From positions 62,001 to 126,000 of the forward strand of contig JAABTL010000001.1 of assembly GCA_011389865.1 (NCBI GenBank): a stretch of 64,000 nt of DNA, read 5' to 3'. The stretch comes from Trueperaceae bacterium (GTDB lineage Bacteria > Deinococcota > Deinococci > Deinococcales > Trueperaceae). Below the pieces are notes generated by a model, which was given only the letters and a program-made list of their open reading frames with translations, did not search any database and had not been told where the DNA came from. Of the stretch, positions 1 to 64,000 are shown piece by piece. Numbering within the stretch: the first letter of the stretch is position 1; each line of letters starts with the position of its first letter. The position numbers and the translations under genes are program-made.

Positions 1-666
1 GTCCTGCACCACCTCGCGTACGAGGTCGTCACCCTCGAGGGCCAGGCGATGAGCGGCCGCAAGGGCGTCACGCTGGCGATCGACGCGGTGCTCGAGGAGG
101 CCGTGCGCCGCGCGCGGGCGGTGGTGGCCGACAAACAGCCGGACCTGCCCGCCATCGACGACGTCGCGCGCGCGGTCGGCGTCGGCGCCCTGCGTTTCGC
201 GATGCTCAAGAGCGAGGCCAAACGCGTCATCGACTTCCGCTGGGAGCAGGCGCTGAGCCTCGCCGGCGACAGCGCGCCCTACGTGCAGTACGCCCACGCG
301 CGGGCCGACAGCATCCTGCGCGCGGCCTCGGAGGCCGCGGTAGCGGTGGGTGACCGGGCCGCCGATTGGGACGCGCTCGGCCCCCTCGAGGTCAAGCTCG
401 CCCAGCTGATCGCGCGCTACCCCGAGGTCGTGCGCAATGCGGCCCACGACGACGCGCCCCACGTGGTCGCGCAGTTCGCGCTCGACCTCGCGACCGCCTG
501 GAACGGCTACTACAACCACCGCGGGCCCGATGGGCGCCCCGACACCGCCGTGCTGCGCGCCGAGCCCGGGCTACGCGAGGCGCGGCTGGCGCTGGTCGCC
601 GCCGTGCGCGACACGCTGGCGCGGGCGCTCTCGCTGCTCGGGGTGGAGGCGCCCAGCCAGATGTAG
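1..666 (+). CDS. argS: Arginyl-tRNA synthetase, C-terminal part (5' end outside window)
   Basis: The reading frame is open from the first base and ends with TAG, giving the last 221 residues of a class I aminoacyl-tRNA synthetase that charges tRNA-Arg in the cytoplasm. Residues 17-22 read MSGRKG, which sits where ArgRS carries its KMSKS-type signature and is followed by the usual helix. From about residue 85 the all-alpha DALR anticodon-binding domain is recognisable, with the KSEAKRVIDFRWEQAL stretch before it and the AHARADSILR helix typical of the family. The catalytic HIGH motif lies upstream of the window. The gene ends 81 bases before the AfsR-type regulator, which has its own -10 element, so the two are probably transcribed separately. 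Confidence 0.93.
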   Translation, partial: VLHHLAYEVVTLEGQAMSGRKGVTLAIDAVLEEAVRRARAVVADKQPDLPAIDDVARAVGVGALRFAMLKSEAKRVIDFRWEQALSLAGDSAPYVQYAHARADSILRAASEAAVAVGDRAADWDALGPLEVKLAQLIARYPEVVRNAAHDDAPHVVAQFALDLATAWNGYYNHRGPDGRPDTAVLRAEPGLREARLALVAAVRDTLARALSLLGVEAPSQM

Positions 667-735
667 CGCGGCGCGGCGGGGCGCGGGTGTTCGCGACCGG
701 GCAGGCGTGGTCGCCGGTTCGCCGCGCGGGCTCGC

Positions 736-741
736 TATGAT
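736..741 (+). promoter_or_regulatory. TATGAT -10 of a leaderless promoter
   Basis: TATGAT lies 6 bases before the GTG of the AfsR-type gene and no ribosome site intervenes. This fits transcription starting at or next to the start codon. No clear -35 is visible. Confidence 0.6.
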
Positions 742-747
742 GCACCG

Positions 748-3700
748 GTGACCCCGGAGCTGCGTCTGTGCGGACCGCCCAGTCTCGTGCTGGACGGCGT
801 CTCGATGGCGTGGACGGCGACCGCCCCGCGCGCGCTGCTGGCACTGCTGGCCTGCCGCCCCGGCTGGTGGACGCGCGAGGAGCTGGTCGGCGTCCTGCGG
901 CCCGAGGCGCCCGAGGCCGACGCCCTGCGCTACCTGAGGCAGCTCGTGCATCGGGCGCGCCACGCGCCGGAGGCGGTCGGGCTCGAGATCGAGGTGGACC
1001 GGCTGCGCTGGCGGGTCACGAGCGACGTCCTGCGCTTCCGCGCCGGCTGCGCCGCCGGCGACCCGTTGGCGCTGGCGGTGCCGGTCGAATCGCTGTTGGC
1101 GGGCTGGCGGCCCGCGGGCGAGGCGTTCGCCGCCTGGGTGGAGGCCGAACGCCACGAGCTGCTGCGCCTCCGGAGGCGGCTGGCGCGCGACGTGTGCAGC
1201 GCACGCGAGACGCTGGGGGACCCGTCGGGCGCGGCCGACGCCGCCCAGGTGCTGCTGGCCGACGACCCGTTGGACGAGGCCAGCGTGGTTGACGTCATGC
1301 GCCTGCGCCTGCGGGCCGGCGAGCCGAGCGCCGCCCTCGCGACCTACGAGGCCTTCGAGCGGTGCGTCGCCGAGGAGATCGGGTCCGCGCCGGCGGCGGC
1401 GACCCAGGCGCTGGCCGCCCGGGTGCGGCAGGCACTGCACGACGAGACCGATCCGGGGCTCGACGCGTGGGCGCCGGTCGCGGCCACGCCCTTCGTGGGG
1501 CGCGAGACCGAGCTCAGGCGCCTCGCGCGGACGCTCGACGGCCAGGGTCCTCAGGTCGTCGCGCTGGTCGGGCTCGGCGGGGCCGGCAAGACGCGCCTGG
1601 CGCTCGAGGCGGCCGAGCGGGCCCGGCGCGCCGGACACGATGTCGTCGTGATCACGCTCGCGGGCGCCGACAGCCGCGACGCGGTCGCGGAGCGCGTGGC
1701 TGCGGCGCTCCCGGTCGGCTGGGACGTCACCGGCGCCGCGGCGCGCTGGCAGGCGTGGGTCGCGCGTGGTCGTGGCTTGCTCGTCCTCGACGAGGTCGAG
1801 GACGCAGCGGGACTCGACGCGTGGTGGGGCACGGTGGCGTCGCGCCTGGGCGAGGTGCGCGTGTGGTTGACCTCACGCGTCGCGCCGCGTTGGGCGACGC
1901 TCGTGGTGTGGCCGGTCCGCGGCCTGGACGTCCCGGAGCCCGGCGCCGGCAGGGCCGAGGTGCGGCGCTCGACCGCCGTCCGCCTGCTGCTCGAGCGCGC
2001 GGGGTTCGACCCCGACGCGGTCAGCGACGTCGACGCCTCCGCGGCCGGCGACGTCGCCCGGGCGCTGGGTGGGCACCCGCTCGCGCTCGAGCTCGCGGCC
2101 GGCTCGGCCCGCGGGGTGCCGCCGGCCGTGGCGTTCGGCGACCTCGGCATCGAGCTGCACCCGTTCCGCTCCGACGCCGCCGACCTGCCGGATCGCCATC
2201 GCGACCTCGACCACCTGCTCGCCGAGTCGTGGCGCTCCCTGCCGCTGGACGCCCGCCGCGCGGCCCGGCGGTTGGCGTTGATCCGGGGGCCGTTCGATCT
2301 CGGCGCGGCACGCGCCGTGGCGGGCGTCGATGCGGCCGGGCTCTCGGGCCTCCTCGACCGCGCGCTCGTCCAGCAGGTCGGCATCGACCGCTACGACGTG
2401 CACGCGTTGGTCCGGCACAGCGCGCCGCCGCCCGAGCCCGGTGACCGCGACGCGCACGCCCGCTGGGTGCTCGGTCGGGCCGCGGCCGCGGGGGGCGCGC
2501 TCAAGGGCGACGGCCATGCCGCCGCGATCGCCGAGCTCGTGGGCCTGACGGAGGACGCGCGCGCCGCGTGGGCCCACGCGATCGACGAGATCGCGGCCGG
2601 GCGCCCGTCGTTGGTCGGCCTGCTCGACGCCTCGCTGGAGCCCCTCGACCACGCCTGGCACACCGCCGGGCGGTTGGGGCTCGCGGCGGCCGTCTACGCC
2701 GATGCGGCCAGGCGCGGCAGGCCGCCGGGGGGTGGCGCGGTCGCGGGCGTGTCGCGCGCCTGGCAGTGCTGGTGGGGGCGCGTGGTGGTGCGCTGGTCGG
2801 TCGCCGAGCGCATCCTCGGGCGCCCGGAGGCGGTCGCCGGCGAGATCGCTGCGCTGGCGCGCGATGCCGAGGGCGATCTGCGGCTGGAGGCCCGCCTCGA
2901 GCAGGCCAAGGTCGCCCAGGCGAGCGGCCGCCCGCGGGAGGCCGAGGCGGCCTTCCGCGCCTTCCTGTGCGACCCGGACCAGCACCGGCGGCCGGACCTC
3001 GCGTCCGCCGCCCACTCCGGTCTGGCCACGCTGCTGTGGACGTCGGCCGGTGACGTCGGCGAGGCCCTGTCGCACGACGACGCCGCGCTGGTCGAGGCCC
3101 GCCGGGACGGCGATCCGGACGCGCTGATCGTGGCGCTGATCAACGCCGGTGCCGGCGCCTTCGAGCTCGGGCAGGACGACGAGGCGGAGCGTCGCTGGCA
3201 CGAGGCCGCCGCGCTTGCCGAGCGCATCGGCCACGCTGCGCGCGAGGCGGCGGTGTGGAACAACCTCGGCATGCTGGCGGCCCGGCGAGGGCGTCGCGAC
3301 GCGGCGCGGGCGGCGTTCGAGCGCAGCCTCCACCTGCGAAGGGAGGCGGCCGACATCACCGGACAGGCGTCCGTCCTCCTGCACCTGGGTCAGCTCGAGG
3401 CCACGGGTGGGGACCCCGCCGTGGCCTCGGCGCACCTCGAGACGGCCGTGGCCGCCTTCGATCGCCCGGGCTGGGAGGAGAGCCGAGCCATGGCGCTGGC
3501 CGCCTGGTCCGAGCTCGCCACCGCCAGGGACGACCCGCGGCGGGCCGTCTTGCGGGCGTGCGACGCGCTCGCGCTCGCTCGTCGGGCCGACTCCGTGCGC
3601 GCGACGCTGACCGCGTTGCTCGCGCTGGCGCGGGCGTGGCACGCCGCGGGCGCGGACCGGGATGCCCTCGCGCTGGCGCGGCGCGTCGCCGGTCTCTCCC

Positions 3701-3939
3701 GGGGGCGGGAGGCGGCGCTGGAGAAGGGCGCCGAGCGGTTGGCGGGGGCGCGCGGCCCGGACGGCGCAGGTGCGCCAGAGGACGGCGCAGGTGCGCCTGA
3801 AAACGGCGCCTCCGTCCTCGAGGGCCTGGGTGACGCGGGCCTGGCGGTCCTGGCGGACGCGATCCTGGCCCACGTCCGAACGCAGGCGCACGTTGGAACG
3901 CCGTTGGAACGCCCCCCAGGTAGGGTGGGTCCAACCTGA
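748..3939 (+). CDS. AfsR/SARP-type regulator: BTAD + NTPase + TPR
   Basis: A 1063-residue STAND-type transcription regulator. Residues about 1-230 form a winged helix plus bacterial transcriptional activation domain (BTAD). An NB-ARC-like ATPase follows, with Walker A GLGGAGKT at 275-282 and Walker B LLVLDE at 344-349. The remainder (about 600-990) is helical TPR-like sequence. AfsR-family proteins bind DNA and are switched by nucleotide binding and partner proteins. The GTG start is chosen because TATGAT sits 6 bases upstream and the BTAD begins at once (MTPELRLCG). Near the C-terminus a 21-base unit is repeated about 2.4 times (3760-3810), giving a Gly/Ala/Pro/Glu linker. The target is not evident; the cupredoxin gene 43 bases downstream is one possibility. 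Confidence 0.85.
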   Translation: MTPELRLCGPPSLVLDGVSMAWTATAPRALLALLACRPGWWTREELVGVLRPEAPEADALRYLRQLVHRARHAPEAVGLEIEVDRLRWRVTSDVLRFRAGCAAGDPLALAVPVESLLAGWRPAGEAFAAWVEAERHELLRLRRRLARDVCSARETLGDPSGAADAAQVLLADDPLDEASVVDVMRLRLRAGEPSAALATYEAFERCVAEEIGSAPAAATQALAARVRQALHDETDPGLDAWAPVAATPFVGRETELRRLARTLDGQGPQVVALVGLGGAGKTRLALEAAERARRAGHDVVVITLAGADSRDAVAERVAAALPVGWDVTGAAARWQAWVARGRGLLVLDEVEDAAGLDAWWGTVASRLGEVRVWLTSRVAPRWATLVVWPVRGLDVPEPGAGRAEVRRSTAVRLLLERAGFDPDAVSDVDASAAGDVARALGGHPLALELAAGSARGVPPAVAFGDLGIELHPFRSDAADLPDRHRDLDHLLAESWRSLPLDARRAARRLALIRGPFDLGAARAVAGVDAAGLSGLLDRALVQQVGIDRYDVHALVRHSAPPPEPGDRDAHARWVLGRAAAAGGALKGDGHAAAIAELVGLTEDARAAWAHAIDEIAAGRPSLVGLLDASLEPLDHAWHTAGRLGLAAAVYADAARRGRPPGGGAVAGVSRAWQCWWGRVVVRWSVAERILGRPEAVAGEIAALARDAEGDLRLEARLEQAKVAQASGRPREAEAAFRAFLCDPDQHRRPDLASAAHSGLATLLWTSAGDVGEALSHDDAALVEARRDGDPDALIVALINAGAGAFELGQDDEAERRWHEAAALAERIGHAAREAAVWNNLGMLAARRGRRDAARAAFERSLHLRREAADITGQASVLLHLGQLEATGGDPAVASAHLETAVAAFDRPGWEESRAMALAAWSELATARDDPRRAVLRACDALALARRADSVRATLTALLALARAWHAAGADRDALALARRVAGLSRGREAALEKGAERLAGARGPDGAGAPEDGAGAPENGASVLEGLGDAGLAVLADAILAHVRTQAHVGTPLERPPGRVGPT
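3760..3810 (+). repeat. 21-bp tandem repeat in the AfsR-type gene
   Basis: Two units of 21 bases, starting at 3760 and 3781, differ at two or three positions and are followed by a partial third (3802-3810). They encode DGAGAPE-type repeats in a low-complexity C-terminal linker. Confidence 0.8.
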
Positions 3940-3982
3940 CGGGCGGCGCAGCGCGACCCCCGTCCGGATGGAGGTGCCCGTG

Positions 3983-4546
3983 ATGCACGCGATTCGACTC
4001 GCCCTGGCCTCGCTCTTGGCCGTCGCCGCGTTCGGTTCGGTCGCTGTGGCGCAGCAGAACCACGACGTGATGATGCACATCGAAGAGGTCGACGGTCGGC
4101 CGGTTCCGATGTTCTTCTTCGAGCCCGTCGGCCTGCTGATCGAGCCCGGCGACACCGTGACCTTCGTCGCGGCCAGCCCTCATCACACCGCGACCGCGTA
4201 CCACGCGCAGCACGTCAAGTCGCAGCGCGTGCCCGACGGTGTGCCGCCGTTCTCCTCGCCCGTCGTGCCGATCGGCGAGTCGTGGAGCTACACCTTCGAC
4301 GTCCCCGGCACCTACGACATCTGGTGTGGCCCCCATGAGCACTACGGCATGGCGATGCGCATCGTCGTGGGCGAGCCCGGTGGCCCGGCCGAGGAGGCCG
4401 TGACCAACTTCGGTCCCGACGGCGTCTTCGCGCTCGCGGGCCTGGTCCTCAACCAGCCGGAGATCGCGTCGGCCCGCATCGTCGCGAACGGCGCGGTCTC
4501 CTGGACCGAGATCGTCGAGGCCGTCCTGGCCGCCGGCCTTCCCTGA
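3983..4546 (+). CDS. Secreted cupredoxin (plastocyanin/pseudoazurin-like)
   Basis: A 187-residue exported blue-copper-type protein. Residues 1-23 are a signal peptide ending AVA before Gln24. The type 1 copper ligands are visible: His67 or His68 in SPHHT, then Cys115, His118 and Met123 in CGPHEHYGM. The C-x2-H-x4-M spacing matches pseudoazurin. A 60-residue tail after the fold is unassigned. The likely role is electron transfer outside the cytoplasmic membrane; the partner is unknown. ATG 3983 is preferred because GGAGG lies 8 bases upstream; an in-frame ATG at 3968 overlaps that site. The gene converges on the FAD/Fe-S dehydrogenase gene, with a strong hairpin between them. Confidence 0.85.
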   Translation: MHAIRLALASLLAVAAFGSVAVAQQNHDVMMHIEEVDGRPVPMFFFEPVGLLIEPGDTVTFVAASPHHTATAYHAQHVKSQRVPDGVPPFSSPVVPIGESWSYTFDVPGTYDIWCGPHEHYGMAMRIVVGEPGGPAEEAVTNFGPDGVFALAGLVLNQPEIASARIVANGAVSWTEIVEAVLAAGLP

Positions 4547-4564
4547 CCCCCGGAACCGAACTCC

Positions 4565-4590
4565 GCGGCCGCGCCTAGCCGCGCGGCCGC
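4565..4590. terminator. Perfect 10-bp hairpin between convergent genes
   Basis: GCGGCCGCGC (4565-4574), loop CTAGCC, GCGCGGCCGC (4581-4590). The stem is perfect, lies in the convergent gap and contains the stop codon of the minus-strand gene. No U-tract follows on either strand, so it may be an RNA end-stabilising or Rho-assisted bidirectional terminator. Confidence 0.65.
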
Positions 4591-7574
4591 AGCGCACGCG
4601 ACCGCAGTGCCCCCGCCAGCGTCTCCGCGACGTGGCGGGGGCGCTTGCCGGTGGCGTCGGCCACCTGGTGGCGGCAGCTGAAACCGCAGGCGACGACCTC
4701 GCCGGCGTGCTCGCGCACCGCGGGGAAGAGCCGCTGCTCGCCGATGGCCAGCGAGAGCTCGAAGTGGGTGTAGCCGAAGCTCCCCGCCATGCCGCAGCAG
4801 CCGGCGTCGAGTTCGCGCACGTCGCGCGACGCCCAGCCGAGCACCGCCCGCGTGGCCGCGGTGCCCAGCACGGCCTTCTGCTGGCAGTGTCCGTGCAGCA
4901 GCACCGGGTCGTCGCTCGGCTCGAACAGCGACTCGGGGCGAAGGTCGCCGCCGCTCCAGCGCTTCGCCAGCCACGCCTCCAGGGGGCGGACGTGGCGCGC
5001 CAGCGCGTCCGTCGCGGGGCCGGGAAGGAGCGACGGGTAGTCGTCGGTGAAGGCGGAGACGCACGAGGGCTCGAGGCCGAGGATGGGAACGCCGCGCTCC
5101 ACGTACGGCGTCAGCGCCGCGACGTTGGCCGCCGCCTGCGCCTGCGCCTCGCGCAGCAGCCCCTTGGAGATCAGCGGGCGGCCGCAGCAGCGGTAGGGGA
5201 CCAGCTCCACCCGCGCGCCGACGGCCTCCAGCACCCGGGCGGCGGCGCGCGCGGGGGCGGTGTCGTGGAAGTTGCTCCAGGTGTCGACGAACAGGGCCAC
5301 GGTCGGCGGCTCGCTCGTCGCCGCGGGCGCGTCGACCGCCCGGGCGTTGGCGCTCCCGTCGGCCGGCGCGGTCGCCCCGCCGTTGGCGCCCTCCGTCCGC
5401 GCCCGGAACGCCCGGTCGAAGCGCCGTGGCGCGTACGCCGGCAGCGTGCGGCGCCGGTCGATGCCGATCGCCTTCTCCGTCAGCCAGCGCGTGGGCGCCA
5501 GCGGCAGCAGCGCGTTCACCAGCGGCGCGAACGCCTGCGCCAGCGGCGCCACCTTGGCCGCACCGCCCAGGGCGCGGGCCGAGCGCGGGGTGCCGTGGGC
5601 GTCGTAGTACGCCTGCAGGAACTCCGCCTTGAGCTTGCCGACGTCGACCCGGCTGGGACACTCCGCCTTGCACGCCTTGCACTCGAGGCAGAGGTCGAGG
5701 ACGTCGTAGACCTCGCGGGACGTGAGGCCGCCGGGCAGCCCGCCCACGATCGCCTCGCGCAGCGCGTTGGCGCGCCCGCGCGTGCTGTGGGTCTCGTCGC
5801 GGGTCGCCATGAACGAGGGGCACATCGTCCCGGCGCCCTCCTTGCGGCAGGCCCCCACGCCCGTGCACGCCTCGGCCGCGCCGAGGAAGCCCTCCGGCCC
5901 GAAGTCGAAGACCGTCGGCATCTCGGCCGCCGGGTAGCCGACGCCGTAGCGCAGGTTCTCCGTCATCGCCGGCGCGTCCACGATCTTGCCGGGGTTCCAC
6001 ACGTTCTGCGGGTCGAACGCCCGCTTCACCTCGACGAACGCGCGGTACACGGTCTCGCCGAAGGCCTCGCGGAGCTTCTCGCTGCGGACCAGGCCGTCGC
6101 CGTGCTCGCCCGACCACGACCCGCCGTAGCGCTGGACCAGCGCGAAGGTCTCGTCGGCGATGGCGCGGTACGCGGCGATGCCGTCGGCGCTCTTGAGGTC
6201 GAGCAGCGGGCGCACGTGCAGCACGCCGACCGACGCATGGCCGTAGAGGACCGCCTTGGCGCCGTGGCGCCGACAGACCTCGAGCACCTGCGGCACGTAA
6301 TCGGCCAGGTGCTCGATCGGGATGGCGGCGTCCTCGATGAACGGCGTCGGCTTGGCGGCGCCGGGGACGGTGGCGTAGATGCCCAGGCCCTTCTTGCGGA
6401 AGTCGATGACCTCGCGCTGGGCGGCGGCGTCGGTCGCCAGGTAGGTGCCGTACGCCCGACCGCCGGCGGCCGGGTCGGCGGCCAGGGCGTCGAGGTGCGC
6501 GGCGAGCTCGGCGTCGTCGTCGCCATCGAACTCCACGCTGAGGACCGCCGCCGGGTCGCCGAGGACCCAGCCGATGTGGGGGGCGAGCGCCGGGTTGACC
6601 GCCGCCAGCTCGAACATGTCGCGGTCGATCAGCTCGACGGCGCTCGGGCGGTGCGCCACGATGGCGGGCACCGCCTCGAGCGCGGCGGCCAGCGTGTCGA
6701 AGTGCAGCAGCGCCAGCACCCGCCGGCGCGGCACCGGGTGCAGCGCCAGCGTGACGTCGAGGATCGCGGCCAGCGTCCCCTCGCTGCCACACACGAGCTT
6801 GGCGAGGTTGAACGGCCGGCCCGGCAGCAGCTCGTCGAGGTGGTACCCCGCCACGCGCCGCATCACCCTCGGGGTGCGCGCGCGGATCTCCTCCTCGTGC
6901 TCGTGGACGATGCGGTGGACGGTGCGGTAGGCCTCGCCCTCGACGCCCCCCGAGCGGCGCCGCCGCTCGAGGTCGACGCCGCCCATGGCGCGCAGCTCGG
7001 TGACCTTCCCGTCGGCCAGCAGGACCGTCATGGCGATGACCTGGTCGACGGTCTTGCCGTACTTGAGCGAGCGCGTGCCGGCGCTGTCGTTGGCGACCAT
7101 GCCGCCGATGGCCGCGCGGTCGCTGGTGCTGACGTCGGGCGTGAACTGCAGGCCGAGCGGCGCGAGGCGGGCGTTGAGCTGGTCGCGAACGACGCCGGGC
7201 TGGACGCGGGCGATGCGCTCCTCGGCGTCGATCTCCAGGATCCCGGTCAGGTGCCGGGTGGTGTCGACGACGATCGCCTCGCCGACCGTCTGGCCCGCCA
7301 GCGAGGTGCCGCCGCCGCGCAGTAGGAGCGGCACGTGGTGCGCGCGGGCGACGTCGAGGGCGGCGCGCACGTCGTCGGCGTGCTTGGGAAAGACCACGCC
7401 GTGCGGGGCGATGCGGTAGGAGCTGGCGTCGGTGGCGTACAGCGAGCGCGCGACCGGGTCGAAGCGCACCTCGCCCGCGAGGTTCGCGCGGAGGTCGCGC
7501 TCGAGGGACTCGCGCAGGCCCGCTCGCTCGGGCATGGCGGGCGGGGGTCGGCGTGCCGGTGCTTCCGCGGACAT
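4575..7574 (-). CDS. FAD-linked dehydrogenase fused to Fe-S / CCG electron-transfer domains (GlcD-GlpC type)
   Basis: A 999-residue fusion resembling YdiJ-type D-2-hydroxyacid dehydrogenases. An FAD-binding PCMH domain holds RGGGTSLAGQ (86-95) and IGGMVANDSAG (156-166), and the FAD-oxidase C-terminal domain continues to about residue 540. Two cysteine clusters follow: one around 570-590 (CTGVGACRK..MCP) and CLECKACKAECP near 628-640. Two CCG motifs, YRCCGRPL near 793 and DAGCCGMAG near 924, mark heterodisulfide-reductase-like domains. It probably oxidises a 2-hydroxyacid and passes electrons through Fe-S centres to a membrane acceptor; the substrate is not determined. The ATG is preceded by CATACT at 5 bases, an imperfect leaderless -10. 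recJ ends 32 bases upstream in the same direction. Confidence 0.85.
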   Translation of the reverse strand: MSAEAPARRPPPAMPERAGLRESLERDLRANLAGEVRFDPVARSLYATDASSYRIAPHGVVFPKHADDVRAALDVARAHHVPLLLRGGGTSLAGQTVGEAIVVDTTRHLTGILEIDAEERIARVQPGVVRDQLNARLAPLGLQFTPDVSTSDRAAIGGMVANDSAGTRSLKYGKTVDQVIAMTVLLADGKVTELRAMGGVDLERRRRSGGVEGEAYRTVHRIVHEHEEEIRARTPRVMRRVAGYHLDELLPGRPFNLAKLVCGSEGTLAAILDVTLALHPVPRRRVLALLHFDTLAAALEAVPAIVAHRPSAVELIDRDMFELAAVNPALAPHIGWVLGDPAAVLSVEFDGDDDAELAAHLDALAADPAAGGRAYGTYLATDAAAQREVIDFRKKGLGIYATVPGAAKPTPFIEDAAIPIEHLADYVPQVLEVCRRHGAKAVLYGHASVGVLHVRPLLDLKSADGIAAYRAIADETFALVQRYGGSWSGEHGDGLVRSEKLREAFGETVYRAFVEVKRAFDPQNVWNPGKIVDAPAMTENLRYGVGYPAAEMPTVFDFGPEGFLGAAEACTGVGACRKEGAGTMCPSFMATRDETHSTRGRANALREAIVGGLPGGLTSREVYDVLDLCLECKACKAECPSRVDVGKLKAEFLQAYYDAHGTPRSARALGGAAKVAPLAQAFAPLVNALLPLAPTRWLTEKAIGIDRRRTLPAYAPRRFDRAFRARTEGANGGATAPADGSANARAVDAPAATSEPPTVALFVDTWSNFHDTAPARAAARVLEAVGARVELVPYRCCGRPLISKGLLREAQAQAAANVAALTPYVERGVPILGLEPSCVSAFTDDYPSLLPGPATDALARHVRPLEAWLAKRWSGGDLRPESLFEPSDDPVLLHGHCQQKAVLGTAATRAVLGWASRDVRELDAGCCGMAGSFGYTHFELSLAIGEQRLFPAVREHAGEVVACGFSCRHQVADATGKRPRHVAETLAGALRSRALRPRG

Positions 7575-7606
7575 GCGCCAGTATGCCACGCGTCTCCGAC
7601 GGCGCC

Positions 7607-9808
7607 TCAGTCGGTCGGCGGAGCGGCCAGCACCATCGCGACCCGCTCGAAGCCGGCGTCGTCCAGCCGGTGGTACGCCGCGAGCAGCGTCTGCAGCAGG
7701 TAGCGGCGCACCAGCCCGGCCCGGAGGCTGGGCGACGCGTAGGGCTCGACCTTGCGGCCCTTGACGATGCGATCCGCAGTGTCGAGCAGGCCGAGCTCGC
7801 GCAGCACGACGTCCGTGCGGGCCGCCAGGAGCGGGGCCAGCGGGGGGCGCTGCCCGCGGGCCCGCGCGACCCACGCTGCGCGCACGTCGGACACCGTCGG
7901 CCACGCGTCCGCCTCGCTCGCGAGCGCCGCCTCGTCGGCGGGCCCGAGGTGGACCCGAACCGGCCCGCCGGCCGCGAGCGCCGCGCGCAGCTCCGCCAGC
8001 GGGTCGGCGGCGGCCGGGTCGATGCGCACGCTCTGCGTGTGGCTCGTTGGGTCGCGCCGCACCCGGCGCGCCTCGCCCCCGAGCTGGTCGGTCTCGTCGC
8101 CGATGGCCAGGGCGTCCGCTGGACGCAGCGCGCGGGCCTGGAACTCGACGGTGGTGCGTCCGTTCCATTCGTTCTCGCTGAGTTCCGCCACCACGTCGAC
8201 GGGTTCGCCCTGGGTCAGCGTCTCCGCCAGCGCCCCCAGTCGGAACGCGATGCCCTTGGTCTCGCGGGCGCCGTTCGTTCCCAGCCGCAGCTGCAGGTGC
8301 GCCCCGTCCGCCCCCACGGCCCGGGTGGCGGCGAGGGGCGCGCGGATGAGGAAGGCCGGCGCGCGATGACCCTCGCCGTACGGCTCGAGCTCGTGGGTCG
8401 CCGCGAAGAGGTCGGCGTCGACGGCGTCCAGGGGGAGCAGCGCGTCGGCCACCACCGTGGGCACGGGGGTGGGGTGCGCGGCCGCGAAGGCGTGGATGCT
8501 CGCGCGGAAGGCGTCGAAGCGCTCCATGTCGAGGGCGAAGCCGGCCGCCGCCTCGTGACCACCCCAGCGGCGCAGGTGCGCGGACGCCGCAGCCAGGCCG
8601 CCCACGGCGCTGATCCCGGGCGTGGAGCGGACGCTGCCCTTGCCGCCGGCGACGATGAACACGGGGCGGTAGTAGCGCTCGACGAGCGCGCTCGCGACCA
8701 GGCCCATCACGCCGGGGTGCCAGGCATCGTCGGCGATGACGATCGCCGGTGCCTCGGGGTCGACCTTCGGCAGCGCGCTCTCCAGCATGGCGTCCTGGAT
8801 GCGGCGCCGCTCGCGGTTGTGGTCGTCGAGCCGCGTGGCGATCGCGAGCGCCCGCTTCTCGTCGGCGACGCTCAGCAGCTCGAGGGCGAGGTCCGCCTCG
8901 CCGAGGCGGCCGGCGGCGTTGAGCCGTGGCGCGAGGCCGAACGCCACGTCCCTGGCGGTCGGCGCCTGCCGCAGGCGCGCCAGCGCCAGCGTCGCCCGCA
9001 CGCCCGGCCACGCCGAGTCGGCGAGGCGCTCGAGCCCGAGCCTGACCAGCGCTCGGTTCTCGCCGAGCAGGGGCGCGACGTCGGCGATCGTGCCGATCGT
9101 CGCGAGGTCGGCGAACTCGACCGGGTCGGGGAGCCCGAGGCGGCGGTGCACCGCCCACAGCAGGTGGTAGGCGACGCCGGCACCGGTGAGCTCGGGCAGC
9201 CCGCGGCGGGCCAGCGGCGAGCGCTTCGGGTGGACGACGAGCGCGTCGGGCTGGCGCTCACCCGGCGTGTGGTGGTCGCTGACGATCACCTCGACCCCGG
9301 CCGCCTGCAGCGCGGCGATCTCGGCGAGGTTGGTGATGCCGCAATCGACGGTGACGAGCAGGTCGGTCGCGGCCGCGTGTTCCGCCACCCGGTCGGGGTG
9401 GATGCCGTAGCCGTCCCGGATCCGGTGCGGGATGAAGGGCGTCAGCTGCGCGCCGAGGGCGCGCAGTCCGAGCGTGAGCACGGCGGTGCCGCAGATGCCG
9501 TCGGCGTCGTAGTCGCCGTGGATGCGGATGCGGCGTCCGCGTTCGATGGCGTCGATGAGTCGGTCGGCGGCGGCCGGTAGATCGGGGATGGGGCTGGGGG
9601 CCAGCGCGGGATCGAGGTGCTCGGCGACGTCGTCGCGCAGCCCGCGGGCCCACAGGACCGCGGCGAGCTGCGGGTGCACGTGCAGGGCCGCCGAGAGCCG
9701 CAGGGCGGCCGCCGGCGGCGCGGGTTCGCGCACGCGCCAGCGCTGGGTCGCGCGCGGGTCGGGCGCGCCGCGGTGCGTGACGGGCGGGGCGCCCGCCACC
9801 GGGTTCAC
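7607..9808 (-). CDS. recJ: Single-strand DNA 5'-3' exonuclease RecJ
   Basis: A 733-residue DHH-superfamily nuclease. Visible motifs are GDYDADG at 98-104, the DHH triad at 178-180 (VSDHHTPGE), TIGTIADVAPLLGENR and the DHHA1 motif GGHEAAAGFAL, followed by an OB-fold region and a C-terminal extension of the kind seen in long Deinococcota RecJ proteins. RecJ degrades 5' single strands in RecF-pathway repair and mismatch repair. The GTG start at 9808 overlaps the stop of the LapA-like gene by 4 bases (GTGA), indicating translational coupling. The frame is open further upstream but antisense to mnmA, so a longer start is unlikely. Confidence 0.92.
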   Translation of the reverse strand: MNPVAGAPPVTHRGAPDPRATQRWRVREPAPPAAALRLSAALHVHPQLAAVLWARGLRDDVAEHLDPALAPSPIPDLPAAADRLIDAIERGRRIRIHGDYDADGICGTAVLTLGLRALGAQLTPFIPHRIRDGYGIHPDRVAEHAAATDLLVTVDCGITNLAEIAALQAAGVEVIVSDHHTPGERQPDALVVHPKRSPLARRGLPELTGAGVAYHLLWAVHRRLGLPDPVEFADLATIGTIADVAPLLGENRALVRLGLERLADSAWPGVRATLALARLRQAPTARDVAFGLAPRLNAAGRLGEADLALELLSVADEKRALAIATRLDDHNRERRRIQDAMLESALPKVDPEAPAIVIADDAWHPGVMGLVASALVERYYRPVFIVAGGKGSVRSTPGISAVGGLAAASAHLRRWGGHEAAAGFALDMERFDAFRASIHAFAAAHPTPVPTVVADALLPLDAVDADLFAATHELEPYGEGHRAPAFLIRAPLAATRAVGADGAHLQLRLGTNGARETKGIAFRLGALAETLTQGEPVDVVAELSENEWNGRTTVEFQARALRPADALAIGDETDQLGGEARRVRRDPTSHTQSVRIDPAAADPLAELRAALAAGGPVRVHLGPADEAALASEADAWPTVSDVRAAWVARARGQRPPLAPLLAARTDVVLRELGLLDTADRIVKGRKVEPYASPSLRAGLVRRYLLQTLLAAYHRLDDAGFERVAMVLAAPPTD

Positions 9809-10152
9809 AGGTAGTCGGTCGGGTCGTCGCCGGGTCGCAGACCACCCGAGGCGCGGTCGGGGATGATCGGATCGCTGGGCTCGGACCGGCGGGCGCGGTC
9901 GAGGTCGGTACTCAGGGTGTCGCGCTCGGCCTGAGTGGCCGTGAGCTTCCGCTCCAGGCGCCAGATGCGCAGGCGGCCGGGCAGCCAGCCGATCAGCCAT
10001 GCCACCACGGCGACGGCTGCGACCAGGAGCGAGGGAGGCATCGGCCCGAAGAGCGGCATCTCGACCGTACCGGGGTTGGCGTTGTGGAAGAGCAAGACGT
10101 AGACCGCCACGAGGACGAGGGCGATCACCTGGGCGATGCGCAGCGCTTTCAC
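9805..10152 (-). CDS. LapA-domain membrane protein
   Basis: A 115-residue protein with two predicted membrane helices (about 5-25 and 40-60), then a charged coiled-coil-like stretch (RLERKLTATQAERDTLSTDL). This is the architecture of the LapA/YciM-partner (DUF1049) family of inner-membrane proteins, which in enterobacteria help assemble a complex controlling envelope lipid synthesis. The GTG start has GGAGGT at 10158-10163 and TAGACT upstream. It is coupled to recJ by a 4-base overlap; a functional link to RecJ is not evident. Confidence 0.75.
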   Translation of the reverse strand: MKALRIAQVIALVLVAVYVLLFHNANPGTVEMPLFGPMPPSLLVAAVAVVAWLIGWLPGRLRIWRLERKLTATQAERDTLSTDLDRARRSEPSDPIIPDRASGGLRPGDDPTDYL

Positions 10153-10170
10153 GACGTACCTCCGAAGGCA

Positions 10171-10176
10171 AGTCTA
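10171..10176 (-). promoter_or_regulatory. TAGACT -10 for lapA-like/recJ
   Basis: On the minus strand TAGACT stands 18 bases before the GTG, so the mRNA would begin around the GGAGGT ribosome site. It is divergent from the mnmA promoter 16 bases away. Confidence 0.5.
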
Positions 10177-10191
10177 GCCCGGTCGCTTGGG

Positions 10192-10197
10192 TAGACT
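10192..10197 (+). promoter_or_regulatory. TAGACT -10 of leaderless mnmA promoter
   Basis: TAGACT lies 8 bases before the GTG start of mnmA with no ribosome site between. It decides the start, because the frame is open far upstream. Confidence 0.6.
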
Positions 10198-10205
10198 GGC
10201 GTCCC

Positions 10206-11354
10206 GTGAACGCCGCCGCCCCCACCCAAGCCCCTGCGATCGAACGGTCCGAGCCGACGGCGCGTCCCCCGAAGGTCCTGGCGGCGATGTCGGGTGGCGT
10301 GGACTCGTCGGTGGCGACGGCCCTGTTGGCGGAGCGGGGCTTCGACGTCGTCGGCTCGATGCTGCGATTCTGGCCCGACGACCGGCCCGCGGGCGCCTTC
10401 GACGTCTGCTGCAGCCCGGACGCCGCCTTCGACGCCCGGCGCATCGCCGATCGGCTCGACGTGCCCTTCTACCTCGTCGATGCCCGCGACGACTTCGAGC
10501 GGGTGGTCGTCGATCCGTTCGTGCCCGCCTACCAGCGCGGGGAGACGCCGAACCCGTGCGTGTGGTGCAACCGCGAGATCAAGTTCGGGGCGTTCGTCGA
10601 GCGCGCCCGCAAGCTGGGCTGTGAGTTCCTGGCCACCGGCCACTTCGTCCGCCGCATCGATGGCGAGGACGGGGTGGAGCTGCACCGCGGCCTCGACGAC
10701 GACAAGGACCAGACCTACTTCCTGTGGGCGCTGCCACGCTGGGTGCTGCCCTACCTGCTGTTCCCGCTCGGCGACATGACGAAGGCCGAGGTGCGCGAGC
10801 AGGCGGTGGCGCGCGGCCTGTCGGTCGCCTGGAAGCCGTCGTCGAACGGCCTGTGCTTCGTGGCGGGCACGGTGCGCGATCACCTCGCCGAGCGCCTCGA
10901 CGAGCGCCCGGGCCCGGTGGTCGACGTCTCGCAGGGCGGCGCGGTCGTCGGCGAGCACCGCGGTGTGGCGTTCTACACGATCGGCCAGAAGCGTGGGCTG
11001 GGCCTGTGGAAGTCGCACCTGCCGCGCTGGGTGATCGAGTTGGATGCGGCGACCAACACCGTCGTGGTCGGGCCTCGGGAGGCCTGCACCTGGTCCGCCT
11101 TGGTCGCCGAACGCGCCAACTGGCTGCTGGATCACGCGGCGTTGCCGACCCGGGTGCTGGCGCAGGTGCGCTACCGCCAGGCGCCGGAGCCGGCGACGCT
11201 GGAGGTCATCGACGAGGCGCGTTTCGCCCTCCGCTTCGACGACCCGCAGTTCGCCGTGGCGGTCGGCCAGTCCGCGGTGGTGTACGACGGCGAGCGCCTG
11301 CTCGGCGGCGGCGTGATCAAGGAGCGCACCGAGCGGGGTGCCGCGCTAGACTGA
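10206..11354 (+). CDS. mnmA: tRNA-specific 2-thiouridylase MnmA
   Basis: A 382-residue PP-loop enzyme that thiolates U34 of Lys, Glu and Gln tRNAs using ATP and sulfur relayed from a cysteine desulfurase. The PP-loop SGGVDSS is at 29-35. The two catalytic cysteines are Cys118 in NPCVWCNREIKF and Cys217 in GLCFVAG, at the spacing seen in E. coli MnmA. The C-terminal beta-barrel is complete. The GTG at 10206 is chosen from the TAGACT element 8 bases upstream. The stop codon overlaps a TAGACT element preceding lemA, so downstream genes can also be transcribed independently. Confidence 0.93.
   Translation: MNAAAPTQAPAIERSEPTARPPKVLAAMSGGVDSSVATALLAERGFDVVGSMLRFWPDDRPAGAFDVCCSPDAAFDARRIADRLDVPFYLVDARDDFERVVVDPFVPAYQRGETPNPCVWCNREIKFGAFVERARKLGCEFLATGHFVRRIDGEDGVELHRGLDDDKDQTYFLWALPRWVLPYLLFPLGDMTKAEVREQAVARGLSVAWKPSSNGLCFVAGTVRDHLAERLDERPGPVVDVSQGGAVVGEHRGVAFYTIGQKRGLGLWKSHLPRWVIELDAATNTVVVGPREACTWSALVAERANWLLDHAALPTRVLAQVRYRQAPEPATLEVIDEARFALRFDDPQFAVAVGQSAVVYDGERLLGGGVIKERTERGAALD
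11347..11352 (+). promoter_or_regulatory. TAGACT -10 for lemA-htpX
   Basis: TAGACT overlaps the last codons of mnmA and lies 21 bases before the lemA GTG, which also has a GGAGG site at 11359-11363. This gives a short leadered transcript for lemA-htpX. Confidence 0.45.
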
Positions 11355-11373
11355 CGCCGGAGGTGGTTGCGCC

Positions 11374-11937
11374 GTGACCACGATCGTCGTTCTCGTCATC
11401 CTGGCTGCCCTGGTCCTCTGGGGCATCAACGTCTACAACCGCATCATCACGCTCGAGAACCGCTACCAGAACGCCTGGAGCCAGATCGACGTGCAGCTGA
11501 AGCGCCGCACCGACCTCGTTCCCAACCTGGTCGAGACGGTCAAGGGCTACGCAGCCCACGAGAAGGAGGTCTTCGACAACGTCGGCAAGGCACGCGCGGC
11601 CATGACCGCGGCGAAGTCCGTCGACGAGTCCGCGGAGGCCGCCAACATGATGACGGCCGCCCTGGGCCGGCTGTTCGCGATCTCCGAGGCCTACCCCGAC
11701 CTGAAGGCGAACCAGAACTTCATGATGCTGCAGGAGGAGCTGGCGGGCATCGAGAACAAGATCGCCTACGCGCGGCAGTTCTACAACGACGCCGTGCTGC
11801 AGTTCAACACCGTCATCACGACCATCCCGGGCAACTTCTTCGCCGGCCCGATGGGGAAGACCAAGCACGTGTACCTCGAGGTCCCCGAGGCCGACAAGGA
11901 GCTGCCGCAGGTCTCCTTCGGCGCCACCCCGGCCTGA
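11374..11937 (+). CDS. lemA: LemA family membrane protein
   Basis: A 187-residue protein with one N-terminal membrane helix (residues 3-20) and the conserved cytosolic helical domain of LemA (ENRYQNAWSQIDVQLKRR, DLVPNLVETVKGYAAHE, FYNDAVLQFNT, FP-like IPGNFFA). Its biochemical role is not settled in any species. LemA genes often neighbour htpX, as here, 21 bases apart. GTG start with GGAGG 10 bases upstream. Confidence 0.92.
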   Translation: MTTIVVLVILAALVLWGINVYNRIITLENRYQNAWSQIDVQLKRRTDLVPNLVETVKGYAAHEKEVFDNVGKARAAMTAAKSVDESAEAANMMTAALGRLFAISEAYPDLKANQNFMMLQEELAGIENKIAYARQFYNDAVLQFNTVITTIPGNFFAGPMGKTKHVYLEVPEADKELPQVSFGATPA

Positions 11938-11958
11938 TCGCCGCGTGGTGGAGGTCGC

Positions 11959-12927
11959 GTGACCACCGCCCCGGCCGACCGGCCGCGCATCCCCGACGCG
12001 ATCACCGACCCGCTCAGCGGGCGGCGGATCAGCCTGCTGGATTGGCAGGCCGCGAACCGCCGGGCGTCGTGGTTGCTGGCGGGCTTCATGGTGCTGCTCC
12101 TGGGGGGGATCGGTTACCTGGTGGCGCTGGCGTTCGACCCGGGGGCCGCGTGGACGTTCATCGTCATCGCCGCCGTGATGGCGATCGGCCAGAGCCTGGC
12201 CGCCTACTGGTTCTCCGACAAGCTGGCGCTGGCGGTATCCGGCGCGCGCCCCGCCAACAAGGACGAGCACCGCTACCTGGTGAACGTCACCGAGGCCGTC
12301 GCGATCGGCGCTGGTGTGCCGATGCCGAAGATCTACGTCATCGACAACCCCGCCCCCAACGCCTTCGCGACGGGCCGCGATCCGCGACACGGAGCCATCG
12401 CGGTGACGACGGGGCTGATGTCGATCCTGGATCGGCAGGAGCTCGAGGGCGTGGTGGCGCACGAGATGGCGCACGTCAAGAACTACGACATCCGCTTCGC
12501 CTCGATGCTCGCGGCGACCGTCGGCGCGATCGTGCTGCTGCGCGACGTGATCCTGCGTGGTCTGCGTTTCGGCGGCCGTTCGCGGCGCTCGTCGTCCTCG
12601 GGTGGCGGCCGCGGCCAGGCGATCGCGATGGTGCTGCTGATCGTGCTGCTCATCCTGGCGCCGATCCTGGCGACGCTGGTGCGCCTGGCCGTCAGCCGGC
12701 GGCGCGAGTACCTCGCCGACGCGACGGGCGCGTACATCACGCGCAACCCGGACGGCCTGGCGAGCGCGCTCGCGAAGTTGCGCGACTACCGGGGCACGCC
12801 GATGCAGGTGAGCGAGGGCGTGCAGCACATGTACTTCACCAACCCGGTGGCGAAGCTCAACGCCCTCTCGTGGCTCGCGACGCACCCGCCGATCGACGAC
12901 CGCATCTCGCGCTTGCGGCGGATGTGA
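11959..12927 (+). CDS. htpX: HtpX-family M48 membrane metalloprotease
   Basis: A 322-residue membrane zinc protease of the HtpX type, which degrades misfolded membrane proteins. Two membrane helices (about 38-75) precede the cytosolic catalytic domain. HEMAH at 168-172 is the zinc-binding HExxH, preceded by the family motif VTTGLMSILDRQELEGVVAHE. A long hydrophobic segment with a Ser/Gly/Arg-rich lead-in follows (about 200-245), then SRRREYLADATGAY supplying the third ligand Glu. It shares a transcript with lemA. It ends toward rpsA, with a strong bidirectional hairpin between them. Confidence 0.9.
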   Translation: MTTAPADRPRIPDAITDPLSGRRISLLDWQAANRRASWLLAGFMVLLLGGIGYLVALAFDPGAAWTFIVIAAVMAIGQSLAAYWFSDKLALAVSGARPANKDEHRYLVNVTEAVAIGAGVPMPKIYVIDNPAPNAFATGRDPRHGAIAVTTGLMSILDRQELEGVVAHEMAHVKNYDIRFASMLAATVGAIVLLRDVILRGLRFGGRSRRSSSSGGGRGQAIAMVLLIVLLILAPILATLVRLAVSRRREYLADATGAYITRNPDGLASALAKLRDYRGTPMQVSEGVQHMYFTNPVAKLNALSWLATHPPIDDRISRLRRM

Positions 12928-12983
12928 GGTTCGCGGCGCGGCGCTGAGCCCATGGCGGCGGCGTTCGGGCCACGGTGAGCAAG

Positions 12984-13017
12984 GAAGCGGGCGACCCCGG
13001 TGGGGGTCGCCCGCTTC
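12984..13017. terminator. 15-bp perfect hairpin, bidirectional terminator
   Basis: GAAGCGGGCGACCCC (12984-12998), loop GGTG, then the exact reverse complement at 13003-13017. It lies between convergent htpX and rpsA. No long U-tract follows on either side. Confidence 0.75.
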
Positions 13018-13061
13018 GCGTCACGCAGGTGGCGTCGGGGGGTGGCGAGTGTCGCTGGGAC

Positions 13062-15554
13062 TCAGCCGCGCTCGTCCTCGTCGTCGTCCTCGTGCTCGTC
13101 GTCGTCCGCCGCCTCTTCGGGTTCGGCGTCGTCCGTGCTCGCCGAGTCCTCCTGGGCGGGTGTCGTCTCGGCGGTCTCGTCCGCCGGGCGCTGCGGGCGC
13201 TTGCCGCTGCGGAAGGCGGCGGTGAGCATCGCGGCCGCTTCGGCGGCGTCGATCGCGTTCTCGGGATCGACCGGCTCTTCTTCGGCCTCGACGGGCTCCG
13301 GCTTCGCGGCAGGGGCCGCCTCGGCGGCGGGCGCCTCGTCGCCTGCGGGCGCCGCGGTCGCGGCGGCCTCGGCCTCGGTGACCTCGGCCTCGGTGACCTC
13401 GGCCGTCGCCGGCTCGGTCGTCTCGTCCGCGGGCGCGGACTGGGCGTCGGCCTGTTCGGACCCACCTTCGCCCTCTGTGGTCTCCTTCTTCTCTTCCTTG
13501 AAGTCGCTCAGGCCGAACTGGGCGAAGAGGTCGGCGTACACGTCACCCAGCTTGGTGGTCGGCTTGCCGCCGCCAGCCTCGGCCGCGGCCGCGTAGCTGT
13601 AGTCGTAGTCGATCCCCTTGCTGCGACGTCCGCCGCGACGGCCCGCGCCTCCGCGGCCGCCACCGGCACTCTGGCCGCGGTTGGCCGCGCCGCCGTACTC
13701 GTCGAAGCTGCCGGCGGCCGCCGTGAAGGGCAGCAGGCGCTTGCGCGAGAGGCTGGCGCGCTGCTCGACGGGGTCGATGTTCAGGATGACCGCCGTCACC
13801 TCGTCGCCGCGCTTGAAGTGCTCGTTCACGTCCTCGATGTGGTCGTGCGAGAGCTCCGAGATGTGGACCAGGCCCTCGATGCCCTCTTCGATCTCCATGA
13901 ACACGCCGAAGTCGGTGATGCCGGTGATCGGTCCGGTGACCTCGGTGCCGGGCGGGAAGCGATCCGGCAGGCTGCTCCAGGGATCGGGCTGCGTCTGGCG
14001 CAGACCCAGCGAGATGCGCTGCTGCTGGGTGTCGATCTTGAGGATCATCGTCTCGACTTCGTCACCCTCGGTCACGATCTCCTTCGGGTGGCGGACACGC
14101 TTGGTCCAGCTCATCTCGGAGACGTGGATGAGGCCCTCGAGGCCAGGTTCGATCTCGACGAAGGCACCGAAGGGCGTGAGGTTGGTGACCTTGCCCGCGA
14201 CCCGCTGGCCGATGACGTAGTTCGTCAGCACGTTCTCCCAGGGGTTCGGGAGCAGCGACTTCATCGACAGGTTGATGCGTTCGCGCTCGAGGTCCATGTC
14301 GAGGACCTCGACCTTGACCTTGTCGCCGACCTTGACGACGTCGCGCGGGTGGTTGAAGCGGCCGTGCGTGAGCTCGCTGCGGTGCACGAGGCCGTCGATG
14401 CCGCCGAGGTTGACGAACACGCCGAAGTCGGTGATCTCCACGACCTCGCCCTCGGTCTTGTAGCCCGGCTCCAGGTGCTTGAGCGTCTCGCCCTTCTGCT
14501 CGGCGATCTCCGTCTCGAGGATGGCGCGGCGCGAGATGATCACGCGGTTGCGCCGGCGGTTCAGCTCGATGATGCGGACCCGCATGCGCTGGCCGACGTA
14601 CGGCGAGAGGTCGTTGACGCGCCGGATGTCGACCTGGCTGGCCGGCAGGAACGCGCGCACCCCTAGGCTCGCCACGAGGCCGCCGCGGACCTTCTCGACG
14701 ATCTCGACCTCGACCGGCTTCTCCTTCTCGAAGACCTCCTGCAGGAGGTTCCACGCGCGCTCGGCATCGGCCCGGCGCTTGGAGAGGACGATCGTGTTGT
14801 TGGGGACATCGGAGCGCACCACGTACACGGTGATGGGATCACCGGGCTTGAAGTACTGCGCCGCCTCTTCCGCGTTGCTGTCTTGCTCGAACAGCTGGTT
14901 GTAGGGCAGCAGGCCCTCGATCTTGGCGCCCACGTCCACGACGATGCCCTCCTGCGAGAGCATGATGACCTCGCCGGTGGTGATCATCCCGCGGTGCACC
15001 GGCTTGCGCGCCAGTTGCTCGTCGGACGCCGCCAGGACGTCCTCCATGGTGATCTCGTCGTCGCTCATAGACGCGTAACCGCTGGCGGCGACCGGAGCGG
15101 GCTCCGCATCGCTCGCCTCATCCTGCACGGCAGGCACGCCTTCCGCCTCGTCCGCGCCGTCGGCCGGTGCGGCTTCGGCAGGCGAGCTCTCGGCAGGCCC
15201 GCTTTCGGTCGGCGCGCTTTCGGTCGGCGCGGTTTCGGCCGGCGCGCTTTCGGTCGGCGCGCTTTCGGTCGGCCCGCTTTCGGTCGGCGCGCTTTCGGTC
15301 GGCGCGGCCTCGTCGGCGGCGGGCTCGGAGCCAGCGATCTTCGACGCTTCCGCTTCGTCTCGGATCTCTTCGGAACCCTCGGCTTCCTGAGACGCAGCGT
15401 CGTTAGGGGACACCTCGTGGTCTTGGGCCTCAGCCGCCTCGGCGCCGTTGCCCTGCTCGGCGGCCGTGTTGGGATCCTGATGAGAGGTGGGTTCGATGGT
15501 GGGGTCGGTGGCCGGGGCAGGGGTGTCCACGGCCTGGTTGGGCTTCTCGTCCAT
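13062..15554 (-). CDS. rpsA: Ribosomal protein S1, five S1 domains with long acidic tails
   Basis: An 830-residue S1-type protein that helps the 30S subunit engage mRNA. Five S1 RNA-binding domains lie at about 192-262, 280-345, 365-433, 449-521 and 535-606. The best conserved ([18 protein letters not shown]) is the third. The first 190 residues are acidic and disordered, including nine tandem pentapeptides of the APTES type at 85-129. After the S1 core there is a Gly/Arg-rich patch (621-645), then about 180 acidic Ala/Glu/Pro-rich residues ending in a run of Asp and Glu. The ATG at 15554 has GGAGG about 10 bases upstream. E. coli S1 has six domains and no such tails. Alternative: an S1-domain RNA-binding protein rather than the ribosomal S1 itself. 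Confidence 0.9.
15168..15302 (-). repeat. 15-bp tandem repeat (nine pentapeptides) in rpsA
   Basis: Nine 15-base units encode [15 protein letters not shown] and similar pentapeptides in the disordered N-terminal tail. The units are nearly identical at DNA level, suggesting recent expansion and a likely length polymorphism. Confidence 0.9.
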
Positions 15555-15600
15555 GAAAGGGGGGTCCTCCTCGAGTTCCTGCGTCGTGACGCAACGGTCG

Positions 15601-15630
15601 ATTACATCACACTTTGGCCGGTCGACGCAA
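15601..15630 (-). promoter_or_regulatory. rpsA promoter with extended -10
   Basis: On the minus strand TTGCGT (15630-15625) and TGTAAT (15606-15601) are 18 bases apart, and TGA precedes the -10 to give an extended TGnTGTAAT. The transcript would carry about 45 bases of leader with GGAGG. The rest of 15631-15827 shows no gene. Confidence 0.55.
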
Positions 15631-15827
15631 GGCTTCCCGTCGTGGACGGGCCCGCCGAACGTGCCTCGGGGTGGCAGCGGGCCCATCCTGCCGGGTGGAC
15701 GGCGGGGGGAGGGGAGAGGGCCCGACATCCGGTGGATCCTCCGCAAGCATGCTCGTTGAGGTCGCTGCTCGCGGCTTGAGTTAAGCGAAAGCCTAGGCGC
15801 CCTGGGCCCGAGACCTGGTCGGGCGCG

Positions 15828-17534
15828 TCAGTGGGCGGTTCGGAACCTCTCGAGGGCGTGGTCGAGCGTCAGGGCCCAATCACTGGTGCAGGTTGGCAGG
15901 AACGGCCCCGGAACCTCGCTCCGGCGTCCCGCCCTCAGGTCGGCGACGTCCCACAGGATGTCGATCTCCGACTTCAGCCGATACATGCGCGACTCCGTGT
16001 CGTACTCGATCTCGAGACCCTCGACGTGCTCCTTGAGTTGGTGCCGGAACTGGTGGAAGTACGACTTCGCCGTTCGGTGCTTCTCGTCGGGGAACAGATC
16101 GACCCGTACGCGCTCAAACCTGGCGGTCTTGTGCTCCAGGAAGTACGCAAGGAGCTCGACGGCCCGCCGCAACGGGAGCCGAACGTCGGAGCCAGCCAAG
16201 AGGATGCGTTCTTCGCCTAGGGTTCGTAGTTCGAGGATGGCTTCGGTCTCTCCGATAAGAGATGGGTGGGTGCTCCTCGCAGAACGCCGGAGTCCCGGCA
16301 AAACAGTCCACTCCCGCGCGAGGAAGGCTCGATTCTGCAGGGTCATTGTCAGGGACACGACTTCTTCTAGAAGGTGGTGCATCGTGCGCCTCGACTCAGA
16401 CTGCGAAAGCGCGGCCCGATGAAGCTTCACGAACGCTTGCTCCTGAAGAAGGCCCATTTCTCCAAACTCGTGGTCCAAGGCGGTGAGTTCGGATGCCGCG
16501 TGGCTAGTCGAATACTCGCCACGCGCATAATTCAGATGAACTTCACGAAACCGATAGCTCAAACGATCAGACTTGTCAGAGATCAACTCCTGGGCACGAC
16601 TAAGATGCTCGCCTGCCGTTGGAAAGTCCAGCGTAGCGCACGCGATAGCCGTGAGCGACAACCTCGCGACGAACTCCTCGTAGGCTGCTTGAACGCGTTC
16701 GCAGGAGTATATGCACTGGCGAAACTCCGAAGCAGCGAGTTCAAGGTTCCCTGCTGACCAGGCAACCTCTGCGCGGTTGATGTGCAATTCGGGGATGAAG
16801 TTATCGGGCAGCCCCTCCGATATCAGGGCGTCAAGTTCGGTTGTCGCCTCACGGTGACGCCCCAGCAGGTTAAGGACAGCAGACCTCCGCAGTCGCGCCT
16901 TCAGGTTGTCGACATCCTTTGTCATCTGAATGGACCGCTCGAGGAACCAGAGTGAGCGCTGAGCTCGTCCGATTCTGCTGTGCAGCACGCCGAGTTGCGA
17001 CAGAATTGAAGGGGCAAGAAGATTGTATTCCGGCAACCCCTGAATGCGTTTCCAAGCCTCTTCTGCTGCTTTCAACGCTTCACGTAGGTTGCCATTATTC
17101 TCCTCGTCGACGCTTACAATCCGGTAGTAGAAGACCCGATCGTACTCATTCAGCAGCTCAAGCCGGACTGAACGCAACTGTCCCGTTGCCTCTTCACCGC
17201 GCTCCAAGAACCTCAACAAGTGCGCGAGATTAATGCGAGCTGCCTCTTCTCCTTCAGCCACAGCGCTTGAGAAGGCAGCGAGTGCCTTGGCGTCCTCGAA
17301 CAACTGGAAGTGGCAAACACCCACCCACCGGCGATCGGCCGCAGTTGGCGCCACAAGCGACTCATAGTGGTCGATTCCTGCCCGAAACCGCTGGAGGTAC
17401 ACGAGTCCCTGGACAGTACTTACCAGGCGGACCCCAGGAAACCGGATCGCAACACCGCGGACAATCTCTGAGTCTCCCGATTCGGTTCGCCCGGGCTGGT
17501 GTTGAACTTGACCTCTCAGGGCCTGCAGCGCCAT
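15828..17534 (-). CDS. TPR regulator with C-terminal winged helix and BTAD start
   Basis: A 568-residue protein with no close match recognised. Residues about 50-430 are helical repeats of TPR type (for example AARINLAHLLRFLERGEEA, LSQLGVLHSRIGRAQRSLWF, ELHINRAEVAWSAGNLELAA). From 443 a winged-helix DNA-binding domain of the OmpR/SARP kind appears (LPLRRAVELLAYFLEHK, FPDEKHRTAKSYFHQFRHQLK), followed by a short BTAD-like segment with GPFLP. This reverses the usual AfsR order. The inner two thirds have GC near 50%, while the DNA-binding end (15828-16200) is near 65%. It is divergent from the small peptide gene and from a second regulator with the same layout. The start is uncertain: TACATG with TTGAGC 15 bases further upstream on the minus strand may be the promoter. 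Confidence 0.7.
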   Translation of the reverse strand: MALQALRGQVQHQPGRTESGDSEIVRGVAIRFPGVRLVSTVQGLVYLQRFRAGIDHYESLVAPTAADRRWVGVCHFQLFEDAKALAAFSSAVAEGEEAARINLAHLLRFLERGEEATGQLRSVRLELLNEYDRVFYYRIVSVDEENNGNLREALKAAEEAWKRIQGLPEYNLLAPSILSQLGVLHSRIGRAQRSLWFLERSIQMTKDVDNLKARLRRSAVLNLLGRHREATTELDALISEGLPDNFIPELHINRAEVAWSAGNLELAASEFRQCIYSCERVQAAYEEFVARLSLTAIACATLDFPTAGEHLSRAQELISDKSDRLSYRFREVHLNYARGEYSTSHAASELTALDHEFGEMGLLQEQAFVKLHRAALSQSESRRTMHHLLEEVVSLTMTLQNRAFLAREWTVLPGLRRSARSTHPSLIGETEAILELRTLGEERILLAGSDVRLPLRRAVELLAYFLEHKTARFERVRVDLFPDEKHRTAKSYFHQFRHQLKEHVEGLEIEYDTESRMYRLKSEIDILWDVADLRAGRRSEVPGPFLPTCTSDWALTLDHALERFRTAH

Positions 17535-17653
17535 GCCTCTACATGTACCAAACTGGCTTGGTGCTCAATGGGAGGAATCGCATAAGTCTCGCTAGGGTTG
17601 GCGATTACGCGACAAGCGGGGTGGCATCGCCTAGAGCACCGCTGGTGTGTGTA

Positions 17654-17682
17654 TTGACCCTGGAACCTTGACGGCATACAGT
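17654..17682 (+). promoter_or_regulatory. Consensus promoter upstream of the peptide gene
   Basis: TTGACC (17654-17659) and TACAGT (17677-17682) are separated by exactly 17 bases. Transcription would start near 17689, giving a leader of about 240 nt before the peptide ATG. Confidence 0.65.
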
Positions 17683-17847
17683 TGCTCCTACGTGGCTCCG
17701 GTTGGGAGACCGGCGGCGCGACCCGTAGTTAGCGGGTAGCAAGTGTAGTGGGTATTTCGGAAGGGTGGGAGCTGAAGGGGATCTGGTTTGACTATCCCTC
17801 ATCAGCAAGGCTACGGGCACTATGTGCCCATCGCTTCCTTCGGGTTG

Positions 17848-17895
17848 GGAGGCCTGAAGGGCTCCATGCGAGAGGTTTCTCTGCTGGAGTTTTTT
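17848..17895 (+). promoter_or_regulatory. Attenuator-like pair of mutually exclusive hairpins
   Basis: Hairpin 1 pairs GGAGGCC (17848-17854) with GGGCTCC (17859-17865), with one G-G mismatch. Hairpin 2 pairs CTCCA (17862-17866) with TGGAG (17885-17889) and GAGA (17870-17873) with TCTC (17878-17881) around loop GGTT, and is followed directly by TTTTTT (17890-17895), an intrinsic terminator. Both need CTCC at 17862-17865, so only one can form. Confidence 0.55.
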
Positions 17896-17911
17896 CCTGA
17901 GATTTCTCAGG
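17896..17911 (+). promoter_or_regulatory. 7-bp inverted repeat upstream of the peptide ribosome site
   Basis: CCTGAGA, TT, TCTCAGG: a perfect dyad 18 bases before the peptide start. It may be an operator or a small mRNA hairpin in the leader. Confidence 0.45.
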
Positions 17912-17929
17912 CTTAGTTGAGGGGTCCAC

Positions 17930-18031
17930 ATGAAGAACACCGGTAAGCGCATCTTCTTCTCGATCGTCGTCCTCGTGGTTGCGAATGCTGCTCTCCTTGT
18001 TTCGGCGGGTGCTTTCGCTTCGCAGCGCTGA
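17930..18031 (+). CDS. 33-residue signal-peptide-like small protein
   Basis: A 33-codon frame, ATG to TGA, with GAGGGG 6 bases upstream. The sequence begins MKNTGKR, then has an uninterrupted hydrophobic core (residues 8-29, IFFSIVVLVVANAALLVSAGAF) and ends ASQR, with a plausible signal peptidase site at AFA|S. It is a signal peptide or single membrane helix with almost nothing after it. A dedicated upstream promoter and a strong terminator 25 bases after the stop support a real transcript. Between two divergent TPR regulators and next to a peptide importer, it could be a pheromone precursor, released as a fragment of the hydrophobic core as in enterococcal pheromones. A small membrane toxin or regulator subunit is the alternative. 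Confidence 0.55.
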   Translation: MKNTGKRIFFSIVVLVVANAALLVSAGAFASQR

Positions 18032-18055
18032 CCCAGGCATAATCGAATGTGTTCT

Positions 18056-18088
18056 CGGGCCGCCAGGTTGCTGGCGGCCCGGTTCCTT
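18056..18088 (+). terminator. Intrinsic terminator after the peptide gene
   Basis: CGGGCCGCCAG (18056-18066), loop GTTG, CTGGCGGCCCG (18071-18081), then GTTCCTT. An 11-bp perfect stem closing the small peptide transcript. Confidence 0.8.
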
Positions 18089-18096
18089 GTCTGGGC

Positions 18097-18110
18097 AATG
18101 CCTAGGCATT
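18097..18110. promoter_or_regulatory. 14-bp perfect palindrome, operator-like
   Basis: AATGCCTAGGCATT is a perfect palindrome touching the TTGCCA -35 of the next promoter, where a dimeric regulator could block or recruit polymerase. The core GCCTAGGC recurs once, at 15791-15798. Confidence 0.5.
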
Positions 18111-18139
18111 TGCCAAGGTCACATCGAGCGTCCTACAGA
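18110..18139 (+). promoter_or_regulatory. Promoter for the 841-residue regulator
   Basis: TTGCCA (18110-18115), an 18-base spacer and TACAGA (18134-18139). The -10 resembles the peptide gene's TACAGT. The leader would be about 90 nt. Confidence 0.45.
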
Positions 18140-18236
18140 TCTCGTGGTTAACTCGCTTGGTGGACAGGCGTGTGTGCAATCCGTCGCGGTTGTGTTGCTT
18201 CCAAGAAGCTGACTGCGCACGTCCGGGGCGCCCGTC

Positions 18237-20762
18237 ATGATGCAGGTGGGTCCACGCGGCACTAGTTGGATCAATCGCTGTAAGCGACTCCTGTTGCCAC
18301 TGCTGGAGTGCAGTGTTGTTCGAGCAGATGAGTCAACTGGGATTTATCATGTCTTGGCCGAAGAACGTGTCCACGGCTTGCCAACATTGTGGATAACGCT
18401 TGGTCCGCGTGACGTCGATGATGCTGTTTCGGTTGGTAACCGACTAGTTAAGGCGTTCGGGCACGCGTATCGACACGATTTCCTCGGGCTCGGTGCACCC
18501 GTTGGGCACGTTGTTTCCAAACTGCAGCGGTATCGCGCCGTTTTGGGACCGTATGTGGTCGTAGTCGCCGCCGCGCACCGGAATCCAGACGCCGTCGCGA
18601 CAATGCGATCGCTTGCGGGTTCTGGTTCAAGCCTCCTTCTGATCGTAGATGAGGACACGCCGGACACTATGACCAGTGCGTGGAACCCTTGTCGGGTTGT
18701 TGAGGCTGATAGGTTCACCTTGACTCTCAGCGAAGCTATCGAGATTGCTCATGGAACGATGCCGCCGGAAGCCGTTCCTGAGACCTTGTCAAGATGCGGG
18801 GGACGTCTTCTCCCCTTCGTGAACGCTGTTCGTTGGCTTAACGGGCTTCCAGCCTTGCACGATCCTGTTCCTAACGGCTCCGCTGCAGCGGATCCAGCGT
18901 TTTCGGGGGTGCCGGCGGAGTTGGTGCTTAGCGCCTTCAGGCGGCGGAACGAGCACATTGAGGGTTTTGAGTATGTAGTACACAATTCGCCTGGCTTGGC
19001 TGCTGACGCGATTCGTGATGCAGCGCCGCAGTATGTGGCTTCGGGTATGAACAAGAGGATGCTGCATCAGATTGAGCTGTTGCCGATTACTGTGCGGCGA
19101 GGCTCTGATGATCTGATGCGCTGGTGGTTCGCAGCGTCGATCTCAGAGAATCGCCAAGGCTCGGTACGGTCAGAAGTTGAGCAGGTACTCGAATCTCGTG
19201 AAGCGCCTGAACTCAGAGCGCTGTACGCAGCGGCGTTTCCGAGTCCTGAGCTTCTGGCTGAGACGCAACGCGCTCTTGCTGCGCTCAGGACGCCAGTGAC
19301 TCTTCGTATGCACGGGTTCGCTCTTGTTCAGCAGTCGGTTGGCGATGCTGGTATCTCGTTCTTGCTGAAGGCGTTGCGGCTCTCTGAGGCTTTGGGTGAT
19401 CCAGACCAGGTTGTGGCGGCGGCTACCGACATCGCCAACTACTACCTGATCAGGGGGCACTATCGGGATGGCGCGGAATGGGCTAGCTGGGCTGTCGAAC
19501 AGCACTATTCACTCAATGGGAAGGATGAGCTTCGACGCCTTGCAGCGGTGGGTCTCTTGGCGTTCGCGCGGATTCTGGTTGAGGATCTTGTTGGGCTTGA
19601 GCCGCTGCTTGACGACTTGAAGGCCGCAACCGACCTGATCGGTGGACCGACGTCAGAAGTCATTAACTCAACATTGGGTGATTGGGCGGTTGTCAGTGGT
19701 GACTATGCCACTGCTGAGAAGCATTATCGACTCAATCTAGAGCGACTGCCGCGGGAGCATTTCCATCTGGCAGCGCTAGATCTTGTCCCGGTCCTTCGTG
19801 CTCTTGGTAGGGACGCAGAGGCGCGCGTGATTGGGCGAAGAGTACGAAGCCTTACCCGCGATGCGGACGAGTTTTCGCGGGCCCTTGGTATGTTGACGCA
19901 TGCGCTAAGTGTTGTTGGCATTGACAACAAGGTGGCTGAGCGAGACCTAACATACGTTTGCAGGGTGTTGGGAAGGGGAACTGAGGCGCATCGTTTGGCA
20001 CAAGCGTCGGTGGCTCTTGCTCGAGTGAAGCTATCGCATGGCGACATAACTGGAGCTCGCCGAGCACTTCAGGGGGGTATCCCGGGGCTTAAGGGTTTGG
20101 GTGGGTCGGGTTGGCGCCTCGTCTTCTCTTGGGGCGGTGAGTTTGACGAGATCGTGTCCCTCTACCGAGGCGAGAGCGTGGCGCTTGATCTGACTTTCTT
20201 GGGGGACACTCAGTACGCCATTGGTCCGGACGCGCAGAGGCTGACGATTCGGAACGCAGAGTGCCTGACCGTCATCGCTACGTCACGCCAAGGCCTGAAC
20301 CTTGAACGCCTCTCAATTGCTCTGTACGGTGATCATGGTTCAATTGGGACAACGAAGGCACGTGTCTCCCGCCTCCGCAGCACTATCCCGCTGACCTCGC
20401 GCCCGTACCAGATCGCCGTTCCCTTCCGGGCGGACTTCCTGGATCTGATGGAGCATCTGGCGCAGGGTCAGGTGCGGCAGGCACTGAGCCTGTACCGGGG
20501 GCCGCTCCTTCCCGATTCGGAGGCGCCGGCCGTCGTGGAACTCCGTGAGCACATCGATGAGTCCCTGCGTCAGGCGGTTCTGGCGTCCGGTGACCACGAG
20601 GCGATGCTGGAACTCGCCAAGCGGACCGACGATCAGGACTTGGAGCTGCTCGAGGCCGCCGCGCGCCACATGCCACAGAACGATCCCCAGTCGCCGCTGT
20701 TGCGGGCGCGGATCCGGCAGATTCGCCGCGACTGGGGATCGGACGACGACTTCAACCGTTAG
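18237..20762 (+). CDS. Large helical-repeat regulator, degenerate NTPase N-terminus and C-terminal winged helix + BTAD
   Basis: An 841-residue protein. The first 200 residues resemble the start of MalT/AfsR-type STAND ATPases (LWITLGPRDVDDAVSVGNRL, VVVVAAAHRNP, LLLIVDED), but where the P-loop should be there is ADESTGIYH, with no GxxxxGK. Residues about 330-640 are TPR-like helices. Residues 649-730 form a winged helix (LTIRNAECLTVIATSRQGL, STIPLTSRPYQIAVPF), followed by a BTAD-like helical tail with LYRGPLLP. DNA up to about 20,340 has GC near 53%; the last 400 bases are near 70%. The layout matches the divergent 568-residue regulator. No ribosome site is clear before ATG 18237, and the next codon is also ATG. 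It overlaps the convergent LuxR-type gene by 11 bases. It is probably a transcription regulator sensing a ligand or protein through the TPRs. Confidence 0.68.
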   Translation: MMQVGPRGTSWINRCKRLLLPLLECSVVRADESTGIYHVLAEERVHGLPTLWITLGPRDVDDAVSVGNRLVKAFGHAYRHDFLGLGAPVGHVVSKLQRYRAVLGPYVVVVAAAHRNPDAVATMRSLAGSGSSLLLIVDEDTPDTMTSAWNPCRVVEADRFTLTLSEAIEIAHGTMPPEAVPETLSRCGGRLLPFVNAVRWLNGLPALHDPVPNGSAAADPAFSGVPAELVLSAFRRRNEHIEGFEYVVHNSPGLAADAIRDAAPQYVASGMNKRMLHQIELLPITVRRGSDDLMRWWFAASISENRQGSVRSEVEQVLESREAPELRALYAAAFPSPELLAETQRALAALRTPVTLRMHGFALVQQSVGDAGISFLLKALRLSEALGDPDQVVAAATDIANYYLIRGHYRDGAEWASWAVEQHYSLNGKDELRRLAAVGLLAFARILVEDLVGLEPLLDDLKAATDLIGGPTSEVINSTLGDWAVVSGDYATAEKHYRLNLERLPREHFHLAALDLVPVLRALGRDAEARVIGRRVRSLTRDADEFSRALGMLTHALSVVGIDNKVAERDLTYVCRVLGRGTEAHRLAQASVALARVKLSHGDITGARRALQGGIPGLKGLGGSGWRLVFSWGGEFDEIVSLYRGESVALDLTFLGDTQYAIGPDAQRLTIRNAECLTVIATSRQGLNLERLSIALYGDHGSIGTTKARVSRLRSTIPLTSRPYQIAVPFRADFLDLMEHLAQGQVRQALSLYRGPLLPDSEAPAVVELREHIDESLRQAVLASGDHEAMLELAKRTDDQDLELLEAAARHMPQNDPQSPLLRARIRQIRRDWGSDDDFNR

Positions 20763-21297
20763 GTTGCGTCGTCAGCAGTTGCGCAACGTACTGCGCCCGG
20801 TTCTCGGCACCCGACTTGCACAGGATGTTGCTGATGTGGGCGTTGACCGTCTTGGTCGAGATCGACAGGCTGGTGGCGATGCCGCGCGTGTCGAGCCCGC
20901 GCAGCAGCGCTCTGGTAACGCGCAGCTCCATGTAGGTGAGGCCCGACCGCCACTGGTACGTCCTCTGGGCCGTTGCGGCCGCGTAGACTCCCGACAGCAG
21001 CGCCGGCTCGTCGGTGGAGCAGACGACCCCGGACACGTGGTACGAGCCGATGCAGTCGAGGTAGGCGGGGTGCGTGGCTTGGGTCGCGACCAGCGTGCGC
21101 GCCCGCATCACGCTGTCGAGGCCCTCGAGGCGTCGAATGGCCCAGGTGAGCGGGTAATCGAGGATCACGTGAGCGAGGTATGGCGCGGGCCCGTGGTCAC
21201 CGATCAGCTCCGCGCGGCGAAGCACGTCCTCGATGAGCCGCTCGTAGTTCGGATGAGATGCATCGATATCCGTGGCGACCTTGTTGGGCTTGCGCAT
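20752..21297 (-). CDS. LuxR/NarL-type regulator with receiver-like N-terminus
   Basis: A 181-residue protein. Residues about 118-175 are a GerE/LuxR helix-turn-helix (LTYMELRVTRALLRGL, TSLSISTKTVNAHISNIL). The first 115 residues keep the outline of the last strands of a CheY fold (TLVATQATHPAYLDCIGSYHVSGVV) but lack a recognisable phospho-acceptor Asp, so this may be a pseudo-receiver. ATG at 21297 has GGAGG 7 bases upstream. It is divergent from the peptide ABC operon at 21599 and overlaps the end of the 841-residue regulator by 11 bases. Either neighbour could be its target. Confidence 0.78.
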   Translation of the reverse strand: MRKPNKVATDIDASHPNYERLIEDVLRRAELIGDHGPAPYLAHVILDYPLTWAIRRLEGLDSVMRARTLVATQATHPAYLDCIGSYHVSGVVCSTDEPALLSGVYAAATAQRTYQWRSGLTYMELRVTRALLRGLDTRGIATSLSISTKTVNAHISNILCKSGAENRAQYVAQLLTTQPNG

Positions 21298-21598
21298 GTC
21301 GTGTCCTCCTCGGTGGCCTCCGATCGCTTGCGGGCGTCGGTGGGTCACGATCATGAGGCGCGAGCCGTTGCGAGAAGGTTGCGGTCGGCGGCAGCCCGCT
21401 TCGCTGCGGGGGTTGCGCGGACAAGGTCGCGGCTGAACGGGCGTCGACGCGCGACGCGGCGCGCAGGTTGACGGTTGCAGCGAATCTTCATTACCCTGTG
21501 CGACGAGCCCGCGTTCGTCTACCCCCGCAGCCGGCATCGGGCCGGACGCCCAAAAGGGGGGGACCGCTGGTCGTTCGACCCGATCGAGAGGAGAATGC
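21298..21598 (+). other. 301-bp divergent intergenic region
   Basis: It contains the promoter of the binding-protein operon (21468-21497) and its leader of about 95 nt with a GAGGAG site. Nothing else with a gene signal is visible. Confidence 0.5.
21468..21497 (+). promoter_or_regulatory. Promoter of the first peptide ABC operon
   Basis: TTGACG (21468-21473), an 18-base spacer and TACCCT (21492-21497). Confidence 0.5.
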
Positions 21599-23107
21599 AT
21601 GTTTAGAGGAAGCCTCCGCACGCTGTCCCTGTTGCTCATCACCGGGGTCCTGTCCTGGTCGTTTGCACAGGGAACGTTGATCATCGCCCAGGGCACCGAT
21701 CCCACGAACCTCGACCCGTCGCTCTCGACCGACTCCCCGTCGGCCACCGTCTCCAGCCACATCTTCGAGACGCTCTTCGAGCTGACCCCCGAAGGCACGA
21801 TCGAACCGTGGCTCGCCAGCGGGTACACCGTGTCCGCCGACGGCCTCACGTGGACGTTCGACATCCGTCAAGGCGTCACCTTCCACGACGGCACGCCCCT
21901 GACGGCCAACGAAGTCAAGGCGAGCCTGGATCGCTTCATCGATCCCGACAACGCCTACACCTTCCGCTTCCTCCTCACCCGGATCTCCGAGGTCAACGTT
22001 CTCGATACCTACACGGTCGAGGTCAAGCTCGCGTCGCAGTTCGCGCCGCTGCTCGCGCACCTCACCCACAGCTCGACGGCCATCGTCATGACCGGCCTCG
22101 ATCTCGATGAGACCCCGGTCGGCACCGGCCCCTTCGAGTTCGTCTCGTGGGAGCGCGGCCAGCGCGTCGACCTCAAGCGTTACGAGGGCTACTGGGCCGA
22201 GAAGCCTGGCATCGAGGGCCTGCGCTTCCTGGCCGTGCCCGAGAGCACCACGCGCATGGCGCTCGTCGAGACCGGCGAGGCCCACGTGTCCGTTCGCGTG
22301 CCCCCGCAGGACATCGCCCGCCTGAACGCCAACCCGAACGTGACCGTGGAGAACGTCTCGAGCGTCCGCACGATCTACATCTACTTCAACAACACGATGG
22401 AGCCGATGAACGATCCGCGCGTGCGCCAGGCGATCAACTACGCGGTCAACAAGGAAGACATCGCCGAGTTCGTGCTCGGTGGCGCCGTGCGCGTTTCGGA
22501 CGCCCCGGTCTCGCCTGGCGTCTTCGGGTACACCCCGGTCGGCAACTACGACTACGATCCCGAGAGGGCGCGGGCGCTCCTGGCCGAAGCCGGGTACCCG
22601 GACGGCTTCAGCACCACGCTGTACAGCCCCAACGGTCGCTACCTGCAGGACATCCAGATCTCCGAGGCCATCCAGAGCCAGCTCGCCGAGGTCGGTATCG
22701 ACGCCACCATCGAGACGCTCGAATGGGCCGCGTACCTGGCCAAGACCAACGTGCCCGCCGAGGAGAACGAAGTCCCCTTGGCCATGCTTGGCTGGGGCAC
22801 GGTGACCGGCGACGCCGACTACGGGCTGTTCGCGCTGTTCCACACCAGTCAGCACGTGCCCGACGGCTCGAACCGCTCGTTCTACAGCAACAGCGTCGTC
22901 GACGCCCTGCTCGACGAGGCGCGCTCGAACCCCGATCCTGCCGTGCGCGAGCAGCTGTACGCCGACGCCATGCAGATCATCTGGGACGAGGCGGCCTGGC
23001 TGTTCCTGCACAGCGAGACGCAGCTCGTCGCCGTTCGCGACAACGTCGAGGGCCTGGTCATCCATCCGACCGAGCGCTACCTCGCGCACAAGGTCAGCCT
23101 GCGCTGA
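21599..23107 (+). CDS. Family 5 solute-binding protein (peptide/nickel type)
   Basis: A 502-residue exported binding protein of a Dpp/Opp-class importer. The signal peptide (about 1-23) ends SFA before Gln, with no lipobox Cys. Family signatures include LDPSLSTDSPS, ASGYTVSADGLTWTFDIRQGVTFHDGTPLT, PVGTGPFEFVSW, MNDPRVRQAINYAVNKEDI and YDYDPERARALLAEAGYPDG. The ligand may be oligopeptides but cannot be read from sequence. It has a promoter at 21468-21497 and a GAGGAG site. Permease genes follow after a strong hairpin. The location next to the peptide-regulator locus is notable. Confidence 0.88.
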   Translation: MFRGSLRTLSLLLITGVLSWSFAQGTLIIAQGTDPTNLDPSLSTDSPSATVSSHIFETLFELTPEGTIEPWLASGYTVSADGLTWTFDIRQGVTFHDGTPLTANEVKASLDRFIDPDNAYTFRFLLTRISEVNVLDTYTVEVKLASQFAPLLAHLTHSSTAIVMTGLDLDETPVGTGPFEFVSWERGQRVDLKRYEGYWAEKPGIEGLRFLAVPESTTRMALVETGEAHVSVRVPPQDIARLNANPNVTVENVSSVRTIYIYFNNTMEPMNDPRVRQAINYAVNKEDIAEFVLGGAVRVSDAPVSPGVFGYTPVGNYDYDPERARALLAEAGYPDGFSTTLYSPNGRYLQDIQISEAIQSQLAEVGIDATIETLEWAAYLAKTNVPAEENEVPLAMLGWGTVTGDADYGLFALFHTSQHVPDGSNRSFYSNSVVDALLDEARSNPDPAVREQLYADAMQIIWDEAAWLFLHSETQLVAVRDNVEGLVIHPTERYLAHKVSLR

Positions 23108-23115
23108 CCGCTGCT

Positions 23116-23143
23116 CTGGCGCGCCCCTTCGGGGGCGCGCCAG
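23116..23143 (+). terminator. 12-bp TTCG hairpin between binding-protein and permease genes
   Basis: CTGGCGCGCCCC (23116-23127), TTCG, GGGGCGCGCCAG (23132-23143). No T-run follows. It may cause partial termination or protect the upstream mRNA, allowing more binding protein than permease. Confidence 0.7.
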
Positions 23144-23238
23144 CCCTCCATATCTGACCCAAGGTATCTCCACGACGTGCGGCGTACGTGCCGGGTGTGC
23201 GGCGCGCATGGGAATCCACGGACGAACGAGGTAACGAG

Positions 23239-24159
23239 TTGCTCCAATACACGCTCCGGCGCGTGCTCATCGCGATCCCCTCGATCCTCGGGGTCATGAT
23301 CATCGTGTTCGCGATGGTCCGGCTTGCCCCCGGCGATCCCGCGCAGCTGTTGGCGGGTGAGTTCGCCGACGCCGAGACCATCGAGCTCATCCGCGAGCGT
23401 TTCGGCCTCAACGACTCGATGCCACGGCAGTTCACCCGCTTCGTCACGGGCGTCTTCCAGGGTGACCTGGGCGAGTCGACGAGGACCAAGCGGCTCGTCA
23501 CGTCGGATCTCGCGACCTTCTTCCCGAACACCCTCGAGCTTGCCCTCGGCGCGATCGTCGTGGCCCTGGTCTTCGGCATACCGGCGGGCATCCTCGCGTC
23601 GTTGCGGCCCAACAGCCCCATCGATCTGGCCGTCATGCTCGGCGCCTTGATCGGTGTCTCGATGCCGGTCTTCTGGTTCGGCCTGCTAGCCATCCTGATC
23701 TTCTCGGTACAACTCGGCTGGTTCCCGGTCGCCGGTCGCGGGACGCTCCGCCATCTCGTGCTGCCGGCGCTGACCCTCGGGCTGTCGAGCATGGCGATCA
23801 TCGCCCGCATGACGCGCTCCTCGATGCTCGAGGTGCTCAACCAGGACTTCGTCCGCACGGCGCGTGCCAAGGGGCTCTTCTGGCGAGCCATCGTGCTCAA
23901 GCACGCGTTACGCAATGCACTGGTCCCCGTGGTCACGGTGATCGGCCTGCAGTTCGGCGCCCTGCTCGCGGGCGCGGTCATCACCGAGACCGTGTTCACC
24001 TGGCCCGGCATCGGCAGCCTGCTGGTCGTCTCGATCCTGGCGCGCGACTACCCCGTGGTGCAGGGCGCCGTGCTGTTGATTGCTGTGTCGTTCATCGCGG
24101 TCAACTTGATCGTCGATCTCGTGTACGGCTTCATCGATCCGAGGATCCGCTATGACTGA
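23239..24159 (+). CDS. DppB-type ABC permease
   Basis: A 306-residue inner-membrane permease with six predicted helices and the N-terminal signature of family DppB proteins (LLQYTLRRVLIAIPSILGV, FAMVRLAPGDPA). The EAA-type loop reads RTARAKGLFWRAIVLKHALRNAL, and the end is YGFIDPRIRYD. No ATG or GTG lies near the conserved N-terminus, so TTG at 23239, 6 bases after GAGGT, is the best start; in-frame upstream starts would add an unconserved tail. It overlaps the DppC gene by 8 bases. Confidence 0.85.
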   Translation: MLQYTLRRVLIAIPSILGVMIIVFAMVRLAPGDPAQLLAGEFADAETIELIRERFGLNDSMPRQFTRFVTGVFQGDLGESTRTKRLVTSDLATFFPNTLELALGAIVVALVFGIPAGILASLRPNSPIDLAVMLGALIGVSMPVFWFGLLAILIFSVQLGWFPVAGRGTLRHLVLPALTLGLSSMAIIARMTRSSMLEVLNQDFVRTARAKGLFWRAIVLKHALRNALVPVVTVIGLQFGALLAGAVITETVFTWPGIGSLLVVSILARDYPVVQGAVLLIAVSFIAVNLIVDLVYGFIDPRIRYD

Positions 24160-25222
24160 TTCGCCCGCCACCGTGGCCATCCAGGGAGAGGCGAAGCGCA
24201 CGCCGCGCTGGCGCCGGCGCCTGTTCCGCAACCCGCTCGCCGTCTTCGGCGTCACCGTGATCAGCTTCTTCCTCGTGGTGGTGGCGCTCGCGCCCTTCCT
24301 CGCGCCGTACCCGCCCACCCAACAGAGCCTGCGGGCCACCTACATCCCGCCCGGCGTCGGCGTGTCGTTCCGCGGACCCGAGGGGCAGTTCGGCATTTGG
24401 GTGAACCCGGTGACCCGCAGCCCCGTCGGCGGTGTCCGCGTCGACGACAGCGAGGCGTACCCGGTTCGCCTGCTCGTCCGCGGTGACCCGTGGACCTGGA
24501 TGTTCGGCCTGATCGGGAGTGACCTCAGGTTGTTCGGCGTCGATGGCCCGGTTCGCTTCTACGCGCTAGGTACGGACGAGCAGGGCCGCGACCTGCTCTC
24601 CCGGCTCATCCACGGCGCCTGGATCTCGCTGTTCATCGGCTTGATCTCCATCGCGATCGGCATCGGCGTCGGGGTCCCCGCAGGGGCGATCTCCGGCTTC
24701 CTCGGGGGCACGACCGACATGATCGTGCAGCGGGTCATCGACACGTTGCTCGCGTTCCCCGGGATCCTCCTGGCGATCGTGCTCGTCGCGACCTTCGGGA
24801 CGGGTCTCGGCAACGTGATGATCGCCGTCGGTGTGGCGTCCGTTCCCATCTATGCCCGCCTGGTGCGCGGGTCGGTCCTGCAGGTCAAGAACCGCGAGTA
24901 CGTCGAGGCGGCGGCCGCCCTCGGTAGGCGGCGTCTGCCGACGCTCTTCCACCACGTCATCCCCAACGTGATGGCGCCGATCATCGTGCAGTCCAGCCTG
25001 CAGATGGCGACCGCCATCCTGTTCGCCGCCGGCCTCGGCTTCCTCGGGCTGGGCGCCCGCCCGCCGCAGCCCGAGTGGGGACTGATGCTCGCGCGCGGCC
25101 GCGAGTACCTGGCGGTGGCGCCGCACGTGGCGACGTTCCCGGGATTGGCGATCGTGTTCGTCGTCCTCGGGTTCAACCTTCTGGGGGATGCCCTGCGCGA
25201 CGCGCTCGATCCGCGCATGTGA
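24152..25222 (+). CDS. DppC-type ABC permease with an extra external segment
   Basis: A 356-residue permease partner of DppB. After the first membrane helix there is an insertion of about 90 residues (FRGPEGQFGIWVNPVTRSP to VDGPVRFYALGTDEQGRDLLSR), longer than the short loop of typical DppC. The rest is standard, with GTDEQGRDLLSRLIHGAW and the EAA loop EYVEAAAALGRRRLPTLFHHVIPN. The insertion probably faces outside and may contact the binding protein. No ATPase gene follows, so the importer must borrow ATP-binding subunits encoded elsewhere. A palindromic hairpin follows the stop. Confidence 0.87.
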   Translation: MTDSPATVAIQGEAKRTPRWRRRLFRNPLAVFGVTVISFFLVVVALAPFLAPYPPTQQSLRATYIPPGVGVSFRGPEGQFGIWVNPVTRSPVGGVRVDDSEAYPVRLLVRGDPWTWMFGLIGSDLRLFGVDGPVRFYALGTDEQGRDLLSRLIHGAWISLFIGLISIAIGIGVGVPAGAISGFLGGTTDMIVQRVIDTLLAFPGILLAIVLVATFGTGLGNVMIAVGVASVPIYARLVRGSVLQVKNREYVEAAAALGRRRLPTLFHHVIPNVMAPIIVQSSLQMATAILFAAGLGFLGLGARPPQPEWGLMLARGREYLAVAPHVATFPGLAIVFVVLGFNLLGDALRDALDPRM

Positions 25223-25227
25223 GTTCG

Positions 25228-25249
25228 GCGCGCCCCGGCCGGGGCGCGC
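25228..25249. terminator. 22-bp perfect palindrome between convergent genes
   Basis: GCGCGCCCCGG followed by its exact complement. As RNA it makes a 9-bp stem with a GGCC loop on either strand. It lies just after dppC and before the end of the convergent protease-like gene. Confidence 0.65.
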
Positions 25250-25283
25250 AGCGCAAGATTCGCCACGACCGCGCCCGGTCCCG

Positions 25284-26300
25284 TCAGGGGCCGGGCGCCT
25301 CCTCTTGACCGTCGTCGATCCACGCGCGGAACCGCCCGACCGTGTCCTCGGCGACCAGCCGCAGCGCCCAGGCGCCCGGGGGCAGCTCGAGCCGCGGCCG
25401 GCTGCTGGCCATGCCCATCGTCGTGCCCGGGCCGAAGCTCGCCAGGTCGCGCTCCGTGCCGGTCGCGTCGGTCAGCACGATACGGAACGGCCCGCCCGCC
25501 ACGTCCTCGAAGCCGAGCACGAGCCGCAGGGGCGTCGCGCCGGCCTCCCCGTGGCCGAACGCGCCGTCGAACGGAGCGCCGTCGAGCGTCACCTCGGCGA
25601 TCGGCTCGCGGCTGGGCAGGACCACGCCGCCGCCCTCCGTGCCGGCGTCGCGGATGGGGTATGCCGCGACCAGGCCGAGCGCCAGCGCGAGGCTCCCCAC
25701 CAGCACGGCCGCCGTGACGAACAGGGTCCGGGGCGCCACGGCGAGCGACCTCATCCGTCGCAAGGCGCGGAACTGGGCGAGCCCGCCCGCGCGCCACCAC
25801 AACAGCGCGAAGCCGCCGAGCATGAGGGCGGCGGCCAGGCCGGCGATCAGGCCCGGCGGCCAGCCGCTCGTCTGGGCGAAGCGCACGACGTCGTCGCGCG
25901 GAGCCCGCGCGTGCAGGGCCGGCCACGGCAGCACGATCCACGGCAGGAACCCCGCGAGCAGCCCGACCGACACGAAGAAGCGCACGAACGCCAGCGTCGG
26001 CGGCAGTGCCCGCGGTAGCGCGGCCATCGTGGCCGCCCACACGCCCAGCGGCAGGAGCGCGCCGGCCGCCGACACGAGCGCCCGCTGGCCGTCGGTCACG
26101 CCGGGGAGGTCGTAGGAGGCGTGCGGCCGGGTCGACCACGCGCGGGCGTCGATCGTGCGCACCGTGCCGCCCACCGCCGCGGCCGCCAGCGCGTGCCCGC
26201 CCTCGTGCAGCACCGCGTACGCCTGCACGAAGGCGAGGACCACGAGGACGGGCCATAGCGCGAGGCGAATGGTCGCCGCGTGGTCGTGGGGGCATGCCAT
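25284..26300 (-). CDS. M50-like membrane metalloprotease with exterior domain
   Basis: A 338-residue protein with several membrane helices. HEGGH at 32-36, inside the first helical segment (QAYAVLHEGGHALAA), matches the HExxH zinc motif of integral-membrane peptidases. Further helices run to about residue 215. The last 120 residues look like a beta-rich domain (EPIAEVTLDGAPFDG, GAWALRLVAEDTVGRFRAWIDD). A second metal-ligand motif (NPDG-like) of site-2 proteases is not seen, so catalytic activity is uncertain. ATG at 26300 follows TAGGCT by 6 bases, a leaderless layout. Confidence 0.6.
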   Translation of the reverse strand: MACPHDHAATIRLALWPVLVVLAFVQAYAVLHEGGHALAAAAVGGTVRTIDARAWSTRPHASYDLPGVTDGQRALVSAAGALLPLGVWAATMAALPRALPPTLAFVRFFVSVGLLAGFLPWIVLPWPALHARAPRDDVVRFAQTSGWPPGLIAGLAAALMLGGFALLWWRAGGLAQFRALRRMRSLAVAPRTLFVTAAVLVGSLALALGLVAAYPIRDAGTEGGGVVLPSREPIAEVTLDGAPFDGAFGHGEAGATPLRLVLGFEDVAGGPFRIVLTDATGTERDLASFGPGTTMGMASSRPRLELPPGAWALRLVAEDTVGRFRAWIDDGQEEAPGP

Positions 26301-26306
26301 GGGGCG

Positions 26307-26312
26307 AGCCTA
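26307..26312 (-). promoter_or_regulatory. TAGGCT -10 of a leaderless promoter
   Basis: On the minus strand, 6 bases before the ATG of the M50-like gene. Confidence 0.55.
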
Positions 26313-26352
26313 ACCGGGTGCGGCGGGGCGGACCTGGGGCGGGCGCCCCGCG

Positions 26353-27171
26353 CTAACCCCGCGTCGTCGGATCCAGCCAATCCCGCAAGCCGTCGCCCAG
26401 GAGGCTCCAGCCCAGCACCGTCACGACGATGGCCAAACCCGGCGCCAGGGCCGCCCAGGGCGACAACATCATGAAGCCCTGGGCCTCGCGCAGCATGTTG
26501 CCCCAGGAGGGCACGTCGGGGGGCGTGCCGAGCCCGAGGAACGACAGGGCGGCTTCAGCCAGCACCGCCACCGACAGTGACAACGACGCCTGCACCACCA
26601 GCGGCGAGGCGGCGCCGGGCAGCACGTGTACCCGCAGCAGACGGGGGCCGCGGGCGCCGAGGGCACGCCCCGCCTCGACGTAGTCGCGTTCGCGCAGCGC
26701 GACCACCGACGAGCGCATGAGGCGCGCGAAGATCGGCACGGTCGCCAGGCCGATCGCGACCATGGCGGTCACGGTGCCGGGCTGGAACACGGCCGCCAGC
26801 AACAGGGCCATGAGTATGGCGGGGAAGGCGTACAGCACGTCGATCAGGCGCATGACGACCTCGTCGGCCCAGCCGCCGGCCCAGCCGGCCATGGCGCCCA
26901 GCAGCGCGCCCAGCGACAACGCGATGCCGACCGCGATCGCACCCACCAGCAGCGTCGAGCGAGAACCCACCAGCACGCGCGAGAAGAGATCGCGGCCGAA
27001 GTGGTCCGTGCCGAACCAGTGGCTCGCGCTGGGGCCGGCGAGCTGCGCCGCGAAGTCCATGCGCTGCGGGTCATGGGGCAGCCACGCGAACGACAGCAGG
27101 GCCGCGGCCACCACCAGGCCGACCAGCGCGCCGCCCAGCGTGAGGTTCAGCGGGGGCCGGCGGCGCCTCAT
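26353..27171 (-). CDS. DppC-type ABC permease (second operon)
   Basis: A 272-residue permease with the DppC signature HWFGTDHFGRDLFSRVLVGSR and the EAA loop EYVEAG-like RDYVEAGRALGARGPRLLRVHVLPG, ending GLRDWLDPTTRG. Its ATG overlaps the TGA of the DppB gene (ATGA), indicating coupled translation. It is the last gene of the SDR-M20-binding protein-DppB-DppC operon. No ATPase gene is present. Confidence 0.87.
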   Translation of the reverse strand: MRRRRPPLNLTLGGALVGLVVAAALLSFAWLPHDPQRMDFAAQLAGPSASHWFGTDHFGRDLFSRVLVGSRSTLLVGAIAVGIALSLGALLGAMAGWAGGWADEVVMRLIDVLYAFPAILMALLLAAVFQPGTVTAMVAIGLATVPIFARLMRSSVVALRERDYVEAGRALGARGPRLLRVHVLPGAASPLVVQASLSLSVAVLAEAALSFLGLGTPPDVPSWGNMLREAQGFMMLSPWAALAPGLAIVVTVLGWSLLGDGLRDWLDPTTRG

Positions 27172-28112
27172 GCGTACCGGATCCGAGGGTCGAGCCAGCC
27201 GTAGGAGAGGTCGACCAGGAACGACATGAGGACGATCGCGCTGGCGTACAGCAGCACCACGCCCTGCACCAGTGGGTAGTCGCGGTTGCCGATCGCGGTG
27301 AGCGCCAGCCGGCCGATGCCGGGCAGCGAGAACACCTGCTCGATGACGATGGCGCCCACGAACACGTTGACCAAGGTCAGGCCCAACACCGTCACGAGCG
27401 TCACCAGCGCGTTGCGTAGGGCGTGCTTGCCGACCACCGAGCGGCGCGCGAGGCCCTTGGCGCGGGCCGTGCGCACGAAGTCCTGCGACAGCACGTCGAG
27501 CATCGCGGCGCGCGTCATGCGCGTCATGACGGCCGCCTGCCCCAGGCCCAGCGCCAGCACCGGCAGCGCCAGCGCCCGCAGCGAGCCGCCCAGGCTCACG
27601 TCCCAGCCGGGGAAGCCGCCCGACGGCAGCCACCCGAGCCCGACGGCGAACACCAGGATGAAGAGCAGCCCCAGCCAGAACGACGGGATCGCCGCGCCCA
27701 CCTGCGACGCCAGCACGAGCAGCGGGTCCCACACGGTGCCGCGCTTCAGCGCCGTGGCGATCCCGACCGGTACGGCGAGGAGCGTCGCCAGCAGCGCGGC
27801 CGCCAGCGTGAGCGGCACGGAGACCCCCAGGCGGTCGCCGATGAGCCGCGCCACCGGCCGCTGGTACTGGATCGACTCGCCGAGGTCGCCGCGCAGCACG
27901 CCCCCAAGCCACCGCAGGTAGCGCCGGGGGGCGGGAACGTCGAGCCCCAGCTGCTCGCGCACGGCGGCCAGCGCCTCCGGAGCGGCGTTCATCCCCAGGA
28001 TGACGGCCGCTGGGTCACCCGGCACCGCCAGGACCGCGCCGAACACGACCACGCTCGCGAGCACGAGGCTCACGAGCGTGGTGAGGAGGCGGCGGGCGAG
28101 GAAGCGGGTCAT
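27168..28112 (-). CDS. DppB-type ABC permease (second operon)
   Basis: A 314-residue permease with the family N-terminus (MTRFLARRLLTTLVSLVLA, AVPGDPAAVILG) and the EAA loop RTARAKGLARRSVVGKHALRNAL, ending YGWLDPRIRYA. It pairs with the overlapping DppC gene. There is no obvious ribosome site before its ATG; a long hairpin separates it from the binding-protein gene. Confidence 0.87.
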   Translation of the reverse strand: MTRFLARRLLTTLVSLVLASVVVFGAVLAVPGDPAAVILGMNAAPEALAAVREQLGLDVPAPRRYLRWLGGVLRGDLGESIQYQRPVARLIGDRLGVSVPLTLAAALLATLLAVPVGIATALKRGTVWDPLLVLASQVGAAIPSFWLGLLFILVFAVGLGWLPSGGFPGWDVSLGGSLRALALPVLALGLGQAAVMTRMTRAAMLDVLSQDFVRTARAKGLARRSVVGKHALRNALVTLVTVLGLTLVNVFVGAIVIEQVFSLPGIGRLALTAIGNRDYPLVQGVVLLYASAIVLMSFLVDLSYGWLDPRIRYA

Positions 28113-28120
28113 GGGGCATG

Positions 28121-28152
28121 GTGCTCACCGAGCGCGCGCGCTCGGCGAGCAC
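28121..28152 (-). terminator. 15-bp hairpin between binding-protein and permease genes (second operon)
   Basis: GTGCTC-A-CCGAGCGC, GC, GCGCTCGG-C-GAGCAC: fourteen pairs plus one A/C mismatch (G-T wobble in the minus-strand RNA). It occupies the same operon position as the hairpin at 23116-23143. Confidence 0.65.
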
Positions 28153-28161
28153 ACACGGGCA

Positions 28162-29667
28162 TCACGGCGCCCGGTACACCTGCGTCAGGTCGAGGGCCGG
28201 GGTGGGCTGGTCGACCCAGAAGCCGTAGACGTCGGCGCGCACGGCGACCGTGTTGGCGGGGCTGAACACCCACACGTTGACGGCGTCCTCGGCGATGACG
28301 CGGGCGATCTCCTGGTAGGCGGCGGTCTCGGCCTCGGCCGTGGGGGCGGCCTCGGCCTGCGCGAGCAGCTCGGCGACGCGCGGGTTGTCGTACTGGTAGT
28401 AGTAGTTGGGGTTGGCGTAGATGTTGATGTCGCGCGGCTCCGAGTGGCCGATGATCGTCATGTCGTAGTCGGCGGCGAGGAAGATCCGCTGGATCCAGGT
28501 GCCCCACTCGACGACCGAGAGGTTGACGTCGATGCCCACCTCACGCAGCTGCTGAGCGATGATCTCGCCGGTGCGCCGCTCGATGGCGTAGGGCTCGGGC
28601 AGTTCGAAGTCGAAGGTGAGCCCGTCGGCGTGGCCGGCGTCGGCGAGCAGCGCGCGGGCGCGTTCCGGGTCGTAGGGGTAGGTGCCGGTCAGGTCGACGT
28701 AGTAGGCCTCGGAGGGGCTCATGTGGGTCCCGATGACGGTGCCCAGCCCGAAGAAGGCGCCCTGCACGATGACGTCCTTGTCGATGGCGTGGCTGATCGC
28801 CTGGCGCACGCGCGGGTCGTCGAAGGGCGCGCGGGCGTTGTTCATCGCCACCGTGATCTCGGCCGTGGCCGTGCCCGAGGCGACCTTCAGCGCGGGGTTC
28901 GCCTGCAGCACGCGCACCTGTTCTGGCGGGATGGCGGCCCCGATGTAGTCGACGTCGCCGGCCTGCAGCGCCGCTACGCGCGCGTTGGCGTCGCCGATGA
29001 TGCGGAAGGTGGCGCCGTCGAGGTAGGGCAGCTCGGGGTTCCAGTAGCCGTCGAAGCGCTCGAGACGGACCTCGCTGCCCTCGACGTAGCGGGCGAACAC
29101 GAACGGCCCGGTGCCGACCGGCTGGCTGCGCTGGGTCTCGGCCACGGCCTGCGGGTAGATGATCGCGTCGGGTCGCGCGAGGTTGTAGAGCAGGCTACGG
29201 CTGGGGGTGTCGAGCTCGAACACGATCGTGCGCTCGTCGGGCGCGCGCACGTCGACCACCGCGGCGTAGTAGCCGGCGTTCACGTGCCCGCTGTCCGGGT
29301 CGCGGGCGCGTTCGAACTTGGCGAGCACGTCGTCGACGGTCAGCGGGCTGCCGTCGTGAAAGCGCACGCCCTCGCGCAGCGTGAAGGTCCAGGCCAGGCC
29401 GTCCGAGGAGACCTGCCAGGCGGTCGCCAGCGCGGGCACGATCGCGCCGTCGCGGTCGAAGCGCACGAGTCCCTCGTAGACGTTGCCGTAGGTCACCCGC
29501 GCGATCTCCTGCGAGGTCGACAGCGTGGGGTCCCAGCCGGGCGGGTCGGCGGAGATCGCGACGGTGACGGTGCCGCCCCTCACGGGCGCCGGGTCCTGGG
29601 CGACGGTCGAGCCGAGGAGCAGGGTGGCGGAGAGGACGGCGATGAGCCAGCGTTGCGGGCGCGTCAT
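28162..29667 (-). CDS. Family 5 solute-binding protein (second operon)
   Basis: A 501-residue exported binding protein. The signal peptide (1-23) ends TVA before Gln, without a lipobox. Signatures are GWDPTLSTSQEIARVTYGNVYEGLV, GLAWTFTLREGVRFHDGSPLT, PVGTGPFVFARY, FDDPRVRQAISHAIDKDVI and YPYDPERARALLADAGHADG. GGAGG lies close to the ATG. The gene follows the M20 peptidase by 28 bases, suggesting import of peptides or acylated amino acids that the peptidase then hydrolyses. Confidence 0.88.
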   Translation of the reverse strand: MTRPQRWLIAVLSATLLLGSTVAQDPAPVRGGTVTVAISADPPGWDPTLSTSQEIARVTYGNVYEGLVRFDRDGAIVPALATAWQVSSDGLAWTFTLREGVRFHDGSPLTVDDVLAKFERARDPDSGHVNAGYYAAVVDVRAPDERTIVFELDTPSRSLLYNLARPDAIIYPQAVAETQRSQPVGTGPFVFARYVEGSEVRLERFDGYWNPELPYLDGATFRIIGDANARVAALQAGDVDYIGAAIPPEQVRVLQANPALKVASGTATAEITVAMNNARAPFDDPRVRQAISHAIDKDVIVQGAFFGLGTVIGTHMSPSEAYYVDLTGTYPYDPERARALLADAGHADGLTFDFELPEPYAIERRTGEIIAQQLREVGIDVNLSVVEWGTWIQRIFLAADYDMTIIGHSEPRDINIYANPNYYYQYDNPRVAELLAQAEAAPTAEAETAAYQEIARVIAEDAVNVWVFSPANTVAVRADVYGFWVDQPTPALDLTQVYRAP

Positions 29668-29695
29668 GTGGGCCTCCTGGGGCTCGGTCGTCGGG

Positions 29696-31021
29696 TCAGC
29701 GGCGGAGGCGCGCGGCGCGCGGCCCGTCGACCGGTGGGGTGGCCATAAGGTACCGGACGGCGGCCTCGGCGTACAGCCTGGCCGCCCGGACGGCCTCATC
29801 GACCCGCACGAACTCGTCCACCTGGTGCGGGATCGTGCGGTCGCCGGGGCCGACGGTGACGATCGGCACGCCCGCCGCGTGCAGGAAGGTGCCGTCGGTG
29901 GCGCCGGGCACGCCGCCGTAACGGGGCGGGCCGCCCACGGCGGTCGGGTACGCCGCCTCGAGCGCCCGCACCAGTGGGTCGTCGTCGGCGGTCTCGGTCC
30001 ACGGGCGGCTCTCGAACCAATCGAGCTCGATCGCGAGGTTCGGCATGCCGGCCTGCACCCGGTCCGCCTCGGCTCGCAGGCGTTCGTAGAGCATCTCGTG
30101 CGACTGGCCGGGGACGGTGCGCACGTCGAGGGCCGCGTACGCGGTGTCGGGCATGACGTTGAGCTGGGCCTCGCCGGCGACGGGAGAGCGCACGATCGTC
30201 GGCGTCAGCCACGGGAAGCCCAGGAAGGGGTGCGCGCCGAGCCGCGCCTGCTCCTCGTCCTGCAGGGCCTCGACGGCGGCCAGGAGGCGCTGGAGGCCCG
30301 CGATGGGGTTCACGCCGGCGTATGGCATGGCGCCATGGGCCATCACGCCGCGAACGTGCGCGTGCAGCCGCATCGCGCCCTTCTGGTGCAGGCACAGCTC
30401 GAGCTCCTCGGGCTCACACACGATCGCGCCGTCGACCTCGTCGCCCCAGCCGCCGGCGACGAAGCGCTTGATGCCCAGCATCATGCCCTCCTCGTCGACG
30501 ACGATGCCGAGCCGCACGCGGCCGGGCAGGTCGGGCGCCGCCCGTCGCAGCGCCGCGACGGCCTCGATGGCCGCCGCCACGCCGGCCTTCATGTCGGCGC
30601 TGCCGCGGCCGTAGAGGCGCGTGCCGCCGACGGGATCGGGCTCGAGATCGGCGCCGTAGGGGTCGCGCGACCAGCGGGAGCGGTCGCCCTCGGTGACCAC
30701 GTCGGTGTGCCCCTCGAACATCAGCGTGCGGTGCACCCCCGGCTCGAAGGCTGCGCCCGTCCAGTCGGCGATCACGTTCGGGCGCCCCGGGGCGACCTCG
30801 TCGACCGTCACGTTCAGCGAGAGCGCGCGCAACTCGTCGGCGACGTACGCCGCGGCGGCGGCCTCGTCGGCGCCGGTCTCCGGGTCCCACACGCTGCGGA
30901 TGCGCACCAGTTCCACGGTGCGGCGCAGCACCGCCTCGGCGTCGACGGCGTCGCGGACGCGGGCCGCCAGCGCGTCGACCTCGGGGGTGGCGCCGGGGCC
31001 GGCCGCGGTCGGGCCGCTCAC
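29696..31021 (-). CDS. M20 family metallopeptidase (ArgE/DapE/CPG2-like)
   Basis: A 441-residue cytosolic deacylase or aminopeptidase of the ArgE/DapE/ACY1/CPG2 family. Two-zinc motifs visible are FEGHTDVV, GRGSADMKAG, IVVDEEGMM and, near the end, DRTIPHQVDEF with the last His. A dimerisation domain is inserted (HVRGVMAHGAMPYAGVNPI). GTG at 31021 overlaps the SDR stop (GTGA). Family members remove N-acyl groups or split dipeptides; the substrate here is unknown, but the ABC importer downstream may supply it. Confidence 0.85.
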   Translation of the reverse strand: MSGPTAAGPGATPEVDALAARVRDAVDAEAVLRRTVELVRIRSVWDPETGADEAAAAAYVADELRALSLNVTVDEVAPGRPNVIADWTGAAFEPGVHRTLMFEGHTDVVTEGDRSRWSRDPYGADLEPDPVGGTRLYGRGSADMKAGVAAAIEAVAALRRAAPDLPGRVRLGIVVDEEGMMLGIKRFVAGGWGDEVDGAIVCEPEELELCLHQKGAMRLHAHVRGVMAHGAMPYAGVNPIAGLQRLLAAVEALQDEEQARLGAHPFLGFPWLTPTIVRSPVAGEAQLNVMPDTAYAALDVRTVPGQSHEMLYERLRAEADRVQAGMPNLAIELDWFESRPWTETADDDPLVRALEAAYPTAVGGPPRYGGVPGATDGTFLHAAGVPIVTVGPGDRTIPHQVDEFVRVDEAVRAARLYAEAAVRYLMATPPVDGPRAARLRR

Positions 31022-31797
31022 AGCGGCGGCGTGAAGCGGCCGTCGACCGCCGTCCAGCCGCCGTCGACGATCGTCAGGGTGCCGGTCACGAACGAGGCCG
31101 CGTCCGACGCCAGGTAGATCGCGGGCCCCACCATCTCGCTCGGCTGGGCCCAGCGCTTCAGGGCGGACTTCTCGGCGTACGCGGCGTACCACTCGGGCTT
31201 CGCCTTGATCGGTTCGGTCAGGGGCGTCTCGACGACGCCGGGCGCGATCGCGTTCGCGCGTACGCCCGCCGGACCCAGCTCCGCGGCCAGCGCGCGGATC
31301 ATCTGCAGCGTGCCGGCCTTGGTGGCCGCGTACACGCCCTGGCCCGGTTCGACGGTCAGAGCCCGGATGCTCGAGAAGAGGATGATCGAGCCGCGGCCCT
31401 GCGCCGCCATGCGCCGGCCGGCGGCGCGCATGACGAAGAAGCTCCCGCGCAGGTTGAGGCCGATCACCTTGTCGAACTCGGCCGCGGAGATCTCGAGCAA
31501 GGGCTTGCGCACGTTGACGGCGGGCGTGCACACCAGCACGTCGAGACCGGGGACCGCGGCGATCAGCGCGTCGACCGCCGCCTCGTCGGTGATGTCGACG
31601 GCATGGACGCTGGCCGCGTGGCCCTTGGCGGCCAGGGTGGCCGCGGTGCCCTCCGCGGCGGCAGCGGCCACGTCGGCACAGGCGACGGTGGCGCCGGCGT
31701 CGGCCAGGCCCTCGGCGACGGCCGCGCCGATGCCGGAACCGGCGCCGATGACCAGCGCGTGGCGCCCGGTGAGATCGAACAGCTCGCGGTAGTCCAT
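31018..31797 (-). CDS. Short-chain dehydrogenase/reductase
   Basis: A 259-residue classical SDR. The cofactor motif is GAGSGIG (19-25), Asp-rich segment CADV, NAG-like CTPAVN, catalytic Ser in LFSSIRAL and YAATK for the Tyr/Lys pair, with the ending VTGTLTIVDGGW. It reduces or oxidises an alcohol/ketone with NAD(P). The sequence is close in style to gluconate/3-oxoacyl reductases, but the substrate cannot be assigned. First gene after pepF (10-base gap), GGAGG before its ATG. Confidence 0.87.
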   Translation of the reverse strand: MDYRELFDLTGRHALVIGAGSGIGAAVAEGLADAGATVACADVAAAAAEGTAATLAAKGHAASVHAVDITDEAAVDALIAAVPGLDVLVCTPAVNVRKPLLEISAAEFDKVIGLNLRGSFFVMRAAGRRMAAQGRGSIILFSSIRALTVEPGQGVYAATKAGTLQMIRALAAELGPAGVRANAIAPGVVETPLTEPIKAKPEWYAAYAEKSALKRWAQPSEMVGPAIYLASDAASFVTGTLTIVDGGWTAVDGRFTPPL

Positions 31798-31807
31798 CGT
31801 GCCCTCC

Positions 31808-33646
31808 TCAGGCGGCCGTCAGGCCGTCGACCAGCCGCTCGTAGTCGTCGACGCGGCGTTCGCTGACCGCCAGTGCGTCGCGCCAGAAGCCCTCGGACTC
31901 GACCTCGATGCCGAACTCGCGACCGAGGTCGGCGACGGCGGCCATGCCGGTCCGCGAGAGCAGCGCCTCGTAGCGCTGCGCGAAGCCGTCGGGCTCGGCG
32001 GCGTAGCGGGCGGCGATGCCGAGGCCGAAGAGGTAGCCGAAGGTGTAGGGGAAGTTGTAGAACGAGCGTCGCGCGGAGTAGTAGTGCGGCTTGCTCGCCC
32101 ACGCGCGGGGTTGCCGCGCGTCGGGGTCGAGCGCGTCCCCGTAGGTCTCGGCCTGCGCCTCGAGCATCAGGGCGTCGAGCTCGGCGACCGACAGGTCGCG
32201 CTCGGCGCGCCGTTCGAACACCGTTCGCTCGAAACGGAAGCGGCTGTCGATGTCGAGCACCAGGGCCGTCGCGGTGCGCAGGTCCTGCTCGAGCACCGCC
32301 AAGCGGGTGACGTCGTCCGACTCCGCCAGCATCGCCTGCGTCACCAGCGTCTCGCAGAAGATCGACGCGGTCTCGGCCAGCGTCATCGGCGTGCTCAGCT
32401 GCAGCGGCTCGCGCCCGGCCCGGTAGGCGGCGTCGTTGTGGAAGGCGTGCCCCAGCTCGTGCGCCAGGGTGAACACGTCGTCGAGGCCACCGCCAAAGTT
32501 GAGCATCACGCGTGACTCGCGCTGTCCCGCGGTGCCCATGCAGAAGGCGCCGTTGCGCTTGCCCTTGCGCGGCAGCACGTCGACCCAGCCCTCGTCGAAG
32601 GCGCGGTCGGCGAGCGCGGCCAGGTTGGGCGAGAAGCCTGCGAAGCGCGCCCGCACGAACGCCTTGGCCTCGCCCCAGTCGAACCTGCGGGGCTCGCCGG
32701 CCTGCACCGGCGCCAGGCGGTCGTACCAGGCGAGCCGCTCGAGGCCGAGGAAGCGCGCCTTCGCGCGCAGGTAGCGGCGCATGCTCGGGAAGGCCGCCTC
32801 CATCGCGCGTCGCAGCGCGTCGAGGGCCGCCGGCGTGATGCCGTTCTGGAACAGCGCCTCGTCGAGCGGGGACGCCCAGCCGCGCCGGGCGGCCAGGGTG
32901 CCGACCTCGCCCTTGACGCCGTTCATGGCGGCGGCGATGGCGACGGCGTGGTTCTCGAGCAGCTCCTCCTCGGCGCGGTACGCCGCCTCGCGCACGGCCC
33001 GGTCGGGGTTCGCCTGCAGCACCGCCAGGCGGGCGAGGCCGGCCTCCTCGCTCGCCTCCTGGCCCGGCAGGGTGAGGTGCACGGTCGCCTTGCCGGCGAG
33101 GTCGGCCTGCAGCTTCGCCCAGGCGTCGCCGCCGCTGGGCCCGAGCGCGCCCGCCAGCGCCTCCTGGTCGTCGCTCATCAGGTGCTTCGCCCTCACCTGC
33201 TGGCGGCGCAGGTGGTGCGCGTGCGCCGCGGCGCGCGGTTCGGCCGCGAGGACGCGGTCGAGGTCGAGGCGACCGATCCAGGCCGACACGCGGGCGTCGA
33301 TCGGGCCCAGGCGCGACGTCAGGCGCCGCAGCGTCGAGGACTCGGCCTGGGCGGCGTCGTCGAAGGCGTTCACCGCCGTGTGCCCCGTCAGGAACACGCT
33401 GACGTCCGACAGCCGTTGCCAGAGTTCGTTGAGCTCGTCGAGCAGGTCGCCGAGGCGGGCCGCCGGGGCGTCGCCGGGTAGCGGCGGGCCGGCGCCGATG
33501 CCGTCGCGATCGAGTCCCTCCTCGAGCGCGGCCACCCGCGCCTCGAGGTCGGCGCGCGCGGCGCGGTAGTCGTCGGCGTCGAGGCCGGCGAACAGGCTGT
33601 CGAGGCGCCAGCGGACGTCGTCGGGGTTCGGGGTGGGGCGGTTCAT
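31808..33646 (-). CDS. pepF: Oligoendopeptidase F (M3B metallopeptidase)
   Basis: A 612-residue cytosolic zinc endopeptidase that cleaves oligopeptides. HELGH is at 396-400 in FTLAHELGHAFHNDAAY. The family C-terminal motif is recognisable (HYYSARRSFYNFPYTFGYLFGLG). The N-terminal helical domain starts RWRLDSLFAGLDADDYR. Length fits the family. ATG at 33646 has GAGGAG 4 bases upstream. Transcription probably continues into the SDR-M20-ABC operon, making a peptide-use cluster. Confidence 0.92.
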   Translation of the reverse strand: MNRPTPNPDDVRWRLDSLFAGLDADDYRAARADLEARVAALEEGLDRDGIGAGPPLPGDAPAARLGDLLDELNELWQRLSDVSVFLTGHTAVNAFDDAAQAESSTLRRLTSRLGPIDARVSAWIGRLDLDRVLAAEPRAAAHAHHLRRQQVRAKHLMSDDQEALAGALGPSGGDAWAKLQADLAGKATVHLTLPGQEASEEAGLARLAVLQANPDRAVREAAYRAEEELLENHAVAIAAAMNGVKGEVGTLAARRGWASPLDEALFQNGITPAALDALRRAMEAAFPSMRRYLRAKARFLGLERLAWYDRLAPVQAGEPRRFDWGEAKAFVRARFAGFSPNLAALADRAFDEGWVDVLPRKGKRNGAFCMGTAGQRESRVMLNFGGGLDDVFTLAHELGHAFHNDAAYRAGREPLQLSTPMTLAETASIFCETLVTQAMLAESDDVTRLAVLEQDLRTATALVLDIDSRFRFERTVFERRAERDLSVAELDALMLEAQAETYGDALDPDARQPRAWASKPHYYSARRSFYNFPYTFGYLFGLGIAARYAAEPDGFAQRYEALLSRTGMAAVADLGREFGIEVESEGFWRDALAVSERRVDDYERLVDGLTAA

Positions 33647-33669
33647 GGGGCTCCTCTCGGGCGCGAGGC

Positions 33670-34608
33670 TCAGGGCGTCTCGAGGCCGTCGATCGGCCAC
33701 GAGCCGCCCAGCGCGAGCCACGCGTGGACCATGTCGACGGGGATCTGCGAGGTGAAGGTGATGGCGTGGTGGTCGCGCGGGTGCGGCAGCGTGAGCCGCT
33801 GGGCGTGCAGGGCCTGGCGGCCGATGACGCCCGAGGGGCGGCCGTAGACGGTGTCGCCGAGGATGGGCGCGCCCAGGTGCGCCAGGTGGACGCGGATCTG
33901 GTGGGTGCGGCCGCTGTGGGGCAGCGCGCGCACCAGCGTGTAGCCCGGGACGCGCGCCAGCGCGCGCACGATCGTCGACGCCGACTTCGGGTTGCCGCCG
34001 CCGACCGTCATCCGCTGGCGCTCGACCGGGTGACGGCCGATCGGCGCGTCGACGTGCACCTCGTCGGGCAGCTCGCCGACCGCGATGGCGACGTACGCCT
34101 TCTCGGTCAGGCGCTTCTTGAAGGCGGCCGACAGCGCCCGGTGCGCCTCGTCGTGCTTCGCCACCACCATCACGCCAGAGGTGTCCCGGTCGAGCCGGTG
34201 GACGATGCCGGGTCGGTAGGCGTCGTCGGCGGGATCGAGGTTGGCTTCCTTCGAAAGCCGCATGCGGCCCAACAGCGCGTTGACGACGGTGCCGCTGCGC
34301 ACGGTGGCGGTCGGGTGCGCCGTCATGCCGGCGGGCTTGTCGATGGCGGCGAGGTCGTCGTCCTGGTAGATGACCACCAGGTCGAGGTCCTCGGGCTCGA
34401 CCATCACCGGCCGCGGCGGCGGCAGGAGCACCGAGACGAGCTCGGAGCCGTCGAGCTTGGTGGCGGGCTTGCCCACCGGCCGTCCGTCGAGCGTGACGTA
34501 GCCCTCGTCGATCAGCTCCTTGGCGTAGGTGCGCGACAGCGCGAGCGCCTGGGCGATGGCGACGTCGAGGCGTTCGCCGCCCGGGGCTTCGAAGGTCCGC
34601 ACGTCCAC
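33670..34608 (-). CDS. rluD: RluD-type 23S rRNA pseudouridine synthase
   Basis: A 312-residue RluA-family enzyme. An N-terminal S4 RNA-binding domain (residues 1-62) precedes the synthase domain with HRLDRDTSG; Asp140 is the expected nucleophile. SGRTHQIRVH and GDTVYG motifs follow. RluD converts uridines in helix 69 of 23S rRNA; RluA-family paralogues can act on other sites. The GTG at 34608 is preferred over ATG 34617 because TACGAT overlaps that ATG and lies 7 bases before the GTG, matching the leaderless pattern here. Confidence 0.88.
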   Translation of the reverse strand: MDVRTFEAPGGERLDVAIAQALALSRTYAKELIDEGYVTLDGRPVGKPATKLDGSELVSVLLPPPRPVMVEPEDLDLVVIYQDDDLAAIDKPAGMTAHPTATVRSGTVVNALLGRMRLSKEANLDPADDAYRPGIVHRLDRDTSGVMVVAKHDEAHRALSAAFKKRLTEKAYVAIAVGELPDEVHVDAPIGRHPVERQRMTVGGGNPKSASTIVRALARVPGYTLVRALPHSGRTHQIRVHLAHLGAPILGDTVYGRPSGVIGRQALHAQRLTLPHPRDHHAITFTSQIPVDMVHAWLALGGSWPIDGLETP

Positions 34609-34615
34609 GAGGGCC

Positions 34616-34621
34616 ATCGTA
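34616..34621 (-). promoter_or_regulatory. TACGAT -10, leaderless rluD start
   Basis: On the minus strand, 7 bases before GTG 34608. It overlaps ATG 34617, which argues against that start. Confidence 0.5.
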
Positions 34622-34725
34622 GCCCGCGCATCGGCTGCGACCGCGCGGGCCGAGGGCGCCGGTCTCGTGGGCCGGGCCCGCGGTGACGCCTCGGGGGCGG
34701 CGTCCCGCTGCACGGGACCGTGACG

Positions 34726-34731
34726 TACCAT
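34726..34731 (+). promoter_or_regulatory. TACCAT -10, leaderless plsX start
   Basis: Seven bases before ATG 34739; it overlaps the upstream in-frame ATG at 34730, which would then not be in the mRNA. Confidence 0.6.
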
Positions 34732-34738
34732 GGGCGGC

Positions 34739-35758
34739 ATGAGCGACGCCGCCCCCGCACCGTCCCAGCCGCCGCTGATCGCCCTCGACGCCATGGGCGG
34801 CGACCGCATGCCCGACGCCGCCATCGACGGCGCGCTGCAGGCCGTCGCCGCGGGCGAGCGCGTGGTGCTCGTCGGGGACGAGGCGCGGTTGCGGGAGGCC
34901 CTGCGCTCGCGCCGTGCCGAGCTCCCGATCGTGCACGCCGGCGACGTCATCGCGATGGACGACAGCGCCTCCGAGGTGCGCCGCCGGCGCGACGCCTCGG
35001 TGGTGGTGGCGACGCGGATGGTGAAGGACGGCAGCGCGGCCGCCGTCGTGTCGATGGGGCACTCCGGCGCCACCATGGCGGCCGCGCTGCTGATGCTGGG
35101 CCGGCTGCCGGGCGTGGACCGCCCGGCGATCCTGGCCAACATCCCCACCAAGAAGGGCTTCAGCGCGCTGATCGACGCCGGCGCCAACGCCGACTGCAAG
35201 CCGGCTTACCTGCAGCAGTTCGCCGTCATGGGGAGCGTTTACGCGCGCGCCTTCTACGCTGACCCGAACCCGAGCGTCGGGCTGATGTCGATCGGCGAGG
35301 AGGAGGGAAAGGGCAACGAGCTGGCCATCGCGGCGCACGCCCTGCTCAAGGCGACCCCGGGCGTGAACTTCCACGGCAACGTCGAGGGCCGCGACCTCCT
35401 CGCCGGCACGACGCACGTGGTCGTCACCGACGGCTTCACCGGCAACGTCATGCTCAAGCTCGCCGAGGGGGAGGCCAAGGTGCTCTTCGGCATGGTGCGC
35501 GACGCCCTGGGGAGCTCGCTGCGGGCCAAGATCGGCGGTCTCCTCGTGCGCCCGGCGCTGCGCGGGGTCGCCGACCGTCTCGACCCCGGCACGTACGGCG
35601 CGCAGCCTCTCCTCGGCGTCGACGGCTACGCGTTCATCGGCCACGGATCGGCGGACGCCCACGCGGTGCGCAACGCGCTCGCCACGGCCCGGAAGATGGT
35701 CGATGCCGGCGTTCGCGACCGTATCGCCGACGGCCTGGCGCGGTTGACGTCCGGCTGA
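34739..35758 (+). CDS. plsX: Phosphate acyltransferase PlsX
   Basis: A 339-residue enzyme making acyl-phosphate from acyl-ACP, the first step of the PlsX-PlsY route to phosphatidic acid. Conserved segments are IALDAMGGDRMPDAAIDGA, VSMGHSGATMAAALL, GVDRPAILANIPTKKG, MSIGEEEGKGNELA, NFHGNVEGRDLL and VTDGFTGNVMLKLAEG. It is peripheral at the cytoplasmic membrane. The ATG at 34739 is chosen from the TACCAT element. It is divergent from rluD; fabD or acpP neighbours common elsewhere are absent. Confidence 0.94.
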   Translation: MSDAAPAPSQPPLIALDAMGGDRMPDAAIDGALQAVAAGERVVLVGDEARLREALRSRRAELPIVHAGDVIAMDDSASEVRRRRDASVVVATRMVKDGSAAAVVSMGHSGATMAAALLMLGRLPGVDRPAILANIPTKKGFSALIDAGANADCKPAYLQQFAVMGSVYARAFYADPNPSVGLMSIGEEEGKGNELAIAAHALLKATPGVNFHGNVEGRDLLAGTTHVVVTDGFTGNVMLKLAEGEAKVLFGMVRDALGSSLRAKIGGLLVRPALRGVADRLDPGTYGAQPLLGVDGYAFIGHGSADAHAVRNALATARKMVDAGVRDRIADGLARLTSG

Positions 35759-35761
35759 GCA

Positions 35762-35781
35762 CCGCTCGATGGGGCGAGCGG
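35762..35781. terminator. Hairpin after plsX
   Basis: CCGCTCG, loop ATGGGG, CGAGCGG, in the convergent gap. A second small hairpin, TCCCCC-TCA-GGGGGA (35799-35813), encloses the stop codon of the minus-strand lipoprotein gene. Confidence 0.55.
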
Positions 35782-35804
35782 CGTGCGCCGCGACGCCGTC
35801 CCCC

Positions 35805-37031
35805 TCAGGGGGAACTGGGCTGGGCGAAGGTCCAGGTGACGAAGCGAGCTGCAGCGAGCTCGTCGCGGACCACCTGGTCGACGGCCAGGTCGCACCGCGG
35901 GTCGCTGCTCGGGACCAGCAGATCGATGACGCATAGGCTGTCGGGTCCGGGCCGCACCGCCAGGGCGTAGGCGTTGAGCGGATCGATCGTCAGATCGCTG
36001 GCGCTGAAGGAGATCTCGCGGGGCTCGGCCTCGTCGGCGTAGGTGACGCCGATGCGCCCGGCGCCGGTCGTCAGCAGCGTGCCGAGTGCGCCGCTGTCGT
36101 CGACGTACAGGGCGGTGGCGTTGTCGGGCATCGTGCGGACGACGGGGTCGTCGCTCGTCCGCGTGTGCACGACGACCTCGCGCGCGGCGCCGCCATCGAT
36201 CCGACGGAGCGCGGCGAAACCGCCCGGGACGCCCGCCGCGTCGAGGAGGTCGTCGACCGGGGTGCCCTCGTCGAGCGGCGGCGGGTTCGCGTCGTCGAAG
36301 CCGAACTCGGTCACCAGGACGGTGTCCGGGTCGACCCCTGTGGGTCGCCGCACCAGCAGCAGGCGGTCGCCGCGCCCGAGCTCGGGGTCGCCGGCCCGGA
36401 CCCCGGGGGCGCGGGCCTCGGCGATCGGTTCGGCCGCCGTCTGGGCCTCGAGGTCGAGCAGGTGGACGCGCGGGTCGGGGGCGTCGGGGACCGCGCCGCA
36501 GCGGGCCCCGGCGCCTGGGGCGCCGGGCTCGGCGCCCGGGTCCCACAGCGCGACGGCGTCGCCCGCCGGGGCGACCACCAGGCCCGACAGGCAGCCCGTC
36601 GGCACGGCGGTGGCGCTGTCCAGGGCGATCCACGCCCCGTCGGCGTCCGTCAGGGGCAGAGGATCCCCGACGCGCGTCAGGACGGTGCCGGCCACGTCGG
36701 GGAGCGAGCGCAGGTCGAGGCGGTGCAGCGTCACCTCGCGCGAGGCGGCGCCGGCGGCCGTCAGCACCCACACCTCCTGGCGGTCGACGCGGTCCATGAC
36801 GTCGATGGCGATCAGGGTCTCGCCCGGCTCGAAGCTGTAGGCGTCCGCGGTCAGTAGGTCGAGCCGGCGCTCGCTCGCGGTGACCACGAAGTCGAGCAGC
36901 GCCACGCGCGCGGGATCGGCGCCGTCGGCATCCACGAAGACGAGGTACAGTGTCGGCAGCGGCGGCGTGAAGGTGCCGGTGCAGCCGGCCAGGGTCGCGG
37001 CGGCGATCAGGGCCAGCAGGAGGCGTCTCAT
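35805..37031 (-). CDS. Lipoprotein downstream of the LptD-like gene
   Basis: A 408-residue protein not recognised. Residues 1-17 end LAGC, a clear lipobox with lipidated Cys17. The rest is rich in beta-like strands with repeated patterns such as VHLLDLEAQ, ALYVDDSGALGTLLTTGAGR and LTIDPLNAYALAVRPG, perhaps a beta-propeller. Its ATG overlaps the LptD-like stop by 4 bases, so it is the last gene of the lptF/lptG-lptD-like operon. By position it could be a functional stand-in for the LptE plug, but it is about twice the size and shows no LptE sequence. Confidence 0.6.
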   Translation of the reverse strand: MRRLLLALIAAATLAGCTGTFTPPLPTLYLVFVDADGADPARVALLDFVVTASERRLDLLTADAYSFEPGETLIAIDVMDRVDRQEVWVLTAAGAASREVTLHRLDLRSLPDVAGTVLTRVGDPLPLTDADGAWIALDSATAVPTGCLSGLVVAPAGDAVALWDPGAEPGAPGAGARCGAVPDAPDPRVHLLDLEAQTAAEPIAEARAPGVRAGDPELGRGDRLLLVRRPTGVDPDTVLVTEFGFDDANPPPLDEGTPVDDLLDAAGVPGGFAALRRIDGGAAREVVVHTRTSDDPVVRTMPDNATALYVDDSGALGTLLTTGAGRIGVTYADEAEPREISFSASDLTIDPLNAYALAVRPGPDSLCVIDLLVPSSDPRCDLAVDQVVRDELAAARFVTWTFAQPSSP

Positions 37032-40030
37032 GGCTGCTCCTCGTCCTCGCGCAGGGCCACGCGCGGCAGCGTCCAGTCGGTGTCGATGACCTGCTCGAGC
37101 CCGTTGTCGGCGCCGGGACCCGTCAACAGCAGGCGGACGGACCCGGTCTCGGCGTTCCAAGAGCCCGCGAGGGCCCAGCAGCAGCGGTCCCACACGAAGA
37201 ACACCTCGGGCTGGAAGTTCCACGGCGAGCGCGCCGGGTCGCTGCGGGTGAACTCCCACACGTCCTGGATTCGCGCGCCGACCGTGAGCTGGTCGGTCGG
37301 CCGCACGGCCACCGTCAGTTCGCCGATCGTCAGCTCGCTGCGGCCCAGCTCCTCGTCCAGCCGGTCGTAGGTGGCCTGGTAGCTCAGCCGGCCCTGCACG
37401 CCGAAGCGCTCGGCCACGTCGGCGCCGAACGCCAGCGAGGCGCGCCGCAGGAAGGCCTCGGGTTGGCGGTCGTCGGCCAGCGCCCACTCGCCGAGCCCCT
37501 CGACGCTGACGAACCAGGGCCCCACGTTCTCCTGCAGCAGCGAGACCCGAGCCTCGAGGCGCGTGTCGCGCCGGCCCGTCTCGTCGAGTGCCGGATCGAG
37601 CGTGGTGCGCCAACCGAGCTCCCAGCGGCCGGTGGCGCGCTCGCGCTCCTCCCGCAGTTGCACGCTGAGTTGGCGCACGCGCGGCTCGACCTCATGGCCG
37701 AACGCCGCCGGCGGCAACCACTCGAAGCCGCGGGCCTCCAGGCGCGCGACGCCCCGCCAGGTCACGGCGAGGCGGGCTTCCGTGACGTGGGTTTCCGGCA
37801 ACGTCACGCGCTCGCGGGCCTCGACCTCGACCGGCCCGAGGCGGGCCCGCAGGTCGACGTCGACGCGCTCGAAGCGGTCGAGCTCGGCGTCGAACTGCGC
37901 CTGGAGGCGCAGCCCCGGGCGCGCGTCGTCCGCCCTCATGCTGCCGAGTTCGAGGCGCAGGTCGATGGGATCGACGGTGCGGACGCGACCGTCCGCTTCG
38001 GGCGCCGGCTCGGGCCGGTAGGTGGCGGTCACGTCGAGGGCGACCCAGCCGTCGTAGGCGGCGCGCCAGGTGAAGCGGGTGAAGGTCTCCGCCACGCGCG
38101 GTTCGGCGGGCTCGACGCTCAGATCCTGGAGGTGCTCGAGACCCACGCGCAGGTCGACGGCGTCGCGGCGGGCCTGGAGCGAGACGTTCGCGCGCAGCGT
38201 GCCCGGGTCTTCCTCCAGGATCGGCCAGCGGTGCTCGAGCGAGGCGTCCACGCCCGAGAGGTTGCCGAACAGCGTCAGTCGGCTCGTCAGCGGGGTCCAC
38301 CCGACCGTCTCGGGTCGGCGGTTCTCGACGAGCACGTAGCCGCCGTCGCTCCGCAGGCGGAGCCAGGGCGCGGGGCGCAGTTCGACCCCGAAGCCGAGAT
38401 CGCTGCGTGATCGGTTGACGGCCGCGTCGAAGCGGAAGGGCGTCTCGCCCTCGGTGACGTCGCGGGTGAACGTCAACGAGGCGTTGCCGAACTCTCCGAA
38501 GGCCTGACTGAAGGCGACGCGGCTGCGCCACTGGACGGCGCGCTCCGCGGAGCCGTAGTAGCGCCCCTCGAAGCGGTTGTCGGCCTCGAGCCGACCGCCG
38601 CTCCACACGGTCCAGGGCACCAGCGTCAGCTGGTGCGCGAGCGCGAGCCGCCCGTCGGCGATCACGCCGAAGGCGGCGGCGCGCCGGTTGACGGGGTTCG
38701 CGGCGTCCTCGAAGACGCCGAGGTCGAGGCTGGCCGAGGTGATGCGCAGCTGCCACAGCTGCAGCCGCGTCAGGTCGAGCGGGTCGAGGCGCAGTTGCAG
38801 CGCCGTGACGCGCGGCGTGCGGCGGTCGGCGTAGGGGGGTGGCGTCCGTGGGTCGACGTCCGGATCGGCGTCGATGAACCCCTGGCTGTCGATCCGGCTG
38901 CGCAGACCGACGCCGTCGGCGGCGTCGGGGTCGCTGACGCTGAGGGAGGCCAGGTACGTCCAGCGGCCCGGGGTGAGAGCGTCGTCGCGCGCGACCTCGA
39001 AACGCACCGTGGGCTCGGCCCCGATCTGCTCCGCCGCGTACGCCAGCCGCACGGTCCAGGCCGCGTCGCTGGGCTCCCGGGCGGCCGCGCCGGGGGTCGC
39101 CGGCCTCGCCGCGCGGGGGGGCTCGTACGCGACGAATGCGGTCCCGCTGCCAACGTCGTCGTAGATGCGGTGATCGAGCTCGAAACCGAGGTAACTCACG
39201 TCGACGGCGCCGCCGAGCAGGCGCCCCGTGATGCCGGCGTCGGCCGTGGGGTCGACGTCCGCCAGGTAGCGGACCGTGAACGTCCCGATGCCGTCGGGCC
39301 CGGCGACGTAGGGCCAGCGCAGCCGGACTTCGGCGCGGTTGGTCGCCGTGCCGCTGGCGATCGACAGCCGCGGTTGCCGGTCGCCCTGGGCGAGCGGGAT
39401 CACCAGCACGGGCAGCCGCAGCACGGTGACGCCACGCACCTGCACCGCCACGTCGTAGCCGATCAAGCGGTCGCCGGGGAAGAGGGTCATCGTGGCAGCG
39501 CGGAACGCGTAGTCGAGGACCTCCTGCGAGCAGCGCGAGCAGGGCGACGCCAGCCCCTCGGTGAAGGTCAGCTGCCCCGGCAGCCGCTCGGCGAGTTCGC
39601 CGGTGACGTCGATCGCGCTGGTGAAGACGATCGCGTCGACGGCGCGCACGCGTTCCTCGTCCAGCCGCAGCTCCAGGTCGTCGCCCTCGAGGCGCTCCTC
39701 GCCCGTGGTGAAGCTGCCGGTGCCGATCACCCGCACCAGGCGGGCTTCGACGTCGAGCTCGATGCGGCCGCCGACGATGACGACGTCGTCGACCGTCAGC
39801 GTGACGCGTTCGCCCGTCAACACGATCAGTTCGACCTCCGCGCCGCTGGGGAGCAGCGTGCGGCGCAGCTCGAGGCGGGCGTCCGGGTCGTCGCCGGTGT
39901 CGATCGTCAGGGTCGCCGCCAGCGCGCCCGCCAAGGGCAGCACGACGGCGATGGCGAGAGCGGCCAGCGTGCGTCGGACGAGCGCCCGCAGGCGATGGGC
40001 TTGCGCGGAGCGGGCCACCGCGGCCCTCAT
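37028..40030 (-). CDS. lptD: LptD/OstA-like outer-membrane assembly protein
   Basis: A 1000-residue exported protein. A membrane helix/signal (about 18-39) is followed by an OstA-like beta domain (about 40-150: GERVTLTVDDVVIVGGRIEL) and a long beta-barrel-like region. Two cysteine pairs match the LptD pattern: Cys164 and Cys167 in ASPCSRCSQE, after the N-terminal domain, and Cys950-Cys951 in DRCCWALAG near the C-terminus. Pairs of this kind form the disulfides that mature LptD. VTVLRLPVLVIPLAQGD fits the family segment before the barrel. LptD inserts LPS in the outer leaflet. Overlaps of 4 bases on both sides tie it to the permease and lipoprotein genes. Confidence 0.75.
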   Translation of the reverse strand: MRAAVARSAQAHRLRALVRRTLAALAIAVVLPLAGALAATLTIDTGDDPDARLELRRTLLPSGAEVELIVLTGERVTLTVDDVVIVGGRIELDVEARLVRVIGTGSFTTGEERLEGDDLELRLDEERVRAVDAIVFTSAIDVTGELAERLPGQLTFTEGLASPCSRCSQEVLDYAFRAATMTLFPGDRLIGYDVAVQVRGVTVLRLPVLVIPLAQGDRQPRLSIASGTATNRAEVRLRWPYVAGPDGIGTFTVRYLADVDPTADAGITGRLLGGAVDVSYLGFELDHRIYDDVGSGTAFVAYEPPRAARPATPGAAAREPSDAAWTVRLAYAAEQIGAEPTVRFEVARDDALTPGRWTYLASLSVSDPDAADGVGLRSRIDSQGFIDADPDVDPRTPPPYADRRTPRVTALQLRLDPLDLTRLQLWQLRITSASLDLGVFEDAANPVNRRAAAFGVIADGRLALAHQLTLVPWTVWSGGRLEADNRFEGRYYGSAERAVQWRSRVAFSQAFGEFGNASLTFTRDVTEGETPFRFDAAVNRSRSDLGFGVELRPAPWLRLRSDGGYVLVENRRPETVGWTPLTSRLTLFGNLSGVDASLEHRWPILEEDPGTLRANVSLQARRDAVDLRVGLEHLQDLSVEPAEPRVAETFTRFTWRAAYDGWVALDVTATYRPEPAPEADGRVRTVDPIDLRLELGSMRADDARPGLRLQAQFDAELDRFERVDVDLRARLGPVEVEARERVTLPETHVTEARLAVTWRGVARLEARGFEWLPPAAFGHEVEPRVRQLSVQLREERERATGRWELGWRTTLDPALDETGRRDTRLEARVSLLQENVGPWFVSVEGLGEWALADDRQPEAFLRRASLAFGADVAERFGVQGRLSYQATYDRLDEELGRSELTIGELTVAVRPTDQLTVGARIQDVWEFTRSDPARSPWNFQPEVFFVWDRCCWALAGSWNAETGSVRLLLTGPGADNGLEQVIDTDWTLPRVALREDEEQP

Positions 40031-41094
40031 CGGCGCACCGCCCGCAGCAGCAGGGCCGCGCCGGCCACCGCGTACAGCGCGACCGGCGCCCAGCCGGCGA
40101 CCACGGCGGGCACGGTGCCCTGTGCACCCAGGAGCTTGGCGACGCTCCAGGTGGCGTAGTAGACGAACGTCAGGACGAAGACCGACACGAGCCCCAGCGG
40201 GGCGGCGCGACGGACCCCGGCGAAGGCGACGGCCGCCGCGAACAGCGCGAACGCCAGCGCCGCGGCGGGCTCGGCGGCCTTGCGGTGCAGTGCGGTGAGC
40301 TCGGCGGCGGCATCACGCCCGCCCTCGCGCACCCGGCGCAGCAGCTCGGGCAGCGGCAGGGTGACGAGGTCGACACTGCCGACCACGCCCGCGGTCAGGC
40401 CGCGGACGGGCAGGAGAGCGGACGCCGCGCGCACGTCGATCACCGTGCGGCCCGAGCGAAAGGAGCGCAGGCGCAGGTCCTCGAGGCGCCATACGCCCGC
40501 CGCCGGGTCGGCGACGCCGCGGGCCGCCTCGATCAGCTGCCTCGGCCCCTGGCTACCGCCGGGGGCGATGACGGTGATGCCCTCCAGCTCGCCGTCGGCG
40601 GTGACCCGCTGCAGGAAGATCGACCTGCCGAGCGCGTCCTCGAAGAAGGCCCCCGAGCGCAGCACGGTCTCGGGGCTGCGCAGGAGGATCTCGCGCTGGA
40701 CCTCGAGTGCCCGCTGCTCCGCCCACGGCACGAGGAGCTCGTTGTTCGCCAGCGTCAGCAGCGCGACGGCGGCGCCGACGACCAGGATCGGCCGGACCGT
40801 CGCGACCGGGGAGAGGCCGAGCTGCAACGCGGCCCGCAGCTCGCCGTCCTGCGTCGCGCGCGAGAGCGCCAGCAGCGCCGCGAACAGGAGCGCCAGCGGC
40901 AGTCCGGCGGCCGCGGCGCTGGGCAGCTTGAGCAGCAGGAAGGCCGCCACCGTGCCGGCGGGCACGCCGCGCGAGACGACGTCGGCGAGCACGTCGAGCA
41001 GGAAGGAGAGCAGCAGGAGGAGCGTCAGCACCATCAGGCCCAGGACGTACAACGGCGCGATCTCGCGCGCGATGGCGCGGCCCCAGACCTTCAT
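40027..41094 (-). CDS. LptF/LptG (YjgP/YjgQ) family permease, second copy
   Basis: A 355-residue inner-membrane permease subunit of the Lpt exporter family. There are three N-terminal helices (APLYVLGLMVLTLLLLLSFLLDV and on), a periplasmic beta-jellyroll domain in the middle (RSIFLQRVTADGELEGITVI, VWRLEDLRLRSFRSG) and three C-terminal helices. The family motif around ELRAALQLGLSPVATVRPIL is present. Overlaps of 4 bases link it to both neighbours. Whether it is LptF or LptG is not decided by sequence alone. Confidence 0.82.
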   Translation of the reverse strand: MKVWGRAIAREIAPLYVLGLMVLTLLLLLSFLLDVLADVVSRGVPAGTVAAFLLLKLPSAAAAGLPLALLFAALLALSRATQDGELRAALQLGLSPVATVRPILVVGAAVALLTLANNELLVPWAEQRALEVQREILLRSPETVLRSGAFFEDALGRSIFLQRVTADGELEGITVIAPGGSQGPRQLIEAARGVADPAAGVWRLEDLRLRSFRSGRTVIDVRAASALLPVRGLTAGVVGSVDLVTLPLPELLRRVREGGRDAAAELTALHRKAAEPAAALAFALFAAAVAFAGVRRAAPLGLVSVFVLTFVYYATWSVAKLLGAQGTVPAVVAGWAPVALYAVAGAALLLRAVRR

Positions 41095-42161
41095 CGCGTC
41101 GCGACCCACCAGGCGAGGCCCCCGCCGGCCGCGGCGACCGCGACCGGGGTCGCCCAGGCCGCGCCGAGAGCGCCCAGGACGCCGCGGTCGAACAGCGTGC
41201 CGGTCAGCGTCCAGCTCGCCCAGAACGCGACGACGAGCGCGATCGTCCAGCCGAGGCCGGCGGCGCGGCCCCGCACCCGCAACGCCAGCGCGCCCGCCGC
41301 CAGCGCGAACACCACGGCGCTGGAGGCGTCGGCCAGCCGCCGGTGCAGGGCGAAGCGCGCCTCGGCGACGTCGCCGCCGGCGTCGCGCAGGTCGCCCACG
41401 CGGGCCACGAGCTGGGTCAGCGTCTGCAGCGCGGGGCGCATGAGCGCCTGTTCGGGCGTCGATTCGAGGGGGAACGCCAGGGTCAGCGTGCCGGCCTCCT
41501 GCTCGCCCTGGGAGTCGCCCGCCGCCGTGACGCGGGCGCCCTCGAGCGTCCACGTCCGGGTGATGGCGTCCCAGGTGCCGCGGGACGCAGTGACGGTGCG
41601 CCCGTCGGCGAGCACCACCAGCACCCCGGTGAGCTCGGCGCGCGTCGCGTCGTCGCGGTCCGCGCGGAGTCGCGCCGCGAAGAAGGTGCCGACGCCGTCG
41701 ATCGCGAAGGCGGCGTCGACCTGCGTCGCCGCCGGCGGCCGGGCGTAGAGGAAGCCCTGGATCTCGCGCTGGTACGCCGCCTCGCCCCACGGCTCGAGCC
41801 AGCCGTTGATCCCCAACGCAAGGACCGTCACGACCGCGCCGACCCCGATCAACGGCGTGAGCAGGCGGATCGGCGGCACCCCGCCGGCGTACGCGGCCTT
41901 GAGCTCCGCGTCCTTGGCCAGGCGCCCACTGGCGACCAGGATCGAGAACACCACCGCCAACGGCAGGGTGAGGTGGAGGAACCAGGGAAGCTTGAAGGCC
42001 AGCAGCCGCGCGATGGTGAGGGCGCCCGCGTCGTGCTCGACCAGGAAGCGCGCCATCACGCTGAGCAGGTCGATCGACAGCAGCAGGCAGAGGGCGGCGA
42101 CACCGAGGAGGTAGAGGCCGGCGACCTCGCGAACCAGGTAGCGGCCCAGACGCAGCGTCAC
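41091..42161 (-). CDS. LptF/LptG (YjgP/YjgQ) family permease, first copy
   Basis: A 356-residue paralogue of the next gene, with the same plan: N-terminal helices (LYLLGVAALCLLLSIDLLSVMARFL), the motif ELKAAYAGGVPPIRLLTPLI, a central periplasmic domain and C-terminal helices. It probably forms the LptF-LptG heterodimer with its neighbour and works with an LptB ATPase encoded elsewhere. GTG start 6 bases after TAGACT on the minus strand, so this is the leaderless first gene of the operon. Confidence 0.82.
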   Translation of the reverse strand: MTLRLGRYLVREVAGLYLLGVAALCLLLSIDLLSVMARFLVEHDAGALTIARLLAFKLPWFLHLTLPLAVVFSILVASGRLAKDAELKAAYAGGVPPIRLLTPLIGVGAVVTVLALGINGWLEPWGEAAYQREIQGFLYARPPAATQVDAAFAIDGVGTFFAARLRADRDDATRAELTGVLVVLADGRTVTASRGTWDAITRTWTLEGARVTAAGDSQGEQEAGTLTLAFPLESTPEQALMRPALQTLTQLVARVGDLRDAGGDVAEARFALHRRLADASSAVVFALAAGALALRVRGRAAGLGWTIALVVAFWASWTLTGTLFDRGVLGALGAAWATPVAVAAAGGGLAWWVATR

Positions 42162-42167
42162 CCACCG

Positions 42168-42173
42168 AGTCTA
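42168..42173 (-). promoter_or_regulatory. TAGACT -10 for the Lpt operon
   Basis: Six bases before GTG 42161, minus strand; divergent from the nitrilase-family promoter 30 bases away. Confidence 0.6.
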
Positions 42174-42203
42174 ACCGTCGGCGTCGCCGCCCCGGCGCTC
42201 GGG

Positions 42204-42209
42204 TACGCT
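42204..42209 (+). promoter_or_regulatory. TACGCT -10, leaderless
   Basis: Six bases before ATG 42216 of the nitrilase-family gene, with no ribosome site between. Confidence 0.55.
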
Positions 42210-42215
42210 CTCGTC

Positions 42216-43232
42216 ATGGGCACGATGGTGCGGCTCGCGGCCGTGCAACCGAGGTGGCGCGCCGAGGACTACGCGTCGGCCGAGCGCTTCGCCGACCGGG
42301 TGCTGGACCTCGCCTCCCGGGCGATCGCCGGCGCGCCGGGACCGGCCCTCGTCGCGTTCCCCGAGCTGTGGGCGCTGCCGCTCCTGACCACGGCGGGGGG
42401 CGTCAGCGATCGTCTGGACGACGGCCTGTGGGCCGCCGCGCGTGCGTTGTTCCGGCAGCGCGGTGTGCGCTGGACGGCGCTGGCGCTGCGCCGCCGGTGG
42501 CGCTGGAGCGACGCCGCGTACGCCGACCTCGCGCTGGGCGCGTACGCGATGTGGACGGATGCCTTCGCCCGGGCGGCCCGCGCGACCGGGGCCACCCTGG
42601 TCGCCGGCAGTGGGTTCTTCCCGACCGTGGCGTTCGAGGCCGCCCGCGGCCTGCACGTCGTCGATCCCCGCGTGCACAACCTCGCGTTGCTGTTCGCCCC
42701 CAGCGGCGCCGTCGTCGCGCGATCACCGAAGCTGTTCCTCACGCAGGGGCTCGAGCGGCGCGTGGGTCTGGCGCGGGGCCGCCTCGAGGACCTGCCGGTG
42801 GTCGACACCCCCGTGGGCCGCGTGGCGGTCGCCGTCTGCCTCGACGGTTGGTACCACCACGTGATCGAGCGCTTCGACGGCCTTGGTGCCCAGGTGCTGG
42901 TCCAGCCGTCGGCCAACGCGGCCAGCTGGGCCCGACCGTGGCCGCCCGATCCCGCCATCGACGAGGGCCAGGCGTGGCTCGGGCGCGGCCTGCGGGCCGG
43001 CCTGGTGGGCCGCGCTCACCTGCGCTACGGCGTCAACCCGATGCTCGTCGGAAGCCTCCCGCCGCTCGTCCTCGAGGGGCGGTCGACGGTCGTGGTGCGC
43101 AGGCAGCGCCCCGTTCCCGCGCCGGACGGCGGCGCCTGGAAGGCGGAGCACGGCGTCCTGGGGATCGCGGCGGGCCCGACCGACGAAGACGTGGTGGCGG
43201 TCGACGTCCCGCACCCGGACGAGGTGGCCTGA
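42216..43232 (+). CDS. Carbon-nitrogen hydrolase (nitrilase superfamily)
   Basis: A 338-residue hydrolase. The Glu-Lys-Cys triad is visible as Glu50 (AFPELWALP), Lys172 (RSPKLFLTQ) and Cys208 (AVCLDGWYH). The family cleaves amides or nitriles, or transfers acyl groups; the substrate is unknown. The N-terminus MVRLAAVQPRW is typical. An insertion at about 80-120 (RRRWRWSDAAY) is longer than in most amidases. It has its own TACGCT element and is followed by the DUF4388 gene after 119 bases. Confidence 0.82.
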   Translation: MGTMVRLAAVQPRWRAEDYASAERFADRVLDLASRAIAGAPGPALVAFPELWALPLLTTAGGVSDRLDDGLWAAARALFRQRGVRWTALALRRRWRWSDAAYADLALGAYAMWTDAFARAARATGATLVAGSGFFPTVAFEAARGLHVVDPRVHNLALLFAPSGAVVARSPKLFLTQGLERRVGLARGRLEDLPVVDTPVGRVAVAVCLDGWYHHVIERFDGLGAQVLVQPSANAASWARPWPPDPAIDEGQAWLGRGLRAGLVGRAHLRYGVNPMLVGSLPPLVLEGRSTVVVRRQRPVPAPDGGAWKAEHGVLGIAAGPTDEDVVAVDVPHPDEVA

Positions 43233-43338
43233 CCAGGCGCGGCGAGCCGGGTCCGTGGCACGGGCGCGCCGGGCTGGCGCCGCGGTGCTTGCCGCACGTG
43301 CCGTCCGGCGCACTTCCGAGCCCGAAGATCGCCCCTGG

Positions 43339-43344
43339 TAGCAT
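43339..43344 (+). promoter_or_regulatory. TAGCAT -10, leaderless
   Basis: Seven bases before GTG 43352. It overlaps an in-frame ATG at 43343, which is therefore an unlikely start. Confidence 0.55.
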
Positions 43345-43351
43345 GGCGTAC

Positions 43352-44173
43352 GTGACCGGGACGCTGGGTCTCTTCTCGCTCGTGGACCTGTTCCAACTGC
43401 TCGCCGCCTCGAAGCGGACGGGCCGCCTCACCGTGAAGCACCCCTCGGGCCGTGCGCGCTTCTACTTCGATCGGGGCCAACTGCGCCACGCCGAGTTCGC
43501 CGACCTCGAGGGTCCGGCGGCGGTCGACGCGCTGTTCGGTGACGAGCGTGGCGCCTTCGCCTTCACGGCGGGTCTGCCGGCGCCGCGCACGACCGTCGAG
43601 ACCAGCACCGAGGCGATCGTGCTCGACGCGCTCCGGCGCCTCGACGAGTCGCGCCGAGCGGGCGAGAAGCCGCCGATGGTCGAGCGCGACGCCGTCCCCT
43701 TCGGAGCCGACGACGGGGGCGCCCGGCCCTCGCTGGGATCGCCCGAGCAGCGCGTGCTGGCGGTGGTGAACGGGCACTGGACGGTGGCCCGCATCGCCCG
43801 CGAACTCGGTGTCGAGGAGGACGAGGTCCGGGCGGTGGTCACCCGCCTCGTCCACGTCGGCCTCCTGCGGATCCGCACGCGCAGGCCGCGCACCGCCCGC
43901 CTCGTCGTGCGGCTCGCGCCGGTCGGCGTGCCCGTCGGCGGTGTGGCCGTCGACGCAGGGATCGCGCGGGCGTGGCGCGAGGTGGTCGGCGACTTCGACG
44001 AGGTTGCGCTCAAGTTGCCCGACGGGAGCGCCATCGCCGTGCCCGTCATCGCGTCCGAGGGTGCCGGCGCCTACCTGTGGGTGCCGCGCGCCAACCTCGT
44101 GCGGTTGGGCCTGCGGGTCGACGACACGGTGCTGGCGCGCCCGTACCACGGCAGCGACGAGGGACCCGCCTGA
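43352..44173 (+). CDS. DUF4388 (PATAN-like) protein with winged helix
   Basis: A 273-residue protein. Residues 1-95 match the DUF4388/PATAN domain (GTLGLFSLVDLFQLLAASKRTGRLTV, RFYFDRGQLRHAEF, GDERGAFAF), found in response regulators and gliding-type signalling proteins. Residues about 128-175 look like a winged helix (EQRVLAVVNGHWTVARIARELGVEEDEVRAVVTRL). The rest is a small beta domain. It is probably a signalling adaptor; the output is unknown. TrmB follows without a gap. Confidence 0.72.
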   Translation: MTGTLGLFSLVDLFQLLAASKRTGRLTVKHPSGRARFYFDRGQLRHAEFADLEGPAAVDALFGDERGAFAFTAGLPAPRTTVETSTEAIVLDALRRLDESRRAGEKPPMVERDAVPFGADDGGARPSLGSPEQRVLAVVNGHWTVARIARELGVEEDEVRAVVTRLVHVGLLRIRTRRPRTARLVVRLAPVGVPVGGVAVDAGIARAWREVVGDFDEVALKLPDGSAIAVPVIASEGAGAYLWVPRANLVRLGLRVDDTVLARPYHGSDEGPA

Positions 44174-45199
44174 ATGGCCGGACCGCATGACGGGCCGACC
44201 CGCGTGAGCGGGGGCCGTGCGCCCGGCGTCCCGCCGGCGCCGCGACCGATCCTGCTGCCGTGGCGGCGCGTGGCTCATCCGGTCGACTGGGTGGCTGAGT
44301 TCGGCCGGGAGGCGCCGCTGCACCTCGAGATCGGCTTCGGCGACGGCCGCTACACGTCGGCACGCGCGGTCGCCGCGCCGGACCACGACCACGTGGGGCT
44401 GGAGGTCTCCGGCACGAGCGTGCTGCGGGCCCTGCGACGACTGCGGCGCGAGGGCATCGGCAACGTGCGCATCCTCAAGGCGCCCGCGGAGATCGCCGTG
44501 CGGCAACTCTTCGCCCCGGCTTCGCTGGCCTCGATCACGGTGAACTTCCCCGACCCGTGGCCCAAGGAGCGGCACGCGCGCCACCGGCTCCTGCGGGTGC
44601 CGTTCTTCCGGCTGGCGGCGACCCGGTTGCTGCCGGGCGGCGAGATCCGACTCGCCTCCGACCACCTCGACTACGTCGAGTTCGCGCGGGACGAGGCGGC
44701 CCGCTCCGACGTCGCCACGCGGGTCGAGCGGACGGCGCCGCCCGAGGTGTTCGAGACGAAGTACGCGCTCAAGTGGCGCGCCCAAGGCAAGCCGCTGTTC
44801 TACCAGGTCTTCTCGCTCGACGGCGCCGGCGTGCCGGCCCCCGAGCCGTTAGGGAGGCACGCCACCATGCCCCATGCCCTGCTCGACGGCGGCTGGCCGT
44901 CGGACGCCCCGTTCGAGAAGTTGGTCGTCGCGGCGCCCGAGGGTCACGTGATCGTGCACGAAGCGGCCCGTGCCGTCGGCGAGGCCGACCGCTGGTGGTT
45001 CCGCGTGACGGTCGACGAGCCCGAGCTGGTGCAACAGCTCCTGGTGGTCGCCCAACGGCGCGTTGGCGGCGAGGTGATCGTGCGCCTCGAGAGCTTCGGC
45101 GACCCGCTGATCACGCCCACGGTCCGCGCGGCGATCGGCGTCGTGACCGACTGGCTCGAGTCCAGCGGCAGCATGCGGGCGACGGCCCGGAACTACTGA
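44174..45199 (+). CDS. trmB: tRNA (guanine-N7-)-methyltransferase TrmB with C-terminal extension
   Basis: A 341-residue enzyme that makes m7G46 in tRNA from S-adenosylmethionine. The SAM site is LHLEIGFGDGRY, and the family motif NFPDPWPKERHARHRL is present. The methyltransferase domain ends near residue 225. About 110 more residues follow (LVVAAPEGHVIVHEAARAVG, LVQQLLVVAQRR), an extension seen in some thermophile and Deinococcota TrmB proteins and of unknown role. The ATG directly follows the previous stop codon. pgeF begins 4 bases after its stop. Confidence 0.88.
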   Translation: MAGPHDGPTRVSGGRAPGVPPAPRPILLPWRRVAHPVDWVAEFGREAPLHLEIGFGDGRYTSARAVAAPDHDHVGLEVSGTSVLRALRRLRREGIGNVRILKAPAEIAVRQLFAPASLASITVNFPDPWPKERHARHRLLRVPFFRLAATRLLPGGEIRLASDHLDYVEFARDEAARSDVATRVERTAPPEVFETKYALKWRAQGKPLFYQVFSLDGAGVPAPEPLGRHATMPHALLDGGWPSDAPFEKLVVAAPEGHVIVHEAARAVGEADRWWFRVTVDEPELVQQLLVVAQRRVGGEVIVRLESFGDPLITPTVRAAIGVVTDWLESSGSMRATARNY

Positions 45200-45203
45200 G
45201 CGG

Positions 45204-45971
45204 ATGGCCGAGCTGACGCTGACCGACTTCGAACGCGGCCCGCTGCCGGTCGCGCACGGGTTCTCGCCGCGCGCCGGCGGCGTCAGCGCGCGGCCCTGGC
45301 ACAGCCTCAACCTCGGCCTCTCGGTGGGCGACGACCCGGCTGCCGTCGTCGAGAACCGCCGCCGCGTGGCCCGCGCCTTCGGCGTCGAGCTGGAGAGCGT
45401 CGCCCGGCTCGATCAGGTGCACGGCGCCGAGGTGCACGAGGCCGCCCCCGGTGTCATGGGGCGCGACGGCGACGCCCTGATCAGCGACGACCCGCGGTGG
45501 CTGCTCGCGGTGTCCGCGGCCGATTGCCTACCCATCATCCTGGTCGATGCCCGCCTGGGGGCCGTGGCGGCGGTCCACGCGGGTTGGCGCGGGGCGGCGG
45601 CGGGCGTCGCCGCGGCCGCGGTACGGGCGCTGAGCCGTCGCTACGGCAGCGACCCGGCGGACCTGCAGGCGTGGCTCGGGCCCGCGATCCAGGGGCCCTG
45701 TTACCAGGTCGGTCCGGAGGTGGTGGCCGCCGTCCGCGCCGATCCGACCGTGCCCGCGGCCGTCGCGTGGCCCGACCCGACGGTGGCCGGCCGTTGGCGC
45801 CTCGACGTGCCCGGCGCCGTGCGGGCGCAGCTCGAGGCCTCCGGTGTGGTGCCGGCCGCGATCGCGGTGAGCGACACCTGCACGCATTGCGCGGCCGATC
45901 GCTGCTTCTCGCACCGGCGCGACGCCGGGCGCACCGGCCGCCATTGGGCGGTGGTGCGGGCCCCCGGCTGA
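45204..45971 (+). CDS. pgeF: Laccase-domain purine nucleosidase/oxidase (YfiH/PgeF)
   Basis: A 255-residue protein of the multicopper-polyphenol-oxidase-like family, shown in some bacteria to act on purine nucleosides or to correct peptidoglycan precursors. Conserved signatures are LNLGLSVGDDPAAV, QVHGAEV, SAADCLPII, HAGWRGAAAG and DTCTHCAADRCFSHRRDAGRTGRHW, with the metal-binding His and Cys residues. It is in a close run with trmB. Which activity it has here is unknown. Confidence 0.87.
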   Translation: MAELTLTDFERGPLPVAHGFSPRAGGVSARPWHSLNLGLSVGDDPAAVVENRRRVARAFGVELESVARLDQVHGAEVHEAAPGVMGRDGDALISDDPRWLLAVSAADCLPIILVDARLGAVAAVHAGWRGAAAGVAAAAVRALSRRYGSDPADLQAWLGPAIQGPCYQVGPEVVAAVRADPTVPAAVAWPDPTVAGRWRLDVPGAVRAQLEASGVVPAAIAVSDTCTHCAADRCFSHRRDAGRTGRHWAVVRAPG

Positions 45972-45989
45972 CCGCCGGACGCGGCGCGT

Positions 45990-46025
45990 GCGACACGCGC
46001 GACGTGCGCGACACGCGCGACACCC
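45990..46025 (+). repeat. Four 9-bp tandem units upstream of mazG
   Basis: GCGACACGC, GCGACGTGC, GCGACACGC, GCGACACCC in a row between pgeF and the mazG -10. Length slippage is likely; no regulatory role is known. Confidence 0.75.
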
Positions 46026-46066
46026 GTGCCGTCGGCGGGCACCCATGCGAATGGCGCCGGCGACGG

Positions 46067-46072
46067 TAGCAT
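46067..46072 (+). promoter_or_regulatory. TAGCAT -10, leaderless mazG start
   Basis: Seven bases before ATG 46080, with no ribosome site between. An in-frame ATG at 46026 lies upstream of the element. Confidence 0.6.
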
Positions 46073-46079
46073 CGGCGGC

Positions 46080-46712
46080 ATGGAACGCCTGTTGACGATC
46101 ATGCGCCGCCTGCGCGGCCCCGGCGGCTGCCCCTGGGACCAGGAGCAGACCCACGAGAGCCTGCGCCCGCACCTGCTGGAGGAGGCCGCGGAGGCGGTCG
46201 ATGCCATCGCCGACGGCGATCCAGCGGTCGTCGCCGACGAACTCGGCGACGTCCTGCTGCAGGTCGCGTTCCACGCCGTCATCGGCGAGGAGGCCGGCAC
46301 CTTCGGGTACCAGGACGTCGAGTCGGCCATCGTCGAGAAGCTGGTGCGGCGCCACCCCCACGTGTTCGGCGACGTGGTCGTCGACGACGCGGACCACGTG
46401 CTGCGCAACTGGCAGGAGATCAAGGCGCGCGAGCGGGGCGGCGCCCCGCGCACGGACGCGGACCGCGTGCCGCGTTCGCTGCCCGCGCTGCGGCGCGCGG
46501 GTGAGCTCGCCCGCGCGCTGGCGTGGCCCGCGGACGACGCGTTCGCCGCCCGCAGCCTGGAGGACGTCGCGGGAGACCCCGACGACCTCGCCGAGGCGTT
46601 GCTCCAGTTGGCGCGCGCCGCGACGGTGGCCGGCCACGATCCCGAGCTGCTGCTCCGCGATCACGTCGAGCGGCGACTCGCCGCCGGGTCCGAGGTGGGC
46701 CACCCGTCGTGA
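46080..46712 (+). CDS. mazG: Nucleoside triphosphate pyrophosphohydrolase MazG
   Basis: A 210-residue enzyme hydrolysing NTPs or dNTPs to monophosphates. The N-terminal MazG domain is clear: RLRGPGGCPWDQEQTHESLRPHLLEEAAEAVDAI, then ELGDVLLQVAFHA with the metal-binding Glu and Asp. The second half keeps RRHPHVFGD and NWQEIKA but is shorter than in E. coli MazG (about 263 residues), so the C-terminal domain is reduced. It overlaps the Nudix gene by 4 bases, forming a nucleotide-sanitation pair. Confidence 0.9.
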   Translation: MERLLTIMRRLRGPGGCPWDQEQTHESLRPHLLEEAAEAVDAIADGDPAVVADELGDVLLQVAFHAVIGEEAGTFGYQDVESAIVEKLVRRHPHVFGDVVVDDADHVLRNWQEIKARERGGAPRTDADRVPRSLPALRRAGELARALAWPADDAFAARSLEDVAGDPDDLAEALLQLARAATVAGHDPELLLRDHVERRLAAGSEVGHPS

Positions 46713-47293
46713 GCTCGTGGACCGTGGACGACGTGCGGCGGGCCCTCGCGGAGCCCGCGGCGCGGGGGCTCGACCTGCCCGGCCACGGCCGGGCGGCGGT
46801 GCTCGTGCCGCTGCTGGACGCCCCCGAGGGCCTGGCGCTGCTGTTCACGGTCCGCTCGGCCGGCCTCTCCCGGCACGCCGGACAGATCGCGTTTCCCGGC
46901 GGGCGGGTCGAGGCGGGCGAGGACGCCATCGCCGCCGCGTTGCGCGAGGCGCACGAGGAGGTGGGGCTCAGCGTCGACCGTGGCGACGTGTTCGGGCTGC
47001 TCGACGACCGCGCCTCGCCGTTCGGCCTGATCGCGACGCCGGTCGTGGCACGGGTGGCCTGGCCGGCCGACCTGCGGGTCGACCCCGGCGAGGTGGCCGA
47101 GGTCTTCACCGTCCCGCTGGCGCTGCTCGCCGAGACCCCGGTGATGCGCGAGACGCGCGCCCACGAGGGGGGAACGCGCGTCCTGCACCGCTACCTGGTG
47201 GTCGGTCGCGACGTCTGGGGGTTGACCGGCAACATCGTCAAGGACCTCCTGGACCGGCTGGCGCAGGTGGGCGGCAAGGTGGCGCCGTGCTAG
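46709..47293 (+). CDS. Nudix hydrolase, CoA pyrophosphatase type
   Basis: A 194-residue Nudix enzyme. The Nudix box is GGRVEAGEDAIAAALREA followed by HEEVGL, and the preceding SRHAGQIAFPGG is the UPF0035 signature of CoA pyrophosphatases (NudL/CoaSE type), which split CoA into 3',5'-ADP-type and phosphopantetheine products. GTG at 46709 overlaps the mazG stop (GTGA). Confidence 0.88.
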   Translation: MSSWTVDDVRRALAEPAARGLDLPGHGRAAVLVPLLDAPEGLALLFTVRSAGLSRHAGQIAFPGGRVEAGEDAIAAALREAHEEVGLSVDRGDVFGLLDDRASPFGLIATPVVARVAWPADLRVDPGEVAEVFTVPLALLAETPVMRETRAHEGGTRVLHRYLVVGRDVWGLTGNIVKDLLDRLAQVGGKVAPC

Positions 47294-47296
47294 CCT
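47291..47296 (+). promoter_or_regulatory. TAGCCT -10 before the kinase-like gene
   Basis: Overlaps the end of the Nudix gene, 22 bases before GTG 47319; GGAGG at 47307-47311 would be included in the mRNA. Confidence 0.4.
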
Positions 47297-47318
47297 CGTG
47301 CGTACTGGAGGCAGTGAC

Positions 47319-48809
47319 GTGAAGCGACGAGATCTGCGCGTGCAGGACGGGTCGAAGCGCTACCCGTTCGCCACGGGACCGATCGTCGAGGTGCTGCAGT
47401 CCGCCGGCGTGGCGACGGAGCACGCCGTGCGGCTGGCGCGCGAGGTCGAGAAGCACTACCGCCAGCGGCACGAGCACCAGGTCGAGCTCGCCGAGCTCAT
47501 GAAGCGGCTGGGCCGCTGGGTCTCCGAGCAGATCGGGCCCGAGGCCGCCGAGGCGCTGGCGCGGCAGACCCCGCCCTTCAGCGAGCTCGAGGTGGTCGAC
47601 GAGTCCGGCGGGCGTGACCCGTTCAGTCGGCGCAAGCTGGCGGCCTCGCTCGAGAAGCTCGGCCTGGCCTTCAAGGAGGCCTACGCCGTCGTGCGCCAGG
47701 TCGAGCTCGGCCTGCGGTCCGACGGCCGCCGGCAGGTGCCGGAGCGCGAGCTGTACCAGCGGGTCGCTTCGGCGCTCGAGGCGCGCTTCGGCCGCGACGT
47801 GCGGGCCCGGTACGAGGCGACGCTGGCCCTGGCGGCGGAGTTGGTGGTCGTCGAGGAGGGCCGCGCCGCTGGGCTGCCGTTCTCCCGCGGCGTGCTCGCG
47901 CAGTCGCTGCTGGCGATCGGTCTCGACCCCGAGTTGTCGCACCGCCTGGCGCGGCGCACCGAGGACCAGCTGTGGCGCCTGGGCGTGCCACGCGTCGACA
48001 GCGAGCGCGTCAGGGCCGTCGTTCGCCGCTTGCTGCAGGAGGAGGCCGGGGAGGAGTTCGCCCGCCGCTACACGCTGCTCAGGTCGCTGCGGCGCGCCGA
48101 GCGACCGGTCGTCGTGTTGGTGTCGGGCGCCGCTGGCGTGGGCAAGTCGGTCCTGGCGGCCGAGCTCGGCTACCGGCTCGGGATCCCCCGCGTGGTCTCC
48201 ACCGACAGCGTGCGGCAGGCGCTGCGCTCGCTGATCAGCCCGGAGCTCAGCCCCATCCTGCATGCATCGAGCTACGCGGCCTGGCGCGCCGAGTTGATGC
48301 CGCACGAGGTGGCCAACGCCAAGCCGAAGCGCAAGCGGGTCGCCCGCGGCTTCCAGGCGCAGGTGCAGCAGATGAGCCGGGCGATCGACGCGATCATCGA
48401 GCGCAACGTGAAGGAGGCGGCCTCGCTGGTCATCGAGGGGACGCACCTGGTGCCCGGCCTGTCGCCGCTGCGGCCCGACGACCGCGCGCTCGTCATCGAG
48501 ATCGTCCTGGCTGTCGCCGACGAGGACGATCACCGCGTGAACTTCAGCCGGCGCGAGGGACGCACGCACAGGATGCGCCCGAGCGACGACTACCTGGAGC
48601 ACTTCGCGGAGATCCGCATGATCCAGGACTTCGTCCTCGAACAGGCCGCCCGCGAGGGCACGCCCGTCGTCGATACGACCGACTTCGACCGCGCCGTCGA
48701 GCACGCGGTCGAGCACGTGCTCGACGCGATGACCACCCAGGAGGTGGCGGCGGACGAGGCCGCGGCCGCGGCCTCGCCAACGCCGCCCAGCGAGTTGGCG
48801 GAGGCGTGA
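47319..48809 (+). CDS. 2-phosphoglycerate kinase-like P-loop protein with ATP-cone-like repeats
   Basis: A 496-residue protein. The N-terminal 257 residues hold three similar helical units that each start with a PF(A/S) motif: about 16-84, 101-166 and 187-257. They resemble ATP-cone domains. The P-loop SGAAGVGKS is at 269-277, followed by STDSVRQALRSL and, later, VIEGTHLVPGL and RRMRPSDDYLEHFAEIR-like segments typical of archaeal 2-phosphoglycerate kinase, which makes 2,3-bisphosphoglycerate. The C-terminus ends in an Ala/Glu-rich tail. GTG at 47319 has GGAGG 7 bases upstream. The substrate is inferred from family only. Confidence 0.75.
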   Translation: MKRRDLRVQDGSKRYPFATGPIVEVLQSAGVATEHAVRLAREVEKHYRQRHEHQVELAELMKRLGRWVSEQIGPEAAEALARQTPPFSELEVVDESGGRDPFSRRKLAASLEKLGLAFKEAYAVVRQVELGLRSDGRRQVPERELYQRVASALEARFGRDVRARYEATLALAAELVVVEEGRAAGLPFSRGVLAQSLLAIGLDPELSHRLARRTEDQLWRLGVPRVDSERVRAVVRRLLQEEAGEEFARRYTLLRSLRRAERPVVVLVSGAAGVGKSVLAAELGYRLGIPRVVSTDSVRQALRSLISPELSPILHASSYAAWRAELMPHEVANAKPKRKRVARGFQAQVQQMSRAIDAIIERNVKEAASLVIEGTHLVPGLSPLRPDDRALVIEIVLAVADEDDHRVNFSRREGRTHRMRPSDDYLEHFAEIRMIQDFVLEQAAREGTPVVDTTDFDRAVEHAVEHVLDAMTTQEVAADEAAAAASPTPPSELAEA

Positions 48810-48842
48810 GCCATCGCATGCCCGGCTCTCAGGCCGGCCGTG

Positions 48843-48848
48843 TAGTCT
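48843..48848 (+). promoter_or_regulatory. TAGTCT -10 before the ABC-2 operon
   Basis: Ten bases before GTG 48859 and 16 before GTG 48865; GAGGT at 48857-48861 favours the second start. Confidence 0.4.
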
Positions 48849-48858
48849 CGGGGGTGAG

Positions 48859-49881
48859 GTGCTCGTGGACGCTGCCCCGAACCGTGTGACGCCCGCGATC
48901 GAGACCGTCCGCCTGACGAAGCGGTACGGCAGCCGGCCCGTGGTCCGCGACCTGTCGCTTCGCGTCCAGCCGGGCGAGGTGTACGCCCTGGTCGGTCCGA
49001 ACGGTGCCGGCAAGACGACCGTGATCCGGCTGGTCGCCGGCCTGGCCTTCCCGACCTCGGGGACGGTCCGGATGCTGGGCGAGGATCCCCACGAGCGCCC
49101 CTCGGTGCGGCGCCGGCTCGGCGCCGTGGTCGAGGCGCCGGCGGCCTTCTACCCCTACCTCAGCGGGCGCCGCAACCTGCGGCTGCACGCGCGCCTGGCG
49201 GGCGGCGTGCCCGCGGGCCGGATCGGCGAGGTGCTCGACCGCATGGAGCTCACCGCCGCCGCGGATCGACCGGTCGGCATCTACTCGCTGGGCATGCGGC
49301 AGCGCCTGGGCGTGGCGGCCGCCCTGCTGACGCGCCCGGAGATCCTGGTGCTCGACGAGCCCGCGAGCGGCATGGACCCGCTCTCGCTGCACCTGGTGCA
49401 TCGCGTCCTGCAGGAAGCGGCCCACGAGGGCACCGCCGTGCTCCTGTCCACCCACCACCTCGAGGAGGTGGTGGCGTACTGTCACCTCGTCGGGCTGATG
49501 GAGGAGGGCGAGCTGATCGACGCGGTCGACCTGCGGGATCGGCGGGCCCGCTTCCGCGTGCGGGTGTCGGACGTGCCGGCGGCGGTGGCCCTGTTGCGGG
49601 CACAGCCATGGGTGCGCGAGGCGCAGCGGCGAGGCGATCACCTGGTGGCGGCGCTCGCCCCCGGGACCGGCGCCGAGCGGCTCGCTGCTGCCCTCGTCGG
49701 CGGCGGCATCGACTTGCTCGAGATCGGCCCGGACGTGTTCGACCTCAGGGCGCACTACCGGGAGCGGGTGACCGCCGAACGCGCGCGCCGCACCGCGGTC
49801 GAGGCCCTGGCGATCGACGCGGAGCCGCAGCGACTCGGCCGCGCCGGCCGCGCGGAGCACGGGCGCGGGGGCGCGCGGTGA
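48859..49881 (+). CDS. ABC-2 type transporter ATP-binding protein
   Basis: A 340-residue ATPase. Walker A is GPNGAGKTT, the signature YSLGMRQRL and Walker B ILVLDEPASGMDP, followed by STHHLEEV. The N-terminal region (TVRLTKRYGSRPVVRDLSLRV) and C-terminal extension fit the CcmA/drug-exporter subfamily. It pairs with the overlapping permease gene to form an exporter; the substrate is unknown. The start is GTG 48859, or GTG 48865 (338 residues), which has GAGGT upstream. Confidence 0.85.
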   Translation: MLVDAAPNRVTPAIETVRLTKRYGSRPVVRDLSLRVQPGEVYALVGPNGAGKTTVIRLVAGLAFPTSGTVRMLGEDPHERPSVRRRLGAVVEAPAAFYPYLSGRRNLRLHARLAGGVPAGRIGEVLDRMELTAAADRPVGIYSLGMRQRLGVAAALLTRPEILVLDEPASGMDPLSLHLVHRVLQEAAHEGTAVLLSTHHLEEVVAYCHLVGLMEEGELIDAVDLRDRRARFRVRVSDVPAAVALLRAQPWVREAQRRGDHLVAALAPGTGAERLAAALVGGGIDLLEIGPDVFDLRAHYRERVTAERARRTAVEALAIDAEPQRLGRAGRAEHGRGGAR

Positions 49882-50651
49882 TCGCGCTCCTCTCCATGGA
49901 ACTGGGCAAGCTGGCGCACCTGAGCAGCGTGCGCTTCGGCCTGGTGGTGCTGGCACTGTTCCCCTGGCTCTGGGCCTACGCCCCGGGCGTGTTCGACGTG
50001 TACGGGTTCTTCATCGTCTCCGGCTTCCAGGTGCCGGCGCTGTCGCTGCTGTCGAGCATGGCCTTCCTGCTGCCGCTGCTGGTGGCGATCGCCGCGGCCG
50101 AACTGCTCGGCATCGAGATCCAGCACGGCACGCTGCCGACCGTGCTGCTGCGTCCCGTCACCCGCTCGCAGTGGCTGCTCGCGAAGCTCCTCGTCGTCTC
50201 CGCACTGCCGTTCCTGGCGCTCGCCTGGTTCCTGCTGGCGTCGCTCGTGGCGGGCGCCTCCTTCGGCTTCGGGTCGTTCGTGGGCGGCACGGGGTTGGGC
50301 GCCTCCGGCCTCCTCGGGACGGGGACGATGGCGCCGGCGGCGGCGTGGGGCGAGCTGCTGCGCGCCTACCTGATCGCGGCCTACGCGCTGTTGCCGATCG
50401 CCCTGCTGGCCGTGCTGTTCGCGGTGTTGTTCATGAACGCCGCCGCCGGCGCCCTCGCGACGCTGGCGACGCTGATCGTCATGGAGCTGCTGGTCGTCTT
50501 CCCGGGCGTGACGCCCTACCTGCTCACCTCGCAGCTGTCCGCGTACGTCGCGCCTGCGAGCGACCTCGGCTGGGTGGTCGCGCTGATCGCGTTCTACTGC
50601 GCGGCGTTCGCCGCCGTCGCGGTCATCGTGTTCGAACGCAAGGACTTCTGA
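49878..50651 (+). CDS. ABC-2 type permease (NosY-like)
   Basis: A 257-residue membrane protein with six predicted helices. The pattern IEIQHGTLPTVLLRPVTRSQWLLAKLLV, where a charged segment precedes the third helix, is typical of ABC-2 permeases of the NosY/CcmA-partner type. A Gly-rich external loop (FGFGSFVGGTGLGASGLLGTGTM) is notable. GTG overlaps the ATPase stop by 4 bases. Confidence 0.8.
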   Translation: MIALLSMELGKLAHLSSVRFGLVVLALFPWLWAYAPGVFDVYGFFIVSGFQVPALSLLSSMAFLLPLLVAIAAAELLGIEIQHGTLPTVLLRPVTRSQWLLAKLLVVSALPFLALAWFLLASLVAGASFGFGSFVGGTGLGASGLLGTGTMAPAAAWGELLRAYLIAAYALLPIALLAVLFAVLFMNAAAGALATLATLIVMELLVVFPGVTPYLLTSQLSAYVAPASDLGWVVALIAFYCAAFAAVAVIVFERKDF

Positions 50652-50652
50652 C

Positions 50653-52002
50653 ATGGCCGCCGGCGCGTCGCCCGCTCGGTGTTCCGGGCGCCGCCGACCG
50701 CGGTGGGCGGCGCGCGCGCTCGTGGGCCTCGTGCTCGCGACCGTCGGCGCGTCCGCTCAGGCGATCAGCTTCACCGTGCAGGTGATCGCCGTGTCGGATC
50801 AGGCGACCGCCGTCGACATCTCGCGGAGCCTGTTGCGCGACGGCTTCCCGGCGTACGTCGTGCGCTCGACGGGGGGCCAGGGCGACGTCTACCGGGTGCG
50901 GGTGGGCGCGTTCGCCAACCGGGCGGCTGCCGTGCGCTACGCGGCGGCGATGCCCGACGTCGCCGGCGCGCGGCCCGTCCCCGCCCTCGCCGAGGCGATC
51001 CCGGGCGGCATCATGCCGCTCGCGCCCCGCGTGCTGTGGGAGGGTTCGGTGGGCGGCGAGGACCTGCGGGTCTTGCCCTGGCCGGACGGCGTGGCCGTGC
51101 GGCGCCAGGTCCTCGATCCGCTGCGACAGGCGACCTACACCCTCGTGCAGGGCGACGACGTGCGCACCGTGCGGGCCTGGCGGCTGGCGCCCCTGGCGGA
51201 GTTGCCGTCCCCGCCGGGCTTCGACCTGCTCGACGTCCCGTTCATCGACCTGACCCTCGAGCCGGCCGCCGAGGGTGAGCCCGCGGCCGAGGGTGAGCCG
51301 GGCGCCGAGGGGGAGACGGAGGAGGAGGATCCCGTGCCGGCCGCACCCGCGCCTGCCGAAAGCGAGCCGGCCGAGCCGGCGTCGGTGCCCGGAGAGGACG
51401 ATGCCGACGGGGCCCCCGACGGCGAGGGCGCCGCGGACGAGGGGACGACCGCGGAGAGCCTGCACGAGGCCGGCCTCGTGTTGCTCCGTGACCGGTCCCT
51501 CTGGCCGCCTGCGTGGACGGACGACGGCGAAGAGGTGCGGGAGGCGTTCCGCGTCGCGACGCTGGACCTGGTGAGCGCCCGCCTCGGTGTCGCCGCGGAG
51601 GCGATCGCGGCGACCGCATACCTGCCGGGCGGGGAGCCGCCGCCGGCGCTCGTGGTCGTCGAGCTGTCCGACCGCAGCGGGCGCGATGTCGGCGACATCC
51701 GGGGGCTCGGGGACCCCACGGAGGCCCTCCGGCCCGAGGGCCCGCCGCCGCTCGCGGGCAGCGACACGAGCTGGTGGCCCGAACCCGACATCGGCACGCG
51801 CGTTCGGCTGGACGTCGCCGCGGAGGCGCCGCTGGGGGGAGAGGCGTGGGTGCTCGAGAACGACGCCGGCTTCGTCCGCATCGTGACCGCCGACGGGGCC
51901 AACTGGCGCGCGATCGCCGGCGTCTTGCTGTGGAGCGATGGGCGCTACGCGCTGGTGCGCGACGGCGACGAGGTCGTGCTCGTCGACTTCACGGCGCGCT
52001 GA
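50653..52002 (+). CDS. Exported SPOR-domain protein
   Basis: A 449-residue protein with a long signal (about 1-37, LVGLVLATVGASAQA). Residues about 39-105 fit a SPOR domain (FTVQVIAVSDQATAVDISRSLLRDGFPAYVV, YRVRVGAFANRAAAVRYA), which binds denuded peptidoglycan at division sites. A disordered linker rich in Glu, Pro and Ala (about 200-275) separates a C-terminal part of unknown fold (VLWSDGRYALVRDGDEVVL). It may act in cell division or envelope maintenance. It begins 1 base after the permease stop. Confidence 0.72.
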   Translation: MAAGASPARCSGRRRPRWAARALVGLVLATVGASAQAISFTVQVIAVSDQATAVDISRSLLRDGFPAYVVRSTGGQGDVYRVRVGAFANRAAAVRYAAAMPDVAGARPVPALAEAIPGGIMPLAPRVLWEGSVGGEDLRVLPWPDGVAVRRQVLDPLRQATYTLVQGDDVRTVRAWRLAPLAELPSPPGFDLLDVPFIDLTLEPAAEGEPAAEGEPGAEGETEEEDPVPAAPAPAESEPAEPASVPGEDDADGAPDGEGAADEGTTAESLHEAGLVLLRDRSLWPPAWTDDGEEVREAFRVATLDLVSARLGVAAEAIAATAYLPGGEPPPALVVVELSDRSGRDVGDIRGLGDPTEALRPEGPPPLAGSDTSWWPEPDIGTRVRLDVAAEAPLGGEAWVLENDAGFVRIVTADGANWRAIAGVLLWSDGRYALVRDGDEVVLVDFTAR

Positions 52003-52044
52003 TGCCCGTGATCGGCCGCCCGCGTCGCCCCTGAGCGAACGTCG

Positions 52045-53004
52045 TCAGCCGGCGGCGACCACGACGGCCTCGCCGCGTGCCGCGAGCCAGCGCTCCGCGG
52101 CCATCGCGGCCCGCGTCCCGGCGCCCACCGAGGTCGACAGCTGGCGGTAGACCTCGTCGGCGACGTCGCCGGCGGCGAAGATGCCCTCGACGTCGGTGTA
52201 GATCTCGTCGCGCACGTCGACGTAGCCGTGGTCGTTCAGACGCACGACACCGTGCAGGTAGTCGGTGTTCGGGACGTGGCCGACGTAGACGAAGACGCCG
52301 TCCGCCAGGATCTGCCCCTCGATGCCCGTGACGACGTCGCGGGTCCGCACGCCGGTGACCTGGCCGTCGGCGCCCAGGATCTCCTCGACGACGGTGTTCC
52401 ACACGAAGTGCATCTTGGGGTTGGCGAAGGCGCGCTCCTGGGCGACCTTGTTCGCACGCAGCTCGTCGCGCCGGTGGACGACCGTCACGCTCTCGGCGAA
52501 CTTCGTCAGGAACGTGCCCTCCTCGATCGCGGCGTCGCCGCCACCGACCACGACCACCTGCTTGCCGCGGTAGAAGAAGCCGTCGCAGGTCGCGCAGGTC
52601 GACACGCCGCGGCCGTAGAACTCGTCCTCGCCGGGCACGCCCAGGCGGCGTGGGTTCGCGCCGGTGGCGACGATCACCGCCTGCGCCAGGTAGTCGCGTT
52701 CGTAGCCGTGGATGCGGAAGCGCTCGCCCTCCCGGGCGACGCCGTCGATCTCGTCCATGACGATGCGGGCGCCGAAGCGCTCCGCCTGACGCACCATGCG
52801 CTGGGCGAGCTCGGGGCCTGCGACCGCGGTCTCGAACCCCGGGTAGTTCTCGACCTCCTCGGTTTGGGCGATCTGCCCGCCGGGAAGGCCCTTCTCGACG
52901 ATGACGACGTCGAGTTGTCCGCGGCCGGCGTAGATGCCGGCGGTGAGGCCTGCAGGTCCGCCGCCGATGATCAGCACGTCGGTTTGGGTGGTGGCTCGGG
53001 TCAC
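52045..53004 (-). CDS. trxB: Thioredoxin reductase
   Basis: A 319-residue FAD/NADPH flavoprotein reducing thioredoxin. It shows [18 protein letters not shown], the redox pair CATC in [14 protein letters not shown], the NADPH motif [26 protein letters not shown] and the FAD-tail [19 protein letters not shown] start at 53004 has GGAGG 5 bases upstream and a TAGCAT -10 before that. A second -10, TATAAT, sits further upstream beside a CsoR-like dyad. Confidence 0.93.
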
Positions 53005-53021
53005 GGTTTCCTCCGACAGGG

Positions 53022-53027
53022 ATGCTA
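53022..53027 (-). promoter_or_regulatory. TAGCAT -10, proximal trxB promoter
   Basis: Minus strand; RNA would begin next to the GGAGG site (53014-53010), giving a very short leader. Confidence 0.5.
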
Positions 53028-53056
53028 GCACCGTCGTTCGGCGCCGCCCGTTCGGC

Positions 53057-53076
53057 ATTATACCTAGGGGGGGTAT
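53057..53076 (-). promoter_or_regulatory. TATAAT -10 with overlapping CsoR/CstR-like dyad
   Basis: On the minus strand a perfect TATAAT (53062-53057) overlaps an inverted repeat, ATACC-N7-GGTAT (53060-53076), with a G/C run in the centre. Operators of CsoR-family repressors have this look (ATACC and GGTAT arms around a G/C tract). Confidence 0.4.
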
Positions 53077-53195
53077 CGATGGGGCCCGCGGGCCGACGAT
53101 GGCGCCGCGGCCCGCGACGGCGCGACGCGGTCAGACCACCCGCTTCCGGCCCCGCCACGTGCACAAGTACACGTGGCGGCCGTGGCGCCGCGTGC

Positions 53196-53201
53196 TAGCG
53201 T
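53196..53201 (+). promoter_or_regulatory. TAGCGT -10 before the PAS-GGDEF-EAL gene
   Basis: RNA would start near 53208, so GTG codons further upstream cannot be used. A structured leader of about 65-130 nt follows. Confidence 0.4.
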
Positions 53202-53224
53202 GGAACGCGGAAGAGCGTGGGAAA

Positions 53225-53274
53225 GACCCGCATCGCCGAGGGGTTGGGAGGCCCCGAGGACCACGGGGCGGGTC
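53225..53274 (+). promoter_or_regulatory. Structured leader ending at the ATG
   Basis: GACCCGC (53225-53231) pairs with GCGGGTC (53268-53274), which touches ATG 53275. Inside is GGGG (53240-53243) with CCCC (53252-53255). It could hide the start codon. Confidence 0.35.
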
Positions 53275-55584
53275 ATGGGACCAAACGACGGCGAGCCTTC
53301 GGCTCATCGATCGGTCGTGGTCGCCACACGCCCAACGACCATGACCGACGCCGAGCGCACAGGACCGAAGGACCCCCGTCGACCCACCAGGGACCGCGCC
53401 CAGCTCGCGCAGCTCCGGGAGCGGGTGTGGTCGGGCTTCGCGTCGGAGGACGTCGACCTCGTCAGCATCGTCGAGCCGCTCTCCGAGGTCCTGGCGGGGG
53501 AGGTCTTCGTCGTCAGCGACCTGCGCCGGATCGGATCGCCGCTGGTCCACGTCGAACCCGGGTTCGAGCGGCTCACCGGCTACGCGCCGCAGGCCGCCCT
53601 CGGGCGCGAGCTCGGCTTCCTGCTGCGCAACGACACCGACCAGGAGGCCGTGCGCGAGGCGCGCGAGGCCGTCCGCGAGGGCAACGCGATCGGCGTGACC
53701 CTGCGCAACTACCGCGCCGACGGGTCGCTCTTCTGGTGTGAGCAGCGGCATCACCCCGTGCGCGACGAACGCGGGCGCGTCGCCCATCTCGTCACCGTCC
53801 TGCGCGACGTCACCGATCAGGTTCACGCCTACGGCGCCGAGCAGGTGGAGCGCGAGCAGAGCGCCGCGGGCGTCGGGGGGGCGCCTTGGTTCGCCTACGG
53901 CGCCATGTTCGACGCCCAGGGGGCGTTCCGGCTGTCATGGGTCAGTGGCGACACGGTCGCCGTGCTCGGCCGCGACCGCGCCGACGTCATGCGCGACGGC
54001 TGGGCCGAGATGATCGAGCCCGAGGCGCGAGCGATCGTCGCCGAGCGCGGCGCCGCGCTGCGCGAGGCAGGGGGGAGCCGCCGCGACCGCTACCGCCTTC
54101 GCCTGGCGGGTGGCGACGAGCGGACGGTCGAGGATGCGGTCTCGGTCAGCTGGGTGGCGGCCGAGGCCAGACTCTTCGCGGTCCACGGGACCGTGCGCGT
54201 CGTCGAACCGCCGCGTTCCTCTGTGCGCGCCGCCCTCGCCGGCGTCGACCCCACGACCGGGTTGCCGACCGAGGAGGTGCTCGCCGACCGCCTCGTCCTG
54301 GCGACCCGCCGCGCCCAGCGGCAGGGTGGGCGGGTGGCGCTCGTCGCGCTGTCGCTCGACCACTTCGCTTTCGTCGAGACGCACCTCGACGCGCAGCGCG
54401 GGGAGCGCCTCGAGCGAGAGGCCGCCCAACGGCTGCGGCGCGCCCTGAGGCGGAGCGACACCCTCGTGCGCGCCGGCCGCGGCGAGTTCATGGTGCTGCT
54501 CGAAGACCTCCCCGACGCCGACGCCGCGCTGCCGGTCGTCGACAAGCTGCTCGCGTGGGTGTCGCGGCCCTTCGACGACGGCCGGCTGCGGGTCGAGCTG
54601 TCGGCCTCGGCCGGCGTGGTGGTCGCCGACGGGCCGCTGCGCATCGACGCGTTGCGCGACGAGGCCGTCGGCGCGCTCGCGCGTGCGCGGGCGACGGGCG
54701 GCGGCGGCTTCGCGTTCGCCGACCCCGCCTTGGACGAGCGCGCGCGCTCGCGGCGCGCCTTCGAGCTGGAACTCCGCGGTGCCTTCGCCGGCGACCAGTG
54801 GCTCCTGCACTACCAGCCGCGCTTCCGGCTGTCCGGCGACGAGGTCACCGGTTTCGAGGCGCTCGTGCGCTGGCGGCACCCCGAGCGGGGCCTGCTGTTG
54901 CCGGCCGACTTCCTCGGCGAGCTCGAGCGGATGCACCTGGGCGGCGAGCTCTTCGAGCGGGTCCTCCCGCTCGCGTTGCGGCGCGCCGCCGAGCGCGCTC
55001 GCCTGGGTCGTGCCGCGCGCGTCGCCGTCAACGTCGGCGTCGCGGAACTCGACCGCGACGACCTGGTCCCCTTCGTGCTGCGCTCGCTCGAGCGGGCCGG
55101 CGTGCCGCCCGCCATGCTCGAGCTCGAGCTGCATGCCGGTGCCGATCCGAGCGCCCTGATGCGCTGCGCCCCGCGGCTGGCCGCGCTCCGCGCGCACGGC
55201 GTTCGCCTGGCGCTCGACGGCTTCGGCGCCGGCGACACCAACCTCGCCCGACTGCGTGAGCTACCGATCGACATGCTCAAGATCGACCGCAGCTTCGTGC
55301 AGCGCCTGGGCGGCCGCGTCGGGTCCGGCGGCCCGGTCGGGTCCAACGCCCCGGTCGCGTCCAACGACCCGGTCGGGTCTAACGACCCGGTCGGGTCTAA
55401 CGACCCGGCCGACCTCGAGCTGCTGCGGGCCATGGTGGCGATCGGTCGCGGGCTCGGGCTCACGGTGGTGGCCGGAGGCATCGAGACCGAGGAGCAGCGC
55501 AGCCGATTGCGGGCGATCGCCTGCGACGAGGGGCAGGGCTACCTGCTCGCGCCGCCGGCGGCCGACGTCGCCGACGAGGCCTGA
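53275..55584 (+). CDS. LOV/PAS-PAS-GGDEF-EAL protein with degenerate catalytic sites
   Basis: A 769-residue signalling protein. Residues about 70-182 match a LOV domain (VEPGFERLTGYAP, NYRADGSLFWCEQRHHPVRDERG), but the adduct Cys position reads GRELGF, with Leu113. A second PAS-like region spans about 205-310. The GGDEF domain (about 325-480) has GRGEF at 401-405. The EAL domain (about 495-760) keeps EAL (528-530), Asn586, Asp648 and LKIDRSF, but Ala621, Gly649 and Gly734 replace three expected acidic residues. It probably neither makes nor degrades c-di-GMP and may act as a receptor or scaffold. The start is uncertain: ATG 53275 or ATG 53341. It overlaps the convergent DUF3810-like gene by 46 bases. 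Confidence 0.8.
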   Translation: MGPNDGEPSAHRSVVVATRPTTMTDAERTGPKDPRRPTRDRAQLAQLRERVWSGFASEDVDLVSIVEPLSEVLAGEVFVVSDLRRIGSPLVHVEPGFERLTGYAPQAALGRELGFLLRNDTDQEAVREAREAVREGNAIGVTLRNYRADGSLFWCEQRHHPVRDERGRVAHLVTVLRDVTDQVHAYGAEQVEREQSAAGVGGAPWFAYGAMFDAQGAFRLSWVSGDTVAVLGRDRADVMRDGWAEMIEPEARAIVAERGAALREAGGSRRDRYRLRLAGGDERTVEDAVSVSWVAAEARLFAVHGTVRVVEPPRSSVRAALAGVDPTTGLPTEEVLADRLVLATRRAQRQGGRVALVALSLDHFAFVETHLDAQRGERLEREAAQRLRRALRRSDTLVRAGRGEFMVLLEDLPDADAALPVVDKLLAWVSRPFDDGRLRVELSASAGVVVADGPLRIDALRDEAVGALARARATGGGGFAFADPALDERARSRRAFELELRGAFAGDQWLLHYQPRFRLSGDEVTGFEALVRWRHPERGLLLPADFLGELERMHLGGELFERVLPLALRRAAERARLGRAARVAVNVGVAELDRDDLVPFVLRSLERAGVPPAMLELELHAGADPSALMRCAPRLAALRAHGVRLALDGFGAGDTNLARLRELPIDMLKIDRSFVQRLGGRVGSGGPVGSNAPVASNDPVGSNDPVGSNDPADLELLRAMVAIGRGLGLTVVAGGIETEEQRSRLRAIACDEGQGYLLAPPAADVADEA
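55318..55407 (+). repeat. 18-bp tandem repeat in the EAL domain
   Basis: Five units of 18 bases encode (P)VGSND-type hexapeptides in the loop after SFVQRL, where most EAL proteins have a short linker. The last units are nearly identical. Confidence 0.85.
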
Positions 55585-56753
55585 GCACACCACGGCGGCG
55601 CCGCCTGCGGGGCCGTCACCCCATCGCAGGCGGCGAGCGCGTTGACCAACAGCACGCCCGCACGACCGTAGTCGGCGATCCCCGCCTCGACGCCCTGCGC
55701 CCGCAGGTAGCCGTCATAGACGGCCGACGCGGCGCGTTCGACGGTCGCCGAGCGGTGCCGCGCGATCGCGGCGCGGCTGGCGACCCAGGCGTCGCCGGCC
55801 ACCGCCGGCAGCGTCGCCCAGGCCGCGTCCAGGCGCGCGCGCCAGGCCGGGTCGTCGTGCGCGACCCGGCCGAGCTCGGCGCGGACGAGCAGCAGAGCGT
55901 GCAGCGCGGCGGCGAAGCGGACGTCCGGGTCGGCGCAGGCGAGCCCGGCCAGCGTCGCGAGCGCGTCCGTCTCCGCCTCGCGCGCCCAGCCGGCGGCATG
56001 CGCCAGCTCGTGGAGGGCGGTGCTCGTCGCCGCCACCGGCGGCAGGCCGCCGTCGAGGTGAGGCTCGCGCCACCACGGTGCCTGGAACCCCGCGAAGCCG
56101 CCGCTGAGCAGCAGGCCGGCGGGCAGCGTGCGCACACGCCCTGGGAGCCGCAGGGGGTCGGCGCGCTCCAGCACGAAGGCATCGGCGGCCGCCACGCAGG
56201 CCGCCGCGGCGGCGAACGTGTCGTCCCGCCAGGCGGCGTCGAGCGCGACCGCTTCGCTCGAGGGCGGGGCGCTGGCGACCGCCAGCCTGAGGAGCCCATC
56301 GAGGACGGCCCAGGTCGGCTCGGCCGTCGGCGCCTCCGCACCGAGCCCGAGCCGCGCCTCCAGCGGGGTGCGGCGGTAGCCGAGGCCCCAGGCCAGCTCG
56401 AACGCCGGGCCCAACGCCGCGACGAGGACCAGCACCCAGGCCAGGCGCGACGTCCGATCGAGCGTTCGCCGCCCCGCCACCGCGACGACGACGACCAGCC
56501 AGGCGATCGCGCCGACCAGCGTGAGGGAGACCGGCGAGGCGTCGATCCAGGCGGCGGTCGCCGCCGACAGCGGCGGCAGCAGGCCGCCGGCCCAGCGGCC
56601 GTCGATCCAGCCGGTGGGCATCACCCGCAAGGCGGCCCACGCCGCGACCAGCACGCCGAGCGTCACCCACGGCAGCCGCCGCGCGCGGGGCGTCGCGCCG
56701 CGTCCGCGGTCGGGCCGGGGCTCGCGAACGGCTGGGTGGGGAGTGACCGGCAT
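55539..56753 (-). CDS. DUF3810-like membrane zinc metalloprotease
   Basis: A 404-residue protein. Three membrane helices (about 28-130) precede an exterior domain. HELAH at 248-252 in STALHELAHAAGWAREAETDALA gives the zinc HExxH and a downstream Glu, the pattern of DUF3810 proteins. Function is unknown. ATG 56753 lies 6 bases after TAGTCT, which is inside the end of the ABC-F gene, so it can be transcribed separately although only 9 bases separate the two. Its last 46 bases overlap the convergent GGDEF-EAL gene. Confidence 0.7.
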   Translation of the reverse strand: MPVTPHPAVREPRPDRGRGATPRARRLPWVTLGVLVAAWAALRVMPTGWIDGRWAGGLLPPLSAATAAWIDASPVSLTLVGAIAWLVVVVAVAGRRTLDRTSRLAWVLVLVAALGPAFELAWGLGYRRTPLEARLGLGAEAPTAEPTWAVLDGLLRLAVASAPPSSEAVALDAAWRDDTFAAAAACVAAADAFVLERADPLRLPGRVRTLPAGLLLSGGFAGFQAPWWREPHLDGGLPPVAATSTALHELAHAAGWAREAETDALATLAGLACADPDVRFAAALHALLLVRAELGRVAHDDPAWRARLDAAWATLPAVAGDAWVASRAAIARHRSATVERAASAVYDGYLRAQGVEAGIADYGRAGVLLVNALAACDGVTAPQAAPPWCAQASSATSAAGGASR

Positions 56754-56759
56754 CGCCCC

Positions 56760-56765
56760 AGACTA
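56760..56765 (-). promoter_or_regulatory. TAGTCT -10, leaderless
   Basis: Six bases before ATG 56753 on the minus strand, overlapping the final codon of the ABC-F gene. Confidence 0.5.
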
Positions 56766-59030
56766 CCGGCCGGCGCGCCGGCGGGCGGGTCGGCCGGACG
56801 TGGGTCGGCGAGGCGCGGGCCGGGGGTCCTGTGGCCGGCGCCACCCCTCCTGGCGCTCGAAGGCCGGCCTGCGCCACACCCACCAACCGGGCGCCAGCGG
56901 CTCGAACCCACCGGGGTCGGCGCCGGTCACCTGGACGGCGTCCACGCCGTGGACGTAGAACGACAGTCGCGCCGCGCCCAGCAGCAGCGCCCGGCGGGCC
57001 GAACGCGTCAGGCAGCGATCGTCCGCGCGCCCCGCCACCACGTGACCGACCCGCCCGGCGGCGGTCGTGGCGATGCGTACCGTCACCTGGCCCAGGTCGT
57101 CGTCCCCGTCGAGCCACACGCGCAGGCCCGCGTCGACCGGCTCGCCCCACACGCGCCAGCCGGCCTCACGGGTGCGGTACGGCGGCAGGGCGGCCTCGGC
57201 GTGGCGATCCCAACCCGCCAGCAGCGCCTCCTCGGCGGCTCGGCGGCGAGAGAGCCAACGGGCGCGTTCGCGCTCCCCCCAGCGCAGCGGATCGGAGAGC
57301 ACCTCCTCGGCGAACGCCCGCTCGCGGTCGCCGTCCGCGTCGTCCTCGGGCTCGTCCGGCGGCGCATCGCCGGCGCCGCCGGCGCGACCGGCAGCGGCCT
57401 CCGCCGGCGGGCCGGCGAACGCCGGGTCGCCGGGCTCGCGGCGCCGGGCGCCGCGGCGCCAGCCGGCGAGGCCGCCACGCCAGCGGACGCAGGCGCCGTC
57501 CTCGATCGTCACGACCTCGGCCGCCAGCGCCTCGAGCAGCCGCGCGTCGTGGGTCGCGATGACGACGGCGGCGTGGGTCGCCCGCAGCGCCGCCTCGAGG
57601 GCCTCGATCATCGGCAGGTCGAGGTCGTTGGTGGGTTCGTCGAGCAGCAGCACGTCGGCCTCGCGCGCCATCAGCAACGCGAGCCCGGCCCGCGCGCGCT
57701 CGCCGCCGGAGAGCGTCGCGGCGGGGCGCGACCACGCCTCGCGTGCCAGCCGGACCCGGCCCAGCAGCGACGCGGCGCGCGTCGCGCCGACCCAGGCGGC
57801 GAGCGCGTCGACCGGCGCCGCGTCGTCGGGCAGGCCGCGGTCGTGCTGGTCGACGAACCACACCGCCGTCCCGGGGCGCCACCAGCGTCGGGCCCGCGGA
57901 TCCTCGCTGTCGATCTCGCCCGCGAGCAGCCGCAGGAGCGTCGTCTTCCCGGACCCGCTGGGACCCACCAGCGCCCAGCGCTCGCCGCCGCGCAAGGCGA
58001 ACGTGGCGTCGTGTAGCACGTCACCCGCCGTGAGGTGGGCGAAGCGCGCCAGCTCGCCGCCCTCGGTCTCGGTGCCCAGTTCGACGCCCGGCGCCCGGCC
58101 GCGCCGCGCCGCCGGCGGGGCCGCCTGCAGCCCGGCGAGCTCGCGCGTGGCCCGCCGGCGGCGCGCCTCGGCGCGGCGGTGGCCCTGGGCGCGGAGCTCG
58201 GCCGCCATGGCCTCGAGCTCCGCGATGCGCTTCCGCCGCAGGCGTTCCGCCTTGGCGTCGGCGCGCTGCCGCTCGGCTTCGGCCCGGCGCGCGCGGCTGT
58301 AGCCGCCCTCGTGGCGCCGTGGGGCGCCCTCGCCCAAGAGCAGCACGTGGGTGGCGACCGCGTCGATCCAGGCGCGGTCGTGGGAGGCGAACACGACCGC
58401 GCCCTCGAAGCGGGCGAGGCGCTCGGCCAGCCAGCCGCGGGTCGCGAGGTCGAGGTGGTTCGTCGGCTCGTCGAGCAACAGCACGTCGGCGCCGGCCACC
58501 AGGGCGCCCGCCAGCCGCGCGCGGCGGCGTTCGCCGCCCGAGGCGGCGGCCGCGTCGTGGTGCGCGGCGTCCGCCAGCCCGATGCGCGTCAGCGCCTCGT
58601 CCAGGCGCGCCTCGACGTCGTAGCCACCGCGGTCGTGGAAGAGCGCCTCCCAGGCGCCGTAGGCCTCGAGCTCGGCGGCCGCCGGCGCGCCGCCCAGGGT
58701 CGCCGCCCGGCGGTCGAGCTCGGCGCCCAGCTCTCGCAGCGGGGCGCAGGCCGCCCACGCCAGGTCCCGGAGGCTGGCGCCGTCGGGCACCGCCGCGTCC
58801 CCCTCGTGCTGGGCGACCGACGCCACCCATGCCCCCGGCGCGCGCCGCACGCCGCCCTCGTGCACGGCCGGTTGCGGCCCGCCCGCCAACGCCTGCAGCA
58901 GGGTCGACTTGCCGACGCCGTTGGGTCCGACCAGGGCCCAGCGTTCGCCCGCGGCGACCGACCAGTCGAGGTCGCGGAGCAGCTCGCGGTCGCCGCGGCG
59001 CAGGGTGAGTCCTCGGGTCTCGATGAGCAT
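56763..59030 (-). CDS. ABC-F ATPase with a long C-terminal extension
   Basis: A 755-residue soluble protein with two ABC domains and no membrane helices. NBD1 has GPNGVGKST, signature SGGERRRAR and LLLDEPTNHLDL; NBD2 has GPSGSGKTT, LSGGERARA and LLLDEPTNDLDL. The linker with Arg/Glu-rich helices (about 255-305) lies between. ABC-F proteins act on ribosomes and some give antibiotic resistance. About 200 residues follow NBD2 (from about 545): an acidic stretch, a helical segment (RERAFAEEVLSDPLRWGERERARWLSRR) and a beta-like part with VTVRIATTAAGRVGHVV, not known from ordinary Uup/EttA proteins. ATG 59030 fits the domain start but has no ribosome site; TATCAT lies 25 bases upstream. Confidence 0.82.
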   Translation of the reverse strand: MLIETRGLTLRRGDRELLRDLDWSVAAGERWALVGPNGVGKSTLLQALAGGPQPAVHEGGVRRAPGAWVASVAQHEGDAAVPDGASLRDLAWAACAPLRELGAELDRRAATLGGAPAAAELEAYGAWEALFHDRGGYDVEARLDEALTRIGLADAAHHDAAAASGGERRRARLAGALVAGADVLLLDEPTNHLDLATRGWLAERLARFEGAVVFASHDRAWIDAVATHVLLLGEGAPRRHEGGYSRARRAEAERQRADAKAERLRRKRIAELEAMAAELRAQGHRRAEARRRRATRELAGLQAAPPAARRGRAPGVELGTETEGGELARFAHLTAGDVLHDATFALRGGERWALVGPSGSGKTTLLRLLAGEIDSEDPRARRWWRPGTAVWFVDQHDRGLPDDAAPVDALAAWVGATRAASLLGRVRLAREAWSRPAATLSGGERARAGLALLMAREADVLLLDEPTNDLDLPMIEALEAALRATHAAVVIATHDARLLEALAAEVVTIEDGACVRWRGGLAGWRRGARRREPGDPAFAGPPAEAAAGRAGGAGDAPPDEPEDDADGDRERAFAEEVLSDPLRWGERERARWLSRRRAAEEALLAGWDRHAEAALPPYRTREAGWRVWGEPVDAGLRVWLDGDDDLGQVTVRIATTAAGRVGHVVAGRADDRCLTRSARRALLLGAARLSFYVHGVDAVQVTGADPGGFEPLAPGWWVWRRPAFERQEGWRRPQDPRPAPRRPTSGRPARRRAGR

Positions 59031-59117
59031 GGTCGCGTGGTCGTGCCGCCCCCGCATGATAGGCCGACGTCGCGGGAGCATGACGCGTGGGCCTGGCCGA
59101 GGCGGCGCCGCGGGACG

Positions 59118-59123
59118 TAGCCT
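59118..59123 (+). promoter_or_regulatory. TAGCCT -10, leaderless
   Basis: Five bases before ATG 59129 of the photolyase gene. Confidence 0.5.
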
Positions 59124-59128
59124 GGGGC

Positions 59129-60610
59129 ATGCCGCACGCCGCGCTCACCCCTCCCGGCGTCCACCCCGACCGCGTACGGGTCCTCAGCGACGGACCGCCG
59201 CGTGCGACGGGGCCGGTGGTCCTGTGGATGCAGCAGGCGCAGCGAGCGCGGGCGAACCCGGCCCTCGCCCATGCGCTCGCGATCGGCGCGTTGCTCGACC
59301 GGCCGGTGGCGGTCGTGGTGGGCCTGACCCCCGCCTACCCGGAGGCGACGGCGCGGGCCTACGCCTTCATGCTCGAGGGGCTGCGCGAGGTGCGCGAGGA
59401 CCTCGCAGGGCGCGGCATCGGTTTCGCCGTCGGGCTCGGCGACCCGTCCGAGGTCGCGCTGGCCGCCTCCCGTGGCGCCGCCGTGCTCGTCGTCGATCGC
59501 GGGTACCTGCGGCACCAGCGGGACTGGCGGGCCCGGGTGGCTTCCGAGGCGTCGTGTCCGGTGGTGCAGGTCGAGGGCGACGCCGTGGTGCCGGTCGACG
59601 TGGCCAGCGGCAAGGCCGAGTTCGCGGCGCGCACGCTTCGTCCCAAGCTGTGGCGCGTGCTGGCGGACTACTTGGATCCCGTGCCCGACGCGGAGCCCGC
59701 CGTCCGTTGGAGCGGCGAGCCGCCGTCGGTGGCACCGTTCGAGAACGTCGCCGCAGCGCTGGAGGATCCCGTCGGCCTGCGGCTGCGGCTCGGCGTCGAC
59801 GAGCGCGTCGCGCCGGTCTCCGCCATGTTCCCGGGGGGCGAGCGCGCCGCGGCGGAGCGCCTGCGGCGGTTGATCGACGACGTGTTGCCCAGCTACGCCG
59901 ACGATCGCAACCAGCCCCAGCGCGACGGGGTCTCGTACCTGGGGATGCACCTGCACTTCGGCCAGGTCTCGCCCGTCGAGGTGCTGCGCGGCGTGCAGGC
60001 TGCCGCGGACGCGGCCCGCGGGGCGGCGCGACCGAAGGGGGCGTCGGGCGATGTCGCCGGCGTCGAGCGCGGCGCCGCGGGCTTCGTCGAGGAGTTGCTC
60101 GTCAGGCGCGAGCTCTCGCTCAACCACGTCGAGCGCAGCGAGGGCTACGGTGCGTACGCCGCGCTGCCGGCGTGGGCGCGGCGCACGCTGGCGGCGCATG
60201 CGGCCGACCCGCGGGAGCACGTCTACGACGACGACGCCCTGCTGGACGGCGCGACCCACGATCCGTACTGGAACGCCGCCATGCGCGAGATGCGGGTCAC
60301 CGGCTACCAGCACAACTACATGCGCATGTACTGGGGGAAGAAGGTGCTCGAGTGGAGCGCCGCCCCCGAGCAGGCCTACGAGCGGCTGCTCCGCTGGAAC
60401 AACCGCTTCCTGCTCGACGGCCGCGACCCGAACTCCTACGCCGGCGTCGGCTGGGTGTTCGGCCTGCACGATCGGCCGTGGGCCGAGCGGCCCGTCTTCG
60501 GCACCGTGCGCTTCATGAACGCGGCGGGCCTGCGCCGCAAGGCGGACCCGGAGTCGTACGTGCGCAAGGTCGAGGCGCGGGTGGCGGCCCTGCGGGGGGT
60601 GGCCGGGTGA
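59129..60610 (+). CDS. Class II CPD photolyase
   Basis: A 493-residue DNA photolyase that uses FAD and light to split pyrimidine dimers. The N-terminus (VVLWMQQAQRARANPALAHAL) has the class II pattern. FAD-domain landmarks are ELLVRRELSLNHV, DPYWNAAMREMRVTGYQHNYMRMYWGKKVLEWS and RFLLDGRDPNSYAGVGWVFGLHDRPW, which hold class II Trp and Tyr residues of the electron path. Class I signatures are absent. TAGCCT stands 5 bases before the ATG. The GTGA overlap couples it to the RNHCP gene. Confidence 0.9.
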   Translation: MPHAALTPPGVHPDRVRVLSDGPPRATGPVVLWMQQAQRARANPALAHALAIGALLDRPVAVVVGLTPAYPEATARAYAFMLEGLREVREDLAGRGIGFAVGLGDPSEVALAASRGAAVLVVDRGYLRHQRDWRARVASEASCPVVQVEGDAVVPVDVASGKAEFAARTLRPKLWRVLADYLDPVPDAEPAVRWSGEPPSVAPFENVAAALEDPVGLRLRLGVDERVAPVSAMFPGGERAAAERLRRLIDDVLPSYADDRNQPQRDGVSYLGMHLHFGQVSPVEVLRGVQAAADAARGAARPKGASGDVAGVERGAAGFVEELLVRRELSLNHVERSEGYGAYAALPAWARRTLAAHAADPREHVYDDDALLDGATHDPYWNAAMREMRVTGYQHNYMRMYWGKKVLEWSAAPEQAYERLLRWNNRFLLDGRDPNSYAGVGWVFGLHDRPWAERPVFGTVRFMNAAGLRRKADPESYVRKVEARVAALRGVAG

Positions 60611-61005
60611 GCACGCCGGGGCGGCGCTTCCAGGCGGTCGGCCGCAACGAGGGCTTCGTGTGCGCCGTGTGCGGCGCCGCGGTGCCGCCGCTGGCCAACG
60701 GCTCGTGCCGCAACCACTGCCCCGCATGCCTGCACTCGCTGCACGTCGACGTCATGCCGGGCGATCGCGCGAGCGACTGCGGCGGCGTGCTGGTCCCGGT
60801 GGCGGCCGAGCGCAGCGGCAAGAAGGGCTGGGTCATCGTGCACCGCTGCGAGCGCTGCGGCGAGGTGCGGCGCAACAAGGCCGCGCTCGACGATCCCGCC
60901 TGGCCCGACGACCACGACCGGCTCGTCGCGCTGGTGGCGGACGGTCCCGCGCGGGGCGCGCGCACGCCGGCCCGCGGCGCGCGCGGGCGGTCGCGCGGCT
61001 GGTAG
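60607..61005 (+). CDS. RNHCP zinc-binding domain protein
   Basis: A 132-residue protein with the RNHCP signature (CRNHCPACLHSLHVD at 34-48, then PGDRASDC). Cysteine pairs 19/22, 38/41 and 81/84 (CERCG) look like zinc knuckles. Family role is not established. GTG at 60607 overlaps the photolyase stop (GTGA), so the two are translated together, suggesting a link to light-driven repair or UV response. An Arg/Gly/Ala-rich tail ends the protein. Confidence 0.8.
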   Translation: MSTPGRRFQAVGRNEGFVCAVCGAAVPPLANGSCRNHCPACLHSLHVDVMPGDRASDCGGVLVPVAAERSGKKGWVIVHRCERCGEVRRNKAALDDPAWPDDHDRLVALVADGPARGARTPARGARGRSRGW

Positions 61006-61008
61006 CCT
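61003..61008 (+). promoter_or_regulatory. TAGCCT -10 before a leader mini-gene
   Basis: Six bases before ATG 61015, overlapping the RNHCP stop. It is the leaderless spacing, but the first start it serves is the mini-gene below, not the amidohydrolase. Confidence 0.5.
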
Positions 61009-61014
61009 CACGGC

Positions 61015-61056
61015 ATGATGCCGCCAGGACACCTCCGCCACCGGATCGGGCGCTGA
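61015..61056 (+). CDS. Possible 13-codon leader peptide
   Basis: ATG-ATG start 6 bases after TAGCCT, reading MMPPGHLRHRIGR and stopping with TGA one base before the amidohydrolase GTG (61058). The amidohydrolase has no ribosome site. A leaderless mini-ORF that ends next to the GTG could supply ribosomes by termination-reinitiation. Alternative: the frame is chance and translation starts at the internal GTG. Confidence 0.35.
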   Translation: MMPPGHLRHRIGR

Positions 61057-61057
61057 C

Positions 61058-62644
61058 GTGACCGCCGACGTCGTCCTCCTCGCCGGCCGCGTGCGCACGA
61101 TGGATGCGCTCCGGCCGCTGGCCCAGGGGATCGCCTGGCGCGCGGGCCGCCTCGTGGCGGTCGGCACGCGCGACGAGGTGCTCGCCTGGAGCGGGCCGCG
61201 CACGCGGGTCGTCGAGGCGCCCGAGGCCTGCGCCCTGCCCGGCTTCCACGACGCCCACCTGCACCTGACGCAGCACGGGCTGGAGCTCGAGCAGGTCGGC
61301 CTGGCGGACGCCGCCACCCTCGACGAGGGGCTGGAGCGCGTCGCCGAGGCGGCCGCCCGGCTTCCGGAGGGGAGCTGGATCCTGGGCGCGGGCTTCGCGC
61401 TGCAGCGCTGGGGCGTCCGTGACCTGCACCGCGCCGACCTCGACCGCGTCGCGCCGCGCCACCCGGTGCTGCTGCGCTCGCAGGACCACCACGCCGCCTG
61501 GGTGAACGGCGCGGCGCTCGCGGCCGCCGGCGTCGACGCCGCCACCCCCGATCCCGGGCACGGCACGGTCGTGCGCGACGCCGACGGGGCGCCCACCGGC
61601 CTGCTGCTCGAACGCGCGCTGCACCTCGTGTGGGACCGCCTGCCGCGACCGGACGCCGCCGCGCTCGGTCGGGCGCTGGACGCCGCCGGTCGCGATCTCG
61701 CCGCCCGCGGCATCACGACGGTGCACCACATGGCGTACGAGCCGCCGTCATACTGGCGGGCGCTGGCGAGCAGGGCGAGCCGGGCGGGCGGCGGAGCGTA
61801 CCCGCTGCGGGTGTGGGCCTGCATCCCGCACGCCGACCTCGAGCGCGCCGCCGCCATCGGCTTGGCCGGCGGGCACGGCGGAGACTTCTTCGCGATCGGC
61901 GGCGCCAAGTTCTTCGCCGACGGCGCCCTCGGCAGCCGGACGGCGTGGATGCTCGACGCCTACCCCGAGGGTGGCACCGGCGTCGCGGTCGACGGGCCCG
62001 ACGTCCTGATCGAGCGCTTCGAACTGGCCGCCGGGGCGGGCTTCGTGCCCGTGACCCACGCGATCGGCGACGCCGCCAACCGAGCCGTGATCGCGGCGCT
62101 GGAGGCCACCGCGTCCGCCTGGCGCGCCGCCGGTCTGCGGCCGCGCGTCGAACACGCGCAGCACCTGCATGCCGACGACGTCGCGCGCCTGGCCGCGCTC
62201 GGCGCCGTCGCCTCGATGCAGCCGATCCACCTGACCTTCGACGCCGCCTCGGTGCGGGCGCTCTTCCCGGACCGGCTCGACCGCGCCTACCGCACGCGCG
62301 ACCTGCTCGACGCCGGCGTCCCCCTGGCGTTCGGTAGCGACACGCCGGTCGCACCGCCCGACGTCCTCGCGGGGGTGCGGGCGGCCGTCGGCCGCCTCGG
62401 CGCCGACGGCCTCGTGCTCGGCGCGGGTCAGGCCCTCACCGTGGCCGAGGCCCTGCAGGCCTACACGACCGGGCCGGCCTTCGCGATCGGGCGCGAGGGG
62501 CGTTCCGGCATGCTGCGCGAGGGCTACGACGCCGACGTCGTCCTCCTCGATCACGACCCGCTCGCCGGGCTCGACGACCTGGCGGTGGTCGCGACCGTGA
62601 TGGACGGCGCGTTCACCCACGGTGGTGAGGGCCTCGGGGGCTGA
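61058..62644 (+). CDS. Amidohydrolase family 3 (YtcJ-like) protein
   Basis: A 528-residue metal-dependent hydrolase. The HxH motif is in LPGFHDAHLHL, followed by ADGALGSRTAWM, the His of PVTHAIGDAANRAV, VEHAQHLHADDVARL and the Asp of LAFGSDTPVAPP. The C-terminal beta-sandwich includes REGYDADVVLLDHDPLA. YtcJ-type enzymes hydrolyse diverse amides or cyclic amides; the substrate is unknown. GTG start without a ribosome site, one base after a 13-codon mini-ORF. Confidence 0.85.
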   Translation: MTADVVLLAGRVRTMDALRPLAQGIAWRAGRLVAVGTRDEVLAWSGPRTRVVEAPEACALPGFHDAHLHLTQHGLELEQVGLADAATLDEGLERVAEAAARLPEGSWILGAGFALQRWGVRDLHRADLDRVAPRHPVLLRSQDHHAAWVNGAALAAAGVDAATPDPGHGTVVRDADGAPTGLLLERALHLVWDRLPRPDAAALGRALDAAGRDLAARGITTVHHMAYEPPSYWRALASRASRAGGGAYPLRVWACIPHADLERAAAIGLAGGHGGDFFAIGGAKFFADGALGSRTAWMLDAYPEGGTGVAVDGPDVLIERFELAAGAGFVPVTHAIGDAANRAVIAALEATASAWRAAGLRPRVEHAQHLHADDVARLAALGAVASMQPIHLTFDAASVRALFPDRLDRAYRTRDLLDAGVPLAFGSDTPVAPPDVLAGVRAAVGRLGADGLVLGAGQALTVAEALQAYTTGPAFAIGREGRSGMLREGYDADVVLLDHDPLAGLDDLAVVATVMDGAFTHGGEGLGG

Positions 62645-62654
62645 ACGGCGTCGA

Positions 62655-63347
62655 TCAGCCGTCTGGGTGGAGCTCCACCTCGCGCAGCCGGGCGCGCGGT
62701 CCGATCCGCGCCGCGAAGGCCAGCACGTCGGCCAGGCGCTCGGGGTCGATCCAGCGGGCCGGGTCGGCCCCGGGCATCGCCTCGCGGTTGGCGGGCGTGT
62801 CGAGCGTGCCCATCGGGAACACCGTGACGGTGCGCACCCCGTGGCTCGCGGTCTCCTCGTCCACCGCGCGCAGGTAGGCGGCCAGCGCTGCCTTCGACGC
62901 GGCGTAGGCGGCGGCGCCGGAGCCCCCCCGGCGCGCTTGGCCGGCGGCGATCCCGATGATCGTGCCCTCGCCGCGCTTGGTCATGTGCGGCAGCAGGGCC
63001 CGCACCACGCTCGCGGCGGTCGCGAGGTTGAGGTCGAGCTGCCCGCGCAGCGTGGTGAGGTCGGTCTCGGCCGCCGGCGCGGTCCCGAACCCGCCCGCGA
63101 GCAGCAGCGCCGCCCGCACGGGACCCAGCTCGCTCTCGACGCGCGCGACGGCGTCCGCGACGGCCGCCTCGTCGAGCAGGTCGACGGCGGCCGCCCACGG
63201 TGCGTCGGCGTCCGCGCCCTTCGCGTCGCCCGACGGCACGCGGCGATCGAGCAGCGCCAAGCGCACGCCGTCAGCCGTCAGCCGCTCGCGCACGGCGCGC
63301 CCCAGCGCGCCGCCGGCACCGGTCACGAGCACGATGGGGCTCTCCAT
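62655..63347 (-). CDS. Short-chain dehydrogenase/reductase
   Basis: A 230-residue SDR. Cofactor motif TGAGGALG (near 10-17), DLLDEAAV, LLLAGGFG, catalytic segment with YAASKAAL, and FPMGTLDTPANREAMPGAD. The catalytic Ser position reads IGIAAGQA, where Ser is replaced by Ala, so it may lack full activity or be a quinoid-dihydropteridine-like reductase subclass. ATG 63347 has GGAGG 7 bases upstream. It is divergent from proA with overlapping -10 elements. Confidence 0.8.
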   Translation of the reverse strand: MESPIVLVTGAGGALGRAVRERLTADGVRLALLDRRVPSGDAKGADADAPWAAAVDLLDEAAVADAVARVESELGPVRAALLLAGGFGTAPAAETDLTTLRGQLDLNLATAASVVRALLPHMTKRGEGTIIGIAAGQARRGGSGAAAYAASKAALAAYLRAVDEETASHGVRTVTVFPMGTLDTPANREAMPGADPARWIDPERLADVLAFAARIGPRARLREVELHPDG

Positions 63348-63418
63348 GCGGACCTCCTCGGTGGCCCCCACGGTCGCGCCGGGGCGGGCCGGACACGTCC
63401 TGGAGCGCATCCGACCCC

Positions 63419-63424
63419 ATGCTA
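63419..63424 (-). promoter_or_regulatory. TAGCAT -10 for the SDR gene
   Basis: Minus strand; it shares two bases (63423-63424) with the opposite-strand -10 of proA. The SDR leader would be about 65 nt with GGAGG. Confidence 0.5.
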
Positions 63425-63428
63425 TCGT
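63423..63428 (+). promoter_or_regulatory. TATCGT -10, leaderless proA promoter
   Basis: Six bases before ATG 63435, no ribosome site. Confidence 0.5.
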
Positions 63429-63434
63429 CACGCC

Positions 63435-64000
63435 ATGGCCTCCGCCGTCGGCCCCGCCACCGCCCCCTTCGATCTCGACGCCGCGCTGGGGCGCGCGCGC
63501 GTCGCCGCGCGCCTGCTGCCGGCGGTCGATCGCGCCGCGGCGCTGCGGCGGGTCGCCGACGCGCTGCGCCGCGACGCGCCGACGATCCTGGCCGCGAACG
63601 GGGAAGACGTGGCGCGCGCCCGCGACGCCGGCGTCGCGGCATCCCTGGTCGACCGGCTGACGCTCTCCGACGCGCGGCTGGCGGCGATCGCCGACGCCGT
63701 CGTCCAGGTCGCCGACCTGCCCGACCCGGTGGGTCGGGTGCTCGAGGGCTGGCGCCTGCCGAACGGTCTCGAGGTCCGTTCCGTGACCGTGCCGTTCGGC
63801 GTGATCGGCATGGTGTACGAGTCGCGGCCCAACGTGACGGTCGACGCGTTCGCCCTCGCCTTCAAGGCAGGTTCGGCCGCCGTCCTGCGCGGCTCGGCCG
63901 ACGCCCTGGCGTCGAACCGGGCGCTGGTGGCCAGCATGCGCGGCGCGCTGGCGTCCGCGCCGGGCCTGCCGGCCGACGCCGTCGACGCCCTGATCCTGAT
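63435..64000 (+). CDS. proA: Gamma-glutamyl phosphate reductase, N-terminal part (continues past window)
   Basis: An ATG-started frame that stays open to the last base (188 codons plus two bases). It encodes the first part of ProA, which reduces gamma-glutamyl phosphate with NADPH in proline synthesis. Family signatures are AANGEDVARARDAG, SLVDRLTLSDARLAAIADAV, DPVGRVLEGWRLPNGLEV, PFGVIGMVYESRPNVTVDAFALAFKAGSAAVLRGSADAL and the SNRALVASM helix. The catalytic Cys is beyond the window. The TATCGT element 6 bases upstream indicates a leaderless message. Confidence 0.92.
   Translation, partial: MASAVGPATAPFDLDAALGRARVAARLLPAVDRAAALRRVADALRRDAPTILAANGEDVARARDAGVAASLVDRLTLSDARLAAIADAVVQVADLPDPVGRVLEGWRLPNGLEVRSVTVPFGVIGMVYESRPNVTVDAFALAFKAGSAAVLRGSADALASNRALVASMRGALASAPGLPADAVDALIL

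Follow-up and report, generated by a model that had tools for sequence, protein, structure and literature searches.

RRNPP-type peptide receptors, which are cytoplasmic, have been described in Bacillota and in their phages and plasmids; among them, Rap is the receptor of the Bacillus Phr peptides. RRNPP and RRNPPA systems are recognised by a propeptide of 10-100 aa with a Sec/SPI signal, a TPR receptor of 250-500 aa, and a spacing of -60 to 400 bp (PMC10075063), and their receptors carry an N-terminal HTH or a three-helix bundle (PMC9765709). A survey of thermophiles that included Deinococcus-Thermus described no complete peptide system (PMC6022435), and our search of open-licence PubMed Central literature on RRNPP in Deinococcota and on quorum sensing in Truepera, Meiothermus, and Thermus found no peptide system either.

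The locus described here lies in a Trueperaceae genome (G000), within the 64-kb stretch of DNA that was analysed (the window). It resembles the known RRNPP pairs (Rap-Phr, PlcR-PapR, NprR-NprX, Rgg-SHP, PrgX, and AimR-AimP) in combining a short, putatively Sec-type propeptide that has a variable C-terminal tail with an adjoining gene for a TPR regulator, R1, whose TPR fold is predicted to be Rap-like, and importer genes are found near by. We propose, with a probability of roughly 0.65, that the locus forms a signalling cassette of peptide and receptor, one that parallels RRNPP systems but has its winged helix at the C-terminus. Conservation, adjacency, the predicted fold, allelic exchange, and recurrence were computed; every biochemical step, including export, re-import, and ligand binding, we infer. 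The Sec machinery would export a 33-aa precursor, which signal peptidase would cut at a V-x-A|G site to give a free heptapeptide, GAFASQR in the window and GxxxSQR by consensus. A di/oligopeptide ABC importer encoded nearby would bring the heptapeptide back to bind the Rap-like TPR groove of R1, and the bound receptor would change its winged-helix grip on the shared R1/peptide promoter region. The signal would govern its own synthesis as well as neighbouring regulators: R2, joined in some species by a c-di-GMP phosphodiesterase of the HD-GYP type. Three variable residues of the peptide would confer specificity, and receptor sensor and peptide would be swapped together as alleles. In a cell with a diderm envelope, the heptapeptide may stay confined to the periplasm.

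The peptide gene (17930..18031, + strand) encodes MKNTGKRIFFSIVVLVVANAALLVSAGAFASQR. A DNA search followed by a profile search identified a single homologue in each of ten of the 39 Trueperaceae genomes, and widening the search to 111 Deinococcota genomes returned the identical ten carriers and no more. All ten homologues are exactly 33 aa long and follow the pattern MKNTGKRIF-x16-AG-xxx-SQR. Synonymous sites are near saturation across the ten genomes (overall pS 0.69), residues 1-9 (MKNTGKRIF) are almost fixed (pN/pS 0.02), and A26-G27 and R33 do not vary at all. Variability peaks at residues 28-30, with entropies of 2.05-2.45 bits and a pN/pS of 0.90. Judged by sequence conservation, the ORF is far above chance expectation, and the 33-codon gene that an earlier note had picked out at this position is real. 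By rule-based judgement, all ten peptides have n-h-c anatomy with a small residue at -1 and V or G at -3, and A and G occupy positions -1 and +1 of the cleavage-like site. Cleavage by signal peptidase, freeing GxxxSQR, would be the natural reading of this C-terminus; the invariant residues place the predicted mature heptapeptide GAFASQR at 18008..18028 (+), after a V-x-A|G signal-peptidase-like site. Searches against PHROGs, NCBIfam, and plasmids gave no match to the peptide.

R1, the proposed peptide receptor and regulator, is a 568-aa protein encoded at 15828..17534 (- strand). The peptide gene lies head to head with R1 at all nine loci whose contig reaches far enough; the tenth peptide locus, in G033, was left out of this adjacency count, its contig stopping 21 nt past the peptide stop codon. 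Loci with no short ORF beside homologous regulators, which the earlier note had named as counter-evidence, were looked for, and the ORF stood beside R1 at each of the nine. The comparison of related genomes that it had suggested found R1 and the peptide associated (Fisher p 5e-6, 39 family genomes): the peptide is present in 9 of 11 genomes with an intact R1 and in 1 of 25 without R1 (G033, where the contig ends early), with fragmentary and distant R1 matches counted as neither or as none. When those matches count against the link, p is 9e-4. Two genomes, G013 and G020, were searched for the 33-aa peptide and none was found despite the presence of R1 relatives. On its other side R1 is adjoined in nearly all Trueperaceae loci by rpsA (13062..15746, -), encoding 30S ribosomal protein S1, which neighbourhood comparison marks as a conserved chromosomal flank. 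In G003 a transposase-like gene, judged by sequence (L053 5933-7669), stands between R1 and rpsA; it is absent in L111.

Pfam TPR matches in R1 agree with its structure model (pLDDT 89), in which a TPR superhelix spans residues 18-427 or thereabouts and a winged helix follows at residues 433-530. The flanking regulator ORFs had been correctly delimited before (15828-17534, -, 568 aa; 18237-20762, +, 841 aa), and both had been described as having TPRs first and a winged helix plus BTAD last. For R1 the TPRs and the C-terminal winged helix stand, while Pfam finds no BTAD match and only a truncated BTAD seems to be present; for R2 the order TPR, winged helix, BTAD is borne out in the model, but an NTPase-like domain precedes it. 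When the R1 model was compared with the PDB using Foldseek, RapJ with CSF peptide (4gyo) had the highest target TM among the top 50 matches (0.76; rmsd 4.0 over 361 superposed columns). In the same top 50, two other Rap entries reached 0.65 and 0.63 and non-Rap TPR proteins at most 0.54, a separation that appears in superposition only and not in Foldseek E-values. A sequence search of the PDB with R1 returned only marginal NprR-type TPR matches (E 0.02-0.03). The modelled TPR domain of R1 is predicted to be Rap-like.

Set against the RRNPP criteria, the locus agrees in propeptide length (33 aa in ten genomes, inside the 10-100 aa range), in its TPR receptor (Pfam and model), and in adjacency (395 bp between peptide gene and R1 in the window, about 304-483 bp elsewhere, with several above 400 bp). 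It differs in that R1 has 568 aa compared with the published 250-500 aa, its winged helix is C-terminal (433-530) rather than an N-terminal HTH or three-helix bundle, and it lacks significant sequence homology to known members. The host is a diderm of the Deinococcota, and the two genes diverge head to head, the peptide gene behind a long structured leader. The cassette would work like an RRNPP system yet is not a member of that family, from which its receptor departs in length, in the order of its domains, and in lacking sequence homology.

Signal and receptor sensor are polymorphic at one locus in the agr and comQXPA systems, where the effector half and the flanks stay conserved. For comQXP this polymorphism and the resulting pherotypes have been described (PMC4408185). 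A comparable pattern is found in two close pairs, G031/G023 and L111/G003, in which the DNA-binding end of R1 and the flank together share 97-98% of amino acids and about 90-93% of nucleotides. In G031/G023, which belong to one genus, a breakpoint at R1 residue 292 separates 64% amino acid identity (the TPR sensor) from 98% after it (0 of 1000 permutations). At the DNA level the flank and the C-terminal half of R1 are about 90% identical, against about 50-70% for the TPR half, leader, and peptide, and the peptide tails of the two genomes are GMTYSQR and GVLFSQR. In L111/G003 the breakpoint falls at the TPR/winged-helix border, with 47% identity over the TPR sensor and 97% over the winged-helix end, and rpsA is 94-100% identical over most of its length. 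L111 (JAABRY010000220.1), which is filed under Gemmatimonadetes, was rejected as an R1 match from that group, being by its rpsA a mis-binned metagenome contig of Trueperaceae. A contrast pair, G000/G002, has identical GAFASQR heptapeptides and an R1 that is evenly 90% identical, with no step. By analogy with comQXPA, divergence of sensor half and peptide at conserved flanks, here in two pairs of which L111 contains no peptide sequence, may resemble pherotype exchange. Peptide loci also lie nearer metagenome contig ends than expected (Fisher p 7e-4) and assemblies break inside R1 in three more genomes (G016, G024, and G037), which is what strain or within-population polymorphism would cause. 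The likeness to agr and comQXPA ends at the receptors and signals, which in those systems are membrane histidine kinases and modified peptides, whereas R1 is predicted to be cytoplasmic.

Distant R1-like proteins are encoded in other Deinococcota (E 1e-44 to 1e-87). The wider R1-like family is about 640 aa long, and a BTAD scored above the curated cut-off in two of the four distant members scanned. Under our signal-peptide rule, a divergent signal-peptide ORF is present at 7 of 10 distant R1-like genes compared with 1 of 195 control genes, and with 0 of the 84 controls whose upstream gap reaches 200 nt. The p-value for this recurrence, 3e-10, is somewhat optimistic because the rule and the control filter were fixed after the matches of a first scan were known; the tail motifs common to distant loci provide independent support for the recurrence. 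A looser rule finds such an ORF at 11 of 13 wider loci, with none found at L118, where the contig ends 0.7 kb away, or at L122. The peptides at these loci look unrelated, and most of their tails, which come after sites of the A-x-A type, are rich in Gly: DPSGAGTI, NPGTGNGGM, NPGTGGFGG, DPGTGAGTGAGNGITTKP, and GPGTGLGGGL. The NPGTGNGGM locus has been placed in the cultured genus Meiothermus and lies on the same contig as L117; the GPGTGLGGGL peptide is common to G035 and G029 and, in G035, is encoded antisense upstream of the R1-like gene.

Adjacency to R1, co-occurrence, recurrence, the predicted Rap-like TPR, and the joint variation of sensor and peptide lend support to the peptide sensing that the earlier note had suggested. 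It had tied the peptide to both regulators; the link to R1 is sustained, and the evidence does not extend to R2. A recurring pair in which the sensing half of the receptor and the tip of the peptide vary between close relatives suggests a cell-to-cell chemical language so far undescribed in Deinococcota. We give even odds to the broader proposal of a peptide language that spans the phylum and arose independently, in which TPR-winged-helix regulators stand head to head with genes for Sec-exported peptides (GxxxSQR here, mostly Gly-rich elsewhere) and pherotypes are kept by exchange of sensor half and peptide. If the cassette is confirmed, it would represent peptide communication in a diderm phylum, with regulator domains in a different order and pherotype-like diversity. 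Two questions would then be open to experiment: whether the sensing of peptides by TPRs has more than one origin, and by what route a peptide signal passes both membranes.

Alternatively, the 33-aa product could be a small inner-membrane protein, for instance one that regulates stress responses or the envelope, or one that resembles a type I toxin; R1 would merely control it, and the R1 TPRs would sense something else. The stretch of about 16 hydrophobic residues and the conserved basic start fit a transmembrane peptide as well. We nevertheless consider this unlikely, as it leaves unexplained the invariant AG and R around three hypervariable residues, the way sensor and peptide diverge together, the predicted Rap-like fold, and the recurrence, next to distant R1-like genes, of quite different tails that look cleavable and are mostly rich in Gly. 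For a toxin-like peptide in particular, no antisense antitoxin gene was seen, short of a systematic search.

The peptide transcript has features of its own. A sequence scan located a sigma70-type promoter, TTGACC-17-TACAGT, at 17654..17682 (+), with an equivalent of 17-nt spacing in eight of nine homologous loci, and a terminator-like hairpin lies at 18055..18082 (+), a strong hairpin following the peptide stop codon in nine of nine; both features agree with what had been attributed to the gene before. The -10 element sits 17-21 nt ahead of the first leader hairpin loop in eight of nine loci, and this hairpin starts near the predicted transcription start. The structured 5' leader (17690..17929, +; fold z-score -2.9) includes the hairpins CCGGT-TGGGAG-ACCGG (17698..17713, +), identified by motif and stem covariation, and TCCTTCGGGT-TGGGAG-GCCTGAAGGG (17836..17861, +), identified from motif and hairpin counts. 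TGGGAG is repeated in all ten leaders (36 observed against 2.8 expected), and hairpins with this loop number 18 against 0.08 expected. Stem covariation is 0.965 against 0.243 in shuffles, a figure biased towards structure because the hairpins were chosen by eye for pairing; the hairpin count is independent of that choice. RNAalifold on whole leaders, which align poorly, gave an uninformative consensus. Between G000 and G002 the leader and peptide are 91% identical in nucleotides, with 64-66% on either side. Through some partner, the leader hairpins probably provide a further, post-transcriptional layer of control.

In Rsm RNAs, GGA occupies positions 3-5 of a hexaloop. The leader resembles CsrA/Rsm leaders and sponge RNAs in its repeated hairpins and in this GGA placement; it differs in its loop, an invariant UGGGAG here as opposed to ANGGAN. 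CsrA was rejected as the hairpin binder, being found in 0 of 39 family genomes with three control genomes positive. ANTAR proteins were likewise found in 0 of 39, a search in which the control genomes were equally without a match, and the first position of the leader hexaloop is U whereas the dual-hexaloop ANTAR RNA criterion is A1/G4. Rfam matched no family to the leader or anywhere within the 64-kb window. A genome-wide UGGGAG-hairpin regulon was also rejected: nearly all examined model matches outside the peptide leader are coding sequence, the sole non-coding exception being a GGDEF-EAL leader. The 5' leader of a PAS-GGDEF-EAL gene (window 53195-53345, +) is strongly conserved in G002 (L097), folds well, and contains GGAAGAGCGTGGGA and the hairpin GGGGT-TGGGAG-GCCCC, resembling the peptide-leader hairpins; it too matches no Rfam family.

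The hairpin and motif counts, together with the covariation, would also fit a transcript that is mainly a regulatory RNA, its UGGGAG hairpins titrating a partner, either another RNA or an RNA-binding protein, and leaving the peptide a secondary role, in the way of the dual-function RNAIII. G013 retains four leader hairpins without the 33-aa ORF, so the leader RNA may have a function of its own. We consider this quite improbable as the main role, since the peptide coding sequence is itself strongly selected, the obvious GGA-loop binder CsrA was found in none of the 39 genomes, and the leader hairpins are absent at most distant R1-like loci that have the peptide ORF. It is also compatible with the peptide-receptor reading. 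At the G013 locus (L074 4700-5060, -) the leader hairpins and an HD-GYP gene are retained, and a 12-codon ORF, MIEHRWLGVEPR, follows a ribosome-site-like motif in place of the 33-aa ORF.

Signal-peptide anatomy and allelic diversity might also mark a product that is secreted and bioactive in the manner of a bacteriocin or RiPP, with R1 as its pathway regulator, and Rgg/SHP systems are reported to be linked to RaS-RiPPs (PMC13361665). This is very unlikely given a mature part of about 7 residues and the mostly Gly-rich tails of the other families; among those neighbours that were annotated, moreover, none was recognised as a gene for modification, immunity, or dedicated export. A leader-peptide attenuator for R2 is suggested in the window by a short ORF and a terminator hairpin that precede R2 on its own strand. 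It is scarcely credible, since both ORF ends are conserved at the amino-acid level, regulatory codons do not occur in a run, and in several genomes an HD-GYP gene separates the peptide gene from R2.

AfsR-type SARPs have their DNA-binding domain first, and we know of no peptide partner for them. R2 (18237..20762, +; 841 aa), a possible downstream target of the proposed cassette and a distant relative of R1, shares with SARP/AfsR/BTAD proteins a winged helix and BTAD with TPRs, as do some wider R1-like proteins; AfsR itself has been described (PMC10936776). A winged helix followed by a full BTAD, which defines that class, was not recovered in either regulator, the R1 BTAD being apparently truncated and that of R2 scoring 16.8 bits in Pfam, below the curated cut-off of 22.1. 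In the R2 model an alpha/beta NTPase-like domain (residues about 9-205) is followed by the TPRs, winged helix, and BTAD. R2 was rejected as a Rap-like receptor: the top match in a fold search is a STAND/TPR protein, with no Rap in the top 50, and from its model R2 looks STAND-like. Between G000 and G002 its C-terminus is conserved and the rest more variable, a variation independent of the peptide because the two genomes have identical heptapeptides. An R2 paralogue (29% identity) is encoded elsewhere in the G000 genome (contig C66, L055 10314-12962), with no short signal-peptide ORF evident beside it.

On the side of the locus opposite R1, where sequence exists, an R2-like regulator is followed by a LuxR-type gene and then by a di/oligopeptide-type ABC importer. 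The LuxR-type (GerE) gene, a conserved neighbour previously recognised in the window, most likely occupies 20752..21297 (-), with homologues of about 180-240 aa. The peptide-type ABC genes, which lie at 21599..25222 (+), were also confirmed by Pfam as an SBP_bac_5 binding protein and two permeases of di/oligopeptide type; they adjoin the locus only in G000 and G002. The ABC set conserved at the locus in other genomes is a second SBP_bac_5 and permease, a candidate importer (27168..29799, -), whose homologues adjoin it in G002, G019, G033, G013, and G020. The binding proteins resemble DppA, GsiB, OppA, and AppA. ABC importers stay beside the locus even in genomes that lack the peptide, and may therefore be unrelated to it. 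Genes of the HD-GYP (c-di-GMP phosphodiesterase) type follow the peptide or leader on the same strand at L047 8596-9696, L048 8852-9760, L052 3743-4864, and L074 3403-4575, hinting at a c-di-GMP output.
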